The notes below the pieces were generated by a model. The model worked only from the letters and a program-made list of their open reading frames with translations. It made no database searches and had not been told where the DNA came from. Made by a program: the position numbers and the translations under genes. Of a stretch of 58,748 bases of DNA, positions 1 through 58,748 are shown in pieces. This DNA is from Prochlorococcus sp. AG-670-M15 (GTDB lineage: Bacteria; Cyanobacteriota; Cyanobacteriia; PCC-6307; Cyanobiaceae): contig QCSV01000003.1 of assembly GCA_003211415.1 (NCBI GenBank), positions 1 through 58,748 of the forward strand, given 5' to 3'. The number at the start of each line of letters is the position of its first letter. Position 1 is the first letter of the stretch.

Positions 1-2867
1 GGTGATTCAATAATTTGCGATTTATAATTATTTTCTGTTCTAAAAATTACTTTAGTTTTTTTTATATTCTTCTTTAAAGAAGAAATGAAGAGTAATTTTA
101 TCCAAGCCTCTGTCAAACGACTTAAACTTAGTTTCGAATGAATCAATTCAATTACGGTGTCATCAGCTATGAAATATTCTTGTTTATTTGAATTTGATTT
201 AACATAAATTCTATTAATCTCATTATTTTGACTCAAAACTGTAGATAGACTTTCTAATAAATCTTTGATTTCTTTTTCTTTTATAAAAATACTATTATTA
301 GGGATAATAATCCCATTTTCAACCAATTGATTATTAATGTTCAATTTTTTTAAATCATAAATAACATTATGATTATCAATCTCTAAATCCTGGATTATTT
401 TTGTAATTAGTCGCGTCTTCTGCAGATTACTTACATACACCTCATCTGGATGATGAATAAATATTTCCTTGGGAGAAATATTTTTTTTATTTAACCAATA
501 TTTTTGTGGAGTCTTGAACCAATAAATCAGTTCTGATAATTTGTAGTTTTTAATATCAGATTTTTTTTCAATCCAATCAATATCTTCTACTAAAGAATAA
601 TTACTTTTAATTATCTTAGACCTATCAAGATCAATTATTTCGTTTTTATTTAACTCAGAACCTTTAATTATTTGTTCTCTTTTGCCTTGTTTTAAAAAAC
701 TATCAAAAAAAGAAATTAACTCTTTTATGGGAAATGAAACATCTAATTTTTTATTGTTTTTGTCATTCTTTATCCAAGAAACTATAAATTTATGTCTACA
801 AGCAATTAACAACTCAAGAAATAAATATTTCTCTCTTTCAAATACTGATGGATCTCCCAGGTGATATTTATTATTTAATAAATTAATATATTCATTCTTT
901 GATAATTTTGGATAATAAACACTATTCATGTTTATTAAGAAGATAACCTTATGTGGTAAATGTCTTGCATTCTCAATATCACTTACAAGTATCTTGTTGA
1001 TACGCGATTTGGTTAGATATTTAGCTTCATTTATGTAAGAAATTAATATCTCTCTAAAAACATTTAACAAAATAAGATCATCAGGTATTAAAGATATTGA
1101 GTGATTATCAATAATTCTATTTATTTCACTTATTTCTAAATTAAAATTCCCATTAGAATCAGCAATATTTTTTAATACAAACTTTATCTTTTCAACCCAA
1201 TTTGAGTAAGAAAAAGATCCCCTTAGCAAATTAATATATTTTTTAAACTCAAGTAATAATTTAACCCATTTATTCAAGTCCAAACTTGTATTTTTCAACC
1301 TAAATGGTTTTAAATTAAAAGTACTTAAATTTTCTTCTTTGTCATAAATTAAGCCTAAAGTAATTCTATTTATGCACCACTCTAGAGTATTTTTTTCTTC
1401 ACCTAATCTTTCATTCGCATCTAATCCCCAATGAAAACCAACTTGGGTAAGTAAGAAAATAATTTCATCCTTCTCAGTAATATCAAAATCAAAAATGTTC
1501 TGAGTTACTTTTTTCGAAAGAATATAATCTATTTTTTCAAGTGTAATTTTCTCATTTGCTATTTCAGTGATGTCAATTAAAAATTTATAAATGTCTGGAG
1601 AATCATAATTATCATCATCAATAAAAAAATAAGGTATCTTTTTACCATTAATTAACTCATTATTGAAGATATACCTTAGATAAGGTTTGATTTGATTAGT
1701 TTGTGGAGATAAAATAGCAATATCACTATATTTAATACTCTCGCAAGAATTTATTATTTCTATAATCTTATTTCTTATATATTCTAATTGACTATTCTGA
1801 TTAAAATGCTCACAAAGTAATATTGAATCATCTCTTTCATTTACTATAAAGTCGTTGCTATTATTATCAATAAGTCTTTTTTGTATTTGATTAAGAAGAG
1901 GAATATCTTTCTTCTCATGAAAATTAGTTGTTGGATCAACATATATTAAATTATTTTTTATATTTATACCTTCTTTATAAATATTTTCCTCAATTAACTT
2001 CTGAAAGTTTGCTCCAAATTTACCAAATATTTTCTCTATATTTGTATTGTTTAAATTCAATTTACTTTTAAAATTATCAAATTCCAACTCACCTTCAAGA
2101 AAATTTATTCTATTCCATAAATCATCTCCTGTAGATAATAAATATAAATTTACCTTAGTAAATTTTGAAAGTTCTGAATAAAAGTTAATATGTAGTTTGG
2201 ATAAGTTATTATCGGAAATAATATAAATTTGATTTGGTACTTGAAATTGAAGGTTTTTAACTTTTGTTAAATACTTTATTAAGGTAATCATGTATAAACA
2301 TGAAGGCTTTTCAGATATCTTTTTCTCTAATAATTTATATAAAATAGGCTGCCAAAATTGATCTGAATTTAAATTCTTAAATAGATTAAGTGAATTAATT
2401 TCATACCTATTCCATTCAGCAATCATTTCAGGTCTAAAAATTAGATAATCAATGAAATTATTCGCAATCTTTTTTATCAGGTTATATAAGTCTCCATCAA
2501 TTGTTTTTTCATTATCCAAATATTTATTAATCCAATTTTTAAGCGGAAATGATTCTTTAAAGCTATTTAATTCTTCTAATGAGTCAATAATGCCCCATTT
2601 AATTGACTCAAAATTCCATAAACCCATATCAATTCCAGGGAAAAAATTTGTCAATAATGATTCCGTATAATTTGATATTGTCTTAAATTCATAAAGAGCA
2701 CTTATTTTGTTTTTTATAGTTATTTGTTCACTTAACCACTTTCCAAAAAAATAATTAGGAACAGCTATTTCTAAATTATCAGTTATAAGAGGAGGACATA
2801 TTTTTAATTCTTTTGCCAAAAGCTCACTAATCACTTCAATTTTGTTTGATTTATATAGATTGAGCAA
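1..2867 (-). CDS. recC: Exodeoxyribonuclease V gamma subunit RecC (C-terminus beyond window)
   Basis: RecC is the Chi-recognising subunit of the RecBCD helicase-nuclease that processes double-strand breaks for RecA. About 955 codons are open from the TTG at 2867 to the window edge; E. coli RecC is about 1120 aa, so some 150 residues are missing. The N-terminus reads MLNLYKSNKIEVISELLAKE, which parallels MLRVYHSNRLDVLEAL of E. coli RecC and supports the TTG start; a stop codon lies five codons upstream and no ATG is available. The stretch LPHKVIFLINMNSVYYPK matches the conserved RecC segment ending in GMNDGVYPR, and DIAILSPQTNQIKPYL is also RecC-like. It lies 17 nt downstream of ycf54 on the same strand. 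Identification is firm; only the missing end is unknown. Confidence 0.92.
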   Translation of the reverse strand, partial: MLNLYKSNKIEVISELLAKELKICPPLITDNLEIAVPNYFFGKWLSEQITIKNKISALYEFKTISNYTESLLTNFFPGIDMGLWNFESIKWGIIDSLEELNSFKESFPLKNWINKYLDNEKTIDGDLYNLIKKIANNFIDYLIFRPEMIAEWNRYEINSLNLFKNLNSDQFWQPILYKLLEKKISEKPSCLYMITLIKYLTKVKNLQFQVPNQIYIISDNNLSKLHINFYSELSKFTKVNLYLLSTGDDLWNRINFLEGELEFDNFKSKLNLNNTNIEKIFGKFGANFQKLIEENIYKEGINIKNNLIYVDPTTNFHEKKDIPLLNQIQKRLIDNNSNDFIVNERDDSILLCEHFNQNSQLEYIRNKIIEIINSCESIKYSDIAILSPQTNQIKPYLRYIFNNELINGKKIPYFFIDDDNYDSPDIYKFLIDITEIANEKITLEKIDYILSKKVTQNIFDFDITEKDEIIFLLTQVGFHWGLDANERLGEEKNTLEWCINRITLGLIYDKEENLSTFNLKPFRLKNTSLDLNKWVKLLLEFKKYINLLRGSFSYSNWVEKIKFVLKNIADSNGNFNLEISEINRIIDNHSISLIPDDLILLNVFREILISYINEAKYLTKSRINKILVSDIENARHLPHKVIFLINMNSVYYPKLSKNEYINLLNNKYHLGDPSVFEREKYLFLELLIACRHKFIVSWIKNDKNNKKLDVSFPIKELISFFDSFLKQGKREQIIKGSELNKNEIIDLDRSKIIKSNYSLVEDIDWIEKKSDIKNYKLSELIYWFKTPQKYWLNKKNISPKEIFIHHPDEVYVSNLQKTRLITKIIQDLEIDNHNVIYDLKKLNINNQLVENGIIIPNNSIFIKEKEIKDLLESLSTVLSQNNEINRIYVKSNSNKQEYFIADDTVIELIHSKLSLSRLTEAWIKLLFISSLKKNIKKTKVIFRTENNYKSQIIES

Positions 2868-2884
2868 TTTACTGGTTGGTTATA

Positions 2885-3202
2885 TTACTCAACTTTAAAT
2901 GGATCAGTTATTTCTGCATTAGGAAATTCGAATTCCCCAACAGCAACAAACTCTAAACGCAGCTTTAAGAAAGTTATAAATTTTTTATCTGTCGATAAAA
3001 TAGCTGCTGGAGGTAATGGAATCTTTGCTTTCAGATCAACAAATTGGGTGGTTTGCAAAAATGATGGATTTTTTAAAAGCCAAAAATCTATTTCTTTATT
3101 ATTTTCTTTATAGTTCCTCATCCTCTCTTTCAAAATCTCCTCAATTGGTTCTTCAAGAGTTAAAAACTTTTCACTTGCCGCGACGAAAAAATATGTTGTC
3201 AT
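2885..3202 (-). CDS. ycf54: Ycf54 family protein (Mg-protoporphyrin monomethyl ester cyclase partner)
   Basis: This 105-aa protein starts MTTYFFVAASEKFLTLEEP and contains EIDFWLLKNPSFL and FITFLKLRLEFVAVGEF, the hallmarks of Ycf54 (DUF2488). In cyanobacteria Ycf54 associates with and stabilises the aerobic cyclase that forms the fifth ring of chlorophyll. It is soluble with no signal peptide, and full length for the family (about 105 aa). It lies between pdxJ, 8 nt upstream, and recC, 17 nt downstream, all on the minus strand, so the three may be cotranscribed although they are functionally unrelated. Confidence 0.88.
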   Translation of the reverse strand: MTTYFFVAASEKFLTLEEPIEEILKERMRNYKENNKEIDFWLLKNPSFLQTTQFVDLKAKIPLPPAAILSTDKKFITFLKLRLEFVAVGEFEFPNAEITDPFKVE

Positions 3203-3210
3203 TTTAAAAT

Positions 3211-3927
3211 TTAATTTGATGTAATAAGGGACTTCATTTCACGTACAGACTTTTCTAATCCTATCGCTAAAGCCCTTGCAACAATACTATGACCTATGTT
3301 TAACTCATTCATATTGTTGATTGATGCAATTTTATTAACATTATTATAGTTAAGGCCATGACCAGCGTTAACAACTAATCCAAGGTCATTTGCTAAATGT
3401 GTAGATTCTATAATTCTTTGGAGCTCTTTATATTGTTCAGATCCCGATAGCTCAGCATATTTTCCAGTATGTAATTCTATAAAATCAAACCCTATTTCTT
3501 TGGAATAATTTATCTGTTCACCAAGAGGATCAATAAATGCACTTACTTCTATATTTGAATCCTTTAAATTCCTAACAGTCTTCTTAAGGTATTGCACATT
3601 ACTTTTTAAATCCAACCCGCCTTCAGTAGTAACTTCTTCTCTTTTCTCGGGTACAAGCGTTACATAATCGGGAAGAATTTTTTTGGCAATTTCTAACATT
3701 TCTTCTGTAGCAGCCATCTCTAAATTTAGTTTTGTTTTTATAGTCTCTTTCAGAAGATATACGTCCCTATCTTGTATATGTCTTCTATCTTCTCTTAGAT
3801 GGACTGTTATGGAATCTGCCCCTCCTAATTCAGCTAAAAAAGCAAATTGCACAGGATCAGGCTCGACAGTTTTCCTTGCTTGCCTTACATTTGCAATATG
3901 ATCAATGTTTACTCCTAAAGTAGCCAT
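3211..3927 (-). CDS. pdxJ: Pyridoxine 5'-phosphate synthase PdxJ
   Basis: PdxJ condenses 1-deoxyxylulose 5-phosphate with 3-amino-2-oxopropyl phosphate, the ring-forming step of DXP-dependent vitamin B6 synthesis. The 238-aa protein shows family motifs in order: N-terminal [47 protein letters not shown], and near the C-terminus [12 protein letters not shown] and [12 protein letters not shown] (phosphate-binding region). The length is normal and the ATG start gives the expected N-terminus. It is the first gene of a minus-strand run pdxJ-ycf54-recC and is divergent from the acyltransferase at 4028. Confidence 0.96.
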
Positions 3928-4027
3928 AATTTTGAAAATCTTAGTTTCTAGACAATCTAGTAACCGCCCAATAATAGCTAATAAAAAAAGGCAAACACTT
4001 AAATTATTAATATCTAGTTAATAGAAT

Positions 4028-4702
4028 TTGAAGAAGAATTCCTTAAATATTTGGCATAAAATCAATCCAGCATTGGGATTTATTGCAATGTTCGTTACTC
4101 AAGACGTTGTTTTGAGATTCTTTTTTAGAAAAAAGAAAATATTAAGAAATGGTTTTTCAATTCCCATAAATTCCTCTATCATTTTGGCTCCAACCCACAG
4201 ATCAAGATGGGACGGCTTAATACTCACCATGGCAATGGGTAGAAGGGTAACAAAAAAGGATTGTAGATTTATGGTTACTAAATCCGAAATGAGAGGAATA
4301 CAAGGTTGGTTTTTAAAAAGACTTGGATGTTTTTCGATAAATCAATTATCGCCGTCTCTCTCAGCATTAAGATATGCAATTGATCTTATAGAAAAAGGAG
4401 AACAACTAGTTGTTTTCCCCGAAGGAAAGATTAATAAATATGGTAAAAAATTAGTTCTCAAAGAAGGTCTATATAGATTAGCTAGATTAGCTACCAAAAA
4501 AACAACCTCTATTACTATCATTCCAATTGGAATTGCTTACAGCAAAATACCTCCGAACTTTAGAGGAGAATTTTGTTTATCCTTTGGAAAACCAATACTA
4601 ATTAATGATCACTCAAACTTTACTATCAAGGAGTTTAATATATTTCTAAATCAAAAAATGACTCAAGAGGAAGAAAAAGCATTAAAAAATGTAGGTAGAT
4701 GA
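4028..4702 (+). CDS. 1-acyl-sn-glycerol-3-phosphate acyltransferase-like protein (PlsC family)
   Basis: A 224-aa lysophosphatidate acyltransferase-type protein. The catalytic H-x4-D motif is visible in APTHRSRWDGLIL, and the phosphate-binding FPEG motif in VVFPEGKINKYGKK. An N-terminal hydrophobic stretch (FIAMFVTQDVVLRFF) probably associates with the membrane. Such enzymes add the second acyl chain in glycerolipid synthesis; the exact substrate cannot be told from sequence. The start is a TTG at 4028, with no in-frame ATG nearby. It is the first gene of a plus-strand run leading into the TPR-like protein, bolA and grxD. Confidence 0.82.
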   Translation: MKKNSLNIWHKINPALGFIAMFVTQDVVLRFFFRKKKILRNGFSIPINSSIILAPTHRSRWDGLILTMAMGRRVTKKDCRFMVTKSEMRGIQGWFLKRLGCFSINQLSPSLSALRYAIDLIEKGEQLVVFPEGKINKYGKKLVLKEGLYRLARLATKKTTSITIIPIGIAYSKIPPNFRGEFCLSFGKPILINDHSNFTIKEFNIFLNQKMTQEEEKALKNVGR

Positions 4703-4745
4703 ATCTGCAATAAGTTACTATGAATCTTAATAATTGAATAAGAAA

Positions 4746-5261
4746 ATGAAATTCTTAAAATTAATACCAATTTTATTTATATTTTTTGGAAATGTTCCTT
4801 ACAAAAATGAAGTTCATGCAGAAATAAAAAATCCAGAAGACTTCAGAGTACTCTCAAATGAGAGTAAAAAGCTTTCCATCTCAAACGTAGAATATTTCAT
4901 AAAAGAAGGTGATAAATATATTAAAAAAGGCGATTTCGAAAAAGCTAAGGATTTTTACCTAGACGCTAGAAAATTAGCAAAGCAACTTGCGTCTTTTTAT
5001 TCTGATCTAAATTCATCTTTCAAAGGAGTTGATGCGAGAATACCAAATGAAATGCAAAGGAAAGGTAAGCAAACATTACAAATTTTGGCAGAATCAAATG
5101 AGAGATTAGCCTCGATGTATATAAAAACTGAAAAGCCTGAGGTTGCAGTACCCTTACTTGTTGAAACAATTAGAATCATGTCACCTAATAGCTCAGAAGG
5201 TAAAGAAGCTTATGAAAGATTGATCCAACTAGGATTTGTTGAGACAAAATACAAAGGTTAA
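4746..5261 (+). CDS. Secreted TPR-like conserved cyanobacterial protein
   Basis: From the ATG at 4746 the protein starts MKFLKLIPILFIFFGNV, a signal peptide with probable cleavage after VHA; a TTG four codons upstream (4734) is also possible but adds nothing. The mature part has helical repeats with TPR character (EGDKYIKKGDFEKAKDFYLD; TEKPEVAVPLLVETIRIM). I do not recognise a specific function. It probably acts in the periplasm or on the thylakoid lumen side. It is followed 12 nt later by bolA, so it is probably in the same transcript. Confidence 0.7.
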   Translation: MKFLKLIPILFIFFGNVPYKNEVHAEIKNPEDFRVLSNESKKLSISNVEYFIKEGDKYIKKGDFEKAKDFYLDARKLAKQLASFYSDLNSSFKGVDARIPNEMQRKGKQTLQILAESNERLASMYIKTEKPEVAVPLLVETIRIMSPNSSEGKEAYERLIQLGFVETKYKG

Positions 5262-5273
5262 TTAAAATTTATT

Positions 5274-5504
5274 ATGGTTACAAAAACAGAAGTCATTAAT
5301 TTAATCACTAAAAAAATTCCAAGTTCCCAAGTTTTTGTTGAAAACCTTAAGGGAAATGATCATTTGCAAGTAACTGTAATTGCATCTGAATTCAATGGAT
5401 TATCATTAGTTAAACAACACCAGCTAGTATATTCTGCTTTGAAAGAAGAATTAGCTTCAGAGGCTATTCATGCACTGGCATTAAAAACAGAAACTCCAAA
5501 TTGA
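5274..5504 (+). CDS. bolA: BolA family protein
   Basis: This 76-aa single-domain BolA-like protein carries the family pattern HLQVTVIASEFNGLSLVKQHQLVYSAL and a C-terminal AIHALALKT. BolA proteins form [2Fe-2S]-bridged heterodimers with monothiol glutaredoxins and act in iron-sulfur trafficking or iron sensing. The next gene, 3 nt downstream, is exactly such a glutaredoxin, so the two probably work as a pair. Confidence 0.92.
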   Translation: MVTKTEVINLITKKIPSSQVFVENLKGNDHLQVTVIASEFNGLSLVKQHQLVYSALKEELASEAIHALALKTETPN

Positions 5505-5507
5505 ATT

Positions 5508-5831
5508 ATGGACAACCTAACAAAAGAAAAAATACAAAACCTCATTGATTCTAATCCAGTGATGGTTTTCATGAAAGGAACAAAATTAATGCCTCAATGT
5601 GGTTTTTCCAACAATGTAGTTCAAATACTAAATTCCTTAGGGGTAGAATTTGGTACGTTTGATGTTTTAAGTGATTTCGCGATAAGAGAAGCTATTAAAG
5701 AATATTCAGATTGGCCAACAATTCCTCAAGTTTACTTAAAAGGAGAATTTCTTGGTGGATCAGACATTCTTATTGAGATGTACAACTCTGGATCTCTTAA
5801 AGAAAAAATAGAAATTGAATTAGCGTCTTAA
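5508..5831 (+). CDS. grxD: Monothiol glutaredoxin (Grx4/GrxD type)
   Basis: A 107-aa glutaredoxin with the monothiol active site CGFS (in MPQCGFSNN), the preceding VMVFMKGTK strand, the cis-Pro region WPTIPQVYLKGEFLGGSDI and a conserved C-terminal helix. This class binds a glutathione-ligated [2Fe-2S] cluster and transfers it to targets, often with BolA. It follows bolA by 3 nt, which implies translational coupling and joint function. The length is normal. Confidence 0.94.
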   Translation: MDNLTKEKIQNLIDSNPVMVFMKGTKLMPQCGFSNNVVQILNSLGVEFGTFDVLSDFAIREAIKEYSDWPTIPQVYLKGEFLGGSDILIEMYNSGSLKEKIEIELAS

Positions 5832-5879
5832 GACAATTAGTAAGTATAAATACTGTATTGATTAATAAAAATTAATATT

Positions 5880-6149
5880 TCAAATCCTTTTTTTATCAAA
5901 AAAACCTTTATTTCCATCTCCATCTGGATCAATAAAACTTGAAGGATCTAAAATCCATCTTTCAATTAATCTTTCTAATTTCTCTTGATCCTTTTGCTCT
6001 AAACTACTGCAATTCCTTAATGCTTGGAGATAACCATCACTATATAATTTAAGATCAGATGGTGTATGAAAACGCGTAACTAAGTCCTGGCAACTATCGC
6101 AAATTGATTGAAAGTGACGAATTGCTATAGGGTTTTCAAATGATGTCAT
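5880..6149 (-). CDS. Conserved cyanobacterial protein (DUF6761-like)
   Basis: An 89-aa soluble protein with the pattern IRHFQSICDSCQDLVTRF, DLKLYSDGYLQALRNCSS and ERWILDPSSFIDPDGDG. This resembles a small protein family of unknown function widespread in cyanobacteria (the RHYQ...YLDGY...LRxSS...FIRDPSNF pattern). It has no signal peptide or membrane segment. It is convergent with grxD and divergent from the response regulator at 6237, with an 87-nt gap between them holding both promoters. No function can be assigned. Confidence 0.72.
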   Translation of the reverse strand: MTSFENPIAIRHFQSICDSCQDLVTRFHTPSDLKLYSDGYLQALRNCSSLEQKDQEKLERLIERWILDPSSFIDPDGDGNKGFFDKKRI

Positions 6150-6236
6150 AATTCGATAGATTTCTGATTTTTATTTTGCATTTGTTATACCTTATTAAGA
6201 ACGATCAAAAATTGCCTGGCCAAACAGTAATTAAGA

Positions 6237-6974
6237 ATGCAATCAACTGAGCAAATCTTAGCTTCAACTCCTGGCAGTTCACAATTGCCTACGAGCTCTC
6301 AAACTCCCTCAAGAGTTCTAGTTGTTGAACCTCACCCCACACTTAGAACAGTCCTTGTGCAAAGACTTCGCCAAGATGGTCATTTAGCTGCGGCAGTAGG
6401 GACTGCTGCAGAAGCTATTGACTTATGCAGAGAACAATCACCTGACTTATTAGTTAGCGCAGAAATCCTCGACCAGAATACTGCAATGAGACTAGCCCAA
6501 CAACTGGGGTCTTCAGTCATAGTTTTAACTGCAAGATCAGGTGTTGAAGCATTAGTTAATCTATTAGATGAAGGGGCAGATGATGTTCTCAGAAAACCTT
6601 TTGGGCTCGAAGAGCTTGCAGCACGATGCAGAACACTTTTAAAAAGGGGAAGGATAGGATTACAAGAAAAAGTTGAGGTTGGACCTTTAGAGGTTCATCT
6701 TCTTTTAAGACAAGTTACTCTAAGCGAGAAGCCCGTAGAATTAAGCCCTAGGGAGTTTGCACTGCTTTGCGCTCTTTTAATGCCACCTGGAATGGTAAGA
6801 AGTCGTCAAGAGCTCCTAAGGATGGCCTGGCCGCCTTTCAGTGGCGGACCTAGGTCTGTAGATACACAGGTATTAACTTTGCGAAGAAAATTAGAACAGG
6901 CTGGATTAGGAGAAGGTGGGGGAATAACCACTGTTAGACAGCAAGGTTACCGATTCAGTATTGATAATATTTAA
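6237..6974 (+). CDS. OmpR-family response regulator with degenerate receiver domain
   Basis: The 245-aa protein has an N-terminal Ser/Thr/Pro/Gln-rich tail (residues 1-25), a receiver domain (about 26-138) and a winged-helix DNA-binding domain (about 145-243, with RSVDTQVLTLRRKLEQAG and TVRQQGYRF). The receiver keeps the switch Thr98 (VLTAR) and Lys120 (RKPFG). The phospho-acceptor Asp is replaced by Ala75 (PDLLVSAEIL) and the usual acidic pair reads Glu31-Pro32. It is therefore unlikely to be switched by classical phosphorylation. The DNA is visibly richer in G and C than its neighbours. It overlaps the convergent gene at 6971 by 4 nt. I do not assign a gene symbol. Confidence 0.85.
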   Translation: MQSTEQILASTPGSSQLPTSSQTPSRVLVVEPHPTLRTVLVQRLRQDGHLAAAVGTAAEAIDLCREQSPDLLVSAEILDQNTAMRLAQQLGSSVIVLTARSGVEALVNLLDEGADDVLRKPFGLEELAARCRTLLKRGRIGLQEKVEVGPLEVHLLLRQVTLSEKPVELSPREFALLCALLMPPGMVRSRQELLRMAWPPFSGGPRSVDTQVLTLRRKLEQAGLGEGGGITTVRQQGYRFSIDNI

Positions 6975-7477
6975 TTTAGAAAGGCAAAAAGTTCACCAAT
7001 AATCATTACAACTGATAGTAATGTCAGTAATTTATACGTCCATAGTGGTGATATGTATGATATTTCATTAGTAGCAATACCGGTATTAGTGGAAACAATT
7101 AATAAGAATTTCTCAAAGTTTTCCACCCTTTGTGGCACTAGAAAATTATCACCTTGAAAAGTATTAAAGTAAAAAACTTTACTACCCTGACTGGTTGGCA
7201 AAGATTTGATTAATTTAATATCTTTCCAAGAAATCTCCCAATTTTTTTTTCCTAAGAATTTAGAAATAAAGCTACTTTTGTATGAAATTTTATTACTGCA
7301 AGTTTCTACATAATCACTTGTGATATTAATTATCAAATAAAGTCCTGAGGCAAAAATTATAATAGAGGGGATTTTTAATTTTTCAATAGAAATAAATGGT
7401 AAAGGCATTGTAAGCGCTAAATAAAGAGAAATTAAAGAACTTTTTACAAAAAAAAGTGTTTTAAACTTTTCTATCAT
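6971..7477 (-). CDS. Membrane protein of unknown function
   Basis: A 168-aa protein with hydrophobic segments near residues 12-30 and 37-52 and at the C-terminus (LLTLLSVVMIIGELFAFL). Between them lies a soluble stretch with WEISWKDIKLIKSL, reminiscent of PH-like domains in small bacterial membrane proteins, but I cannot confirm that. It lies 15 nt downstream of crtH on the same strand and may be cotranscribed with it. Its end overlaps the response-regulator gene tail to tail by 4 nt. Confidence 0.65.
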   Translation of the reverse strand: MIEKFKTLFFVKSSLISLYLALTMPLPFISIEKLKIPSIIIFASGLYLIINITSDYVETCSNKISYKSSFISKFLGKKNWEISWKDIKLIKSLPTSQGSKVFYFNTFQGDNFLVPQRVENFEKFLLIVSTNTGIATNEISYISPLWTYKLLTLLSVVMIIGELFAFLN

Positions 7478-7492
7478 TTCAGAAGGATCCTT

Positions 7493-9037
7493 TTAGTCGG
7501 GCAATTTAAAACTGTTTATGTTTAACTTTGCCCCTATTTTGTGAGCGCATGCGTATCCACTAAAAGCAACTGCATTTAGGCCTTGACCAGGGAAGCATGA
7601 ATCCCCTACACAATAAAGGTTTTGAATTTTTGTGGTATTGAAAGGCATTGGTAAAAGTCCAAGCAACTTTTTACTGGGAATTGGTCCATAACTACCTTCA
7701 TATCTTCCAAGAAACTTTTTATGAGTTTTGGGAGTACCAATTTCTTTGTGATCAATATTTTGTTCAAGATTAGGAAGAATAGTTGATATTTTTTCAACTA
7801 GAAATGAAAAATATTTTTCTTTCTTTTGCAAATATTCTTTCCTTGATAGGCCCTCCCATTCACTCATTGATGAAGGAGTAAATGCATGTACGATATGTTT
7901 ACCTTCTGGAGCTAAAGACGGGTCAAGCAAAGTAGGTATAGAAACAAAAATCACTCCCTTTTCACTTTCTAATTCATCCCAATTTTCGACGATTATATGA
8001 TGACAATTAAAATTATCGGATATTAGATTTTTTTCTACTCCAAGATGAATCGAAACAAAAGAAGGTGAGGGTTTATAAGTTTCTGACCACTCATATTCAC
8101 TTTTCGGCACGTTTTTACTCGTAATTAATCCTTTATTATTATCTTCTAATCCAAATGTATCCCATCTAGTGGAGTTGGATACAATAATGTTGGAATATAT
8201 CTCTTCCCCATTTAAGAGCTTAACTCCTACCGCTTTCTGATCCTTTAAAATGATTTCAGTCACATTGGCTTTGTATCTAATTTTACCTCCAAATTTTTGG
8301 ATCCCATTAACTAACTTATCTGCTATTGTTCCTACTCCCCCTTTTGGATAATTTATCCCTCCAGCATGCCTATCAGTAAAAACCATTCCCGCGTTAATCA
8401 TAGGAGTTTTGAGAGCTGGCATTACAGACCAACAAAAACATTCGATATCAATAAATTTTAAAAGTTCAGGATCTTTTATAAACTTTCTTGCAACATCTCC
8501 TGCATTTACTGGTAACCATCTAGCTAACCCTAAACAGGATAATGGAGATTTCAAGAAAACTTTAAAAAGATAACTTGGATCCTCTATTGATAAAAGAGGC
8601 ATTGAATCTAGACATTTAAAAACACTTGCACAAGTATCGTAGAATTTCTTGATACCTTTTTTTTCCTTAGGGAAACTCGCTGATAATTTCTTTATAAATT
8701 GGTCATAATTTTTATCTACAGAAATATTAAAATTAAGTGGTAGATGATATTCCAGTTGAACAGGATCAGGAATTGTTTCACATTTTTCATTTACATCTTT
8801 TAGGGCACGAGTTAATAAATTGGTATAACCTTTATCTCCAAATCCAAATATCATTGAAGCGCCAACATCAAAGGTATAACCCTTTCTCTTAAAAGAGCCC
8901 CCACTTCCACCTGGAATAATATATTTTTCAAGTACTAATACCCTAGCCCCCTTAGCAGCAAGTTGTGATGCAGTTACTAAGCCTCCTATTCCAGAGCCAA
9001 TAATAATTGCATCGAAATTTTCCTTATTAATTTCCAT
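7493..9037 (-). CDS. crtH: Prolycopene (carotenoid cis-trans) isomerase CrtH
   Basis: CrtH/CRTISO converts poly-cis lycopene into all-trans lycopene for beta-carotene and zeaxanthin synthesis. The 514-aa protein begins with an FAD-binding Rossmann motif (DAIIIGSGIGGLVTASQLAA) and continues with YIIPGGSGGSFKRKGYTFDV and GASMIFGFGDKGYTN, typical of CRTISO. The C-terminal flavin-contacting motif is LYCVGDSCFPGQGLNAVAFS. The length matches the family. It is preceded on the same strand by trmFO (24-nt gap). The enzyme acts at the membrane on carotenoids made by phytoene and zeta-carotene desaturases encoded elsewhere. Confidence 0.94.
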   Translation of the reverse strand: MEINKENFDAIIIGSGIGGLVTASQLAAKGARVLVLEKYIIPGGSGGSFKRKGYTFDVGASMIFGFGDKGYTNLLTRALKDVNEKCETIPDPVQLEYHLPLNFNISVDKNYDQFIKKLSASFPKEKKGIKKFYDTCASVFKCLDSMPLLSIEDPSYLFKVFLKSPLSCLGLARWLPVNAGDVARKFIKDPELLKFIDIECFCWSVMPALKTPMINAGMVFTDRHAGGINYPKGGVGTIADKLVNGIQKFGGKIRYKANVTEIILKDQKAVGVKLLNGEEIYSNIIVSNSTRWDTFGLEDNNKGLITSKNVPKSEYEWSETYKPSPSFVSIHLGVEKNLISDNFNCHHIIVENWDELESEKGVIFVSIPTLLDPSLAPEGKHIVHAFTPSSMSEWEGLSRKEYLQKKEKYFSFLVEKISTILPNLEQNIDHKEIGTPKTHKKFLGRYEGSYGPIPSKKLLGLLPMPFNTTKIQNLYCVGDSCFPGQGLNAVAFSGYACAHKIGAKLNINSFKLPD

Positions 9038-9060
9038 TTTTGGATCTTTGATAATTAATC

Positions 9061-10473
9061 TTAGTAAATTTTGCTAAGTAAGTGCTCTTTATCAAAATAA
9101 GAATCTACTAAGTTTTTAAATTCGTTCAAGGCATCAGTAGATCTTTCTTGATAAGCTTTGTATCTTAATCTTTTATCTTTTATTCTTTGAGTAAGTTCAG
9201 GAACCAAACCAAATGAAGCAGGCATTGGTTGGAATTTATTCTTTTTCTGATTAGATAATATTTGATTTTTGTTACTGATGAAATTCATTAGAGAACCAAT
9301 CATTGATTCCCTAGGGAAACATACCGGATCTTTACCCTTTGCTAATAAAGATGCATTTATTCCTGAAAGCAACCCCCCTGCTGCTGCTGCTGCGTAACCT
9401 TCCGTACCCGTTATTTGACCCGCAGCAAAAAGATTTTTTCTTTTCATAAATTGCAATGTCGGCAAAAGTAATTTTGGAGATTCTAAAAAAGTATTTCTAT
9501 GCATTACTCCAAAACGTACAAACTCAGCCTTTTCTAAACCAGGAATCATCCTAAATATTCTTTTTTGCTCTGACCATTTGAGGTTAGTTTGAAAACCTAC
9601 CATATTAAGTAATTTTCCCTTTAAATCTTCTTTCCTTAATTGGACAACCGCATGAGGTCTCTTCTTCAATCTATTTTCCCTATCAAATAAATCTCCCCAT
9701 TTTGGATTCCACAACCCGATAGATTTCAAGGGTCCATATCTCATCGTATCAACTCCTCTTCTAGCAATTTCTTCAATTGGTAAGCAAGCTTCAAAAAAAT
9801 TAGCTGATTCTTTCTCAAAGTCTTTTAAATTAGATTGTTCTCCTCTTATTAATTCATTTCTCAAATGGATGTATTCATTTTTATCCATGGGGCAATTAAG
9901 ATATGCTGGATCCCCTTTTTCGTATCTACTAGCTTTAAATACTATCTCTTGATCAATAGAATCTCCATAAATAATAGGACTAGCGGCGTCAAAAAAATGA
10001 CATGCATCTATGCCTGTAAAAGCTTGAATTTTATAGGACAACTCATCGGCAGTTAGTGGGCCAGTTGCAAGGATTGTTATATTTTTTTTGCTTGGGAGGT
10101 CTAATTGTTCAAATCTCTTAATTTCGATTAAAGGATGATTTGATAATGCTTCAGTCAAAGCGTTACTAAATTTAGATCTATCAACTGCCAAAGCCCCTCC
10201 GGCTGGAACAGCAAATTTATCTGCTGTTTGAACTATTAAGGATTTAAAAATTCTAAGTTCTTTTTGCAATAAACCTGCAGCTCTATCAGGACTTAAAGCT
10301 CCAAAACTATTACTACAAACCAATTCCCCAAACTCACTCGTATGATGAGCTGGAGTTGATTTGACTGGCCTCATTTCAACTAATTTAACTGGTATGCCAG
10401 AATTTGCTATTTGCCATGCAGCTTCAGATCCTGCAAGACCAGCTCCAATAACTATTACTTCTTTATCTAACAA
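9061..10473 (-). CDS. trmFO: Methylenetetrahydrofolate-tRNA-(uracil-54-C5)-methyltransferase TrmFO
   Basis: TrmFO methylates U54 of the tRNA T-loop using methylenetetrahydrofolate and FAD. The 470-aa protein begins [18 protein letters not shown] (FAD fold) followed by [13 protein letters not shown] and [11 protein letters not shown] with the conserved Cys. Further motifs are [16 protein letters not shown] and [19 protein letters not shown]. The start is TTG at 10473, which places the Rossmann motif at the usual distance from the N-terminus. Six nt upstream on the same strand is psbY, so the two are probably cotranscribed. Confidence 0.95.
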
Positions 10474-10479
10474 ATTGGA

Positions 10480-10596
10480 TTAATCCTTGCCCAAAAAGTC
10501 TCTATTGAATTGCTCTCTTGCTGGTTTTTGTATATTGAATATAACCCAAGCTAAAGCAGCGATAATGGGTGCAAAAACTACGATCGTTCTGAGCAT
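10480..10596 (-). CDS. psbY: Photosystem II protein Y (PsbY)
   Basis: A 38-aa single-span protein that starts [20 protein letters not shown] and then continues [18 protein letters not shown]. This matches the PsbY family: one transmembrane helix with a conserved A-W-x-x-x-N-I boundary and a basic tail. PsbY is a peripheral low-mass subunit of photosystem II near cytochrome b559. It ends 6 nt before trmFO. Confidence 0.88.
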
Positions 10597-10773
10597 TTTA
10601 GAAATTCTGTTAATTTACAATCTATTTTAACTTTTAACAGTAAATTAAGAGAGAAATTTTAATTATTTATTTCATAAGTTAAGAATTGTTTTTCTATTGT
10701 CCAACTTGAGATAAAAAGTTGTTTTTTTTACCTTTAAAAGGGATAATTTCATATGTACTCGATTTTACAAAAT

Positions 10774-10845
10774 GGGTCGCTAGCTCAGCGGTAGAGCATC
10801 CGGCTTTTAACCGGCTGGTCCTGAGTTCGAATCTCAGGCGACCCA
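10774..10845 (+). tRNA. tRNA-Lys(TTT)
   Basis: A 72-nt cloverleaf with acceptor stem GGGTCGC/GCGACCC and discriminator A, D-arm GCTC...GAGC, anticodon loop CTTTTAA (anticodon TTT, Lys), and T-arm CTGAG-TTCGAAT-CTCAG. CCA is not encoded. It lies between divergent gene blocks, with hli downstream. Confidence 0.97.
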
Positions 10846-11276
10846 CATTTTTTATTGAGTTAATTTTTAAAAGTAAAAGACAATAGACTCTTAAAATACC
10901 TTACTAATTATGTAGCTTTAGGTTATTTAAGATTTTGAATTGAATTTCAGTCAAATTCGTTCGCCAATAAATCTAGGATAATCATTAGGGAGTTCAAAAC
11001 ATAAAGCGGTTTTATATCGCATCAAGTTGCCGAGAGTATTATTTAGTTTTATTTAAAACTTCAATTAAACTTATATAAATTATCTGAAAATTCTTCTTTT
11101 CAAGGCTTACTAGACAAACAAAAAATTTTTTTAACTATTACATAAGTGTAACAATACTGTAAAAAGAGGACCTAATTTTCACTATTCAATGAAATTGAGC
11201 AAAAAAACTAAAAATTACTTTACAAAGCTTCATAATTCCTGTTACAATATTTCATATACAATTCAAATTCTTAATT
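10846..11276. other. Intergenic region with no gene found
   Basis: 431 bp of AT-rich DNA between tRNA-Lys and hli. No open frame of convincing length or composition is visible on either strand. The last 60 nt presumably hold the hli promoter (AT-rich, TATACA about 15 nt before the ATG), but I cannot define a regulator site. Confidence 0.5.
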
Positions 11277-11384
11277 ATGACACCTGAAGCAGAACGTTTT
11301 AATGGTTGGGCAGCAATGTTAGGTTTCGTTGCAGCTGTTGGAGCATATGTAACTACTGGACAAATTATTCCAGGTTGGTTTTAA
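11277..11384 (+). CDS. hli: High-light-inducible protein (Hli, one-helix chlorophyll-binding)
   Basis: A 35-aa single-helix protein with the chlorophyll-binding motif ERFNGWAAMLGFVAAVGAY (the conserved E and N ligands and A-M-x-G packing) and the C-terminal signature TGQIIPGWF shared by many Prochlorococcus and cyanophage Hli proteins. Hli proteins bind chlorophyll and carotenoid in thylakoids and protect photosystem assembly under excess light. It is among the shortest of the family. It is monocistronic. Confidence 0.9.
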   Translation: MTPEAERFNGWAAMLGFVAAVGAYVTTGQIIPGWF

Positions 11385-11728
11385 TTCTGATAACACAGAA
11401 TTTTAAAATTTAGTTTTTAGCATCAAATTTGATCTAGAATTTAAATTTATTTTTAAATCTTAACTATCCTCAAGTTTCCAAAATTTCAGTCAATTTCTGA
11501 ATTTTTGATTTACTTGAGTTTTTTTTTGAAAAATTTTAGATCAATTAGATTTAATAACTTGCCTAAAATTTCTGGCTAATAGCCGAAAAATCTTACGGAA
11601 CTCTTGTCATAATATATTTAATGACAGTAATAAAAAATTACAGTTTATTTAACTGGATGTCTCCATCTTGCTAAAAAAAATTACGATTAACCAAATTTTT
11701 TCCTTATTTAATAATTCAAATTAATAAT
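11385..11728. other. Intergenic region with no gene found
   Basis: 344 bp of AT-rich DNA downstream of hli. I see no open frame, tRNA or clear terminator hairpin. The 3' end of the hli transcript must lie here. Confidence 0.45.
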
Positions 11729-11857
11729 TCAAAGTTTCTTTTTATCTATATTATCCAAGCATGTAGAACATAATAAGTGACCTTTCTTACTCCAAAATGT
11801 CTTAGTAGATCTTTCGATATCTTTTCTACAAATCAAACATTTGAATATTGGGGACAT
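11729..11857 (-). CDS. Small zinc-ribbon-like protein
   Basis: A 42-aa frame read MSPIFKCLICRKDIERSTKT followed by FWSKKGHLLCSTCLDNIDKK and KL. It contains C-x2-C (CLIC) and C-x2-C (CSTC) about 20 residues apart, the spacing of a one-zinc treble-clef or ribbon. Its composition is normal for Prochlorococcus coding sequence. The function is unknown; it could bind nucleic acid or another protein. It lies alone between hli and the porin terminator. Confidence 0.6.
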   Translation of the reverse strand: MSPIFKCLICRKDIERSTKTFWSKKGHLLCSTCLDNIDKKKL

Positions 11858-11962
11858 TAATAAAGAATTACTTATTTAAGTCTATCAAAATAAAATTTTT
11901 TACTCATTTCTATTAGTCAAAAAATATAAAAGATTTCTAAAAAAGTTTTGAAAATAATTATT

Positions 11963-11995
11963 AAAAAAAGACCTGCTTTTGAGGCAGGTCTTTTG
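11963..11995 (-). terminator. Rho-independent terminator of the first porin copy
   Basis: Stem AAGACCTGC/GCAGGTCTT with loop TTTTGAG, followed on the minus strand by a run of seven T. It lies 37 nt beyond the porin stop codon. The same hairpin recurs after the second porin (15105-15138) as part of the duplicated block. Confidence 0.85.
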
Positions 11996-12899
11996 TGTGT
12001 GTAGTTTTAATTAATAATTAAACTAATTTAATTAGAAACTAAATGAAGTTTTTAGAGCTACACCAGTAATGTCATCGCCATCTTGCTCAACGATGTAAAC
12101 ACCAGGAGTGATTGTTACTCCATCGTTTATTGGATAAGCGTATGAAGCTTCATAGGTGTAGTACTCATCATCACCATCTGCGAAGTTACCTGTAGTTCCC
12201 ATACCTATGTCCAAACTACCAGGTCCAACTTCAGCGAAACTTAAACCAACAAAGAATCCTTCAGCTGTTGTACCATCATCAACAGATTCAATACCAGCAC
12301 TTAAAGTAGCGAAATCAAAGGCATACATACCGTTAATTCCCCATCCAGTTGTTCCTTCTGAATCAGAATAAGCAACTGATACTCCGTAAGAATCTGCAGT
12401 GTATGCAGCTTCAATACCGAAAAGATCAGCACCTTCTTCTGTCAAAATTGAATCAGTCTCAGAAGATACACCACCAGCTAATGAGAATCCGCTATCAAAA
12501 CCGTATGCCATTGCTGCAGTAACACCATTACCGCCTACACCAACAGTACTTCCTGTTCCACAGTTACCCATGTAATCAGTGAAAGAACTATAAGCACAAG
12601 CTCCAGTATATACAGCACTAATGTCAGTTGAATCACCAACCATTACTGTGGCACCACCTACTGGGAATGTATATGTAAGTCCATCAAGTGTCAGTGCATC
12701 AGTAGTATCATCAAAAGCCAAAGCTCCAGAAGAACCATCACCTATATCAATAGTTGCGCTAAGTGCATCTTCACCAGTGAAACTAGTTTCTAGACCGATA
12801 CCCATTTGGTAACCAAATGCTGTGGCCTCAGAATCTGCACCGTCTTCAGCACCAACAAGAAAATCAACACCGAAAGATGCTGTAGTTGTCTCGGAGAAT
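11963..12899. repeat. 937-bp duplicated block, copy 1 (terminator plus porin 3' part)
   Basis: By eye this block reads identical, base for base, to 15106-16042 (constant offset 3143). It covers the terminator and codons for the C-terminal three quarters of the porin. Identity stops at 12899/16042, inside one codon: TCA in copy 2 is TGA here. Such perfect identity next to diverged flanks points to recent gene conversion or a very recent duplication; a misassembly is also possible. Confidence 0.85.
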
Positions 12900-13114
12900 C
12901 AGCCAATGACATCTTCACTTTCAACTAAACCTTCTCCACCTGAAAGTAAGGTATTAGTAGAAGTATTTTGTTTAAATAAATTACCATCTATCTCTAAATT
13001 ATCTTCAGAGTATTTAGAAATAGCATCAAGATTAACTTCGGAAGCAATAACGGATAACGGTGATAAAAGACCAAGTGCCGCTGGAGCTACCAATAATTGC
13101 TGGAATAGCTTCAT
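12032..13114 (-). pseudogene. Porin (som-like) interrupted by an in-frame TGA
   Basis: Read through, this is a 360-codon outer-membrane porin. It has a signal peptide (MKLFQQLLVAPAALGLLSPL, cleavage about IAS-E), a short linker where longer porins carry an SLH domain (NTLLSGGEGLVES resembles LSNLIAGGEGLM of the PhoE-like porin at 33698), then a beta-barrel ending in the terminal Phe (ALKTSFSF). Codon 72 is TGA (12899-12901) where the intact paralogue has TCA in GSFSETTT. Both sides of the stop are in the same frame. If real, only a 71-aa secreted fragment is made; a restart at the Met at 12805 would have no signal peptide. A sequencing or assembly error at the edge of the duplicated block is the main alternative. 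Confidence 0.8.
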
Positions 13115-13120
13115 AAAAAT

Positions 13121-13129
13121 TCCTCACAC
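13121..13129 (-). promoter_or_regulatory. Candidate Yfr1 sRNA target site / RBS of first porin
   Basis: On the minus strand the leader reads GTGTGAGGA six nt before the ATG. This is complementary to the CUCCUCACAC core of the cyanobacterial sRNA Yfr1, which is reported to pair with porin mRNAs in Prochlorococcus MED4. It overlaps the Shine-Dalgarno GAGGA, so pairing would block translation. Confidence 0.6.
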
Positions 13130-13194
13130 AGAATTGTTTGTCTTCTTATTTTAGTGTAAAAAAAATTAATTGCAAAAGCTGTTAAGCCATTTAA

Positions 13195-15012
13195 TTAATT
13201 GTGCGAGGGGAATAAATCGCTAATAGGTCCTAATAAATCCGCATATTTTTTCCAAAAACCTGAAGAGTTGGAATTTATTTTTTTTCTAACTTGAGCACTA
13301 CTTGCAGTGAATACGCTTCTTTTACTTTTTTGAGGTGAGAGGTATTTTTCACTCCATTCCCAATCAAGCCAATTTATTAAATCTCGAATAGTTTTTTTAG
13401 GATTCTGAACTACCTGCTCATGATCATAACTATATATAATTGATCCAAATTTACTTTTATATTCTTTCATAAGTTTAATGTGATACAGATATAAATCGGA
13501 AATATCATTTAAAGAACTTGAAAAACTCTGATTTAAAAAGTTAGTTCTATAAATAGACAGGATATTATCAAGCGGATTTCTAATACAGTGAATTATCCTA
13601 GCATTTGGGAACAATTCATAGATAATTGGACAATAAAAAAAGTTAAACAAATTTTTATCTGTAAAGATTTTCTTTTTTGAGTTGATGAGCATTACTTTTT
13701 CTTTATATAAACTTTTAACTTCAAGCAAATCGTCAGATTTCTGGAGAGATTCTTCTAAGTAGTAAACTTCTCCAAGATCTTTAACTTCATGATTAAGACT
13801 TAAAATGCTTTCAAGCAATGTGCTTCCACACCTTGGCATTCCAACAATAAATAAATATTGATTACTATCTTTTATTTTCTCAAAGTTTAAATTTTGATCT
13901 ATCCTTAGATTCCTATAGTATTCACCTGTGCTCAACTTTCTATTTAAATCAGATGGTTGAATTTTTAGTTTTTCTTCATTAGCTATTTTGAGAAAATATG
14001 CACTTTTTTTATAGTCTTGAGTGTAATGGTAAGCATACGCTTTTGAATAACCAAAGTATATTTTTTCCTTTTGAGGGAGATTTCCTATATCAATATTTAG
14101 AAGAGTTTTTAATTGCTCATTATGATTTGAGAAATTGTACATAGTTGATAATTCATAATAACTATTTGAATTAAATTGATCATCTAATAAAATTTCCAAA
14201 TGTGTCTTAATAGATAATTCTATTAACCCTAAATTTCTATACATAATTCCCAAATTAAACTTCAACGGAATAAATTTTGGAAAATTTCTAATACCTTCCT
14301 TCAAAATTAAAACTCCTTTTTCTAATTCTTTATTTTTGAAATAAAGATCACTCAGATTAAGATATAAAATTCTCTCTTTACTAAATGATTTTCTTAAATC
14401 TAAAAGAACCTTTTCAGCTAATCTAAATTTCATTTGATTAACAAATATTTTCGAAATTAAAATTTCCCTTTGAAAAAACAAAATGCTATCTTTTGGTAAT
14501 TTCAAATTAAGCAATAATTCTTTGGCATCATCATTTTTTAAAGAATCAATGAGTATATCGGCTTTTAAAATTAGATATATTTGATTATCAGGCTTCTGAT
14601 TAATGGCAGAGTCAATAGAAAGTATTGCTTCTTTAAATGAATTAATACTTTTAAATGTGATAGATAGATTATAGTCAATTTCAGAATTTATTTTTTCTAT
14701 TTTCTTTGCTGCATATAATGTTTTTAAAGCATCATTAATATTGTTCTCTTTTCTTAAAATTTCAGCAAGTAATATATATGAATCAATTTTTAAGGGATAT
14801 TTTTTAATAGATAAAAAAAATAAATTTTTTGCAATCTTTAGATTATTAATCTCTTTGCAGAATAGTCCGTAGGAAATAAGTAAATCATATGTGTAGATTT
14901 TTTGATCTATTAATTTCCTATAGATTTCATTAGCTTGATATATTTTTCCTTCCTTGTGATTCTTTTTTGCAATTTCAATATATTTTGATATTTCTGCTAT
15001 GTCGTATTTCAT
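13195..15012 (-). CDS. TPR-repeat sulfotransferase
   Basis: A 605-aa protein. Residues 1-375 are tandem TPR-type helical repeats (EIYRKLIDQKIY, NINDALKTLYAAKKI, LNLSDLYFKNKELEKGVLIL). From about residue 387 comes a sulfotransferase domain with the PAPS 5'-phosphosulfate loop FIVGMPRCGSTLLESIL, and later RIIHCIRNPLDNILSIYR, the 3'-phosphate-binding R-x6-S region. It should transfer sulfate from PAPS to a sugar, lipid or protein; the TPRs probably bind the acceptor. No signal peptide is visible. It sits between the two porin copies and is a distant paralogue of the gene at 16573. Confidence 0.85.
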   Translation of the reverse strand: MKYDIAEISKYIEIAKKNHKEGKIYQANEIYRKLIDQKIYTYDLLISYGLFCKEINNLKIAKNLFFLSIKKYPLKIDSYILLAEILRKENNINDALKTLYAAKKIEKINSEIDYNLSITFKSINSFKEAILSIDSAINQKPDNQIYLILKADILIDSLKNDDAKELLLNLKLPKDSILFFQREILISKIFVNQMKFRLAEKVLLDLRKSFSKERILYLNLSDLYFKNKELEKGVLILKEGIRNFPKFIPLKFNLGIMYRNLGLIELSIKTHLEILLDDQFNSNSYYELSTMYNFSNHNEQLKTLLNIDIGNLPQKEKIYFGYSKAYAYHYTQDYKKSAYFLKIANEEKLKIQPSDLNRKLSTGEYYRNLRIDQNLNFEKIKDSNQYLFIVGMPRCGSTLLESILSLNHEVKDLGEVYYLEESLQKSDDLLEVKSLYKEKVMLINSKKKIFTDKNLFNFFYCPIIYELFPNARIIHCIRNPLDNILSIYRTNFLNQSFSSSLNDISDLYLYHIKLMKEYKSKFGSIIYSYDHEQVVQNPKKTIRDLINWLDWEWSEKYLSPQKSKRSVFTASSAQVRKKINSNSSGFWKKYADLLGPISDLFPSHN

Positions 15013-15104
15013 TATTTTGCTATATAGTATTTCATTATTTATTTAGAAGAAATAATGCCATTTAAATGAATGATACATTCTTTTCAGTTCTCATGGCTTA
15101 CGAC

Positions 15105-15138
15105 AAAAAAAAGACCTGCTTTTGAGGCAGGTCTTTTG
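15105..15138 (-). terminator. Rho-independent terminator of the intact porin
   Basis: Same hairpin as at 11963-11995 (AAGACCTGC/GCAGGTCTT, loop TTTTGAG), with eight T on the minus strand. It lies 37 nt after the porin stop codon. Confidence 0.85.
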
Positions 15139-16042
15139 TGTGTGTAGTTTTAATTAATAATTAAACTAATTTAATTAGAAACTAAATGAAGTTTTTAGAG
15201 CTACACCAGTAATGTCATCGCCATCTTGCTCAACGATGTAAACACCAGGAGTGATTGTTACTCCATCGTTTATTGGATAAGCGTATGAAGCTTCATAGGT
15301 GTAGTACTCATCATCACCATCTGCGAAGTTACCTGTAGTTCCCATACCTATGTCCAAACTACCAGGTCCAACTTCAGCGAAACTTAAACCAACAAAGAAT
15401 CCTTCAGCTGTTGTACCATCATCAACAGATTCAATACCAGCACTTAAAGTAGCGAAATCAAAGGCATACATACCGTTAATTCCCCATCCAGTTGTTCCTT
15501 CTGAATCAGAATAAGCAACTGATACTCCGTAAGAATCTGCAGTGTATGCAGCTTCAATACCGAAAAGATCAGCACCTTCTTCTGTCAAAATTGAATCAGT
15601 CTCAGAAGATACACCACCAGCTAATGAGAATCCGCTATCAAAACCGTATGCCATTGCTGCAGTAACACCATTACCGCCTACACCAACAGTACTTCCTGTT
15701 CCACAGTTACCCATGTAATCAGTGAAAGAACTATAAGCACAAGCTCCAGTATATACAGCACTAATGTCAGTTGAATCACCAACCATTACTGTGGCACCAC
15801 CTACTGGGAATGTATATGTAAGTCCATCAAGTGTCAGTGCATCAGTAGTATCATCAAAAGCCAAAGCTCCAGAAGAACCATCACCTATATCAATAGTTGC
15901 GCTAAGTGCATCTTCACCAGTGAAACTAGTTTCTAGACCGATACCCATTTGGTAACCAAATGCTGTGGCCTCAGAATCTGCACCGTCTTCAGCACCAACA
16001 AGAAAATCAACACCGAAAGATGCTGTAGTTGTCTCGGAGAAT
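15106..16042. repeat. 937-bp duplicated block, copy 2
   Basis: Partner of 11963-12899, reading identical throughout. Beyond 16042 only the next few bases (AGCCA) match before the two porin genes diverge, so the 5' fifth of each gene and its upstream region are distinct. This copy is open through the codon that is TGA in copy 1. Confidence 0.85.
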
Positions 16043-16218
16043 GAGCCAGCCTCAAGATTGTTGAATCTAGCTTCTAAACCGTCTATACGGCTATTTGTAA
16101 CTGCAATTTCTTCTGCAGCATTGAAATCATTAATAGTGACTTCGTTAGCAGTCGCAGCAACAGGGGCAAGTAAGCCTAATGTTGCAGGAGCGACTAGTAA
16201 GCTCTTAAAAAGCTTCAT
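15175..16218 (-). CDS. Outer-membrane porin (som-like), intact
   Basis: A 347-aa porin starting at the ATG at 16218 (MKLFKSLLVAPATLGLLAP, signal peptide ending near TAN-E), chosen because a strong GAGGA ribosome site lies seven nt upstream; the longer frame to 16248 only adds residues before the signal. A short coiled segment (VTNSRIDGLEARFNNLEAG) precedes a Gly/Asp-rich beta-barrel that ends in Phe (ALKTSFSF), as outer-membrane barrels do. The SLH domain of longer cyanobacterial porins is missing. A barrel-internal Cys pair (ACAYSSFTDYMGNCG) is conserved with the PhoE-like porin. It is probably a general diffusion channel. It is transcribed divergently from the TPR-sulfotransferase at 16573. 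Confidence 0.87.
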   Translation of the reverse strand: MKLFKSLLVAPATLGLLAPVAATANEVTINDFNAAEEIAVTNSRIDGLEARFNNLEAGSFSETTTASFGVDFLVGAEDGADSEATAFGYQMGIGLETSFTGEDALSATIDIGDGSSGALAFDDTTDALTLDGLTYTFPVGGATVMVGDSTDISAVYTGACAYSSFTDYMGNCGTGSTVGVGGNGVTAAMAYGFDSGFSLAGGVSSETDSILTEEGADLFGIEAAYTADSYGVSVAYSDSEGTTGWGINGMYAFDFATLSAGIESVDDGTTAEGFFVGLSFAEVGPGSLDIGMGTTGNFADGDDEYYTYEASYAYPINDGVTITPGVYIVEQDGDDITGVALKTSFSF

Positions 16219-16223
16219 AAATT

Positions 16224-16232
16224 TCCTCACAC
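16224..16232 (-). promoter_or_regulatory. Candidate Yfr1 sRNA target site / RBS of intact porin
   Basis: The minus-strand leader GTGTGAGGA, five nt before the porin ATG, is complementary to the Yfr1 core and covers the Shine-Dalgarno. It lies outside the duplicated 937-bp block, so it is kept in both copies independently of the gene conversion. Confidence 0.6.
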
Positions 16233-16572
16233 GAAATTTAAAGGACACTTTATATTACTGTAAAAATTATTGTAATTTCAAGTATAAACAGCTACATTTT
16301 GTCTGGAATCATGATTTTTTTTGTTAATTCTTTTAAAAATAACTTATTGAGAATATAAGAACGACTGGCATGAAAGGGGTTGAGAAGAAAAATTAAAAAA
16401 TTTATAAATAATATAAATTGAGATGTGACGGTAGTATTTGTGTCCTTTTACAAATAACTTTATTGATTTTAATATTGAGATTCATAAGAATTATTGACTT
16501 TTAGACAACATTTTTGATAATTCAAAGTTAAGTTTATTTTTATACAGATCTTAATTATTAGAATTCGAAGAA
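16233..16572. other. Divergent promoter region between porin and TPR-sulfotransferase
   Basis: 340 bp, strongly AT-rich, between two divergently transcribed genes. No convincing small gene, hairpin or repeat is seen. It must hold both promoters. Confidence 0.5.
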
Positions 16573-18738
16573 ATGAAAGGGTTCGGAAATAGTAATGGAA
16601 AGACTAAGAAGTCAATTAAAACAGCTAATATTCTACAAAAAGATCAATTGATATCCAACGCATTTTCATTACATTCAAATGGCAAAATTAAAGAGGCTTC
16701 AGAAATTTACAATTTTTTAATTCAAAATAAAATTTATGACCCTAGGGTATTCAATAATCTAGGTAGCATTTATTGTCAAATAAAGCATTTTGATAAAGCA
16801 ATATCTTTATTTAATGAATCAATAAAAAGATTTCCAAATAGTCTAGAAGCATACACTAACTTAGCGAATGTGCTTGTTATTAAAGGGAAAAATGATGTTG
16901 CCAGAGGGATTTTAAATAAAGCTATTGAATTAAATCCCAAATATTTAAGGTCCTATTCAATCTTGGCCGGAATACTAGTAGGAGAAGGTAATCTTGAAAA
17001 AGCAAAATTTATTTTGAGAAAGAGTTTAGAAATAAACCCAAAAGATATTAATGTTTTAGTCAATTTAGCCTGTGTACTGAAAGATTCAGGAAACTCTAAG
17101 CAAGCTGAAAGATATTTAAAAGATGCTCTTAAAATTAACCCCAATTATGATTTTGCCCTTACTAATCTTGGAGCAGTATTAAATGAACTAGAGAAATTTG
17201 ATGAAGGAGAACAATGCTTAAGAAAGGCACTTAGAATAAATTCATCTTCACCAATCACACTAAATAACTTAGGAAACATTCTTTCCAACAAAAAAATGGA
17301 CAAGGAGGCAGAGCACTGTTACCGAAAAGCTATTGAGATAAAATCAGATTTTTCTCTCGCTTATAGTAATTTAGGTTCCCTTCTAACAAAACAGGGCAAT
17401 CTTCTTGAGGCAGAAAAATTTACTGAAAAAGCTATTAAACATAATCCTAAATTTGAATTAGCTTATGTTAATTTGGGATCAATTAAAATTGATCTCGATA
17501 AATTACATGATGCGGAAGAATTATTTCTTAGCGCAATTGAAATTAACGAAAACTACAACTATGCTTACAGTAATCTTTTTAGACTTTATGAAAAAACAAA
17601 TAATTTAAAAAAATTAAAATATAAAATAAAAGCCTTTGAAAATAATAAAATCATTATTAACGAAATAATGATGTTTAAGGCAAGAATTTGTTTTAGAGAA
17701 AAAGAGTTTATTACAGCAAAAAAAATAATTGACCAAGTCTCAAATAAATGGGTAAAAAATACTGACCATAACACACATATTCTTTTCTGGTCTTTTAAGG
17801 CATTTATTGAGGAAAAAGTTAAAAATTATGATGAAGCTTTTAAGTGTTTTGAGAAGAGTCAATTAAATCTCAAATATGAGGATACAAATCCAAAAATCTT
17901 CCAAGATTATATCCTTACTTATAGGAAAAATTTAGATAATAAGAAATTTGTCGAAAAGAGCAATACATCAAAGAAAAATGATTTTTCGCCGGTTTTTTTA
18001 ATAGGATTCCCAAGATCAGGTACTACATTGCTTGATACTATTCTAAGAAGTCATCCTGAAATTGACGTTATAGAAGAAAAACCATTAATTAATTCTGTAG
18101 AGCAAGTTATAAAATCAAAATTTAAATATTCTCTTGATGAACTACATAAATTAAGTGTGGATGATCTTGATTTTTTGCGAAATCACTATTTGGAAATGTT
18201 GCAAAATAATTCTGATAAAAAAAGCGCAAAAATATTGATTGATAAATTTCCGTTTCAAACTGTTTGCTTACCTCTAATAAATTTATTATTTCCAAACTCA
18301 AAAATAATTTTCACGCATAGAAACCCGTACGATTCTGTCTTATCTTGCTTCCAACAATCGTTCGAGCCAAACAATGCAATGGCCAACTTCAGAAGTATTG
18401 AGTCAGCGTCGAGAATTTATGATTTAACCATGGGTATTTGGTTGGACTATAATGAAAAATTAAAAATGGATTATCTAACGTCTAAATACGAAGATTTAAT
18501 AGAAGATTTTGATAAACATATTTTAAAAATATTAAATTTCTTAGATGTTAGTTGGCATGAAAATATAAAAAATTATAGAAATACTGCTCATAAAAGAGGG
18601 AAAATAAATACTCCTTCCTCTTCACAAGTAGTTCAACCACTTTACAAATCATCAATAGATAAGTGGAAAAATTACGAAGAGTATTTTAAAAACTCTAATC
18701 AATTTCTTAATAAATGGATAGGTTATTTTAAATATTAA
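16573..18738 (+). CDS. TPR-repeat sulfotransferase
   Basis: A 721-aa protein with about nine clear 34-residue TPRs in residues 40-350 (LEAYTNLANVLVIKGKNDVA; FALTNLGAVLNELEKFDEGE; FSLAYSNLGSLLTKQGNLLE), a linker, then a sulfotransferase domain with the PAPS loop FLIGFPRSGTTLLDTIL (about residues 474-490) and the 3'-phosphate region KIIFTHRNPYDSVLSCFQQS. TPR-sulfotransferases modify peptides or glycans in other organisms, but the acceptor is unknown here. Start ATG at 16573. Its N-terminal region and TPR number differ from the protein at 13195, so this is an old paralogue rather than part of the recent duplication. Confidence 0.88.
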   Translation: MKGFGNSNGKTKKSIKTANILQKDQLISNAFSLHSNGKIKEASEIYNFLIQNKIYDPRVFNNLGSIYCQIKHFDKAISLFNESIKRFPNSLEAYTNLANVLVIKGKNDVARGILNKAIELNPKYLRSYSILAGILVGEGNLEKAKFILRKSLEINPKDINVLVNLACVLKDSGNSKQAERYLKDALKINPNYDFALTNLGAVLNELEKFDEGEQCLRKALRINSSSPITLNNLGNILSNKKMDKEAEHCYRKAIEIKSDFSLAYSNLGSLLTKQGNLLEAEKFTEKAIKHNPKFELAYVNLGSIKIDLDKLHDAEELFLSAIEINENYNYAYSNLFRLYEKTNNLKKLKYKIKAFENNKIIINEIMMFKARICFREKEFITAKKIIDQVSNKWVKNTDHNTHILFWSFKAFIEEKVKNYDEAFKCFEKSQLNLKYEDTNPKIFQDYILTYRKNLDNKKFVEKSNTSKKNDFSPVFLIGFPRSGTTLLDTILRSHPEIDVIEEKPLINSVEQVIKSKFKYSLDELHKLSVDDLDFLRNHYLEMLQNNSDKKSAKILIDKFPFQTVCLPLINLLFPNSKIIFTHRNPYDSVLSCFQQSFEPNNAMANFRSIESASRIYDLTMGIWLDYNEKLKMDYLTSKYEDLIEDFDKHILKILNFLDVSWHENIKNYRNTAHKRGKINTPSSSQVVQPLYKSSIDKWKNYEEYFKNSNQFLNKWIGYFKY

Positions 18739-18857
18739 TTAATTATGATTTTAAATTTGAAGGAAAGATAAAAAGCCAAAAAATTTCAGATATTTTGATG
18801 TTTAAAAATAAAAACTTTTATAAACTTAATTTAAGTTTTAAAGATTCCACTATAAGT

Positions 18858-19082
18858 TTATTTTTTTTTGGAAATTTTAAATGTAGTCTTCTTTGTTTTA
18901 TAAATTTTCTTTTTAGAAGTATTAATATCATCAACGTACCAACCAGAAGCTAAACGTGTATCTATTTCTTCATAATCTTTTTTTATATCAAGATTTACTA
19001 GAGACTTTTTTTTATATTCCATAAAGAACTTTACTAATTTACTTATGATAGCAAGAATATACATCATAAATAATTTAAACAA
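18858..19082 (-). CDS. Small basic protein, unknown
   Basis: A 74-aa frame with a hydrophobic N-terminus (MFKLFMMYILAIISKLVKFF) and a very lysine-rich tail (KKKIYKTKKTTFKISKKK). The central DYEEIDTRLASGWYVDDI looks like real protein sequence rather than random frame. I do not recognise a family. It is convergent with the upstream sulfotransferase gene. Confidence 0.5.
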   Translation of the reverse strand: MFKLFMMYILAIISKLVKFFMEYKKKSLVNLDIKKDYEEIDTRLASGWYVDDINTSKKKIYKTKKTTFKISKKK

Positions 19083-19198
19083 TAAAATTTATGATTTAAA
19101 TCTTTAGAAAAAAGAAAAAAATACAAGATTTAACCTCAATAAAAAAATTTCTTAGTTAAGTTTATAAAAATTTATAAACCTGAGGAGCACAAGGTTAA

Positions 19199-19303
19199 AT
19201 GACTCAAATAAATCTTTTTGTTAATTCTATGCCAAGAGATTTGGCTGAATTTCTTTTCTTCATAATCGTTGGTTTCACAGCAGGAACTTTAGGGATTGTT
19301 TAA
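19199..19303 (+). CDS. Small single-span membrane protein
   Basis: A 34-aa protein (MTQINLFVNSMPRDLAEFLF then FIIVGFTAGTLGIV) with one transmembrane helix. A very good Shine-Dalgarno (TGAGGAG at 19181-19187) lies a dozen nt before the ATG, better than most in this window. Size and design suggest a minor photosynthetic or NDH complex subunit, but I do not recognise it with certainty. It is convergent with apt. Confidence 0.6.
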   Translation: MTQINLFVNSMPRDLAEFLFFIIVGFTAGTLGIV

Positions 19304-19376
19304 ATGAAAATTTAAATATTGTTCTAAATTGTTTTTTTTAATGACATATTGAAATTATCGCAAACAATTTATTTAT

Positions 19377-19904
19377 TCATAGCGAGAGGATTGATTCTAC
19401 AGGAAAATTAAACTTAGATCTTCCATTTAGTTCCATAAGTTCGACAACCGTAACTAAACCACATACCTCTCTACCACTCTTCTTTATTAAATTAGCTACA
19501 CAATTAACTGTTCCTCCAGTTGCAAGCAAGTCATCAACAATTGCATAAGATCTAAACCTTTTTAGTGACTCTTTTTGCATAGATAGAGAATTTTTCCCAT
19601 ATTCTAGGTCGTAGTTTTCTTGTATAAGTTCCCCAGGTAGTTTTCCAGGTTTTCTAGCTAAAAGCATTGGTTTCGATGCCTGAAGGGCAATTGCTGAGCC
19701 AAAAATAAAACCTCTTGCCTCTACTGAGATAATCGCTTCAGAATTTTTAATTACTTTGTTTGAAGACATCTTAAGGATTAGTTCCCTAAAAACTTCAGTA
19801 TCTTGAATTATTCCAAGAACGTCTTTGAAAGCAATACCTTTTTTTGGAAAATCATTATAAGTTTTAATTAAACTCTCTAGATTTTTCATACCTTGAAAAT
19901 TCAA
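19377..19904 (-). CDS. apt: Adenine phosphoribosyltransferase
   Basis: Apt salvages adenine to AMP using PRPP. The 175-aa protein shows NDFPKKGIAFKDVLGII at the N-terminus, the VEARGFIFGSAIALQ segment, the flexible loop RKPGKLPGELIQENYDLEYG, and the PRPP-binding motif YAIVDDLLATGGTV. The length is standard. It is the last recognisable backbone gene before the tRNA-Pro cassette array that begins about 110 nt upstream of its start. Confidence 0.95.
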   Translation of the reverse strand: MNFQGMKNLESLIKTYNDFPKKGIAFKDVLGIIQDTEVFRELILKMSSNKVIKNSEAIISVEARGFIFGSAIALQASKPMLLARKPGKLPGELIQENYDLEYGKNSLSMQKESLKRFRSYAIVDDLLATGGTVNCVANLIKKSGREVCGLVTVVELMELNGRSKFNFPVESILSL

Positions 19905-20013
19905 ACATTAATTTCGATAATAATTCTTATAAGAAATTTAATAATAAGATATTTGCATAGGATAATAAATATAAAATCAAAAAAATATTCGACCTAAGTC
20001 TGCAACAATTAAT

Positions 20014-20187
20014 AGTCACAAAACACTCATTTTCTAGCGACAAAAAAGCTACAAAAGTCATTTTCTAGCCTCAAAGTGATTTTTTATAAATATTTAGCAA
20101 TTTGGTCTTTTATAGATGTCTCTTATAAACTAAAGTCTTATAAGAGTGGCGTGGCGCAACTTGGTAGCGCGTGTGCTTTGAGAGCAT
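20014..20187 (+). repeat. Cassette junction 1: phased repeats plus degenerate tRNA-Pro 5' half
   Basis: A block of about 175 bp, repeated at 22577-22751 and 23902-24077. It contains AGTCACAAAA (20014), AGCGACAAAA (20036) and AGCTACAAAA (20047), phased by 22 and 11 bp, then a shared AT-rich spacer (GCAATTTGGTCTTTTATAGA) and a 5' half of tRNA-Pro (20144-20187). This copy has decayed: the core reads GTGCTTTGAGAGCA (20173-20186) instead of GTGCTTTGGGAGCA. It marks the left edge of the array. Confidence 0.8.
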
Positions 20188-20423
20188 ACCTTTTTACTAA
20201 CAAGAACGATTGCAATAACTGACTTTCTTACTTTTATTACAAATTAAAAATGCGAGGGTAAGCGAGGGACCTTTACAAGAGCGGGTGCTGTCATATTAGA
20301 GATTTTTGTAAGTTTATTTTATTAATACCTGTTTACTTCAAATAAAATTATTCTTATCTCATAAAGTTTTCAAACTTTTTTGATATGTGTACTTTTCTCT
20401 ATAAACTTAGACTTTTTTAAAAA

Positions 20424-21572
20424 ATGATTAATAATGAAAGAAAATATTTATTGATGAACCTTTCCAAGACTTTTTCTCTAATAGCAATTGCTTTGGGTTC
20501 TACTTTACCTCTTTTAGCTAACGAATACAAATTTGAAGAAATCAAATTTGATCAAGTTGAATACAAGCAAGACATATATGTACCAAAAGACAAATTAGAT
20601 AAATACATAATTGATGCATCTATTTATGCCACTAAATTTGTTCCATTAATGAATAATGGCGCAGAAGGGAATGAATATACAAACATCATGGCTAATGATG
20701 GTAAGAGAAAATTAGTTGATGCTGGATTTAACTTTGCAAATTCAACTGCTAATAATCAGATCCAAAAAATTCCTTTTTTTGCTCAAACAACATTCAATAT
20801 TTCTGGCGGGACAGAATCAGATACAAGTTTCTCAGTTAATAGCTTGATGAAACTTGGAGAGCTTTCAAAAGATAATGAAGGCGATCTTAAAACTCTTGCT
20901 TTTTCTCAAGCAAGATTTGCAACTGCAACTAATGCAGATGGATCCACAACAAACTTAGGTTTAGGAATAAGACATCGTCCAGATGATTTTTCTATGGTTG
21001 GAGCCAATGCTTTCTGGGATTACAGAATGACAGATTACAGTAATGCTCATAGCAGACTTGGACTTGGTGGAGAATATTTTTGGAAAGATTTTGAATTTAG
21101 AAACAACTGGTATGTGTCCATAACAGATGAAAAATCTGTCACTATTGATGGCACCTCCTACTCAGAAAGAGTAGTACCAGGATGGGATGTAGAAGTTGGT
21201 TATAGATTACCTAATAATCCAGAGATAGCCTTTTTTGTAAGAGGATTTAACTGGGACTATAAAAATACACAAGATAATTCCGGTTTAGAAGGATCTGTTA
21301 GCTGGCAAACTACACCTCATGTAGGTCTAGAAGCCTATGTCTCTAACGAAATTTCTGCTGCAACCACTACAGCAAACTCTGATTTACCTGGGACGGATGA
21401 GATTTTCTTTGGTTTAAGAATGAACATCACAGGAAATCCTGTGAAGTTTGAAAAGGCAAATTACAAGAAAAATATGATTACTCAAATGATCCAACCTGTA
21501 AAACGTAAATATGATGTTCTTCTTGAAAGGAGTGCTGATGCCTCTTTTGTTAACAGGGTTGGGGGGTCATAA
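20424..21572 (+). CDS. Inverse autotransporter / intimin-invasin-type beta-barrel protein
   Basis: A 382-aa protein with an N-terminal signal peptide (LSKTFSLIAIALGSTLPLLA then N-E); the ATG at 20454 gives a tidier signal than the one at 20424. Residues about 110-330 match the inverse-autotransporter barrel (IAT_beta): repeated G-x-G-x-R strands such as LGLGIRHRPDDFSMVGANAF, WDYRMTDYSNAHSRLGLGGE and YFWKDFEFRNNWYVS. Intimin/invasin proteins continue into Ig-like passengers after the barrel; here the protein ends about 50 residues later, so it is a barrel with little or no passenger. It should sit in the outer membrane. It is cargo of cassette L1. Confidence 0.78.
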   Translation: MINNERKYLLMNLSKTFSLIAIALGSTLPLLANEYKFEEIKFDQVEYKQDIYVPKDKLDKYIIDASIYATKFVPLMNNGAEGNEYTNIMANDGKRKLVDAGFNFANSTANNQIQKIPFFAQTTFNISGGTESDTSFSVNSLMKLGELSKDNEGDLKTLAFSQARFATATNADGSTTNLGLGIRHRPDDFSMVGANAFWDYRMTDYSNAHSRLGLGGEYFWKDFEFRNNWYVSITDEKSVTIDGTSYSERVVPGWDVEVGYRLPNNPEIAFFVRGFNWDYKNTQDNSGLEGSVSWQTTPHVGLEAYVSNEISAATTTANSDLPGTDEIFFGLRMNITGNPVKFEKANYKKNMITQMIQPVKRKYDVLLERSADASFVNRVGGS

Positions 21573-21627
21573 ATATAAATAACATCTCTCAAATTTACTT
21601 TATAAAATTATCTTTTCTTACATAAAA

Positions 21628-22530
21628 ATGAAAAACAAAACTTTATTTAATTCCCTCTTATTTACTTTTTCTCTTTTAGGTTCTTTTTTCGTTATTGATA
21701 AACCACTCAAGGCAGAAGAAGCTCCTGTTTGTCCAGATCCAGAAGAAATTACAATTTCAAGCGTTTATAATATGTCTGATGGGGATGACCCTAGCAGTTT
21801 TTATGGTCTTACCGGCGGAATGTGTCGCGGCACTCCAGATAAATATGGTGTAACAGTTTTTAAAATGGGATTTTGTACAAAAAACCCAGGTAATCCAACC
21901 GGTTCATCAATTTTAGAAGGTTCAAAACCTGATTACAGTTCTTGTACTTGGGCTTATGAAAATTCAAGCGGGGAAATTGCCGATTTTAGCGCTGGGGGAA
22001 GTATTGACTTAACAGAAGCTTATTCATCTACTCCAGCATTAGGGACTTATCCACATGCTGTTATGATAATTTCCAAAGACTTTAGAATTAAAGGGAAATT
22101 TGGTCCTGTAGGAGGAAATACTTATTATTCAACAAGTAATTTTGAGGAATCCTCTACAAATATAAGTGATTATGCTACTACAACTGCTCCATTAAAATCT
22201 TTTGATGGGCCAGAAAAATGTACAGCGACAACAGAGAATGAATCTGTAGTTGGCGGAACAATTAGTGCTTATTTATTAGATTCAACTGGAACTATATTAG
22301 TTAGTGATTCAACTAGAACAGGAGTTCCTTGCTCTGGAATGGAGAAATTATTGGGAGTGATGAATATGTCAAGTGATTTAACAATTTCTGATACTACAAA
22401 TGGTTTAAAAATGACATTCGTTGTAACTGATAATGGTATGAGTGTTGTCACGAATGGTGGAGAAGGTCAGCCTCCAACTGAGTTAATAATGGATTCTGGT
22501 CCATTTAGCGTTACTTTTGAAACTTTTTAG
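21628..22530 (+). CDS. Secreted protein of unknown function
   Basis: A 300-aa protein with a clear signal peptide (SLLFTFSLLGSFFVIDKPLKA then EE). The mature part is rich in Ser, Thr and Gly, with scattered Cys (EAPVCPDPEE, GGMCRGTPDKYG, GFCTKNPG, CTWAYEN, PEKCTATTEN, GVPCSGMEKL) that probably form disulfides, and beta-rich segments near the end (ELIMDSGPFSVTFETF). No family recognised. It follows the inverse-autotransporter gene by 55 nt and may be exported with or displayed by it; that is inference from proximity. Confidence 0.7.
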   Translation: MKNKTLFNSLLFTFSLLGSFFVIDKPLKAEEAPVCPDPEEITISSVYNMSDGDDPSSFYGLTGGMCRGTPDKYGVTVFKMGFCTKNPGNPTGSSILEGSKPDYSSCTWAYENSSGEIADFSAGGSIDLTEAYSSTPALGTYPHAVMIISKDFRIKGKFGPVGGNTYYSTSNFEESSTNISDYATTTAPLKSFDGPEKCTATTENESVVGGTISAYLLDSTGTILVSDSTRTGVPCSGMEKLLGVMNMSSDLTISDTTNGLKMTFVVTDNGMSVVTNGGEGQPPTELIMDSGPFSVTFETF

Positions 22531-22576
22531 TTTTAACTTTCTCTAGAATAATTAGGAACTAAAAAGTCTAATTTCA

Positions 22577-22751
22577 AGCGACAAAACACTTTTTTTTGAG
22601 CGACAAAAAAGCGACAAAAATCTTTTTCTATCCTCAAAAGTGATTTTTTATAAAAAGTTTAGCAATTTGGTCTTTTATAGATGTCTGTTATGAACTAAGA
22701 TCTTATGAGCGGGGCGTGGCGCAGCTTGGTAGCGCGGGTGCTTTGGGAGCA
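22577..22751 (+). repeat. Cassette junction 2: phased repeats plus tRNA-Pro 5' half
   Basis: Second copy of the junction block. AGCGACAAAA occurs at 22577, 22599 and 22610 (22 and 11 bp phasing), followed by the shared spacer and a perfect copy of tRNA-Pro bases 1-42 (22710-22751). It then breaks off into ATACCTTTTTA, the same junction sequence as at 20187. The tRNA cannot fold past the anticodon arm, so it is not functional. Confidence 0.88.
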
Positions 22752-22844
22752 TACCTTTTTACAAGCGAGACTTGTTGCAATAACTGACTTTCTTCCTTTT
22801 ATAACAAACTATATAGCGAGGAATAGCGACAAGATTTTACAAGC

Positions 22845-22874
22845 GCGGGTGCTGAGAAGACACCCGCTTTATTT
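22845..22874 (+). terminator. Terminator-like hairpin in the left end of cassette L2
   Basis: Perfect stem GCGGGTG/CACCCGC, loop CTGAGAAGA, then TTTATTT. The left arm copies the tRNA sequence GCGCGGGTGCT, so it may be derived from a tRNA fragment. It would stop transcripts that enter the cassette from the tRNA promoter side. Confidence 0.6.
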
Positions 22875-22942
22875 ATGGCAAATTAAATCTTGTTCAAATA
22901 TCAAAGATTAATTATAGTTTGGGGTAATTTTTATTCTTCATT

Positions 22943-23896
22943 ATGAAAAAGCATATTTTGTACCTAGTTTTAGGAGTACTTACTATTCCATTAATATCTG
23001 AATTAGTCAAAGCTGATACAAATCCATTTGATGGAATTTCTTGCGATCTAACTCTTTCCCCTACAAGTAACAGTCAATCGGATTATCTTGCAGCTATCGA
23101 TGATGTAAATACTATTGCTATTGCAAATCATATTTGTGATTCACAACAAAATTTAGCTATTGATGAAAATGCTAGTGATATAAATACAAACTTAGATTCA
23201 ATTTCTGATAATACTGCTGATATTACATCAAATACCACCAATATCACTACCAACGCATCAGATATTGATACCAATACCACCAATATCACTACCAACGCAT
23301 CAGATATTGATACCAATACTTCTGCTATTGAAACCCTTCAAGGTTCAAGCAACTCAGCAGATATAACAGCTAATACAAATAAAATTAATACTAATTCGGC
23401 AAATATCATAGCTAATACAAACAAAATTAATACAAACACATCCAACATTAATAGTTTAGGAGAGGGAGTTGCTGGTTCTACTGCACTTACAGCGGCATTA
23501 TCTGCACTACCTCAAATGACAAAAGAATCTAAAACAACTTGCGGAGTAGGAACTGGTGCATATAGCAGTAGATACGCAGTTGGTTTTGGTTGCGCTTCAA
23601 AGGTCAGTAAAAGAATTGATGTTAATGCTGGTGGATCATATGTTTTTGGGGGTTCTAAATCTTATGGTGGAGGAACATTAGATAGCGGTGTTGTAAAAGC
23701 AGGTTTTGTTTTTAAATTGGGCGAATTGAATAAACCAACCCAAATAAGTCTTAATGAATCAAAAGTTCTACAAAAAGAAGTAAAAGATTTAAAAGCAAAA
23801 AATAATCAACTTTTAGCAAGGTTAGAAAAGTTAGAGAATATTGCTTTAAAGTTTCAATCAAGTTCAGAGATGATTTCTGTCGCTACAAAAGACTAA
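22943..23896 (+). CDS. YadA-like trimeric autotransporter adhesin
   Basis: A 317-aa protein with a signal peptide (MKKHILYLVLGVLTIPLISE). A stalk of degenerate heptad-like repeats follows (residues 75-165): TNTTNITTNASDID occurs twice, along with NKINTNSANIIANT, an Asn/Thr/Asp-rich coiled coil typical of trimeric adhesins. The C-terminal third resembles the YadA anchor (YAVGFGCASKVSKRIDVNAG and VVKAGFVFKLGEL). A final coiled coil (KEVKDLKAKNNQLLARLEKL) lies after the anchor, which is unusual because the barrel is normally terminal. It is the only cargo of cassette L2. The stalk is short; the ligand is unknown. Confidence 0.72.
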   Translation: MKKHILYLVLGVLTIPLISELVKADTNPFDGISCDLTLSPTSNSQSDYLAAIDDVNTIAIANHICDSQQNLAIDENASDINTNLDSISDNTADITSNTTNITTNASDIDTNTTNITTNASDIDTNTSAIETLQGSSNSADITANTNKINTNSANIIANTNKINTNTSNINSLGEGVAGSTALTAALSALPQMTKESKTTCGVGTGAYSSRYAVGFGCASKVSKRIDVNAGGSYVFGGSKSYGGGTLDSGVVKAGFVFKLGELNKPTQISLNESKVLQKEVKDLKAKNNQLLARLEKLENIALKFQSSSEMISVATKD

Positions 23897-23901
23897 TTTC
23901 T

Positions 23902-24077
23902 AGCGACAAAACATCTATTTATCTAGTGACAAAAAAGTGACAAAAATCTTTTTCTAGCCTTAAAAGTGATTTTTTATAAAAAATTTTGGAATTTAGTCTT
24001 TTATAGATGACTGTTATGAACTAAGATCTTATGAGCGGGGCGTGGCGCAGCTTGGTAGCGCGGGTGCTTTGGGAGCA
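23902..24077 (+). repeat. Cassette junction 3: phased repeats plus tRNA-Pro 5' half
   Basis: Third copy of the block: AGCGACAAAA at 23902, AGTGACAAAA at 23925 and 23936, the shared spacer, and a perfect tRNA-Pro 1-42 (24036-24077). It then breaks into TCCACCCTCAG, unlike junctions 1 and 2, so a different element begins here. Confidence 0.88.
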
Positions 24078-24138
24078 TCCACCCTCAGAACATAAAGTAT
24101 TGCAGTAACTAGGATAAGCGTTTTCATAATTCACCCTT

Positions 24139-24156
24139 GTACGCATATGTACGCAA
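24139..24156 (+). repeat. Paired GTACGCA repeats at left end of the replicative element
   Basis: GTACGCA at 24139 and 24149, 10 bp apart, 61 nt after the tRNA half. The ATG of the ligase-like gene (24147) lies between the two repeats. The same word flanks the start of the recombinase gene at 51529 (51555 and 51566). Confidence 0.75.
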
Positions 24157-24869
24157 ATTTATCCAAAACAATCAAAGAATTTGATGTTTCCTACCGCAAA
24201 GGTAGAGCCAAAATATCAGATCAAGAGTTTGACTCATTAGTAAGGAATTTAAAAAGGATTGATCCTAACAATTCCTACTTTCACCAAAACAAAGTACTGC
24301 CTTCAATGGGCAATGGTAACTATGAGGAGTTCTTAGAAACTCTTCTTCCAGTCACAAGATTGATCCTTACACCAAAGATTGATGGATGTGCTGTTGGTCT
24401 TATGTACTCCAAAGGAAAGCTTATTAAAGGAATTACTCGAAAAGGTAAGGACAAAACAGAAGCATTAAAAACAATAGAAAATATTCCTCATAAATTGCCT
24501 ATTAATATATACATCCAAATTAGAGGTGAACTATATGGTCATGGTTTAATACCAACCAAGTCTCAAGCTTTAGCGGGTGGTCATCTTAGAAAGAAAATTC
24601 CTACAGGAGAAGGATTATCTTTTTGTAGTTTTGAAATCCTAAATTCAGAACTAAACAAACATACGCAACTAATACAACTTAAGAAACTAGGTTTTGAAGT
24701 TCCAGAACATATATTTACTAATTATTTAAGTGAAGTAGATATATATAGAAAGCTTTGGTTAGAAGGAAAGCTATTTTCTTCATATCCAATGGATGGATTT
24801 GTATTAACTGTAAATAGTAGAAAATTGCAGAAACAGCTTTATCAATATCAATATGCAATCAAATGTTGA
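24147..24869 (+). CDS. Single-domain NAD-dependent DNA ligase-like nucleotidyltransferase
   Basis: A 240-aa protein corresponding to the N-terminal part of LigA only. Residues 1-60 resemble the NMN-binding Ia domain (SDQEFDSLVRNL). The adenylation domain follows with motif I (TPKIDGCAV, Lys nucleophile), motif III (IRGELYGHG), motif IV (YPMDGFVLTV) and a motif-V-like end (YQYQYAIKC). The protein stops right there, so the OB fold, zinc finger, helix-hairpin-helix and BRCT domains of LigA (about 670 aa) are missing. It may self-adenylate but probably could not seal nicks alone. The start codon lies inside the paired GTACGCA repeats, suggesting that a protein binding them controls the gene. Confidence 0.78.
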   Translation: MYANLSKTIKEFDVSYRKGRAKISDQEFDSLVRNLKRIDPNNSYFHQNKVLPSMGNGNYEEFLETLLPVTRLILTPKIDGCAVGLMYSKGKLIKGITRKGKDKTEALKTIENIPHKLPINIYIQIRGELYGHGLIPTKSQALAGGHLRKKIPTGEGLSFCSFEILNSELNKHTQLIQLKKLGFEVPEHIFTNYLSEVDIYRKLWLEGKLFSSYPMDGFVLTVNSRKLQKQLYQYQYAIKC

Positions 24870-25063
24870 TAGGTGTTGTCATAACAAAACCTCACACATG
24901 CCGATATATCTCTATTTAAGGGGTTGTCACTAGATCTAACTCTTCCTAACATGCCTACAACACTCAGTTGAGAACAGGCTTCATCCTAATCACTAACACC
25001 GAGAGTTTATACCTTATCTTTATACGTTATGAAATTCCACACACTTTCTAAAGGAGACACTCT

Positions 25064-25297
25064 ATGTTTACTAAAAAATGGCTCACAGCAGCTGAGACCG
25101 CCAACATTCTTGCTTTCTCAGAAGCAACACTAAGAAGACTTAGACAAGGAAAAGTCTTTAAAGCGGGAGTACATTACAGAAGGAAATTTGCGGGAAATCA
25201 TAATAGTCCAATTCTTTATGACATAGAACTATGTGAAGCTGCCCTAAAGGAGAGAGATGCTAGGGATGCAAGAGAACTAGAACTAGCGAGGGGCTAA
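25064..25297 (+). CDS. Small winged-helix/HTH DNA-binding protein (excisionase-like)
   Basis: A 77-aa protein with an N-terminal helix-turn-helix of the MerR/Xis type (WLTAAETANILAFSEATLRR followed by LRQGKVFKAGVHYRR), where HYRR follows a short wing. Such proteins act as excisionases or replication regulators in satellites. An AAAGGAG ribosome site lies 8 nt upstream. It is the first gene of a tight four-gene operon (25064-27168). A similar HTH is in the protein at 27715. Confidence 0.75.
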   Translation: MFTKKWLTAAETANILAFSEATLRRLRQGKVFKAGVHYRRKFAGNHNSPILYDIELCEAALKERDARDARELELARG

Positions 25298-25299
25298 TA

Positions 25300-25479
25300 A
25301 TGACAAACAAAAAAAATGACTCTCACGCCAATGAGAGCCAAAAAGATTTTGCTGCTTTCAATTTAACATTTAATCAAAGTCAATTTTCAAAGCACTTAAT
25401 ATTAAGTTGGTGCAAAGAGTTAGAGGGCGTAACTGAAGACAAATTCAAAAAGATCCAAGGTTGGAGATGGTGGCAATAA
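25300..25479 (+). CDS. Small protein of the replication operon
   Basis: A 59-aa frame read MTNKKNDSHANESQKDFAAF and onward, ending KKIQGWRWWQ. It starts 2 nt after the upstream stop, and its TAA overlaps the next ATG (TAATG), the pattern of a coupled operon. It is rich in Asn, Lys and Gln with aromatic residues at the end. No family recognised. Confidence 0.65.
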   Translation: MTNKKNDSHANESQKDFAAFNLTFNQSQFSKHLILSWCKELEGVTEDKFKKIQGWRWWQ

Positions 25480-25883
25480 TGGAAAAAATGACTATGGAGG
25501 AAAAATACAGAGATTGGCAGAGAAGGTATCGTGCAACCTTTCGTTATGATGATCAATTCTGTAATTGGCTTAAGTTGGGTTTTGTTAAACCAATAACACC
25601 AAAGTATTTAAAAGAATACCAAATACAACTTGCTCTAGTTATAGAAATGAAAGAAGTCAAAACTCCTTGGAGTGGTGAACCAGAAGACCATAGATACCAT
25701 GGTAATGGTGGCAAGTATCATTATATTTTCCAAGAAGAGCGAGAGAAAATTTACGCTAAAGCAAGAGAAGAAACTAGACGTAGATATAGCAAAGTAACTC
25801 AAGGACATACACCCGCGAAGAGAAAGCCTTATAGATCAATTACAAATAATCCACCTAGAAGGAAGACTATCTATCGTGACTAA
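25479..25883 (+). CDS. Basic protein of the replication operon, unknown
   Basis: 134 aa from the ATG at 25479, which overlaps the previous stop codon; an in-frame ATG at 25461 lies inside the upstream gene and is less likely. It is strongly basic at the C-terminus (PAKRKPYRSITNNPPRRKTI) with charged helices in the middle (EEREKIYAKAREETRRRYSK), which suggests nucleic-acid binding. Its last 8 nt overlap the GTG start of the helicase gene, so the products are probably made together and may interact. Confidence 0.7.
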   Translation: MEKMTMEEKYRDWQRRYRATFRYDDQFCNWLKLGFVKPITPKYLKEYQIQLALVIEMKEVKTPWSGEPEDHRYHGNGGKYHYIFQEEREKIYAKAREETRRRYSKVTQGHTPAKRKPYRSITNNPPRRKTIYRD

Positions 25884-27168
25884 ATTAACCAAAGATCAAC
25901 CCTTATCAATATCGGTTGGTTTTTTAAAAGATTTTCCAGAAGGCTTCCAAGGTAATCAACATCAAAAAATTAAATCTGGTGAATTATCAAGATTATTAGT
26001 TTCCCATTATGGAAAAAGATTAGCTTTTAATCTTCTTTCTTTAGAACCAGAAATTGATAATCATTTTATTGATCTTGAATACTGTCAGTTGTTCTATAAC
26101 TACCTATCAATAATGGGTTATGAAATAGGGAAAGAAGCTGCATTTGATGCACTACTTACAGCTGCAAGAGATGGTCAATATCACCCGATTTGTAGATATT
26201 TAGAAAATATAGTTTCTAATCCATCTATCAAACCTATTAACTTGGATACTGTTGCAAGTGACTATCTTGGAACAAATTCTGAATTGTACAATCAGATCCT
26301 AAAAACTACTCTTCTAGCAGCTGTAGGAAGAGTTAAAGATAGAGGAATAAAGTTTGATAATTGTTGTGTTTTGGTTGGTCGACAAGGAACAGGAAAATCT
26401 ACTTTTTGGAGATATTTAGCTTCTGATCCTTGGTTTTGTGATACATGGCAACCTAGAGAACAAGATCTATTTATGGCAATTCAATCAACTTGGATATTTG
26501 AAATTGCAGAATTAGATAGGCTTAATCCTCATGGTGATAAAGCTGCCAAGCTTAAAGCTTTGCTTTCTTCTTCTGTAGATAAATTTCGGCGACCCTATGG
26601 GAAGGCAGTTGGTATATTTCCAAGACCTTCAATATTAGTTTCATCATGTAATAGAAAAGATTTTTTAAACGATCCGACAGGCAATAGAAGATATTGGGTG
26701 ATTGATTTAGGAGAAAAACAAATTAACAATAATAAGGTTCTTAGAGATAGAGACAGTATTTGGAAAGCTGCTGCTTTGGCATATAAAAGTGGCATGGTTC
26801 TAGACCTTCCACAAGAATATGCGACTCAAAGTTTCTCTATTAATAATGAATACGAAGCAGAAGATCCATTCCTCGCGAGAATAGAAGAATGGGTAACAAA
26901 GCCACACAATAAATTTAGATTTACCACCGAGCAAGCTTTGGTGAATAGTGGTTGTAGAAGTGCAGAGAATGTTACACCAAATGACTTGAAGTTATGTGCA
27001 GACTGCTTAAGAAAACTTGGTTTTGATAAAGGAAATCAATCTAGATATAAAGACCCTATTACAAATAAAAGTGTTAGAGCTAGGTATTGGAGTCACCCAG
27101 AATGGACAGAACAGCAGAAGACCCAATCACCAAGAAAATCTAATTTTGAACCTAGAGCATTAATTTGA
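25876..27168 (+). CDS. VapE-type replicative helicase/ATPase
   Basis: A 430-aa P-loop protein. Walker A is VGRQGTGKSTFWRYL (about residues 167-181) and Walker B is WIFEIAELDRL (206-216). SSCNRKDFLNDPTGNRRYW (256-274) is the diagnostic stretch of the virulence-associated E (VapE) family found in phage satellites and plasmids. The N-terminal 130 residues lack an obvious primase motif. It probably unwinds DNA to start replication of the element. GTG start overlapping the previous gene; an intrinsic terminator follows at 27328. This is the strongest sign that the element once replicated on its own. Confidence 0.88.
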   Translation: MTKLTKDQPLSISVGFLKDFPEGFQGNQHQKIKSGELSRLLVSHYGKRLAFNLLSLEPEIDNHFIDLEYCQLFYNYLSIMGYEIGKEAAFDALLTAARDGQYHPICRYLENIVSNPSIKPINLDTVASDYLGTNSELYNQILKTTLLAAVGRVKDRGIKFDNCCVLVGRQGTGKSTFWRYLASDPWFCDTWQPREQDLFMAIQSTWIFEIAELDRLNPHGDKAAKLKALLSSSVDKFRRPYGKAVGIFPRPSILVSSCNRKDFLNDPTGNRRYWVIDLGEKQINNNKVLRDRDSIWKAAALAYKSGMVLDLPQEYATQSFSINNEYEAEDPFLARIEEWVTKPHNKFRFTTEQALVNSGCRSAENVTPNDLKLCADCLRKLGFDKGNQSRYKDPITNKSVRARYWSHPEWTEQQKTQSPRKSNFEPRALI

Positions 27169-27327
27169 CTCAAGTGACTCAATGCACCAAAAAGTCATGA
27201 GTCAGCGCAAATCTATGTTGGTGCAATAGGTTAAAAGGTTTTGTCTCATGTCTCATTGGAAATCTACAAAAAATCTATTTTTATATAAATATCTAATAAT
27301 TAGATGCAGCAAGTTTTCACAACCCCG

Positions 27328-27350
27328 CTGTGACATGAGACAGCTTTTTT
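27328..27350 (+). terminator. Intrinsic terminator of the replication operon
   Basis: Stem GCTGT/ACAGC with loop GACATGAG, followed by TTTTTT, about 160 nt after the helicase stop. The loop repeats, in reverse complement, the GTCTCATGTC at 27243, so a larger alternative hairpin is possible. Confidence 0.7.
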
Positions 27351-27555
27351 ATTACGAAATAGACATAAAAAAATAAGCTAATTTAAGCAAAAACAAGCCA
27401 AATTAAGAAAATTTAAGAGATTTATAGCGATTTAGAAGAGATTATGAAAAAACCTATTTGTCTCAATGGATCTAAGGTAAAATCCTAACACCTTTTTTAA
27501 CTAAAATATATTAGTTGCATTTTTTTATGGATTACTATCACCAAATAGAAATCGA

Positions 27556-27660
27556 GTGGAAGAACGTATTGATCAATTACCAAAATGGGTCCTTTCCAGA
27601 GTAAATGAGTGGGTGATTTCGTGCCCCAAATTCCTCCTAGGTAAAAGGCTGCATAGTTAG
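27556..27660 (+). CDS. Possible short peptide or gene remnant
   Basis: A 34-codon GTG frame (EERIDQLPKWVLSRVNEWV, then ISCPKFLLGK) whose composition looks coding and amphipathic. The same frame stays open upstream for ten more codons without a start. It may be the tail of a lost gene next to the replication module. The rest of 27169-27714 shows no gene. Confidence 0.25.
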   Translation: MEERIDQLPKWVLSRVNEWVISCPKFLLGKRLHS

Positions 27661-27714
27661 ACACACTTTTACAAATACTTGATCAGGTAAATGGACTAGA
27701 ATAATTGCATAGCA

Positions 27715-27990
27715 GTGAATCTCACCAAATGTAAATTTTGTAAGATGAAACCAAAATCATTTCAGATCGAAGCTTACACTATCTCAGAAACTTCAAGAAT
27801 ACTAGGTTATAAAAGCACCAAAACACTCTACAGATTGCTTAATAGAGATGTCTTAGAGGATTATATTTATTTAGAACAATCAGGAAGAGTTTATCTAATG
27901 CTGGAGCCACCAAATCTTCCAACTTTAGCCGAAAAAATTAGAGCAAATATCCAATATAGAAAAAATAATATTATCAAAAGGTTCATTTAG
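27715..27990 (+). CDS. HTH DNA-binding protein
   Basis: 91 aa from a GTG; an ATG at 27745 is an alternative that removes the CKFCKMK segment. The core IEAYTISETSRILGYKSTKT, then LYRLLNRDVLEDYIYLE, is a MerR/Xis-type helix-turn-helix with a C-terminal basic helix. This fits a small transcription factor or excisionase. It lies on the boundary between the replication module and the arsenic genes; no partner gene is evident. Confidence 0.6.
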   Translation: MNLTKCKFCKMKPKSFQIEAYTISETSRILGYKSTKTLYRLLNRDVLEDYIYLEQSGRVYLMLEPPNLPTLAEKIRANIQYRKNNIIKRFI

Positions 27991-28103
27991 AAAGGTTTTA
28001 TTTTTTTTAATAAACATCCTTAAACTAAATTTTTTAAAAAGATTTTTTCTTTAACTTTACTTAACCATAGGTGAATATTATTTATTAAATAGAAACTAAG
28101 GAG

Positions 28104-28310
28104 ATGTTTAAATACAGGGAATTCATAGCTCAAATCAAATATAAAGAAGTAATATCTTCACCTGTATATTTTATTCCTGTTTTGCTTTTATCCATAATGA
28201 TTATTATTGAAGGGTTTCACATCTTTAATCACAAACAAAATTGCAAAACTAAAGCTGAGTGGATGGAACAATCAGGAATGACTTATGACAGGGAATCAGA
28301 AGTTAATTAA
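28104..28310 (+). CDS. Small membrane protein
   Basis: A 68-aa protein with one transmembrane helix (YFIPVLLLSIMIIIEGFHIF) and a charged C-terminal tail (AEWMEQSGMTYDRESEVN). AAGGAG lies directly before the ATG. No family recognised; it is convergent with arsR. Confidence 0.55.
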   Translation: MFKYREFIAQIKYKEVISSPVYFIPVLLLSIMIIIEGFHIFNHKQNCKTKAEWMEQSGMTYDRESEVN

Positions 28311-28328
28311 TAAAATCTAAAATATAAT

Positions 28329-28649
28329 TTATTCGCAGCAACGTTTTTTATTTGAAGAATAATCTGTCAAAGAAGTTATCCATTCCTTGATCAAAAAGAG
28401 AGCTTCTTTCTTTAGGCTGTAATACACCCATCTACCTTCTTGTCTGTCTGAGATAAGACCAGCTTCCTTCAAAATTTTTATGTGATATGAAATTCTGGAT
28501 TGAGATAAATTAGTTAATTTCATAATATCGCAAACACAAACTTCTCCATCCATCATTAGGTCAATTATCTCTAGCCTAAAAGGATCAGAAAATGAAACCA
28601 TCAACTTAGATATATTTTCTTTTTTTAATTTGCTACTCTCTTTTAACAA
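28329..28649 (-). CDS. arsR: ArsR-family arsenic-responsive repressor
   Basis: A 106-aa winged-helix repressor. The metalloid-binding motif is in GEVCVCDIMKLTNLSQSRIS (CVCD on the recognition-fold helix, as in ELCVCDL of ArsR), followed by YHIKILKEAGLISDRQEGRW (wing). An extra Cys pair ends the protein (KRCCE). Trivalent arsenic binding releases it from DNA. The start is TTG at 28649. It is divergent from the GAPDH-arsJ operon, with two matching operators between them (28704-28737). Confidence 0.9.
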   Translation of the reverse strand: MLKESSKLKKENISKLMVSFSDPFRLEIIDLMMDGEVCVCDIMKLTNLSQSRISYHIKILKEAGLISDRQEGRWVYYSLKKEALFLIKEWITSLTDYSSNKKRCCE

Positions 28650-28703
28650 TTTTAAAGTAATTAAATTCTCTTAAATATAGCTTAAATAAAAAAGATTTCA
28701 TTA

Positions 28704-28737
28704 ATCAAAACATCTTGATACATCAAAATATTTTGAT
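28704..28737. promoter_or_regulatory. Two tandem ArsR operators (ATCAA-N6-TTGAT)
   Basis: Two perfect half-site pairs lie 18 bp apart: ATCAA-AACATC-TTGAT (28704-28719) and ATCAA-AATATT-TTGAT (28722-28737), the latter fully palindromic. ATCAA-N6-TTGAT is the consensus known for cyanobacterial ArsR/SmtB repressors. They cover the divergent arsR/GAPDH promoters. Confidence 0.85.
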
Positions 28738-28767
28738 CTATAATTAATATAGAAAATTTCAACAGTG

Positions 28768-29790
28768 ATGAAAATTGGAATTAATGGTTTTGGAAGAATT
28801 GGCAGATTAGTTTTCAGAGCATTATGGGATAGAGCTGATATAGAAATAACTCATATAAATGAGATAGCAGGAGATTCGAATGCTGCTGCGCATTTACTCG
28901 AATTCGATTCAGTCCATGGTAGATGGGTGAAAGATATAAAGGTAAAAGAAGAAGAAATAATAATTGATGGAAAGAAATTAACCTACACATCTTTTAAAAA
29001 TTACCTTGATATTCCTTGGGAAAAATCTTCTGTAGATATTATTTTGGAATGTACAGGAAAGAATAAAAAGCCAGACAAACTAAATCCCTATTTTGATACT
29101 CTTGGGATGAAAAGAGTAATAGTAGCTTGTCCAGTCAAAGGAATTGTTGCAGAAGCTGAATCACTGAATATTGTTTACGGTATAAATCAAAGTCTTTATG
29201 ACCCTACCAAACATAAATTAGTAACTGCAGCATCCTGCACTACAAATTGTTTAGCTCCGATAGTAAAGGTAATTAATGAAAATTTTTCTATTAAACACGG
29301 TGCTATTACAACTATTCACGATGTAACGAACACTCAAGTTCCTGTAGATTTTTATAAAAGTGATCTGAGGAGAGCAAGAGGATGTATGCAAAGTTTAATA
29401 CCTACTACCACTGGATCTGCTAAAGCTATCGCTGAGATCTTTCCAGAATTAAAAGGAAAATTAAATGGACATTCAGTAAGAGTTCCTCTACTTAATGGTT
29501 CTTTAACAGATGCAGTTTTTGAATTAAATAAAGAAGTGACAACTGAACAAGTGAATATGGCACTAAAGGAAGCTTCAGAAACTTATTTAAAAGGAATTCT
29601 TGGCTACGAAGAAAGACCTTTAGTTTCTGCAGATTATGTAAATGACTCTAGAAGTTCAATAGTTGATAGTTTATCAACGATGGTTGTTAATTCAAATTTA
29701 TTAAAGATATACGCTTGGTATGACAACGAGTGGGGTTACAGCTGCAGACTTGCAGATCTTACTGAATATGTAATCAAAAAAGAGATTTAA
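28768..29790 (+). CDS. gap: Glyceraldehyde-3-phosphate dehydrogenase, ArsJ-associated
   Basis: A 340-aa GAPDH with the NAD-binding start [18 protein letters not shown], the catalytic Cys in [11 protein letters not shown], and C-terminal [12 protein letters not shown] start it at the ATG at 28768; the GTG one codon earlier is not needed. In arsenate resistance this enzyme uses arsenate in place of phosphate and makes 1-arseno-3-phosphoglycerate, which the next gene product, ArsJ, exports. It sits 11 nt before arsJ, behind ArsR operators, which separates it from the housekeeping GAPDH. Confidence 0.9.
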
Positions 29791-29801
29791 TTTATGTCTT
29801 T

Positions 29802-31061
29802 ATGAAGTTATCTAATATTCAACAATATAGTGTTGTAACAGCAAACTATTGGGCGTTCACGCTTACTGACGGCGCATTAAGATTATTAGTTGTTGGTCAC
29901 TTTCATGAGCTAGGTTACACAACTCTACAAATTGCTTTACTTTTCCTTTTTTATGAGTTTTTTGGAATAATTACTAATCTTTATGGTGGCTGGATAGGAG
30001 CAAGATATGGATTAAGGCTTACTTTATGGATTGGGACTATCCTTCAAATCATTGCCCTTTTCATGCTTATTCCAGTTAAGGAGGATTGGCCGGTAATTTT
30101 TAGTGTCGCATACGTTATGGTTGCTCAAGCAGTTAGTGGAATAGCAAAAGATTTAAACAAAATGAGTGCTAAAAGTGCTGTTAAGACAGTAGTCCCAGAG
30201 ACAAATGATGGCAATGATACTGGCCAAAAACAACTTTTTAAATGGGTTGCTATTTTAACTGGATCTAAAAATGCTCTTAAGGGAGTTGGTTTTTTCTTGG
30301 GTGGACTTTTATATAAGTTATTTGGATTCAATAATGCTGTAGGAATTATGGGTTTTGGACTCTGCTTAGCCTTTTTATTGACATTAATTTTGCCTGGAAA
30401 AATTGGCAAGATGAAAACCAAACCAGCTTTTAATGATCTTTTTTCAAAATCAAATGCAATAAATATTCTTTCAGCAGCAAGATTCTTTCTTTTTGGAGCA
30501 AGAGATGTTTGGTTTGTTGTAGCTCTTCCAGTATTCCTAGATATGGCATTTGGTTGGGACTACATAGAAATAGGATTATTTCTTGGGGCCTGGGTAATAG
30601 GTTATGGCATTGTTCAGGCTTCAGCTCCAGCAATTAGAAAGATGTGGGGCCAGAAAGAAAGTCCAGATCGCAAAGCTATCCAATTTTGGAGTGCCGTATT
30701 AATGGTCATACCATCTTTGATAGGAGTCGCATTATGGAGAGAAAGTTCTCCATCGATAGCAATAATTTTAGGACTTACTATTTTTGGATTTGTTTTTGCA
30801 ATGAATTCCTCAACACATTCTTATATGATTTTGGCCTACTCTGATAATGAAAAAGTCAGTTTAAATGTTGGCTTCTATTACATGGCAAATGCTGCTGGAA
30901 GACTAGTTGGAACATTACTATCTGGCTTACTATTTATGATTGGGAGAAATCCGAGTATTGGTCTTCAATATTGTCTTTATTTTTCATCACTTCTAATATT
31001 ATTATCTTGGATATCTAGTCTTAAATTACCATCAATCAAACAAAGCTTATCATCACCATAA
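29802..31061 (+). CDS. arsJ: ArsJ organoarsenical efflux permease (MFS)
   Basis: A 419-aa major facilitator protein with about 12 hydrophobic segments. The N-terminus carries family-typical YWAFTLTDGALRLLVVGHFH and the loop NLYGGWIGARYGLRLTLW (MFS motif A). ArsJ exports 1-arseno-3-phosphoglycerate, which then breaks down to arsenate outside. Coupled to the GAPDH gene 11 nt upstream. Well suited to phosphate-starved cells, which take up arsenate by mistake. Confidence 0.88.
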   Translation: MKLSNIQQYSVVTANYWAFTLTDGALRLLVVGHFHELGYTTLQIALLFLFYEFFGIITNLYGGWIGARYGLRLTLWIGTILQIIALFMLIPVKEDWPVIFSVAYVMVAQAVSGIAKDLNKMSAKSAVKTVVPETNDGNDTGQKQLFKWVAILTGSKNALKGVGFFLGGLLYKLFGFNNAVGIMGFGLCLAFLLTLILPGKIGKMKTKPAFNDLFSKSNAINILSAARFFLFGARDVWFVVALPVFLDMAFGWDYIEIGLFLGAWVIGYGIVQASAPAIRKMWGQKESPDRKAIQFWSAVLMVIPSLIGVALWRESSPSIAIILGLTIFGFVFAMNSSTHSYMILAYSDNEKVSLNVGFYYMANAAGRLVGTLLSGLLFMIGRNPSIGLQYCLYFSSLLILLSWISSLKLPSIKQSLSSP

Positions 31062-31091
31062 AAACTAATTTTTAGTAATTAGAATATTTTA

Positions 31092-32318
31092 ATGGCAAAA
31101 ATATCCTTAATTGAACTTGCAAAAATTTTTCTTAAAATTGGTATTTTCAGTTTTGGAGGACCATATGCTCATATTTCTTTATTCGAAGATGAACTTATAA
31201 ATAATAAAAAATTGATATCAACTCAATCTTTTGAAAAAGGTATTGGATTATGTCAAATACTTCCAGGACCAATATCTACTCAATTGGCAATATATATAGG
31301 TCTTAAAATTAATGGTTATCTTGGTGGATTGGTATCAGGTATAAGTTTCATTATCCCAGGATTATTTTCGGTATTAGCTCTTAGTTTTTTTTGGCAAATT
31401 GGTTCTGGATCAAAATTCTTAACAGATTTAATTTATTTTAATCCTCCTATTATTGCAGGAATAATTTTTTCATTCTCATTAGTACTATTAAAAAAAAGAT
31501 TAAAATTTGATCGTATATTATTCTCTAGCTCAATATTATTTCTACTTATATTTGCCAAACATAATAGTATTCAATTTCCACTCATAACAATTCTTACTAT
31601 TGCAGGATTGATAAATATATTGTTACGGAAATTCAAAGATAATTTTTATAGCTTGCTACCTTTATCTATATTTTCAACAACCTCATTTTTGAGTAGTACA
31701 CTCTTTTTAGATATTTTTAAGTTCTATAATTTTTTGAAGGATTCTTTAAACTCAAAGTTTTTAATAAATTATCTTAATCTGTTTTTATTCTTTTTCAAAT
31801 CGGGACTTTTTATATTTGGAGGCGGATTAGTAATTATTCCTTTAATGAGTGATTATGTTGTCTCGCAAGGATGGTTAACAAATAATGAATTTATAGATGG
31901 GATAATGATTGGCCAGATAACACCTGGTCCTGTCTTATTAATTACAAGTTTTATTGGATATAAAGCAGGTTTTTCAATTGGAGGTATTAATGAGGCTTTA
32001 AAATATTCATTTATATCAACGTTTGCAATATTTTTACCAAGTTTTATTTTGATTTTTGTTTTTGGGAAAGGCTTTATAAAAAACAGATTTAAATCTGTTA
32101 ATTACTTTATCGAAGGAGTAATCAATACAATTCCAGGAGCAGTTTTTTTTTCTGGCTTTAATTTAATTGAAGATAGTTTTTCATCAAAGTACTTTTTAAT
32201 TAGCTTTATTTTTATAGTTTTAATCTCCACACTATTATCTTTTTTTAAAACAGTTCCAACATACATACTTATTCTTTTTTCTTTAATATTAGGTTTATCA
32301 AAATATTTGTTTGCATAA
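31092..32318 (+). CDS. chrA: ChrA-family transporter
   Basis: A 408-aa membrane protein with the duplicated ChrA fold. Each half carries the F-x-F-G-G motif ([18 protein letters not shown] and [18 protein letters not shown]) and a Q-x-x-P-G-P motif ([16 protein letters not shown] and [16 protein letters not shown]). ChrA proteins export chromate; in an arsenic/phosphate setting the true substrate could be another oxyanion, but that is inference. It follows arsJ by 30 nt and is probably in the same operon. Confidence 0.85.
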
Positions 32319-32346
32319 AAAAGGAGGAAATAAATTCCCCCTTTTA
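32317..32346. terminator. Bidirectional terminator between chrA and pstS
   Basis: A-rich arm AAAAAAGGAGG and T-rich arm CCCCCTTTT form a hairpin with one mismatch between two convergent genes, giving a T-run in either direction. Confidence 0.6.
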
Positions 32347-32363
32347 AATGTTTGTCTTACGGT

Positions 32364-33359
32364 TTATTTACCGATTCTTTTTACTGCAGCTCTTGACTTC
32401 TCAAGAATATCTCCTTTCAAAGGAACAAATCCAAGTGATGGAGCTTTATCTTGATACTCATCACTTAACAATGTATTAAAGGCTTGTTTGATAGCTTTAG
32501 TGTTTCTACCATTACCTTTTTCATAGGCGAGTATCCATGTCAATGAAGCGATAGGGTACGCTCCTTTTGCTTTTGGATTGGGATTTTTACCAGCAAGATT
32601 TTCATCTAAAGTAATACCATTGAGAGCTTTAGCTCCTGCCTCAACTGTTGGCTTTACATATTCTCCAGAAAGATTCTGAAGTGCAGCGGCTTTAACATTA
32701 CCTTTTATATAAGACTGGTTAACATAACCAATTGCGCCAGGAGTATTTTGAATAACACCTGCAACACCAGAATTACCCTTTGCTCCAACACCTGCCGGCC
32801 ATTTTACAGACTTACCTGTCCCTAATGTCCAGGTTTTTGAAAACGCTTCCATAGAGTTTGTAAAGGCTTTAGTTGTACCTGATCCATCAGAGCGATGAGT
32901 CCAAGTCAATTTCCCTGGTTTACAGCCTAATTCTTTCCAATCTTTAATCATTCCCATAGCAACTTGTACTGCTTTCTCTTGGGAAAGTTTTAAATCGCAA
33001 TCATAGTTATAACCAAATGCAATAGTACCTCCAACCATAGGTATCTGTACTAGTCCTCTAGTAACTTTTGCTATATCTTTATCTTTCATGGGATCATCAG
33101 AAGCACCAAAGTTTACAGTCTGATCAATAAATGCTTTTCTTCCAGAACCAGAGCCGACTGCTTGATAATTAACTCTTGGGCCGCCAGATTTTGCTAGATC
33201 AAAAAACCATCGAGTGTAAATTTTGGCAGGAAATGATGCTCCAGCACCACTTAATCTTGTTTTAGCAGAAACACTTGTGCCAGGAACACTTGTACCAGCA
33301 GCAATGGCTACTGCAGAAGTGAAAACCAAAGCTTTCTTAGCTATGTTCATGGATGTCAT
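32364..33359 (-). CDS. pstS: Phosphate-binding protein PstS
   Basis: PstS is the periplasmic phosphate receptor of the Pst ABC transporter. The 331-aa protein has a signal peptide ending before KTRLSGAGASFPA, followed by YTRWFFDLAKSGGPRVNYQA and the phosphate-binding GSGSGRKAF and SDDPM segments, then THRSDGSGTTKAFTNSM. It is slightly shorter than the E. coli protein. Three 11-bp-phased TTAA repeats lie 76 nt upstream (33435-33460), fitting control by PhoB. It is divergent from phoE. The pstCAB genes are not in this window. Confidence 0.95.
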   Translation of the reverse strand: MTSMNIAKKALVFTSAVAIAAGTSVPGTSVSAKTRLSGAGASFPAKIYTRWFFDLAKSGGPRVNYQAVGSGSGRKAFIDQTVNFGASDDPMKDKDIAKVTRGLVQIPMVGGTIAFGYNYDCDLKLSQEKAVQVAMGMIKDWKELGCKPGKLTWTHRSDGSGTTKAFTNSMEAFSKTWTLGTGKSVKWPAGVGAKGNSGVAGVIQNTPGAIGYVNQSYIKGNVKAAALQNLSGEYVKPTVEAGAKALNGITLDENLAGKNPNPKAKGAYPIASLTWILAYEKGNGRNTKAIKQAFNTLLSDEYQDKAPSLGFVPLKGDILEKSRAAVKRIGK

Positions 33360-33434
33360 GATTAAATAAAGACTTCATATATATAGCACCAAATTTACAC
33401 ACAAATACTCATTAATTAAAACTTTATCCTATGG

Positions 33435-33460
33435 TTAATTAGTTCTTAACCCCTTCTTAA
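33435..33460. promoter_or_regulatory. Pho-box-like repeats upstream of pstS
   Basis: TTAA at 33435, 33446 and 33457, exactly 11 bp apart, with CTTAACC-like context (TTCTTAACCCC). PhoB-type regulators bind direct repeats with 11-bp phasing. The site lies 76 nt from the pstS start codon. Confidence 0.7.
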
Positions 33461-33615
33461 ACTAAATATCAAAATAACTTATTTACGTTTGGTTTTGAAA
33501 ATATTTGAAAATAAATGAATTTCAATTTAAAAATATTATTTAAAAAATATTCAAAAATTTAGAAATCATTTTGTTTAATTTAAGAAAAGTTTAAAGTCTC
33601 TTTAAAATTTCCTTC

Positions 33616-33652
33616 TGACCTAATTTCTTGGCCGTTTCTTAACCTTTATTAG
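33616..33652 (+). promoter_or_regulatory. Pho-box-like repeats upstream of phoE
   Basis: TGACC (33616), TTGGCC (33628) and TTAACC (33639) recur at about 11-bp phasing, the last as the full cyanobacterial CTTAACCT. The site ends about 45 nt before the phoE start codon. Confidence 0.6.
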
Positions 33653-33697
33653 TTCTCATAGATTTGGATATTTATCCATTTTTACGTGTTGAGGTTC

Positions 33698-35023
33698 ATG
33701 AAACTTTTTCAAAAACTAATTGCTGCTCCTGCAATCATTTCTTTGGCATCAGGTTTAGCAGTAAACGCAGCTGAGATCAATTCAACAGATCTTAGTGATT
33801 ATTCAAACTCCAACAATTTAGTATCTTTAGGTGATTTTAAATCTGATACTTTATTCCCAGGAGATTGGGCTTACGATTCATTAAAGGATCTTACAAATAG
33901 CCCTAAATTTAATGGTAACTCAGTTACTCGTTTAGAAGCTGCTGCTGAATTAAGCAATCTAATCGCTGGTGGTGAAGGCTTAATGAACGGAGCTGCAATA
34001 GGTAGGCTAAGTGATGAACTTGGTTCTGAGTTGGCAATTATGAAAGGAAGAGTTGATGGCCTTGAAGCTCGTGTTAACGGACTTGAAGCTGGTTCTTTCA
34101 GTGAAACGACCACTATGAGTGGTGAAGTAGGGTTCCTATTAGGTGCAACTGATTCAGCAACTAAAGCCAATGATGTAGTTCAGTTTGAATATGCCTTAGG
34201 AATTGACCTAGATACAAGTTTCACAGGTGAAGATAACTTAAACATCGGAATAGTAACTGGAAATGGTCTAACAAATGTTGGTGCTGATAATACTGGTTTA
34301 GACTGGGGAGAAAGTGAAAGTGACGCCCTTGTGGTTAATGACCTCAACTACACTTTCCCAGTAGGCGCATGGAAGGTTGCAGTTGGTGATTCTATGGATG
34401 CATCCAAGACTTGGCCTAATGCATGTTCCATGAATAATATGGTTGATAACTTAGGAGATTGTGGTGCCGCAAACTCTGTTGACTTAAGTGGTAATGTTTC
34501 ACTTAGTGCTGCAACTGGATTTGGAGATGGTTGGGAACTTGGACTAGGTATATCTGGAATTGCAGGCAAAACCGATACTACCTCCACTGGTTTGTTTACT
34601 AAAGAAGGTACTGACCTTTTTGGTTTAGCTCTTGGTTATGAAGCAGATACATTCGGTTTCACAGTAGCTTACTCTGATAAAGATACTGCCAACTACTACG
34701 GTTTAGTTGCATATTACAGCCCCGAAGAATTACCAACTACCTTTAGCGGTGGTGTTGAAGTAGGGAATCCAGATTCAGGGGAAGACACAACTCAATGGGC
34801 TTTCGGTATTAGTACTGATGTAGGTGAAGGTACATTAAGTGCAAACATTGGAACCAATGGACCAATCAAAGACAATGCAGAAGAAATTTATGCATATGAT
34901 CTTTCCTACGAATATCCACTTAACGACAGTATGAGTATTACACCTTTCGTTTACATTTCTCAAACGACAGGTACAACTGTTGACACTACTGGAGCCGGTG
35001 CATTTGTATCATTCTCTTTTTAA
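33698..35023 (+). CDS. phoE: Phosphate-starvation porin PhoE-like, with SLH domain
   Basis: A 441-aa porin starting at the ATG at 33698 (MKLFQKLIAAPAIISLASGL, signal peptide ending NAA-E); GAGG lies just upstream, and the four extra codons from the GTG at 33686 are unlikely. Residues about 50-95 are an SLH domain (GDWAYDSLKDLTNSPKFNGN, then SVTRLEAAAELSNLIAGGEG) that anchors the barrel to peptidoglycan, followed by a coiled coil (MKGRVDGLEARVNGLEAG) and a barrel ending in Phe (GAFVSFSF). Between PhoB-like boxes and next to pstS and phoBR, it is the equivalent of the phosphate-induced porin of other strains. The barrel is related to the porins at 12032 and 15175. Confidence 0.88.
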   Translation: MKLFQKLIAAPAIISLASGLAVNAAEINSTDLSDYSNSNNLVSLGDFKSDTLFPGDWAYDSLKDLTNSPKFNGNSVTRLEAAAELSNLIAGGEGLMNGAAIGRLSDELGSELAIMKGRVDGLEARVNGLEAGSFSETTTMSGEVGFLLGATDSATKANDVVQFEYALGIDLDTSFTGEDNLNIGIVTGNGLTNVGADNTGLDWGESESDALVVNDLNYTFPVGAWKVAVGDSMDASKTWPNACSMNNMVDNLGDCGAANSVDLSGNVSLSAATGFGDGWELGLGISGIAGKTDTTSTGLFTKEGTDLFGLALGYEADTFGFTVAYSDKDTANYYGLVAYYSPEELPTTFSGGVEVGNPDSGEDTTQWAFGISTDVGEGTLSANIGTNGPIKDNAEEIYAYDLSYEYPLNDSMSITPFVYISQTTGTTVDTTGAGAFVSFSF

Positions 35024-35058
35024 TTTTTTACAAAATTCCTAGAAGAGTAAAAACATTG

Positions 35059-35081
35059 GGCTCCATAATGGAGCCTTTTTT
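35059..35081 (+). terminator. Terminator of phoE
   Basis: Perfect stem GGCTCC/GGAGCC with loop ATAAT, followed by TTTTTT, 36 nt after the phoE stop and 10 nt before the end of the convergent phoR. Confidence 0.9.
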
Positions 35082-35090
35082 CTTCCCATC

Positions 35091-36248
35091 CTATAAATCT
35101 TTATCGAGACATGGAAAGATAGTTTCAAAAATTGCTCCACCATCCTTATGATTAAAAGCCTTTATAAAACCTTTATTGTTATTGATTATTTTTTTTGTTA
35201 TTGAAAGACCTAAACCACTTCCACTTTTCTTGAATTTAGTCCTTGATGGATCACCTCTATAAAAACGAGAAAAAATATCATTAAATTCATTTTCTTCTAA
35301 TCCAATACCTTTATCTCTAACTCTCATAACAACCGAGCTATCTCTTTTAAAAATTTCAATTTGAATTTCTTCATTAGCTGGGGAATAACGAATAGCATTA
35401 TCCAAAATATTTATAAAAGCTCTTTTTAAATTTTCAATATCTGCAGATATAAAATATTTTGTTGGCATTAGTAGATTTATTTTTATATCTTTTTTTTCTG
35501 CAAGTGGTTTTAAGGTTTGCCAAGATTCCATCACTAAATCTGAAATAGATATTTTTTTATTTTTATTAAAAGCCTCGCTACTTTCTAGCTTAGAAAGTTC
35601 TAAAGTTTCTTCAACCATTTTTCTTAATCTTTTAGATTCTTTCTTAAGTCTTTTAACGAGATATCTATCTTTCTTTGATACTACTGATTCCAGTCTTTCG
35701 CCTATCAAAATAAGAGATGTAAGAGGTGTTTTCAGTTCATGAGACACATCGTTGATTAATTGATTCTGTCTTTTTTTTATGGATTCAATTGATAATTTAC
35801 TCTCCAACAATATTAAATAATTTTTTTTCCTTGCTCTAACAATATTTACAGAAATGGGTTCCCCCGAAATAGTGCAATTTAGGCTGATTGGGAAATCTTT
35901 TTTTCTTGAATATAAAATCTTATTTCTTAGTACTTCAAGCTCATTAATATCATTAATTGCTTTTCCAATAACATCCTTATATTTAATAAACTTAATGAGA
36001 GATAAACCTTTCTGATTGATAAATTTTATTGTTAGATCAGATGACAAAATAATCCATCCTTGAGATGAATAATCTAACCAAGATAAAAGTTGCTGTGGTT
36101 TAACTTTATCAAATGGAAAATCAAAAATTTGTTGGTTCTTATTTTTAGTTAATTCAATATTTTTATTATTTTTTGAAAATCCTTTAACCTTGGTTTTCCA
36201 TTTCTCATAAAAGAAAGTTAATACCTGTTGTAGTGTTTTCATTCTCAT
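35091..36248 (-). CDS. phoR: Phosphate-sensing histidine kinase PhoR
   Basis: A 385-aa sensor kinase. No transmembrane segment is evident; a PAS-like domain lies at about residues 55-150 (SSQGWIILSSDLTIKFINQ), then HisKA with the phosphorylated His170 in NDVSHELKTPLTSLI. The ATPase domain shows the N box (FINILDNAIRYSP), G1 (VRDKGIGLEENEF) and G2 (SGSGLGLSITKKI). It phosphorylates PhoB when phosphate is scarce. Its ATG overlaps the phoB stop codon (ATGA), so the pair is translationally coupled. Confidence 0.93.
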   Translation of the reverse strand: MRMKTLQQVLTFFYEKWKTKVKGFSKNNKNIELTKNKNQQIFDFPFDKVKPQQLLSWLDYSSQGWIILSSDLTIKFINQKGLSLIKFIKYKDVIGKAINDINELEVLRNKILYSRKKDFPISLNCTISGEPISVNIVRARKKNYLILLESKLSIESIKKRQNQLINDVSHELKTPLTSLILIGERLESVVSKKDRYLVKRLKKESKRLRKMVEETLELSKLESSEAFNKNKKISISDLVMESWQTLKPLAEKKDIKINLLMPTKYFISADIENLKRAFINILDNAIRYSPANEEIQIEIFKRDSSVVMRVRDKGIGLEENEFNDIFSRFYRGDPSRTKFKKSGSGLGLSITKKIINNNKGFIKAFNHKDGGAIFETIFPCLDKDL

Positions 36249-36973
36249 CCAAACTTATATCCAAAACCTCTTACAGTTTTCAGAAGTTTTGGCGCTGAGG
36301 GATCTTCTTCTAATTTCTCTCTAAGCCATCTAACATGAACATCTACTGTTTTAGTATCACCAATAAAGTCAATTTCCCATATTTTTTCCAGAATTAAATC
36401 CCTTGACCATACTCTTTTTGGACTTTTCATAAATAACTCTAATAATTTAAATTCTTTTGGAGATAAAGTTATTTCCCTATCAAAAGAAGTTACTCTGCAT
36501 TCCTCTAAAAACATTTTTATATGATTAAACTCGATGATAGATTGCGTTTTTTCTATATATTTTTTATTACGTTTAGATCTTCTTATTAATGCTCTTGATC
36601 TGGCAATTAATTCATTTAAACCAAAAGGTTTTGTTAAATAATCATCAGCACCAACCTCTAATCCAAGAACCCGGTCTGATTCATTATCTTTGGCACTCAA
36701 AATTAATATGGGCGTATAATTTTCTTCATTTCTTATTTTTCTGCATAACTCTAATCCATTTAACCCTGGTAACATTAAATCGAGAATTATAAGGTCAACA
36801 TCATTTTTAGTATTTTCGCCAATAAAATCTGAAGCACTTAAACCGTCTTTAAAAGTTAAAACTTCAAAACCTTCGCCTTTCAATGATTCACTAACTGTCA
36901 GCCTAATACTCTTATCATCCTCTACAAGAAGAATCTTTGAGCCCTGCAAACTTTTATGATCTTTAATAGTCAT
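36245..36973 (-). CDS. phoB: Phosphate regulon response regulator PhoB
   Basis: About 242 aa from the ATG at 36973; a TTG five codons earlier (36988) is less likely. The receiver domain has KILLVEDDKSIRLTVSESL, the phosphorylated Asp in DLIILDLMLPGLNG, and LSAKD and TKPFG with switch Thr/Ser and Lys. The OmpR-type winged helix is complete (KTVDVHVRWLREKLEEDP and KTVRGFGYKFG). It activates pst, porin and probably ptx genes through 11-bp-phased repeats. Such repeats also lie upstream of phoB itself (37071-37107), suggesting autoregulation. Confidence 0.93.
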   Translation of the reverse strand: MTIKDHKSLQGSKILLVEDDKSIRLTVSESLKGEGFEVLTFKDGLSASDFIGENTKNDVDLIILDLMLPGLNGLELCRKIRNEENYTPILILSAKDNESDRVLGLEVGADDYLTKPFGLNELIARSRALIRRSKRNKKYIEKTQSIIEFNHIKMFLEECRVTSFDREITLSPKEFKLLELFMKSPKRVWSRDLILEKIWEIDFIGDTKTVDVHVRWLREKLEEDPSAPKLLKTVRGFGYKFG

Positions 36974-37070
36974 TTGAAAACCCAACAAATTAATTTTATA
37001 TAATCAAATTTATTTGATGTAATTATTTCATAATTAATTTACATTGAATTATTATTTTTTTCATTAAATC

Positions 37071-37107
37071 TTATTTCCTTTTTAATTTTCCCTTAAACCC
37101 TTTTATC
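37071..37107. promoter_or_regulatory. Pho-box-like repeats upstream of phoB
   Basis: TTAT (37071), TTAA (37082), TTAA (37093) and TATC (37104) are spaced exactly 11 bp, with CCTTAAACCC at the centre. The site is about 100 nt upstream of the phoB start. Confidence 0.55.
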
Positions 37108-37189
37108 TAAATTTAGATTGTCTCTTTAATCTTCCTCACACATAATTTTAAAGAGACAAATTTATTGAATTTAATAATAGATATTAAAA

Positions 37190-37357
37190 CTAATATCCCA
37201 TCGAAGCATAATAATAATCGTCATCTTCATCTATATTTGTCACTACCCATTCTGGCGGAAAGTAACCAATTTTTACGTATTGATAAAGCTTATCAACATC
37301 CGGATCGTAATAGGTATCATTAATTTTTGGATCTTTGATTACTTTGCTTGGATGCAT
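37190..37357 (-). CDS. Small acidic Tyr-rich protein
   Basis: A 55-aa frame read MHPSKVIKDPKINDTYYDPD, then VDKLYQYVKIGYFPPEWVVT and NIDEDDDYYYASMGY. Composition is clearly coding; it is soluble and ends in an Asp/Tyr cluster. No family recognised. It is one of several small genes clustered between phoB and ptx, a region often filled with phosphate- or stress-responsive genes in Prochlorococcus. Confidence 0.6.
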   Translation of the reverse strand: MHPSKVIKDPKINDTYYDPDVDKLYQYVKIGYFPPEWVVTNIDEDDDYYYASMGY

Positions 37358-37454
37358 AATAAAAAATATTTCTACTCTTTCTTTATAGATTATTTAGTTT
37401 AAAGCAGCTTTAAATCTCATTTAAATATTTTCATTTGATCTACTTGACCCAAGA

Positions 37455-37856
37455 CTAATTTAACTTGTAATTAGTCATTATTGTTTTAATGACCGATTTT
37501 TTCGGATCTTTATTTGGATAACAATTAACAATTTTATATTTACCACCTTTTCTATCTGTCTCAACAAGAGTAAATTGAACAAATTTTTCTTTTTCAACAT
37601 TTGAAAAATCCTTTACTTCTATTTTGATTATTTCTTCATTTTTACTTTCAATTATTCTGGATTTACCTCCACAAAGACGAACAGCCGTTTCTTTAGTTAC
37701 ATAAAATAATTTTTTTTCATCATTAATGGATGATTTACCTTTCGTAATCGAAATTTCATCTTTTGTAATGGATAATTCTTCTTGGGTAATGGATAATTCA
37801 TCTTTTGTACTGCAAGAAGTAAGAATAAAAATAAATACAGCCAGTAGCTTTTTCAT
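37455..37856 (-). CDS. Small lipoprotein with SIT repeats
   Basis: 133 aa from the ATG at 37856 (MKKLLAVFIFILTSCSTKDE), with a lipobox LTSC for lipid attachment; the earlier ATG at 37880 lies in the neighbouring gene's end and is rejected. After the Cys come three 7-residue repeats, ELSITQE, ELSITKD and EISITKG, probably an extended linker, then a compact domain with two Cys (RLCGGKSRI and KIVNCYPN). Function unknown; anchored to the membrane, facing the periplasm. Confidence 0.65.
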   Translation of the reverse strand: MKKLLAVFIFILTSCSTKDELSITQEELSITKDEISITKGKSSINDEKKLFYVTKETAVRLCGGKSRIIESKNEEIIKIEVKDFSNVEKEKFVQFTLVETDRKGGKYKIVNCYPNKDPKKSVIKTIMTNYKLN

Positions 37857-37863
37857 ATTTTTT

Positions 37864-38016
37864 TTAAATGATAAATTCACTTGTAATTGCTTTTAATTGT
37901 TTTTTATTTAGTTGGGTAAGATAGCTATAAATTTCTTTTCTACATAATCTGTCTTCAACTCTTTTACTTTCAAGAATTGAAAAAGTAATGAAATTAACAA
38001 GTTGATTTTTGTTCAT
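37864..38016 (-). CDS. Small soluble protein, unknown
   Basis: A 50-aa frame read MNKNQLVNFITFSILESKRV, then EDRLCRKEIYSYLTQLNKKQ and LKAITSEFII. It is helical and charged. It ends 7 nt before the lipoprotein ATG, which supports both starts and cotranscription. No family recognised. Confidence 0.55.
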   Translation of the reverse strand: MNKNQLVNFITFSILESKRVEDRLCRKEIYSYLTQLNKKQLKAITSEFII

Positions 38017-38233
38017 GTTTATCTTTTAGGTCTCTATTGTTAACTTTTAATTAAATTCTTATTAAATAAACTTTTGACTATTAGAAAAAATATTTAATTT
38101 CAAAATTTAGAAATTTTTTAAACAAATTTATTTTTTACTTAATAACTTCTTAATCCAATAATCTTAAGTTATATAAGTCTTCTATATTTTTACGCCTTGA
38201 ATATTGAAGACAATCATATAAAAAAAATAATAA

Positions 38234-38488
38234 ATGATTATAAAAAATTCACCTTCTCCCAAAAACTCAAATCAAGCCCAAGAAATAGGGCATATCAAAT
38301 ATTCTTATAAAGAAAGTTTTAAAAGAGAAAATAAATCTATTTTGGATGATTCGGAATTTATTGAAAATTACAATAACGCCCTTAAATCACCACAATCAAG
38401 AAGATTGTATAAAGATACAGAGAATGAAATTCATTATGACTCAATTAAGGCCCAGAATATTTTACCTCTAGATAAAATTTCTATTTAA
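38234..38488 (+). CDS. Small hydrophilic protein, unknown
   Basis: An 84-aa protein, polar and probably disordered at the N-terminus (NSPSPKNSNQAQEIGHIKYS), with a charged helical middle (YKESFKRENKSILDDSEFIE). It ends DSIKAQNILPLDKISI. No family recognised. The upstream 215 bp contain no other gene. Confidence 0.5.
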   Translation: MIIKNSPSPKNSNQAQEIGHIKYSYKESFKRENKSILDDSEFIENYNNALKSPQSRRLYKDTENEIHYDSIKAQNILPLDKISI

Positions 38489-38640
38489 AATTTTATTAAA
38501 AACTACTTTTAAAGATTTTTTAAATAGATCTTAAATCCGACCTTCTTTTTTTAATGTTAGCTTACTTCTACGTTCATCCAATTTATTTGGACGCATGAAA
38601 TGAGAATAGGGAACGGGATTCTCATTAACTGCATAAGATC

Positions 38641-38811
38641 ATGAATGAGCTCTCTCAAATAAGAGAAAAAATTACAAGAGCCAAGAGGCTTTATGAAGCC
38701 CAAATCTTGGCAACTAAAAATGGAGAAGTTACTCCATATAGAAGATCAGTCTTTGAAGAAAGAATTAGGGAAGCACAAAAAGAAATGAGATCGCAAGACA
38801 CCAAAAAATAA
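38641..38811 (+). CDS. Small conserved helical protein
   Basis: A 56-aa protein (MNELSQIREKITRAKRLYEA, then QILATKNGEVTPYRRSVFEE and RIREAQKEMRSQDTKK) with two charged amphipathic helices separated by a turn. It looks like a genuine small Prochlorococcus gene. Unknown role; the design suggests a helical-hairpin binding protein. Confidence 0.6.
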   Translation: MNELSQIREKITRAKRLYEAQILATKNGEVTPYRRSVFEERIREAQKEMRSQDTKK

Positions 38812-38827
38812 ATTCTTTTGTAAAAAT

Positions 38828-39076
38828 CTATTTTGTATCAGCTACATTCTTGAAGAAATCGCAGTAAGCCATTAATTCTGATTCGGTTTCAATTTTTAGA
38901 TTTAAATCATTAATTGCTTTCTTGGTATCAATTCTGTAGCCATACCAATCTAGACAAACTTCTCTCTGCCTTTGGGTTTCAGAAACCTTTTGAGTACCTA
39001 TTTCGTTTGAGTTACTAGTACAACTCGCAAGGAAAATAGTTGAGAGAGCTAGTAGTGGGAATAGTAGTCTTTTCAT
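38828..39076 (-). CDS. Small lipoprotein, unknown
   Basis: An 82-aa protein with a lipoprotein signal (MKRLLFPLLALSTIFLASCT; lipobox LASC). The mature part has two more Cys (REVCLDWYGYR and ELMAYCDFF), possibly disulfide bonded. It ends KNVADTK. It lies 3 nt after the DUF3764-like gene on the same strand, so the two form a small operon. Confidence 0.65.
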   Translation of the reverse strand: MKRLLFPLLALSTIFLASCTSNSNEIGTQKVSETQRQREVCLDWYGYRIDTKKAINDLNLKIETESELMAYCDFFKNVADTK

Positions 39077-39079
39077 TTG

Positions 39080-39385
39080 TTAATCACAACAACTTTCCGA
39101 TGTTGCTGAAGAAGTCCAAGATGATTCTTCCATTGTTGAAAGGTCAACTCTATGCGTTGCCATCCAGTCACCATTAGCTTCCACAAACTTTTGAACATTA
39201 CCTTCTGGAGCTTGATGAATAACAATAACTTTTTGAGGATCTTCCTTACTTACTCCTCTAAAAAGTGGCTTAATGAGAAATTCAGAATGTCTTTTTTCAG
39301 CTTCCGCACTGTCAAATATCGCGGCCCATTCATCGAAAGTGCTTTCAATTTTAAAAGTAAAAACTGAGGTTATGGAACAAGACAT
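39080..39385 (-). CDS. DUF3764-like protein
   Basis: A 101-aa soluble alpha/beta protein: ITSVFTFKIESTFDEWAAIF, DPQKVIVIHQAPEGNVQKFV, then ANGDWMATHRVDLSTMEESS. This looks like a marine-cyanobacterial dimeric alpha-beta barrel family of unknown function that I associate with DUF3764. It ends in a Cys pair (SESCCD). Upstream of, and cotranscribed with, the small lipoprotein. Confidence 0.6.
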   Translation of the reverse strand: MSCSITSVFTFKIESTFDEWAAIFDSAEAEKRHSEFLIKPLFRGVSKEDPQKVIVIHQAPEGNVQKFVEANGDWMATHRVDLSTMEESSWTSSATSESCCD

Positions 39386-39582
39386 AATAAAGATATTGTT
39401 TGTTTAATTAAAATAAATCTGTTTAATTAAGGTTTAGTTAATTATCTTTAAATGGAATTAAAACAGATGTTTTTTCAAATTTAAGCCAACCTTTTTTCTA
39501 ATATTTTTAACATTCTTAAATAAACATTCCTATTGAAAAGGGTAAGTGTCAATGCTATCAATTTAATAAAACTTACAAAAAT

Positions 39583-39672
39583 ATGGAGCTAAATACTTTC
39601 TTACTTATCTTATTAGTCATTGCAAATTTTACAAATTTATATCTGACTCATTTCAAAAAAAAGAAAAAGTAA
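39583..39672 (+). CDS. Tiny single-span membrane peptide
   Basis: A 29-aa frame (MELNTFLLILLVIANFTNLY, then LTHFKKKKK): one transmembrane helix followed by a positively charged tail, which would place the C-terminus in the cytoplasm. It lies just upstream of the ptx promoter. It is too short to recognise. Confidence 0.4.
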   Translation: MELNTFLLILLVIANFTNLYLTHFKKKKK

Positions 39673-39707
39673 TAGCTTTTACAATTTAAACAAACATTTT
39701 AATTCGC

Positions 39708-39734
39708 TTAACCTTTTATTAATTTTAAGTTAAA
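39708..39734 (+). promoter_or_regulatory. Pho-box-like repeats upstream of ptxABCD
   Basis: TTAA at 39708, 39719 and 39730, exactly 11 bp apart; the first is in CTTAACCT, the canonical cyanobacterial Pho box half. The site ends 50 nt before the ptxA start codon. Confidence 0.7.
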
Positions 39735-39783
39735 AAAAAGATAATCAAATCAGTTTTAAATAGGTTTAATTGATTAAATCTTA

Positions 39784-40569
39784 GTGAATAATAAGCTCTC
39801 CTTAAAAAATATTAATGTCAAATATGGAGAGAGCCTAGCTTTAAAATCTATAAACTTAGATATTTACAAAGGTGAATTTGTAGTCCTTCTTGGATCTTCT
39901 GGGGCAGGTAAATCAACTTTACTAAGAACAATAAATCAATTGAATCCATTAACTTCAGGAGAGTTAGATTTTTTTGATTTAGGAAAAATAAGAAATAAAA
40001 AAGATCTTCAGAATTTAAGAAAAAAAACTGGGATGATATTTCAACAACATCAGTTGATTGAGAGAAATACTGTTTTCCAAAATGTTTTAACTGGTCGACT
40101 TGGATTTCATTCACTATTTAGAAGTATTTTACCTCTTCCAAAATTTGATCAAGAACTTGCTCTCGATTGCATAGATAGAGTTAGCCTCTTAGATAAAGCG
40201 CTTGTAAAAGTAAAAGAATTAAGCGGAGGACAACAACAAAGAGTAGGAATTGCTAGAGCTTTAGCTCAAAATCCTTCGTTGATTTTGGCAGATGAACCAA
40301 TAGCTAGTCTTGACCCAAAAACTTCCCATCAAGTTTTATCGATGCTGAAAGATATTTGTAAGAAAGATAATATATCCGCATTAACTAGTCTTCACCAAGT
40401 TGATTTTGCTAAAGAATATGGAGATAGAATTATTGGCTTAAGTCATGGGAAAATAGTTTTTAATGGTAAATCAGATCAACTTTCAGACGAGATTTTAAAA
40501 AATATTTATTCATCTTCACCAATAGCAGAAGAAGCAAATTTTACCTCAAATGAAGTGGTAATGGTTTAA
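39784..40569 (+). CDS. ptxA: Phosphite ABC transporter ATP-binding protein PtxA
   Basis: A 261-aa PhnC-type ABC ATPase with Walker A GSSGAGKSTLLRTI, Q-loop (GMIFQQHQLIERNTV), signature LSGGQQQRVGIARALAQ, Walker B LILADEP and the H-loop (SLHQV). GTG start. It energises uptake together with PtxB and PtxC. It is called ptx rather than phn because ptxD, a phosphite dehydrogenase, ends the operon. Confidence 0.9.
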   Translation: MNNKLSLKNINVKYGESLALKSINLDIYKGEFVVLLGSSGAGKSTLLRTINQLNPLTSGELDFFDLGKIRNKKDLQNLRKKTGMIFQQHQLIERNTVFQNVLTGRLGFHSLFRSILPLPKFDQELALDCIDRVSLLDKALVKVKELSGGQQQRVGIARALAQNPSLILADEPIASLDPKTSHQVLSMLKDICKKDNISALTSLHQVDFAKEYGDRIIGLSHGKIVFNGKSDQLSDEILKNIYSSSPIAEEANFTSNEVVMV

Positions 40570-40581
40570 AACCACTTCATT
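40549..40581 (+). promoter_or_regulatory. Stem-loop between ptxA and ptxB
   Basis: An 11-bp perfect inverted repeat, AATGAAGTGGT/ACCACTTCATT, with an 11-nt loop that holds the ptxA stop codon. No T-run follows, so it is probably not a terminator. Such hairpins can protect the downstream mRNA and raise the amount of binding protein. Confidence 0.6.
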
Positions 40582-40583
40582 AA

Positions 40584-41480
<897 letters not shown>

Positions 41481-41518
41481 AAAAATCACTTTACAAATAC
41501 AAATAAAAAAATTATTAA

Positions 41519-42316
41519 ATGGATAAATTCAAAAGAATTTTAGAGGTCGAAAGGAGGACTTGGAAAAAACAATTTTTCAGGGTTCTCATAATTTTGATAT
41601 TTGTATTTTCTTCTTTAGCAGTTATAGGTCTTTTCGATTTTGAAAGGATAAGTACAGGTATTCCGGCAGTTTTAAAATTACTGCCGGAAATGTTTCCTCC
41701 TGATTTCTCAAGAGCTGGAACTTGGTTTAAACCTTTAATAGACTCTTTGGCAATGAGTATCGCAGGAACTTCGATTTCTGTTTTTTTATCTTTACTTCTA
41801 TGTTTTTTTGCTGCAAGAAATACAACTATAAATCCAATTGTTTACAACTTAGCAACACTAATTTTAAACGTCACAAGAGCTGTTCCTGAATTAATTTTAG
41901 GAATTATTCTAGTTGCAATGATTGGCTTTGGTGCTCTACCGGGGACATTGGCATTAGGTCTTCATTCTGTTGGAATGTTAGGTAAATTTTATGCTGAAGC
42001 TATTGAGCTTTGTGACAAGGAACCTATAGAAGCAGCTAGAGCTTCTGGCGCAAGTGATCTACAAGTTATTGTGCATAGCATTCTTCCTCAAGTTTTTCCT
42101 GCTATGGCTGATGTTACTTTTTATAGATGGGAATACAACTTTAGAGCTTCAATGGTTGTGGGTGCTGTAGGGGCTGGTGGTATAGGTTTAGAGATCATAA
42201 GTGCTTTGAGGATAATGGATTATGCTCAAGTATCAGCTTTATTAATAGTAGTTTTAGTCGTAGTAACTGTATTAGATAGCATGAGTAACTATCTCAGGAA
42301 ATCAGTATCTGAATAA
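41519..42316 (+). CDS. ptxC: Phosphite ABC transporter permease PtxC
   Basis: A 265-aa PhnE-type inner-membrane permease with about six hydrophobic segments. The cytoplasmic EAA loop is EAARASGASDLQVIVHSILP. Further family segments are ILNVTRAVPELILGIILVAM and VGAVGAGGIGLEIISALRIM. It starts 38 nt after ptxB and is followed 10 nt later by ptxD. It pairs with PtxA to import phosphite. Confidence 0.9.
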   Translation: MDKFKRILEVERRTWKKQFFRVLIILIFVFSSLAVIGLFDFERISTGIPAVLKLLPEMFPPDFSRAGTWFKPLIDSLAMSIAGTSISVFLSLLLCFFAARNTTINPIVYNLATLILNVTRAVPELILGIILVAMIGFGALPGTLALGLHSVGMLGKFYAEAIELCDKEPIEAARASGASDLQVIVHSILPQVFPAMADVTFYRWEYNFRASMVVGAVGAGGIGLEIISALRIMDYAQVSALLIVVLVVVTVLDSMSNYLRKSVSE

Positions 42317-42326
42317 TTCTCATTAA

Positions 42327-43283
42327 ATGAAGAAAGTTGTTATTTCCAATAAAGTTCATACTGAAGTTATTGAGTTATTAGAAAAAAATTTTGAAGTAAT
42401 TAGTAACCAAAATGATAAACCTCTAACTTATGAAAAATTAAAGTTCTTATGTAAAGATGCAAATGGTGTGATGGTATTTATGCCAGATAGAATTGATAAG
42501 AACTTTTTAGATAATTCAAAAAATTTAGAGATCATCTCTGGAGCACTAAGAGGATTTGACAATATTGATTTGGAAGAGTGCATAAAAAGAAATATAAAAT
42601 TTACAATGATCCCAGATTTACTTGCTTCCCCTACAGCAGAGTTAACATTGGGACTTCTTATTGGTTTATCAAGAAATCTACTAATAGGTGATGAATATGT
42701 TAGATCTGAAAAGTTTAAAGGTTGGGAACCAAAATTCTTCTCAAATGGAATTGAAGGGAAAAATGTTTGTCTTCTAGGTATGGGTAAATTAGGGGTTGAA
42801 GTAGCTAGGAAGATTAAAGGTTTTAATGTAAAACTTTTTTATCATGATTTACAAAAATTAGATTCAATAGATGAACAACAACTAAACACCAAATATCTGG
42901 AATTAAATGATCTTTTTGAGAAGGCTGATTATTTGGTTATTCTTTTACCTTTAAAAAACGATACTTACCATTTTATTAACTTTGAAAATATTTTAAAAAT
43001 AAAAAAAAATTGTTTACTTATTAATACTTCAAGAGGTTCTGTAGTAGATGAGAGTGCAATTGCACAAGCAATTAATTCTGGGCACATAGGAGGATATGCT
43101 TCAGATGTCTTTGAATTTGAAGATTTATCGATAAAAGATCGACCAAAAAAAATTAATCAGGAATTATTAAATTTAAAAGATAAGACTTTTTTTACTCCTC
43201 ATCTTGGCTCAGCAGTTGATGAAGTTAGACTTTTTATTGAATTAGAAGCTGCTCAAAATATTATCAACTTTTTATATCATTAA
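42327..43283 (+). CDS. ptxD: NAD-dependent phosphite dehydrogenase PtxD
   Basis: PtxD oxidises phosphite to phosphate with NAD, so phosphite can serve as sole P source. The 318-aa protein matches the known enzyme closely: ISGALRGFDNIDLEEC, IPDLLASPTAELTLGLLIGL, EYVRSEKFKGWEPKFF, the NAD-binding VCLLGMGKLGVEVARKI, NTSRGSVVDESAI, and YASDVFEFEDLSIKDRPKKI, a stretch distinctive of PtxD among D-2-hydroxyacid dehydrogenases. The catalytic His is in TPHLGSAVDEVRL. Its last 20 nt overlap the convergent GNAT gene. Confidence 0.94.
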   Translation: MKKVVISNKVHTEVIELLEKNFEVISNQNDKPLTYEKLKFLCKDANGVMVFMPDRIDKNFLDNSKNLEIISGALRGFDNIDLEECIKRNIKFTMIPDLLASPTAELTLGLLIGLSRNLLIGDEYVRSEKFKGWEPKFFSNGIEGKNVCLLGMGKLGVEVARKIKGFNVKLFYHDLQKLDSIDEQQLNTKYLELNDLFEKADYLVILLPLKNDTYHFINFENILKIKKNCLLINTSRGSVVDESAIAQAINSGHIGGYASDVFEFEDLSIKDRPKKINQELLNLKDKTFFTPHLGSAVDEVRLFIELEAAQNIINFLYH

Positions 43284-43689
43284 TAGTTTTATACATTTTT
43301 ATATAAGAGATATTTTCTTTTTTGAAATAATCACCTTCAGATAAAAAACCGAATTTTTCATAAAACATTTGGGCTTTTTTTCTAGAAAATAAATAAATAT
43401 AATTTATTTTTTTTTTTTCTAAATAAGAAATTGAATGACAAATTAATTTAGACCCAAATCCTTTGTTTTGATAAGCAGGTTTTGTGGCCATTTTTCTAAT
43501 TCTTGCTTTACTTTCTCTAATGTAAAGTGAAATTATTGATATTAATTCCTCTTGTTTATATAAACCAAAATGTGTACCATTTTTATCATCTTCAAGAATA
43601 CAAAATTCTCTTTTTTTATCTGGCCAAATAGCTTCATGCCTTATATCAATAGTTTGATTAGAATATATTTTTCTAATTGAAATTGGCAT
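43264..43689 (-). CDS. GNAT-family N-acetyltransferase
   Basis: A 141-aa acetyltransferase with motif A in MATKPAYQNKGFGSKLICHS (the Q-x-x-G-x-G/A acetyl-CoA loop) and motif B in AQMFYEKFGFLSEGDYF. The N-terminus is IRKIYSNQTIDIRHEAIWPD, a pattern seen in small cyanobacterial GNATs. The substrate is unknown. It is convergent with ptxD (20-nt overlap) and divergent from phnY, so it is inserted between two phosphorus operons but on the other strand. Confidence 0.82.
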   Translation of the reverse strand: MPISIRKIYSNQTIDIRHEAIWPDKKREFCILEDDKNGTHFGLYKQEELISIISLYIRESKARIRKMATKPAYQNKGFGSKLICHSISYLEKKKINYIYLFSRKKAQMFYEKFGFLSEGDYFKKENISYIKMYKTINDIKS

Positions 43690-43761
43690 TCTTAATTATC
43701 TTTTCTTCTTAAATTTATCTTAATCATAAATGTTTAATATCTTGTTAAGACTTGTATTGAG

Positions 43762-44499
43762 GTGGAATCAGTTTTGAACAATATAAAATTAAAATTCGAT
43801 AATGACGGATTTATAGTTAATGAGAACCTAATAAATCAAGTTGATTTAGAGGCAATTGAAAAATGGATTAGTGAACTTAACGACTCTAAAGAGGTTAACC
43901 ATCATTATGAAAAAACAGTTAATGGTAAAGTGCTTTCAAGAACAGAAAACTTTGTAAGCTCGCATACATCTTTTAGGGAATTTCTTTTAAGTTCATCAAT
44001 AAAAGATTATTTAACTATGCTATTTGATGATGAACCAATATTATTCAAGGAAAAAATAAATTATAAATACCCAGGGGGAGCTGGATATGCACCTCATCAA
44101 GATGCTCCTGCTTATCCTTTTGGGAAAAAACACATAACAATGCTATTAGCTATAGATGACTCTGATATAAATAATGGATGTTTGGAATTTGCAAGAGGTA
44201 GAAATAATGAGGGCATAATAAATATTGATGAAAAGGGGTGTATAGATTCACTAACCGCAGAAAAATTTGTTTGGGAGAAGATACCTCTTAAAAAAGGAGG
44301 CGCAGTATTTTTTGATTCTTTTGTTCCTCACAGAAGTTCAACAAATAAATCTAGTCGTCCAAGAAGAGCGCTCTATGTAACTTATAATGCTAAAACTGAA
44401 GGCGATTTAAGAAAAGATTATTATGACTTTAAAAAGAACTCTCTTAAAGATGGATATGTAAGTTTAATAGGTCACTTTGAAGGAGAAGCAATTAAATGA
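43762..44499 (+). CDS. phnY: 2-oxoglutarate/Fe(II) phosphonate dioxygenase (PhnY-type)
   Basis: A 245-aa PhyH-fold dioxygenase. The iron ligands are in APHQDAPAYPFG (H-x-D) and FVPHRSS (distal His), and the 2-oxoglutarate-binding Arg is in the RPRRALYVTYN end. PhnY hydroxylates a phosphonate at C1; PhnZ then cleaves it to release phosphate. It starts with GTG and ends overlapping the phnZ start (ATGA). In Prochlorococcus MIT9301 such a pair has been linked to methylphosphonate use; I infer the same here. Confidence 0.85.
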   Translation: MESVLNNIKLKFDNDGFIVNENLINQVDLEAIEKWISELNDSKEVNHHYEKTVNGKVLSRTENFVSSHTSFREFLLSSSIKDYLTMLFDDEPILFKEKINYKYPGGAGYAPHQDAPAYPFGKKHITMLLAIDDSDINNGCLEFARGRNNEGIINIDEKGCIDSLTAEKFVWEKIPLKKGGAVFFDSFVPHRSSTNKSSRPRRALYVTYNAKTEGDLRKDYYDFKKNSLKDGYVSLIGHFEGEAIK

Positions 44500-45101
44500 A
44501 ATACAAAACTATTAAAAACTTCAAAAACAAATTACAAAATTCTGATAACAATGAATTTGTAGATTTATTATTTGACTTTATTAAGGAGGAAGGAAAAACT
44601 AATTATGATGAATCAGTCACTCAATTACAACATAGTCTCCAAACAGCTTCACTCGCTCGCACTGAAGATGGCAGAAGGCATATAGTAATTGCTTCTTTGT
44701 TACACGATATAGGTCATCTTCTAATAGATGAAAATGACTCAAAAAATGATTTCTTAAAAAAAGATCTTAACCATGAAAATATTGCTTCAAATTTTTTAAA
44801 AGATTTTTTCTCTGAAGAAATTACAGAAAGTATTCGCTTACACGTTGTAGCAAAAAGATATTTATGCTCAATCGATAATTCTTATTATGAAAGTTTATCT
44901 AAAGCATCTAAAAATAGTTTTAAGGTACAAGGTGGTGCTTTAAATAAAGAAGAGATTAATGAACTAGAAAATAATAAATACTTCAAAGATGCAGTTCGAT
45001 TAAGAAAATGGGATGATAGAGGAAAGGTTTCTCTTAAAGAAGTTGAAGAATTAGATACTTATAAAGAAATGATTGTTGCCGAAAGATTAGCTATCTATTA
45101 A
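44496..45101 (+). CDS. phnZ: HD-domain mixed-valence diiron oxygenase PhnZ
   Basis: A 201-aa HD protein with the metal ligands visible in order: QLQHSLQTASLAR, ASLLHDIGHLL (HD motif), DLNHENIAS, SIRLHVVAKRY, and an Asp in the KYFKDAVRLRKWDD helix. This order, and the start ESVTQLQH, fit PhnZ, which oxidatively cleaves the C-P bond of 1-hydroxyphosphonates. Its ATG overlaps the phnY stop, so the two proteins are made together. Substrate range cannot be read from the sequence. Confidence 0.87.
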   Translation: MKYKTIKNFKNKLQNSDNNEFVDLLFDFIKEEGKTNYDESVTQLQHSLQTASLARTEDGRRHIVIASLLHDIGHLLIDENDSKNDFLKKDLNHENIASNFLKDFFSEEITESIRLHVVAKRYLCSIDNSYYESLSKASKNSFKVQGGALNKEEINELENNKYFKDAVRLRKWDDRGKVSLKEVEELDTYKEMIVAERLAIY

Positions 45102-45492
45102 AAATATATTCATAGCTTATATTTATAGATTCTTTAAGAGAATTGCTTATGAATGATGATTCAATTTTTTCTTTTATAAAGTTCTTTATTTTTAATTTCT
45201 TAATAAGTGGAAGGCATATTTTACAATGCAAGGTTGAAATTTTATTATTTTGAACATCACTTTTAGAGATAATATCAACATAAAAACTTTTTGATTCAAT
45301 ATTATTCTTTTCTAGAATTATTCCAAGAGTTGTTGAAATACAAGAAGCTAAAGATGCAGACAATAGATTTGAGGGTTTAGTCTGTTCGCAAGAATCATGT
45401 AAATTTCTATTCGAATTTGTTTTTATTTTTAATTGATTTTCGAAGATAATTTCACTCCGAAATTCACCTACATATTTCGCCTTAATTGACAT
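45091..45492 (-). CDS. OsmC-family protein
   Basis: A 133-aa OsmC-like protein. Its pattern is the N-terminal YVGEFRSEIIFENQLKIKTN beta-hairpin, then KPSNLLSASLASCISTTLGI (conserved Cys on the central helix) and a first Cys in HDSCEQTKPS. OsmC proteins reduce organic hydroperoxides with a Cys pair. It overlaps the phnZ 3' end by 11 nt in convergent orientation. Confidence 0.8.
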   Translation of the reverse strand: MSIKAKYVGEFRSEIIFENQLKIKTNSNRNLHDSCEQTKPSNLLSASLASCISTTLGIILEKNNIESKSFYVDIISKSDVQNNKISTLHCKICLPLIKKLKIKNFIKEKIESSFISNSLKESINISYEYIFNR

Positions 45493-45591
45493 ATAAAAAT
45501 AGCTATTTTTAAGAGCTTATTATGGGTAAATTAAGTTAAGATTAAGGCCAAAAAATTTTGCTAAATTTAATAATTGATTAAAAAATTTTAA

Positions 45592-46602
45592 ATGCAATTT
45601 TCTGATAGATATCTAAGTATTTGGGTTTTCTTAGCAATGTGTATTGGATCTTTATCCGGTTATTTATTTCCTAATTTATCTCAATTTATAGGCGGATTAG
45701 AGCTCTCAAGAATAAATCTTCCAATAGCAATTCTTATCTGGGGAATGATTTTCCCAATGATGTTATCAATAGATTTCAAGTCAATAATAAATTTGAAATA
45801 TAAGATTAAAGGATTTTCTATTGTCCTTTTTATTAATTGGTTAATAAAACCAGTTTCAATGGCCATCATTGCAGCCTCTTTTTTATATTTTTTATATGGT
45901 AATTTTATAGATCCTGTACTTGCTAAAGAATATGTTTCTGGAATGATTCTATTAGGAATAGCGCCATGTACAGCAATGGTTTTTGTCTGGAGTAATCTTG
46001 TTAAAGGCGATCCTTTATTTACTTTAATCCAAGTAGCTATTAATGATCTAATATTAATTTTAGCCTTTCCATTATTGTCAAAAATTCTTTTAGGATTTAA
46101 CAGTATAGATATCCCGTTAGATACTGTTTTCGGTTCTGTAATAATCTTTATTTTGGTACCACTTTTTCTAGCAATATTTTTAAAAAATAAAATCTATAGC
46201 GAAAAAAGAATAAAAAGTATTTTGAATAAAAGTAAAAGTTATTCGTTGTTTTTTTTAATTCTTACAGTCTTTTTATTATTCTTTGTTCAATCAAAATCTA
46301 TATTACAAAATCCTATTCATATAATCTTAATTTCAATTCCATTAATAATACAGACTCTTTTTATTTTTTATTTAACTGCTTTTTCAATGAAGTTTTTTAG
46401 GCAAAAGTATTCTATTTCCTGTCCAGGATCGATGATAGCAGCTTCAAACTTTTTTGAACTTGCAGTAGCTGTATCGATAACTCTTTTTGGGATTAATTCA
46501 GGAGCTGCTTTAGCCACTATAGTTGGGGTACTAGTAGAAGTTCCTTTGATGCTTTATTTAGTAAATATTTCTAAGTCTTCCAAAATATTATTTATAAAGT
46601 AA
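45592..46602 (+). CDS. acr3: Arsenite efflux permease, ACR3 family
   Basis: A 336-aa membrane protein of the bile/arsenite/riboflavin transporter superfamily with about ten hydrophobic segments. The ACR3-diagnostic segment is GIAPCTAMVFVWSNLVKGDP, with the conserved Cys; NLPIAILIWGMIFPMMLSID and CPGSMIAASNFFELAVAVSI also fit. It exports arsenite. It lies 17 kb from arsR and is not preceded by an ATCAA-N6-TTGAT site that I can see, so its control may differ. Confidence 0.88.
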   Translation: MQFSDRYLSIWVFLAMCIGSLSGYLFPNLSQFIGGLELSRINLPIAILIWGMIFPMMLSIDFKSIINLKYKIKGFSIVLFINWLIKPVSMAIIAASFLYFLYGNFIDPVLAKEYVSGMILLGIAPCTAMVFVWSNLVKGDPLFTLIQVAINDLILILAFPLLSKILLGFNSIDIPLDTVFGSVIIFILVPLFLAIFLKNKIYSEKRIKSILNKSKSYSLFFLILTVFLLFFVQSKSILQNPIHIILISIPLIIQTLFIFYLTAFSMKFFRQKYSISCPGSMIAASNFFELAVAVSITLFGINSGAALATIVGVLVEVPLMLYLVNISKSSKILFIK

Positions 46603-46644
46603 TATTTTCTTCATACCATTGAATTCTTTCTTCTAAATAAGTGC

Positions 46645-47898
46645 TCATACTTCTGCCAAATCAAAAGCCTTTTTAAGATCTTTGGTCATAAATCTAGCGT
46701 AACTTTCTAGGTGTGTTTGTAGATCATGCCCCATTGCATCAGCAATTTGTTTAGGTGCTCGCATTGTTCCATCTTCCATAGGTCTAGTGTGAGCAACATA
46801 TGCGTATCTATGACGGAAGGAATATGGTTTGCACTTTTGTCCTTCTGCTTCTGCTTCTGCACAAATAGACAACCAAGTCTTTCTAATGCTCTTCCTCCTA
46901 AGATATTCTCCAAAGTTTTGACCGCCATTACCTAGAGGAATTTTTGGCAGTTCTTCTCCCGCTGCCAACCTTTGCACTAAGTTGTAGTTCCAATCAAAAG
47001 GTTCTCCATCTACATCTCTAACCAATAAAGGCAATAGTTGTCTTTCTTTAAAATTAGAATTTACTTTTTGGTATATACACCAAAGTTCTGTCTTGTTATT
47101 TCTGAGAACCAGATGATTAAGTTCTTCTGGTCTTAATCCATAAACTGAACAAAGTTGAGCAGCAAACTTCCATCTTTGGGCTTGTGGTTGGTCAATAAAG
47201 TTATCTACTAATCTTCCAATCTGGGCATCTGTTAATGGATAACCAATATCTTTCTTTTTAGCTATATTTTTTTCTTCATTATTATCTTTGAAATTTCCAT
47301 AATTTGGTCTCCAATAAGAAGGGAAATCTTCATAGTTGCAGCAATAATCTAAAAAACTATTAAAAGCTAATCTCATATGCCTTCTTATTGTTGCCTTGTC
47401 AGGTGGCCAACCAACTAATTGATTGTATTGTCCATGCTTATATTCATTAATTACCTTTTTATATAAAGCTCTAGCATTTTGCGGTCTATGATTTGCTCTA
47501 TTCATATAGAACATAACTCCCTCTAAAACAGGAAGATGCTTTTTATTCCAAGTGTTTTCTTTAATATCTGATCTTTCTTTTCTATATCTAACAAAAGCCC
47601 CTTCCCAATCAAGTTTGACTTCCGAAGAAGAGTTTCTTGCATATTTAAAAGCGGTCTTTAAAAGGATCTTTCCATTATTTTCTAAATAAGTGTTTGCTCC
47701 TTCTTCTATAAACTTCAATGCTTCAATCATTTGATTCTCTTCCCATAAGTAAGGAAGGTTTATAGATTTTCTTCCAGTTGTCTTAGTTCCATATATTAAA
47801 CGCATATTCCCTCTATCATTTTCTACTGTCCAACCAGATCCAATAGATTCCTTTATTGCCCTTCTTAATGTTTTTACCCAATTGTTTGATTGTGGCAT
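46645..47898 (-). CDS. Tyrosine recombinase (integrase), copy 1
   Basis: A 417-aa tyrosine recombinase. Catalytic residues: Arg256 in VYGLRPEELNHL, Arg362 in KPYSFRHRYAY (Tyr replaces the usual His of H-x-x-R), His391 and the nucleophile Tyr400 in MGHDLQTHLESYARF. The N-terminal 130 residues (SNNWVKTLRRAIKESIGSGW) are shared in pattern with the recombinase at 50192. The start is 147 nt from the tRNA-Pro 3' half at 48045, the position expected of an integrase next to its attachment site. It should cut in the anticodon loop core GTGCTTTGGGAGCA. Confidence 0.9.
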   Translation of the reverse strand: MPQSNNWVKTLRRAIKESIGSGWTVENDRGNMRLIYGTKTTGRKSINLPYLWEENQMIEALKFIEEGANTYLENNGKILLKTAFKYARNSSSEVKLDWEGAFVRYRKERSDIKENTWNKKHLPVLEGVMFYMNRANHRPQNARALYKKVINEYKHGQYNQLVGWPPDKATIRRHMRLAFNSFLDYCCNYEDFPSYWRPNYGNFKDNNEEKNIAKKKDIGYPLTDAQIGRLVDNFIDQPQAQRWKFAAQLCSVYGLRPEELNHLVLRNNKTELWCIYQKVNSNFKERQLLPLLVRDVDGEPFDWNYNLVQRLAAGEELPKIPLGNGGQNFGEYLRRKSIRKTWLSICAEAEAEGQKCKPYSFRHRYAYVAHTRPMEDGTMRAPKQIADAMGHDLQTHLESYARFMTKDLKKAFDLAEV

Positions 47899-47966
47899 TT
47901 AATGACCGAGTGCTCTACCTATTGTCCACGGATTTCCGTGGATTTTCAACTGAGTAAGGCAAAAGT

Positions 47967-47994
47967 GTGCAGTCTCGTGCAGTCTTATGCAGAG
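47967..47994 (+). repeat. Three phased GTGCAGTC-type repeats beside recombinase 1
   Basis: GTGCAGTCTC (47967), GTGCAGTCTT (47977) and ATGCAGAG (47987) lie in 10-bp phase between the recombinase start and the tRNA 3' half. I find no equivalent pair at the left end of the 24-kb interval, where GTACGCA is used instead. Confidence 0.65.
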
Positions 47995-48044
47995 TATGAC
48001 TTCAGTTATAGCTTAGATCCCTTTGTCTCACTAGAAGAGTCATA

Positions 48045-48090
48045 GTGCTTTGGGAGCACTAGGTCGCAGGTTCGAATCCTGTCGCCCCGA
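48045..48090 (+). repeat. tRNA-Pro 3' half (att), with terminator
   Basis: Bases 29-74 of tRNA-Pro(TGG), identical to 51771-51816. The D-arm and 5' acceptor strand are absent, so it is not a functional tRNA. The flank AAGTCATACTAGCGAGT...ACTCGCTTTTTT (48103-48137) copies the terminator of the intact tRNA gene. Confidence 0.93.
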
Positions 48091-48164
48091 CTCTAAAAAA
48101 TCAAGTCATACTAGCGAGTCTCTCAACTCGCTTTTTTATTATTTGTTGTCTCACATTAAGAAAA

Positions 48165-48184
48165 GGTAGCTAGAGGGGTAGCTA
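48165..48184 (+). repeat. Left paired repeats of the metal cassette
   Basis: GGTAGCTA at 48165 and 48177, separated by GAGG (12-bp period). Identical in word and spacing to the right-end pair at 49461. Confidence 0.8.
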
Positions 48185-48293
48185 GGATACAGTTGTTGCG
48201 GTCGTCACTTACTTATCTAGTGCCTTTTATTGACAATTCCATCAATTAGGTTGTTCCCCAAAAATTTTAGAACACTTATTAATCAATAAGTGC

Positions 48294-48926
48294 TTAATCA
48301 ATAAGTGCGACCCATGAAAAGGCTGCTCCAATACCGATTAAAATTCCCGAAACCAAATTTTTATTCTTTAAAATTTTTCCAATATGCTCTGATAAGTATA
48401 GGACTATTAAGAGCAAAGATCCTTGCCCTATAAATATTCCTAAAAAGTAACTTAATAGAGGACTTTGCTCAGCACCAATAATTGCACCTCCTATCAAGTA
48501 ACCATGCAAAGAGATCATGGGTAAAAGTAATGAGCTAGGTAAATAGCCCAAAATTATCAAACTTTCTAAAACTAAGCTTAAAGATACTAATGCTTCTGCG
48601 TAGGGAATCATAAATTCTGGCAATGACAAAATTTGCGCAATAGCACTTCCAATTAAACCAAAACCTAATAAAGGTAATATCCATTTTTTTGGGAATCTCA
48701 ATCCAATAAGACTTATTGCCAAAATAAAAAGGAGATGGTCTGGACCTAATAAGGGATGACCAATACCACTGATAAATCCCTGCCAGGAAGTTAATGTGGA
48801 ACTCTCACCCATACCAAATGGATGATGAGCAAATACTGGATTATAGATACTAATAAAAAACAAATATACAGGGAAGATTATTAAAGAGACTTTTAAGTTC
48901 TTATGAAAAAAATTTTTAGAATTCAT
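48294..48926 (-). CDS. hupE: HupE/UreJ-family metal transporter
   Basis: A 210-aa membrane protein (ATG at 48926; the longer frame to 49004 overlaps another gene). A signal-like segment ends VFAHHPFGMGESST, with the His-rich H-H-P-F-G motif after cleavage, then GFISGIGHPLLGPDHLLFIL (the HPxxGxDH signature of HupE/UreJ) and further helices (MISLHGYLIGGAIIGAE). HupE proteins carry nickel or cobalt; Prochlorococcus needs Ni for superoxide dismutase and Co for B12. It lies 13 nt downstream of the Cys-rich gene, behind Fur-like operators. Confidence 0.87.
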   Translation of the reverse strand: MNSKNFFHKNLKVSLIIFPVYLFFISIYNPVFAHHPFGMGESSTLTSWQGFISGIGHPLLGPDHLLFILAISLIGLRFPKKWILPLLGFGLIGSAIAQILSLPEFMIPYAEALVSLSLVLESLIILGYLPSSLLLPMISLHGYLIGGAIIGAEQSPLLSYFLGIFIGQGSLLLIVLYLSEHIGKILKNKNLVSGILIGIGAAFSWVALID

Positions 48927-48939
48927 TTTTCTATTTAAA

Positions 48940-49077
48940 TTAATGATCTTTGCATGGTGAACATTCTTCACAATCTGTACATTCGCAAGGACAAACACAA
49001 CCACAACCTGGACAAACTTCTTTCTCGTTTAAAATCAAAGTATCTGTTACTAAATGTTTTGTAAAAGTAATAACCAT
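48940..49077 (-). CDS. Cys-rich metal-binding protein (metallothionein-like)
   Basis: A 45-aa protein whose residues 22-42 hold nine Cys in the order C-x2-C-x-C-x-C-x-C-x-C-x2-C-x2-C-x2-C (CPGCGCVCPC then ECTDCEECSPC), ending KDH. That density is found only in metallothioneins and metal-sequestering peptides. The N-terminal 20 residues are ordinary. It does not align with SmtA of freshwater Synechococcus. It is upstream of hupE in the same operon, which suggests it buffers or delivers the imported metal. Confidence 0.75.
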   Translation of the reverse strand: MVITFTKHLVTDTLILNEKEVCPGCGCVCPCECTDCEECSPCKDH

Positions 49078-49169
49078 AATTTGGAAAATTTATTTCTAAA
49101 TATAAACAATATATGACTAAAAATTAATGCTAGTAATAATTTTTTATACATTTTATAAAATTAAATTAA

Positions 49170-49325
49170 AAAACGATTATCATTTTTATTTAATTAAGAA
49201 ATATATTATTTAACAAAATTTAAAAATGATAATCATGTTCATGAATATTATTTAACAAAACAATAACAAACCTTTTAAATAATATTTTGATAATGAAAAT
49301 CACATTCATGATTATTATTTAAAAA
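49170..49325. promoter_or_regulatory. Repeated Fur/Zur-like operator sites
   Basis: Three AT-rich imperfect palindromes precede the Cys-rich gene: CGATTATCATTTTTA (49174), ATGATAATCATGTTCATGAA (49226) and TGATAATGAAAATCACATTC (49289). The last two share TTCATGAwTATTATTTAA. They resemble Fur-family boxes (TGATAAT-x-ATTATCA), so a Fur, Zur or Nur regulator probably acts here. Confidence 0.55.
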
Positions 49326-49460
49326 GATAACTTCACTCAGCTTCTATATCAATAATTCTTTTACCTTCCAAAGCATTAATTCTTTCTTCTTGGAATTCAA
49401 TAGCGACTATCAATTATTTTTTGGGGTGATAACTACAAGAAGGCACTCGGGTGTAAAAGG

Positions 49461-49480
49461 GGTAGCTAGAGGGGTAGCTA
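49461..49480 (+). repeat. Right paired repeats of the metal cassette
   Basis: GGTAGCTA at 49461 and 49473 (12-bp period), matching the left end. A second pair, ATGCGA at 49493 and 49503 (10-bp period), follows. Confidence 0.8.
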
Positions 49481-49605
49481 AGTGACGATCTCATGCGAAT
49501 TCATGCGATAGCAAGGCATGAATTTGAGACTCAGAAACGTTCCAACACAATAGATAACTCTAGTTATAATCTATATTCTTATATTTTTCTCAAAGTTACA
49601 TACAA

Positions 49606-49650
49606 GTGCTTTGGGAGCACTAGGTCGCAGGTTCGAATCTTTTAGCCCTA
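49606..49650 (+). repeat. Decayed tRNA-Pro 3' half (att)
   Basis: Bases 29 onward of tRNA-Pro are kept through the T-loop (GGTCGCAGGTTCGAATC), then the acceptor strand is corrupted (TTTTAGCCCTATG for CTGTCGCCCCGA). The downstream terminator is lost. It is an old junction. Confidence 0.85.
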
Positions 49651-49704
49651 TGAGTTTCAGCAATAAGTCTCAGCTAATACCTAGTTCACTCAAATTTTTG
49701 CTTC

Positions 49705-49724
49705 ACGCAAAATTTACGCAAAAT
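49705..49724 (+). repeat. Left paired repeats of the recombinase-2 cassette
   Basis: ACGCAAAATTT at 49705 and ACGCAAAATAA at 49716, 11-bp period. Confidence 0.75.
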
Positions 49725-49741
49725 AAATCTTTGAAAAATAA

Positions 49742-50080
49742 TTAACCTGTGAATCCCATTTTCTGTTCTGCTGCCATTAATGAGCCAACAAGCTTGTGCT
49801 CAGCAACTTTTTCATCGTCAGTCATAACTGGCTTGATATCAAAATCTATATCAAACTTAACTTTCCAAGGAGCAAAATGTTCTGTCATTTTTATGCCTGC
49901 TGAAGCTTGGACAATAATATAAACATTATTTGAGTAAGAGGCATGATACCTTCCCAAAACTTTGAATCCTTCAAACTCATCATTCAAAGTTCCATCTTCA
50001 ATAACCTTTAAAAAAAGATCATACGCTGCACCCATAAGAGAAACATTTTTAAAAGTTGCAGTTACTAAATAAGTATTCAT
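49742..50080 (-). CDS. DUF3303-like small protein
   Basis: A 112-aa alpha/beta protein: MNTYLVTATFKNVSLMGAAY, then GRYHASYSNNVYIIVQASAG, EHFAPWKVKFDIDFDIKPVM and TDDEKVAEHKLVGSLMAAEQ. The W-x-x-x-F-D-x-D-x-x-P-V-x-T ending resembles DUF3303 (dimeric alpha-beta barrel, function unknown). It is downstream of recombinase 2 on the same strand. Cargo of that cassette. Confidence 0.6.
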   Translation of the reverse strand: MNTYLVTATFKNVSLMGAAYDLFLKVIEDGTLNDEFEGFKVLGRYHASYSNNVYIIVQASAGIKMTEHFAPWKVKFDIDFDIKPVMTDDEKVAEHKLVGSLMAAEQKMGFTG

Positions 50081-50191
50081 TTGATTAATAAATCTATAAA
50101 TCTTTTATAGGGTATAGCATTTAGTATTGAGTTAAGGATCTTGAAATGAATATTTCTGCTAAAGGAATTTTTTTAGATCGACTGTCAATAA

Positions 50192-51529
50192 TTAAACCGC
50201 TTGAAGTTCTCTAGCTTTTATAAATGCTTTTTTAGTAGTTGTAGTTTTTGCGTAATCATACGACTCAAGATGTGTTCTTAATGTATGCCCCATTGCATCA
50301 GCAACACTACCCGCATCAATTCCTAATTGATGACCTCTTAAGGAATAAGAATGTCTAAAGCTATAACAACCAAGACTTTCGCCCCGCTTGGCCATTAATG
50401 CTTTAAGAGAAATCCAACCCGCTTTTTGTTTTAACCATTTACCCATTTGATCTCCAACACCCTCAACAGTTTTGCAATCTGGCATACATTGATAGGGAAG
50501 TTCTAATAGACCTGCTTTGTACAATCTGACTACTTCTTCATAATGAACATTGCCATCATTATCTACTAGATAAAGAGGTTCTAATATTCTTGGTTTTGTT
50601 ACACCCTGACCCGATCTTTTTTCATACATACACCAAAGTTCATCTTTTCTCTTTTTATAAACTAAGTGTCTTAATTCAATAGGTCGTAAACCAAAAACAG
50701 CACAAAGCTTCATTGCATTGACCCATTTTTTGGCAGCGAGTATATGATGCGGTTGCCCTGTTTCTGTTGGTAGAGAATTTATTAAATTAATAAACTCTTG
50801 ATCTTCTATTGATGCTTTTTTGTTTCTGGCTTTTTTAGCTTCTTTAGAAGGTCTTCCAATGTATTCTCTTAAGTCATCAGGTGGAAGCCAATCACTAGGA
50901 TAATTTTTCTTAGTAACGCAATACTTTAAAAAAGAAGCAAGATTTCTCACTCTTTGTTCTCTAGCTCTACCACCAAGTTCATAAGTTAATGGTTTTGGTG
51001 CAATATTATTTCTTCTCATATAGTCAGTAACCTTTTCAATTCCATTTTTTGCACAAATTTCTAATAATTTATCTGCATTTATTGGAGCATCTTTGGTTTT
51101 TAATAAGTTAACTGCGTAAGTGATTACAGGTTCATACTCTTTAGTCCAAGTTCCATTAGCAATACCAGTTCCCATCTCTTTTTTATATTTTTCAAAGTCA
51201 TCCTTTGCACCAACCCAATCGTGGGAATAAGTTAATTTAGGAGCTAAACCCGCGCATACAGCAACCGCAGTATCAAAATCTCCGCCATTGTTAGCCATCT
51301 CAACATAGATATTCCTAACACGAGTAATAATATCTCCCATATTCTGGGATGAATAAGAAAAAGGAATATTATTCTTCATTAATTGGGCAGAACGCATCCC
51401 ATTACCAGTTCTAACCTCTAATCTTGCAAGTCCTCTATGTTCTCTAACAGTCCAACCCTTTGCAGTAGAAGATCTTATGGCTGTTCTTAAGCCATTTACC
51501 CATGCTTCATTATTTTTGAGTTTGGGCAT
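50192..51529 (-). CDS. Tyrosine recombinase (integrase), copy 2
   Basis: 445 aa from the ATG at 51529 (the 17 extra residues of the longer frame do not align with copy 1). N-terminus NEAWVNGLRTAIRSSTAKGW parallels copy 1. Catalytic residues, counted from the longer frame: Arg299 in VFGLRPIELRHL, Arg409 in GCYSFRHSYSL (Tyr in place of His), His432 and Tyr441 in MGHTLRTHLESYDYAK. Upstream of its start lie TGCGTAC and two GTACGCA copies, so its own promoter overlaps the end repeats. It begins 213 nt from the intact tRNA-Pro, the expected integration target. Confidence 0.9.
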   Translation of the reverse strand: MPKLKNNEAWVNGLRTAIRSSTAKGWTVREHRGLARLEVRTGNGMRSAQLMKNNIPFSYSSQNMGDIITRVRNIYVEMANNGGDFDTAVAVCAGLAPKLTYSHDWVGAKDDFEKYKKEMGTGIANGTWTKEYEPVITYAVNLLKTKDAPINADKLLEICAKNGIEKVTDYMRRNNIAPKPLTYELGGRAREQRVRNLASFLKYCVTKKNYPSDWLPPDDLREYIGRPSKEAKKARNKKASIEDQEFINLINSLPTETGQPHHILAAKKWVNAMKLCAVFGLRPIELRHLVYKKRKDELWCMYEKRSGQGVTKPRILEPLYLVDNDGNVHYEEVVRLYKAGLLELPYQCMPDCKTVEGVGDQMGKWLKQKAGWISLKALMAKRGESLGCYSFRHSYSLRGHQLGIDAGSVADAMGHTLRTHLESYDYAKTTTTKKAFIKARELQAV

Positions 51530-51533
51530 TAAT

Positions 51534-51574
51534 TTGCGTACACATAGGCACAATGTACGCAATTTGTACGCAAA
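51534..51574 (+). repeat. GTACGCA repeats at the recombinase-2 end
   Basis: Inverted TGCGTAC at 51535, then GTACGCAA at 51555 and 51566 (11-bp period). The same word is at the left end of the VapE element (24139/24149), suggesting that the two ends belonged to one element or use the same binding protein. Confidence 0.75.
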
Positions 51575-51742
51575 ATGCAACCGCAGAGTGTCTTCGGGTT
51601 ATAACAAAGGTTGACTAGATATTGCACTAAATCCATTGACACTATTATAATCTAAGTAAGTAAAACGCTTGTTATTACTACAAAAATTCTTTTTGTGACT
51701 TTGTTTACTAACATCCCTCTCATAGATTAGAATGATGTTTAG

Positions 51743-51816
51743 CGGGGCGTGGCGCAGCTTGGTAGCGCGGGTGCTTTGGGAGCACTAGGTCGCAGGTTCG
51801 AATCCTGTCGCCCCGA
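51743..51816 (+). tRNA. tRNA-Pro(TGG), intact; integration target
   Basis: A 74-nt cloverleaf: acceptor CGGGGCG/CGCCCCG with discriminator A, D-arm GCGC/GCGC, anticodon arm GGTGC-TTTGGGA-GCACT (anticodon TGG), T-arm GCAGG-TTCGAAT-CCTGT. It is the only complete copy in the window; seven partial copies surround it. The sequence shared by all copies is bases 29-42 (51771-51784), that is, most of the anticodon arm. Confidence 0.97.
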
Positions 51817-51841
51817 CTCAATCAAATCCAAGTCATACTAG

Positions 51842-51867
51842 CGAGTTACCCAGACTCGCTTTTTTAT
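51842..51867 (+). terminator. Terminator of tRNA-Pro
   Basis: Stem CGAGT/ACTCG (extended by G-C), loop TACCCAG, then TTTTTT. The element ends at 48103, 54339 and 55924 carry the same structure with different stem bases. Confidence 0.8.
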
Positions 51868-51892
51868 TGCTTTCTTTTAGAATAATGAGACT

Positions 51893-51910
51893 GAGCGAGC
51901 TTTGAGCGAG
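51893..51910 (+). repeat. Left paired repeats of the lectin/RTX cassette
   Basis: GAGCGAGCTTT at 51893 and GAGCGAGATTC at 51904, 11-bp period. Confidence 0.8.
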
Positions 51911-51977
51911 ATTCTGCATAACCTTGCTTAGCTTTGCTGCCTTAATTGACCTTTATCACAAGTTTTATTAGAAAAAT

Positions 51978-53972
51978 TTAAATTAAAAAATTACCAGATT
52001 TAGTTATATTATCTTGGTTATATACAACTGCTAATAGATCTTTACCACTGTAAATTTTTGCATTTTTACCAGCATCCTTAATTTTTAAGCGCTTAAGACC
52101 CTTGACAAAGATTTTATCCTGACCTTTTTTAAAATCTCTTATTCTGTCATAACCACTTCCTTTTGTAAGTTTAAAAATATCTCTCCCACTTCCTCCATAT
52201 ACATCATCTTTACCTTTTCCTCCAATCAAGGTATCGTTACTGGACCCTCCATATAATTTATCGTTACCAGAATTTCCTTTTAGATAATCTTTCCCTGATC
52301 CACCATACAACTTATCCGCACTAGATCCTCCATACAAACTATCTTTGCCTTTACCTCCATAAAGTTCATCATTCCCTTTACCACCATACAACTTATCTTT
52401 ACCATTGCCTCCAAAAATTTGATCATTACCATCTCTACTTTTAATTAGATCATTACCATCATTCCCTAATATTTTGTTATCTTTTTTATCGCCAAATAGA
52501 TTATCTTTATTGTTTGAACCATTAATATTTTCAAAATTATATATTTCCGAATTAAACTCTCCAATGCCTGGCAAGTTAGCAACAATGAGAGAATTTTCTT
52601 CAAGATTTACGATAAGTGATGCAATATCCCCACCACCAGATAAACCATCAATCCAGTCAGAATTATTATCCGAGGCATAGATCTTTTCATAAAAATCAAT
52701 AAGAGTATCAGTACCTAAAATCCCTTTATCAACTTTACCTCCTCTTATAAGAGTTATTGAATCATCAAAACTTGAATAATCAATAGTATCTATGCCAGAT
52801 CCAAATGTAATTAAGTCATTTCCCTCTCCACCATAAATAACATCATTGCCTTTACCTCCATAAAGTTCATCATTCCCTTTACCACCATAAATTTCATCAT
52901 TCCCTTTACCTCCATACAAACTATCTTTGCCTTTACCTCCATATATTTCATCATTGCCTTCAACTCCATATATTTCATCATTACCTTCACCTCCGATCAA
53001 TATATCATCACCAATTCCTCCATAAATTTTAACTAAATTTGCGTCTGAAATAATAGTTTCTTTAGTTCCATATCCATCAAGATAAGACACTAAACCTCTT
53101 ATCTGAAAGCCCTCTTCTTCAGAAGTAATTTTGAAGGAGTTATCATTATCAATTGCATCATCAGAAGTTAAGGTGGTCCAAGATTTGCCGTTATTATTTG
53201 ATTTCTCCCAGTAGTAGTTGAAAGTTGGGTTGTAGCCTTCAAAATTATCTAAATCTTCAATTTCAGATAAGTTAAGTTTTATCGTTTCTCCTTTTTTAAA
53301 GTCTCCATTTATAAAAATATCACCAGTAGGAATTCTATTTTGTGCAAGTTCAATCTCTGCTAGTCTATCTAATGATTGAAAATTATTAGCTATCCATTTG
53401 CTTTCTTCAATATCGTTAATAGTTACAAGATTACCCCCTAGTTTATCTGCATTAGCTTCAGCTTCCTCCAAAGTATTACCTTCAACTAACACATAGGCCG
53501 AATTTCTATACCTTAAAAATTTAGTCTCTGATATGCCATACATATGAGAGTTTGCAATTTGTTCTTTGTAATAATCAGATCGAACGTCGTTCCACAGACC
53601 AGCATTACTTCCTTTACCGTCTTCTCCTCCTACCGCTAGATAACTTAGGTAATCTTCTCCCCCAGCATTATCTGGTTGGTTTGAAATCCAATTTGAATAT
53701 GACATATTAGAACCATCAAGCCATTTCCATATTCCTTCTTCATTTCTATCAGTAGCACCTAAAAAAACATGGTTGGAAGAATAAGAATTATGTTCGCCTC
53801 CTTTTTTTGAAGCATTTATCCCAATATTTTCCCAAACAAAAATATCCTCTTCTTTTTCGTTAATAGAGGCCAAATCCCCTCCTATTTTATTACTATTTGC
53901 TTGAGCTTCTTCCCAACTAGGGCCATCTACTATTGTATAAATACTATTCCCACGGATTACTAAATCAGACAT
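51978..53972 (-). CDS. C-type lectin and RTX (hemolysin-type calcium-binding) protein
   Basis: A 664-aa protein. Residues about 10-125 form a C-type lectin-like domain (SWEEAQANSNKIGGDLASIN, WKWLDGSNMSYSNWISNQPD, NAGLWNDV); residues 150-195 hold a second, partial one (TLEEAEANADKLGGNLVTIN). Two blocks of G-G-x-G-x-D-x-x-x nonapeptides follow (about 315-390 and 495-595; e.g. GGKGNDEIYGGKGNDELY), which bind calcium in a beta-roll. There is no N-terminal signal peptide; RTX proteins leave by type I secretion using the C-terminus (here GRDIFKLTKGSGYDRIRDF onward). It is probably a surface adhesin or S-layer-like protein binding a glycan. Confidence 0.87.
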   Translation of the reverse strand: MSDLVIRGNSIYTIVDGPSWEEAQANSNKIGGDLASINEKEEDIFVWENIGINASKKGGEHNSYSSNHVFLGATDRNEEGIWKWLDGSNMSYSNWISNQPDNAGGEDYLSYLAVGGEDGKGSNAGLWNDVRSDYYKEQIANSHMYGISETKFLRYRNSAYVLVEGNTLEEAEANADKLGGNLVTINDIEESKWIANNFQSLDRLAEIELAQNRIPTGDIFINGDFKKGETIKLNLSEIEDLDNFEGYNPTFNYYWEKSNNNGKSWTTLTSDDAIDNDNSFKITSEEEGFQIRGLVSYLDGYGTKETIISDANLVKIYGGIGDDILIGGEGNDEIYGVEGNDEIYGGKGKDSLYGGKGNDEIYGGKGNDELYGGKGNDVIYGGEGNDLITFGSGIDTIDYSSFDDSITLIRGGKVDKGILGTDTLIDFYEKIYASDNNSDWIDGLSGGGDIASLIVNLEENSLIVANLPGIGEFNSEIYNFENINGSNNKDNLFGDKKDNKILGNDGNDLIKSRDGNDQIFGGNGKDKLYGGKGNDELYGGKGKDSLYGGSSADKLYGGSGKDYLKGNSGNDKLYGGSSNDTLIGGKGKDDVYGGSGRDIFKLTKGSGYDRIRDFKKGQDKIFVKGLKRLKIKDAGKNAKIYSGKDLLAVVYNQDNITKSGNFLI

Positions 53973-54120
53973 TTAAAAATTTTTGAAAAAACTATAGCAT
54001 AAAGTGATGCAATCTCTTCGTTAAAAAAAGAAACTTATATCCCTCCGATTTCAGATCTATTGCCAATCAATAATTTTTAAATCCCATGATTTAATGCTTA
54101 TAGGGCACTAGGTTTCTTGT

Positions 54121-54138
54121 GAGCGAGATTTGAGCGAT
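54121..54138 (+). repeat. Right paired repeats of the lectin/RTX cassette
   Basis: GAGCGAGATTT at 54121 and GAGCGATATTT at 54132, 11-bp period. GGGCACTAGGT, a fragment of the tRNA 3' half, lies just upstream (54104). Confidence 0.8.
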
Positions 54139-54265
54139 ATTTTGCTTATTTATGCATCACATTGCTATATATTTATACTTTTTGAGACTCATAAATTTTC
54201 TTTTAATACCAACTCATAAGCTATAGCCTCACTTGTTTCTCATGGGGGCTGTCGCATTTTGCGTA

Positions 54266-54315
54266 GCGGGTGCTTTGGGAGCACTAGGTCGCAGGTTCGA
54301 ATCCTGTCGCCCCGA
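54266..54315 (+). repeat. tRNA-Pro 3' half (att), with terminator
   Basis: Bases 25-74 of tRNA-Pro, perfect. The flank AAGTCATACAAGAGAGT...ACTCTCTTTTTT (54329-54365) is the tRNA terminator with an altered but still paired stem. The 45 bp upstream (TAGCCTCACTTGTTT, CTGTCGCATTTTGCGTAGC) are nearly the same as upstream of 55853. Confidence 0.93.
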
Positions 54316-54391
54316 CCATTTAAAAACCAAGTCATACAAGAGAGTTCCCCAGACTCTCTTTTTTATTGCCAACACTTAGAAAGATGAGACT

Positions 54392-54409
54392 GAGCGAGCT
54401 TTGAGCGAG
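54392..54409 (+). repeat. Left paired repeats of the glutamate-receptor-like cassette
   Basis: GAGCGAGCTTT at 54392 and GAGCGAGGATT at 54403, 11-bp period. Confidence 0.8.
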
Positions 54410-54514
54410 GATTTGCTATACCTTGCAATACTTTACGTAGTTAAGTCCCTTATTTTAAAAAATTCATAGTTTGAAGTTATGATTAATAAAGTGAAAAGTA
54501 ATTTCCTTAAATAA

Positions 54515-55654
54515 GTGTTTAAATTCTTTTTTAGCAAGAATTTATTTTATAAAAATATAGTTTTATTTCCATTAACCTTTTTTGTTCTATTGCCAATATC
54601 TGCAGAAGAAAAAAGGGTTCTTAAAGTAGGCACTGTAGATAATTATCTTCCCTGTTCTGATTTAGTAGATGGCAATTTTGAGGGACTTTCAGTAGATATG
54701 TGGAGAGCAATTGCAGAAAAAAACAAAATGCATTACGACCTTTCAATTATTCCAACATTTGGCCAGGCAGTAGATGATGCTGCTTCTGGGAAATATGATC
54801 TTATTGCTTCTTGTCACAAAATAACTGCAGATAGACTCAAAAAAGTAACCTATGCCGTGCCTTATACCAAAGGAACTTTAGGATTTCTCTCAAGAAAAAA
54901 ACAAAGTAATTTATTTATTTTTGATTTATTTTCAGATTCTATTGTACTTAATTCAATCTTAATTCTTACTGCTGTGAGCTTAACGGGCTCAATACTCTTA
55001 TACAAAGTTGAAAAAGGTCATTTAAAAGTTAAAGATTTTTCAAAACAAAAAAGGACCACAATAATGCATAAATTTACCAATTTTGTAATCGGAGCATATG
55101 GTCCTTTAACTATAGAAAAGAAAGGCATGTGGATCGTAATCTTTGTTGCTTTCAGCAGGTTACTTATAATTTCAACTTTAGTAGGATCATCAGCATCTTT
55201 GATTTTTAAAAGAGACTCTCCACAAAATGCCAATGATCTAAGTGATGAATCAATAAGAAATATTGTTTACACCGGAGTAACTGTTAATAAAGACACAAAA
55301 ATGGATGATTGGCTTCAAAATAAAGTCAATCAGAGTGACACTATTGATTCTTCAAAAGTCAAAATCCTACGAGCAACAGGAGGCGAGCCTGAATTAGTCT
55401 CTGCTTTAAAAAGTGGGAAGGTAAATCATATTCTTTCCGATATTGCAGTTTTAAATAGAATTCTTGCAAATATTGAGAACCAAGAAGATTATGTTATCTC
55501 AGTTAAAAATCCAAATGTAACTCCTCAAGCCTTTATTTTTGGAGCTAATCTTGAAGATAATTATCGTAAATCTATAAACATAACAATCTCTGAATTTATA
55601 CGCTCAGGAAAATCAAGAAAATTAGGAATTATTTGGAATAAAGTAATCAAATAA
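54515..55654 (+). CDS. Prokaryotic ionotropic glutamate receptor-like channel protein
   Basis: A 379-aa protein with the GluR0-type order. After a signal peptide (LFPLTFFVLLPISA then EE) comes the ligand-binding half S1 (VLKVGTVDNYLPCSDLVDGN, LIASCHKITADRLKKV). Then TM1 (SIVLNSILILTAVSLTGSIL), a re-entrant loop candidate (FTNFVIGAYGPLT), TM2 (VIFVAFSRLLIISTLVGSSA), and S2 (ATGGEPELVSALKSGKVNHI). The TVGYG potassium filter of GluR0 is not kept; GAYG stands at that place. The ligand is probably an amino acid. GTG start. It is unusual cargo for a streamlined marine cyanobacterium; the alternative is a membrane-tethered solute-binding sensor. Confidence 0.75.
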   Translation: MFKFFFSKNLFYKNIVLFPLTFFVLLPISAEEKRVLKVGTVDNYLPCSDLVDGNFEGLSVDMWRAIAEKNKMHYDLSIIPTFGQAVDDAASGKYDLIASCHKITADRLKKVTYAVPYTKGTLGFLSRKKQSNLFIFDLFSDSIVLNSILILTAVSLTGSILLYKVEKGHLKVKDFSKQKRTTIMHKFTNFVIGAYGPLTIEKKGMWIVIFVAFSRLLIISTLVGSSASLIFKRDSPQNANDLSDESIRNIVYTGVTVNKDTKMDDWLQNKVNQSDTIDSSKVKILRATGGEPELVSALKSGKVNHILSDIAVLNRILANIENQEDYVISVKNPNVTPQAFIFGANLEDNYRKSINITISEFIRSGKSRKLGIIWNKVIK

Positions 55655-55707
55655 AAAATCTTTCAAAAATAAGATTAGCTATTGATTTCAAAACATTGAT
55701 ATTTTAT

Positions 55708-55725
55708 GAGCGAGATTTGAACGAG
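55708..55725 (+). repeat. Right paired repeats of the glutamate-receptor-like cassette
   Basis: GAGCGAGATTT at 55708 and GAACGAGATTT at 55719, 11-bp period. Confidence 0.8.
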
Positions 55726-55852
55726 ATTTTGCTTGTTTATGCAACACCCTGCTATATCTTTCTTCTTTTTAAGACTCATCAATTTTAATTTGATAGCAAC
55801 TAACTAGCCATAGCCTCACTTGTTTATTTGGCCTACTGTCGCATTTTGCGTA

Positions 55853-55902
55853 GCGGGTGCTTTGGGAGCACTAGGTCGCAGGTTCGAATCCTGTCGCCCC
55901 GA
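55853..55902 (+). repeat. tRNA-Pro 3' half (att), with terminator
   Basis: Bases 25-74 of tRNA-Pro, perfect, followed by the AAGTCATACAAGAGAGTTT...AAACTCTCTTTTTTT terminator (55915-55951). Confidence 0.93.
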
Positions 55903-55975
55903 CTCTTAAAAACCAAGTCATACAAGAGAGTTTCCCAAACTCTCTTTTTTTATGTCTATGTCTCAAATTGAGACA

Positions 55976-55995
55976 GGGGCACTCTAGGGGGCACT
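55976..55995 (+). repeat. Left paired repeats of the SBBP cassette
   Basis: GGGGCACT at 55976 and 55988, 12-bp period. Confidence 0.75.
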
Positions 55996-56055
55996 CGTTT
56001 GAAGTACTTTGATCTAAAATGTGCCCACTTTTTATCTATCTAAATCAATTTTTAA

Positions 56056-58466
56056 TTAAAACTGCCATCTAAAACCACCACCATAGGCATACTCATCACC
56101 ACCTTCTGCTAAGCCATATTCTCCTTTTAAATTAAACATAAAATCTTTCGTCAAAACAAAATCTGCCCCCACTTCTAAAGAGCTATTATGTTTACCAAAT
56201 GTTTTTGCAGATACTGAGGTATGCTCTGTTGAACTTTCTGTTAAACCTCCTTTTATACTTCTATTAGAATTTTCGGCATAAGTGTCCATTTCATAATTCA
56301 AGGCGAGTGATGGAACTAATAACCATTTTCCTCCTTCCATAGAAATTTGTTTATCAATAGAGATGCCTGTTTTAAAAAGAAGAGATTCGGCTTGATTAGC
56401 ATCAATAGTTATTAAATCTCCACTACCTGACTCACTAAAACCTTCTTGAGTATGAGCTGCATAAGCAACTCCAACAGATGGTTTTAAGCGGAATGGGGTT
56501 TTCATATTTTTGATTGTTTTTTTAATATCCCAAATGCCATTTATTTCTGCTGTGTATCCATCGGAATCATATGCAGATGTCGCAGATGTAGTTGAATAAT
56601 TTCTTTTTCCTTTGTAATCAAAATCAGACCCACCAATCATTCCTTTTAAGGTAAAAGTATCATTTACTTTTTTTACTCCATAGATAGAGTAATGAGTATT
56701 AGTGGAGCCAAAGCTTGCTGTTGTATTAGAAAAATTAAAATTATTTAAATTAGAAGAACCAACACCATAAGCAATACCTGCTTTCCATGTGTCATTTAAA
56801 GTTTTCTCCAGATTTAAGGAGGAGTTAAAGACAGTGGATCTATAAGAGCCCTTAGTACTATCTCCTTTTACGTAAGAAACAATATTATTTGTATTGGTAT
56901 AAAGACAATAATCAGAATCACCAATAACCCATCCTTTGTTATTACATTCGCCTGCTTTTTCTAAAACTAAATCTCTATTATTATGAATCGATTTCAGGCC
57001 AACATTTTGCATAGCAGCATATGGTTGAACCCATTCTGTATGCATTTGGCTAATAGCTTTAGATAAAGATACAGTTAAAGTTGTCTCATTACCGGAACCA
57101 TCTGTATAAACAATAATTACTCTTACATACTTACCTTCTTCTGCTTCTGTGAGTGTATAAGTAGAACTTGTTGCTCCGCTAATTGCAGTCCAATCAGTAG
57201 AACCATCTGCTGATGATTGCCATTGATAGGAAGAAACTGTACCATTCCCTTCTGGGTCATCAGTATATACAGCAGCAGTTAAAACGTTTCCTGCTGCTCT
57301 TGTGCCTGTTATTGAATATGTTGCATAACCAGAATCAGAATTAACAGCATAAGCTTCTGCTAGTTTCATTAAAAATGCATCAGAACTTCCTGCATTTGTT
57401 TCTCCATCTAAATCTCCAAATGTATAGCCAGTTATAAAAATCGAGCCATCACTTGCTGTCGCTACTCCGTTACCCTTTTCACTACTGGAAGTCCCAATTA
57501 ACTTGGTCCAAGCTTTTGTTCCATCTGATGAATATTTTGAGACAAAAATATCATAACTTCCTGCATTTGTCTCTCCATCTAAATTTCCTTCTGTATAGCC
57601 AGTTATAAAAATCGAGCCATCACTTGCTGTCGCTACTCCGTAACCTCTATCGGAACTAGAACTTCCTAATAATTTTGTCCAAGCTTTTGTTCCATCTGAT
57701 GAATATTTTGTAAGGAATGCATCAAAATCTCCTGCATTTGTTTCCCCATCTAAATCTCCACGTGTATAGCCAGTTATAAAAATCGATCCATCACTTGCTG
57801 TCGCCACTTCTCTAGAATAATCAAATTCTGAGTCACCTAATAATTTTGTCCAAGCTTTTGTTCCATCTGATGAATATTTTGTAAGAAATGCATCATAAAA
57901 TCCTGCATTTGTTTCCCCATCTAAATCTCCGTCAGTAGTACCAGTTATATATACAGATCCATCACTTACTGTTGCCACTCCGTAACCTAAATCGCGATTA
58001 GAACTTCCTAATAATTTTGTCCAAGCTTTTGTTCCATCTGATGAATATTTTGTAAGGAATGCATCAAACCTCCTGCGTTTGTCTCTCCATCTAAATTTCC
58101 TTCTGCATAGCCAGTTATAAAAATCGATCCATCACTTGCTGTCGCTACTCCGTAACCTTTATCGGAACTAGAACTTCCTAATAATTTTGTCCATACTTTT
58201 GTTCCATCTAATTCATATTTTGCAAGGAATACATCATAAAGTCCTGCGTTTGTCTCTCCATCTAAATCTCCATAAGTACGACCAGACATATATAGGGATC
58301 CATCACTTGCTGTCGCTACTCCGTAACCATAATCTATGGTTGAAGTTCCTAATAATTTTGTCCAGGTTACATCTGGAGCAGTTTCTGCCTGAATTGATAA
58401 AAAAGGAGAAAGGCCTATTGAACCAGCTAATAAGGGTATTACTGAGTTTTTAAAATATATTTTCAA
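56056..58466 (-). pseudogene. SBBP-repeat autotransporter, broken by one frameshift
   Basis: Two frames make one gene of about 803 codons. 58466 to about 58065 has a signal peptide (VIPLLAGSIGLSPFLSIQA then E) and the first two repeats. The rest continues in another frame to 56056. The shift is at about 58068: the repeat codes NAGG-FDAFL from GGAGGTTTGATG where sister repeats have GGAGATTTTGATG, one base longer. Six 57-residue SBBP repeats (YGVATASDGSIFITGYT, GDLDGETNAG, DAFLTKYSSDGTKAWTKLLG) predict a beta-propeller; then an Ig-like domain (YQWQSSADGSTDWTAISGAT) and a C-terminal autotransporter barrel ending in Phe (EYAYGGGFRWQF). It is a pseudogene, a phase-variable gene or a sequencing error. 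Confidence 0.8.
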
Positions 58467-58646
58467 CTTTCAAAGGCATTTTTTTTAATATACAAATCAA
58501 AAAATAAAATATTAGCTGATGTCAGGAATTAACATTAAATTCAACTCATAAATAAAGCAAATCTCTTACATCTTAAATTCATTAATTAAATAATATCCAG
58601 TCTCCTTTATGCGACCTAGCAAACACCAGGCACTAGGTCGCTAAGG

Positions 58647-58666
58647 GGGGCACAAAAGGGGGCACT
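58647..58666 (+). repeat. Right paired repeats of the SBBP cassette
   Basis: GGGGCAC at 58647 and 58659, 12-bp period, preceded by GGCACTAGGTCGC (58629-58641), a fragment of the tRNA-Pro 3' half. Confidence 0.75.
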
Positions 58667-58748
58667 TAGAGTATATATCTCGTATGTATAACTATATACT
58701 TTGTACAGTATTGAGACTCAACCTCGTTCCACTCACTTGGTTACTACA

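Follow-up and report, generated by a model that had tools for sequence, protein, structure and literature searches.

Homogenised barrels and terminators on separate front ends in a Prochlorococcus porin pair

The window analysed here, a 58,748-nt stretch of Prochlorococcus sp. AG-670-M15 DNA (contig 3 of a 1.17 Mb genome in 75 contigs, 68% complete), carries two porin genes that are identical over much of their length and clearly different at their N-termini, and one of them is interrupted by a stop codon at the very edge of the identical tract. The locus raises the question of how two such genes come to share one half and not the other, and whether the stop belongs to the same process. Its parts are as follows.

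11963-12899, reverse strand: homogenised tract of copy 1 (barrel coding sequence, stop codon, 3′ region and terminator hairpin; 937 nt, equal to 15106-16042)
11963-11996, reverse strand: terminator hairpin of copy 1, with the stem sequence of copy 2 and unlike that of other species
12032-13114, reverse strand: porin copy 1, positional orthologue of MED4 PMM1119, interrupted after 71 codons
12899-12901, reverse strand: in-frame TGA in copy 1, from codon comparison with other copy-1 orthologues
12902-13114, reverse strand: copy-1 N-terminus (signal peptide and short periplasmic segment), matching the copy-1 N-termini of other species
13121-13129, reverse strand: GTGTGAGGA upstream of the copy-1 start, a candidate site of the Yfr1 type present in 35/35 copy-1 genes
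13195-15012, reverse strand: TPR-sulfotransferase between the porins (Pfam PF13469, E 2e-26)
15106-16042, reverse strand: homogenised tract of copy 2 (937 nt, equal to 11963-12899)
15106-15139, reverse strand: terminator hairpin of copy 2, with the stem sequence of copy 1
15175-16218, reverse strand: porin copy 2, intact, 347 aa, positional orthologue of MED4 PMM1121
16224-16232, reverse strand: GTGTGAGGA upstream of the copy-2 start, a candidate site of the Yfr1 type present in 33/35 copy-2 genes

An earlier note on this DNA had read the two tracts as identical over 937 bp, covering the terminator and most of the barrel, and the N-terminal parts as clearly different, and this description holds in full. 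Every base of 11963-12899 equals its counterpart in 15106-16042 and the flanking base differs at both ends; the tract comprises 867 nt of coding sequence up to the stop codon and, beyond it, 69 nt of 3′ sequence that include the terminator hairpin, while DNA identity between the N-terminal parts is 53-56%. Towards the N-terminus, the first mismatch (12900, C, versus 16043, G) makes the codon TGA in copy 1 and TCA in copy 2, so that copy 1 is split into ORFs at 12899-13114 and 12032-12805, with a normal start and signal peptide. The same pair is found in G126, the closest comparison species, whose barrels differ from the window's at 30 of 867 nt in either copy, whereas the window's own barrels differ from each other at none; chance is thereby excluded as the cause of the identity. 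Between the same two genomes there are 16 differences in the 207 nt of the copy-1 front end and 139 in the 1909 nt of the sulfotransferase region. If mutation is even, no more than about 10% of the time since divergence from G126 would have passed since the last conversion in the window (95% bound).

Relatives were looked for among 266 genomes of the genus, and the main set consists of 35 Prochlorococcus genomes with the porin pair. The two barrels of a genome are 100% identical in 22 of the 35 pairs and more than 98% identical in 31, whereas the front ends within a genome are ∼55% identical (51–65% in all pairs but one). Between species, barrels lie 3.5–35% (median 9%) from their nearest relative, the median barrel distance being 0.0 within a genome and 0.091 to the nearest other species. 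Phylogenetic trees give the same picture, with the two barrels of a genome as sisters in 33 of 35 cases and the front ends as sisters in one; the copy-1 N-terminus of the window, in particular, is not sister to that of its copy 2. Barrel length ranges from 861 to 984 nt among pairs and is equal within the genome in 31/35, indels being common to both copies. The terminator stem reads GACCTGCC...AGCAGGTC in both copies of the window and GACCTACC...GGTGGGTC in both copies of G126. Gene order next to trmFO is conserved. The whole block is present in 13 species, with copy 1 open in all 13, at about 357–375 aa, barrels at least 99.3% identical in 12 of them (92% in G130) and front ends again near 55% identity. 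Concerted evolution is recognised here by paralogues that are more alike within a genome than orthologues are between genomes, by a pair that is older than the species (conserved positions, front ends sorted by copy type), and by the homogenisation of silent and non-coding sites within sharp limits.

Homogenisation is not universal. The copy-1 barrels of L104 and L117 differ by 43–44% from copy 2 and by 10% from each other, and from their sequence seem to have escaped; in L012 and L126 the two barrels are 7–11% different. At L080, by the same kind of comparison, conversion seems to have extended over most of the front end as well. In four loci (L119, L121, L124 and L126) the porins are directly adjacent, about 1.2–1.3 kb from start to start and with no sulfotransferase between them; the pairs of L119, L121 and L124 are likewise homogenised and that of L126 is not.

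The earlier note spoke of a recent gene conversion between the two porins. Conversion, and its recency in the window, stand; the event was not a one-off, being recurrent and clade-wide. A single recent conversion or a recent duplication confined to the window genome, with copy 1 on its way out, would account for 0 differences over 937 nt and for the nonsense codon, yet this architecture recurs in the other pairs, where the diverged front ends sort by copy type across species, and copy 1 shows no decay apart from the stop. Since the front ends sort in this way, the pair must be older than the species and each species homogenised separately; recent duplication is rejected on the conservation of the front ends by copy type, and the window-only explanation as a whole is very unlikely. 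About as improbable is an artefact of assembly or amplification, in which diverged copies were collapsed or joined as a chimera in a single-cell genome; the earlier note had considered a chimeric assembly. The named relatives are almost all Prochlorococcus single-cell genomes, so the window genome is probably one too; 75 contigs and 68% completeness are typical of such an assembly, and the contigs of several relatives end within the barrel. However, such contig ends are the effect of a true repeat on short-read assembly, and the pattern recurs, within nearly identical limits, in three single-contig genomes: the barrels are identical at 900/900 positions in G044, 891/891 in G022 and 906/912 in G033 (100%, 100% and 99.3%). 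With complete genomes showing the same identity, assembly collapse is rejected for the porin family. It could also be argued that the barrel is the functional unit and that purifying selection on the channel protein keeps the copies alike without any exchange of DNA. We give this hardly any credence, as the identity within genomes and the divergence between them extend to synonymous sites, indels, the 3′ untranslated sequence and the terminator stem. Homogenisation of silent and non-coding positions implies DNA exchange rather than selection on protein, and selection alone is rejected on the identity of silent sites and terminators.

The explanation that we consider very probable is recurrent gene conversion limited to the barrel and terminator, with crossover as an alternative outcome and the TGA of copy 1 as a later single base change. 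The direct observations are the pattern of identity, the recurring boundaries, the tree relationships and the flanks at the single-porin loci; the mechanism proposed for them is as follows. The two porins would be long-standing direct repeats, with about 3.1 kb from one start to the other, and their barrel halves and terminators would overwrite each other repeatedly by homologous recombination, presumably of the RecA type, in the form of gene conversion without crossover. The signal peptides and periplasmic front parts would share too little sequence to recombine and would stay different. The outcome would be concerted evolution, with one channel on two front ends and two upstream regions, each with a candidate site of the Yfr1 type over the ribosome-binding region; having two front ends on one channel may be useful. 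Crossover between the same repeats would remove the copy-1 front end and the sulfotransferase, as in several species.

The tract limits fit this proposal. On the 5′ side the tract begins with the codon before FSETTT, at residue 61 of the structural model and three residues before the first predicted barrel strand, and in most pairs it ends just past the terminator; nearly the same boundaries are found in about 30 species. In seven of 35 pairs (L006, L011, L063, L067, L068, L071 and L111) the 5′ edge lies 6–8 nt further, past the first barrel codon. Transfer in both directions is visible at the junction codon, which is TCA in copy 1 of G218 and GGA in copy 2 of G133; in the window, transfer may have run either way, and copy 1 might be the dying donor that the earlier note considered. 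The tract limits are the points at which homology between the copies ends, so that recurrent boundaries need no special site and are not specific to the event in the window.

The 5′ limit coincides with a change in predicted structure. Copy 2 consists of a signal peptide, a short helical segment and a barrel in which 16 strands are predicted, as in 16-stranded porins. In the model (mean pLDDT 70) the first 61 residues are of low confidence and outside the barrel, whose strand 1 begins at residue 64 of 348. Foldseek matches of this model include the R. blastica porin and OmpF (E about 1e-10, TM 0.55–0.6). By sequence, the porin appears related to NF033921 por_somb (Som/iron-uptake porin) in a shortened form; it missed the curated cut-off of that family (63.5 versus 100 bits). 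No SLH domain was matched before the barrel in copy 2 or in the copy-1 front end, a Pfam search of the porins gave sub-threshold OprB only, and a sequence search of the PDB gave no match. The window also holds a third, longer porin (33686-35023) with an SLH-like front end, the junction motif GSFSETTT here too, and a barrel outside the identical repeat.

Eight loci have a single porin (L072-L076, L109, L113 and L114). These loci combine the copy-2 front end and upstream flank with the copy-1 downstream flank, and the copy-1 front end is absent at the locus; at L072-L076 the TPR-sulfotransferase is absent along with it. Such flanks would be expected of a crossover between direct repeats. A single locus and a pair can be close relatives, L074 (single) and L089 (pair) being sisters with support of 99/94. 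On the trmFO tree the single state needs several changes, at least four of them forced by well-supported branches, but the protein tree is poorly resolved and the number of independent losses is therefore uncertain. For individual loci the single porin may instead be ancestral, with the second copy gained later.

The stop codon requires separate consideration. The comparison with close relatives that the earlier note had proposed finds copy 1 intact (about 357–382 aa), the barrels homogenised and TGA nowhere else: among the copy-1 genes examined, only the window genome has it at the junction codon. That codon is GGN in 28 and Ser in six of the 34 other copy-1 orthologues, and Ser in 30 of 35 copy-2 genes. 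Around it the window reads ATT GGC TGA TTC in copy 1 and GCT GGC TCA TTC in copy 2, the codons being one base apart and the copies agreeing back to TGGCT. The earlier note held that TCA had been turned into TGA, exactly at the conversion boundary. The TGA and its position are as described; the original copy-1 codon need not have been TCA, as relatives mostly have GGN, and an ancestral TCA requires a tract that had already passed the junction codon. The link to the boundary is weak, because the copies also match upstream of it (TGGCT). Most simply, we infer, the TGA is one base change in the window lineage or cell, from TCA after conversion into GGC TCA. With the mutation inside a longer tract, the mutated base itself looks like the tract edge, and the coincidence with the boundary would vanish. 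A G to T mutation of a GGA codon may also have given the TGA. Copy 1 is otherwise without decay, having no frameshift and a front end that differs at 16 of 207 nt from its intact G126 orthologue.

Two other origins of the stop carry some weight. The TGA may be absent from the organism, having been fixed as damage or error during single-cell amplification or assembly; we regard this as improbable, though worth keeping in mind. It would agree with the lack of a stop at the junction codon in every other copy-1 gene examined, and a change from GGA to TGA is a G to T change, of the kind produced by oxidised guanine. Against it, the TGA base adjoins unique sequence and neither TCA nor GGA gives TGA by a simple copy switch; mixing of the two copies alone therefore cannot yield it. 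Somewhat less likely again is a stop made by conversion itself, in which a patchy tract edge joined the T of a donor TCA to the GA of a recipient GGA, neither parent having a stop. With G126 standing in for the recipient, four changes fall in the final 12 nt of the copy-1 front end and 12 in the remaining 195 nt (Fisher p 0.008, in a test chosen post hoc); at three of the four, among them the C of GGC and the T of TGA, the base is that of copy 2. This explanation requires a non-contiguous tract, however, and other copy-1 genes share some of these upstream bases (GGC in G133 and G110), while one C to G mutation within a longer tract is equally simple and a reach of 6–8 nt past the usual edge is seen in the seven pairs above. 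If the stop is real, the product of copy 1 is a fragment of 71 aa and the channel comes from copy 2 only; the stop codon itself is of little weight until confirmed.

Both upstream regions carry the same candidate regulatory site. The motif GUGUGAGGA, which we take to be complementary to the Yfr1 motif, lies at the ribosome-binding site in 35/35 copy-1 and 33/35 copy-2 genes, which makes both porins candidate Yfr1 targets by sequence. The sRNA Yfr1 is reported to repress a PMM1121 leader fusion in E. coli, PMM1119 is reported as a Yfr1 target and Yfr1 binding of the MED4 porins is reported (PMC6778093). Both porins are reported to be highly expressed in MED4 (PMC3898218). The G033 copy-2 porin lies ∼130 bases from the published position of Yfr21c, which adjoins PMM1121 (PMC2518516).

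Conversion between outer-membrane paralogues is known already, as is long-lasting concerted evolution of psbA and psbD. Brucella omp2a and omp2b are likewise neighbouring porin genes that swap segments by gene conversion, with complete identity in some strains. About 830 bp separate the two, which are oppositely oriented; conversion between them is segmental, and omp2a has been described as silent (PMC7050475). In the Prochlorococcus pair, by contrast, the copies are direct repeats, a defined domain and the terminator are homogenised, the front ends are kept apart, and both genes are reported as expressed in MED4. In the bab genes of Helicobacter pylori a variable middle serves adhesion diversity, whereas the Prochlorococcus copies are made alike across the entire channel. 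H. pylori babA/babB and homA/homB likewise show concerted evolution of outer-membrane paralogues with part of the gene converted (PMC3960876, PMC2795765). Cyanobacterial psbA and psbD are, similarly, paralogues in conserved positions that cluster by species through recurrent conversion; the same study notes that short-term concerted evolution often concerns outer-membrane protein genes, and the word 'porin' is absent from its main text (PMC6053082). The MED4 genes PMM1119 and PMM1121 are the same locus by position and are described as duplication products bound by Yfr1, conversion or concerted evolution being unmentioned in the available parts of that paper (PMC6778093). In the open-licence literature, judged by titles and abstracts, no paper evidently describes conversion of the Prochlorococcus porin pair, which is a new and unusually clean case as far as that search extends.

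The locus is evidence that an outer-membrane protein can evolve in concert across much of a genus. PMM1119 and PMM1121 belong to the strongly expressed genes of an organism that is photosynthetic and very abundant. If the channels are evolutionarily one gene, they will be confounded in any phylogeny, expression array, read mapping or proteomic study that counts them as two, and short-read assemblies would break or mis-join at the pair. The pair also offers a natural measure of conversion versus mutation in a streamlined genome. More speculatively, and with little confidence, it might be a maintained device that carries one channel on two front ends and upstream regions, in which conversion spreads new barrel variants to both at once (for example with altered phage binding or uptake), and from which a copy escapes once its barrel is too different to recombine (L104/L117).

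Other features lie further along the window. A glutamine-II riboswitch (Rfam RF01704, 55.4 bits) is found at 38568-38625, and 39784-45101 encodes an ABC transporter, a phosphite-dehydrogenase-like protein and two oxygenase/HD-like proteins, which by their ORF translations resemble a cassette for phosphite or phosphonate use. The region 46645-58748 resembles a tycheposon-type mobile island anchored at a tRNA, with tRNA-Pro(TGG) at 51743-51817 and two tyrosine-recombinase-like ORFs (46645-47898 and 50192-51580). Partial copies of the tRNA-Pro occur at 48044, 49605, 54269 and 55856 and at 20143, 22708 and 24034. Large surface-protein-like ORFs at 52165-53055 and 57384-58364 contain coding repeats of 27 nt (glycine-rich, calcium-binding-like) and 171 nt.
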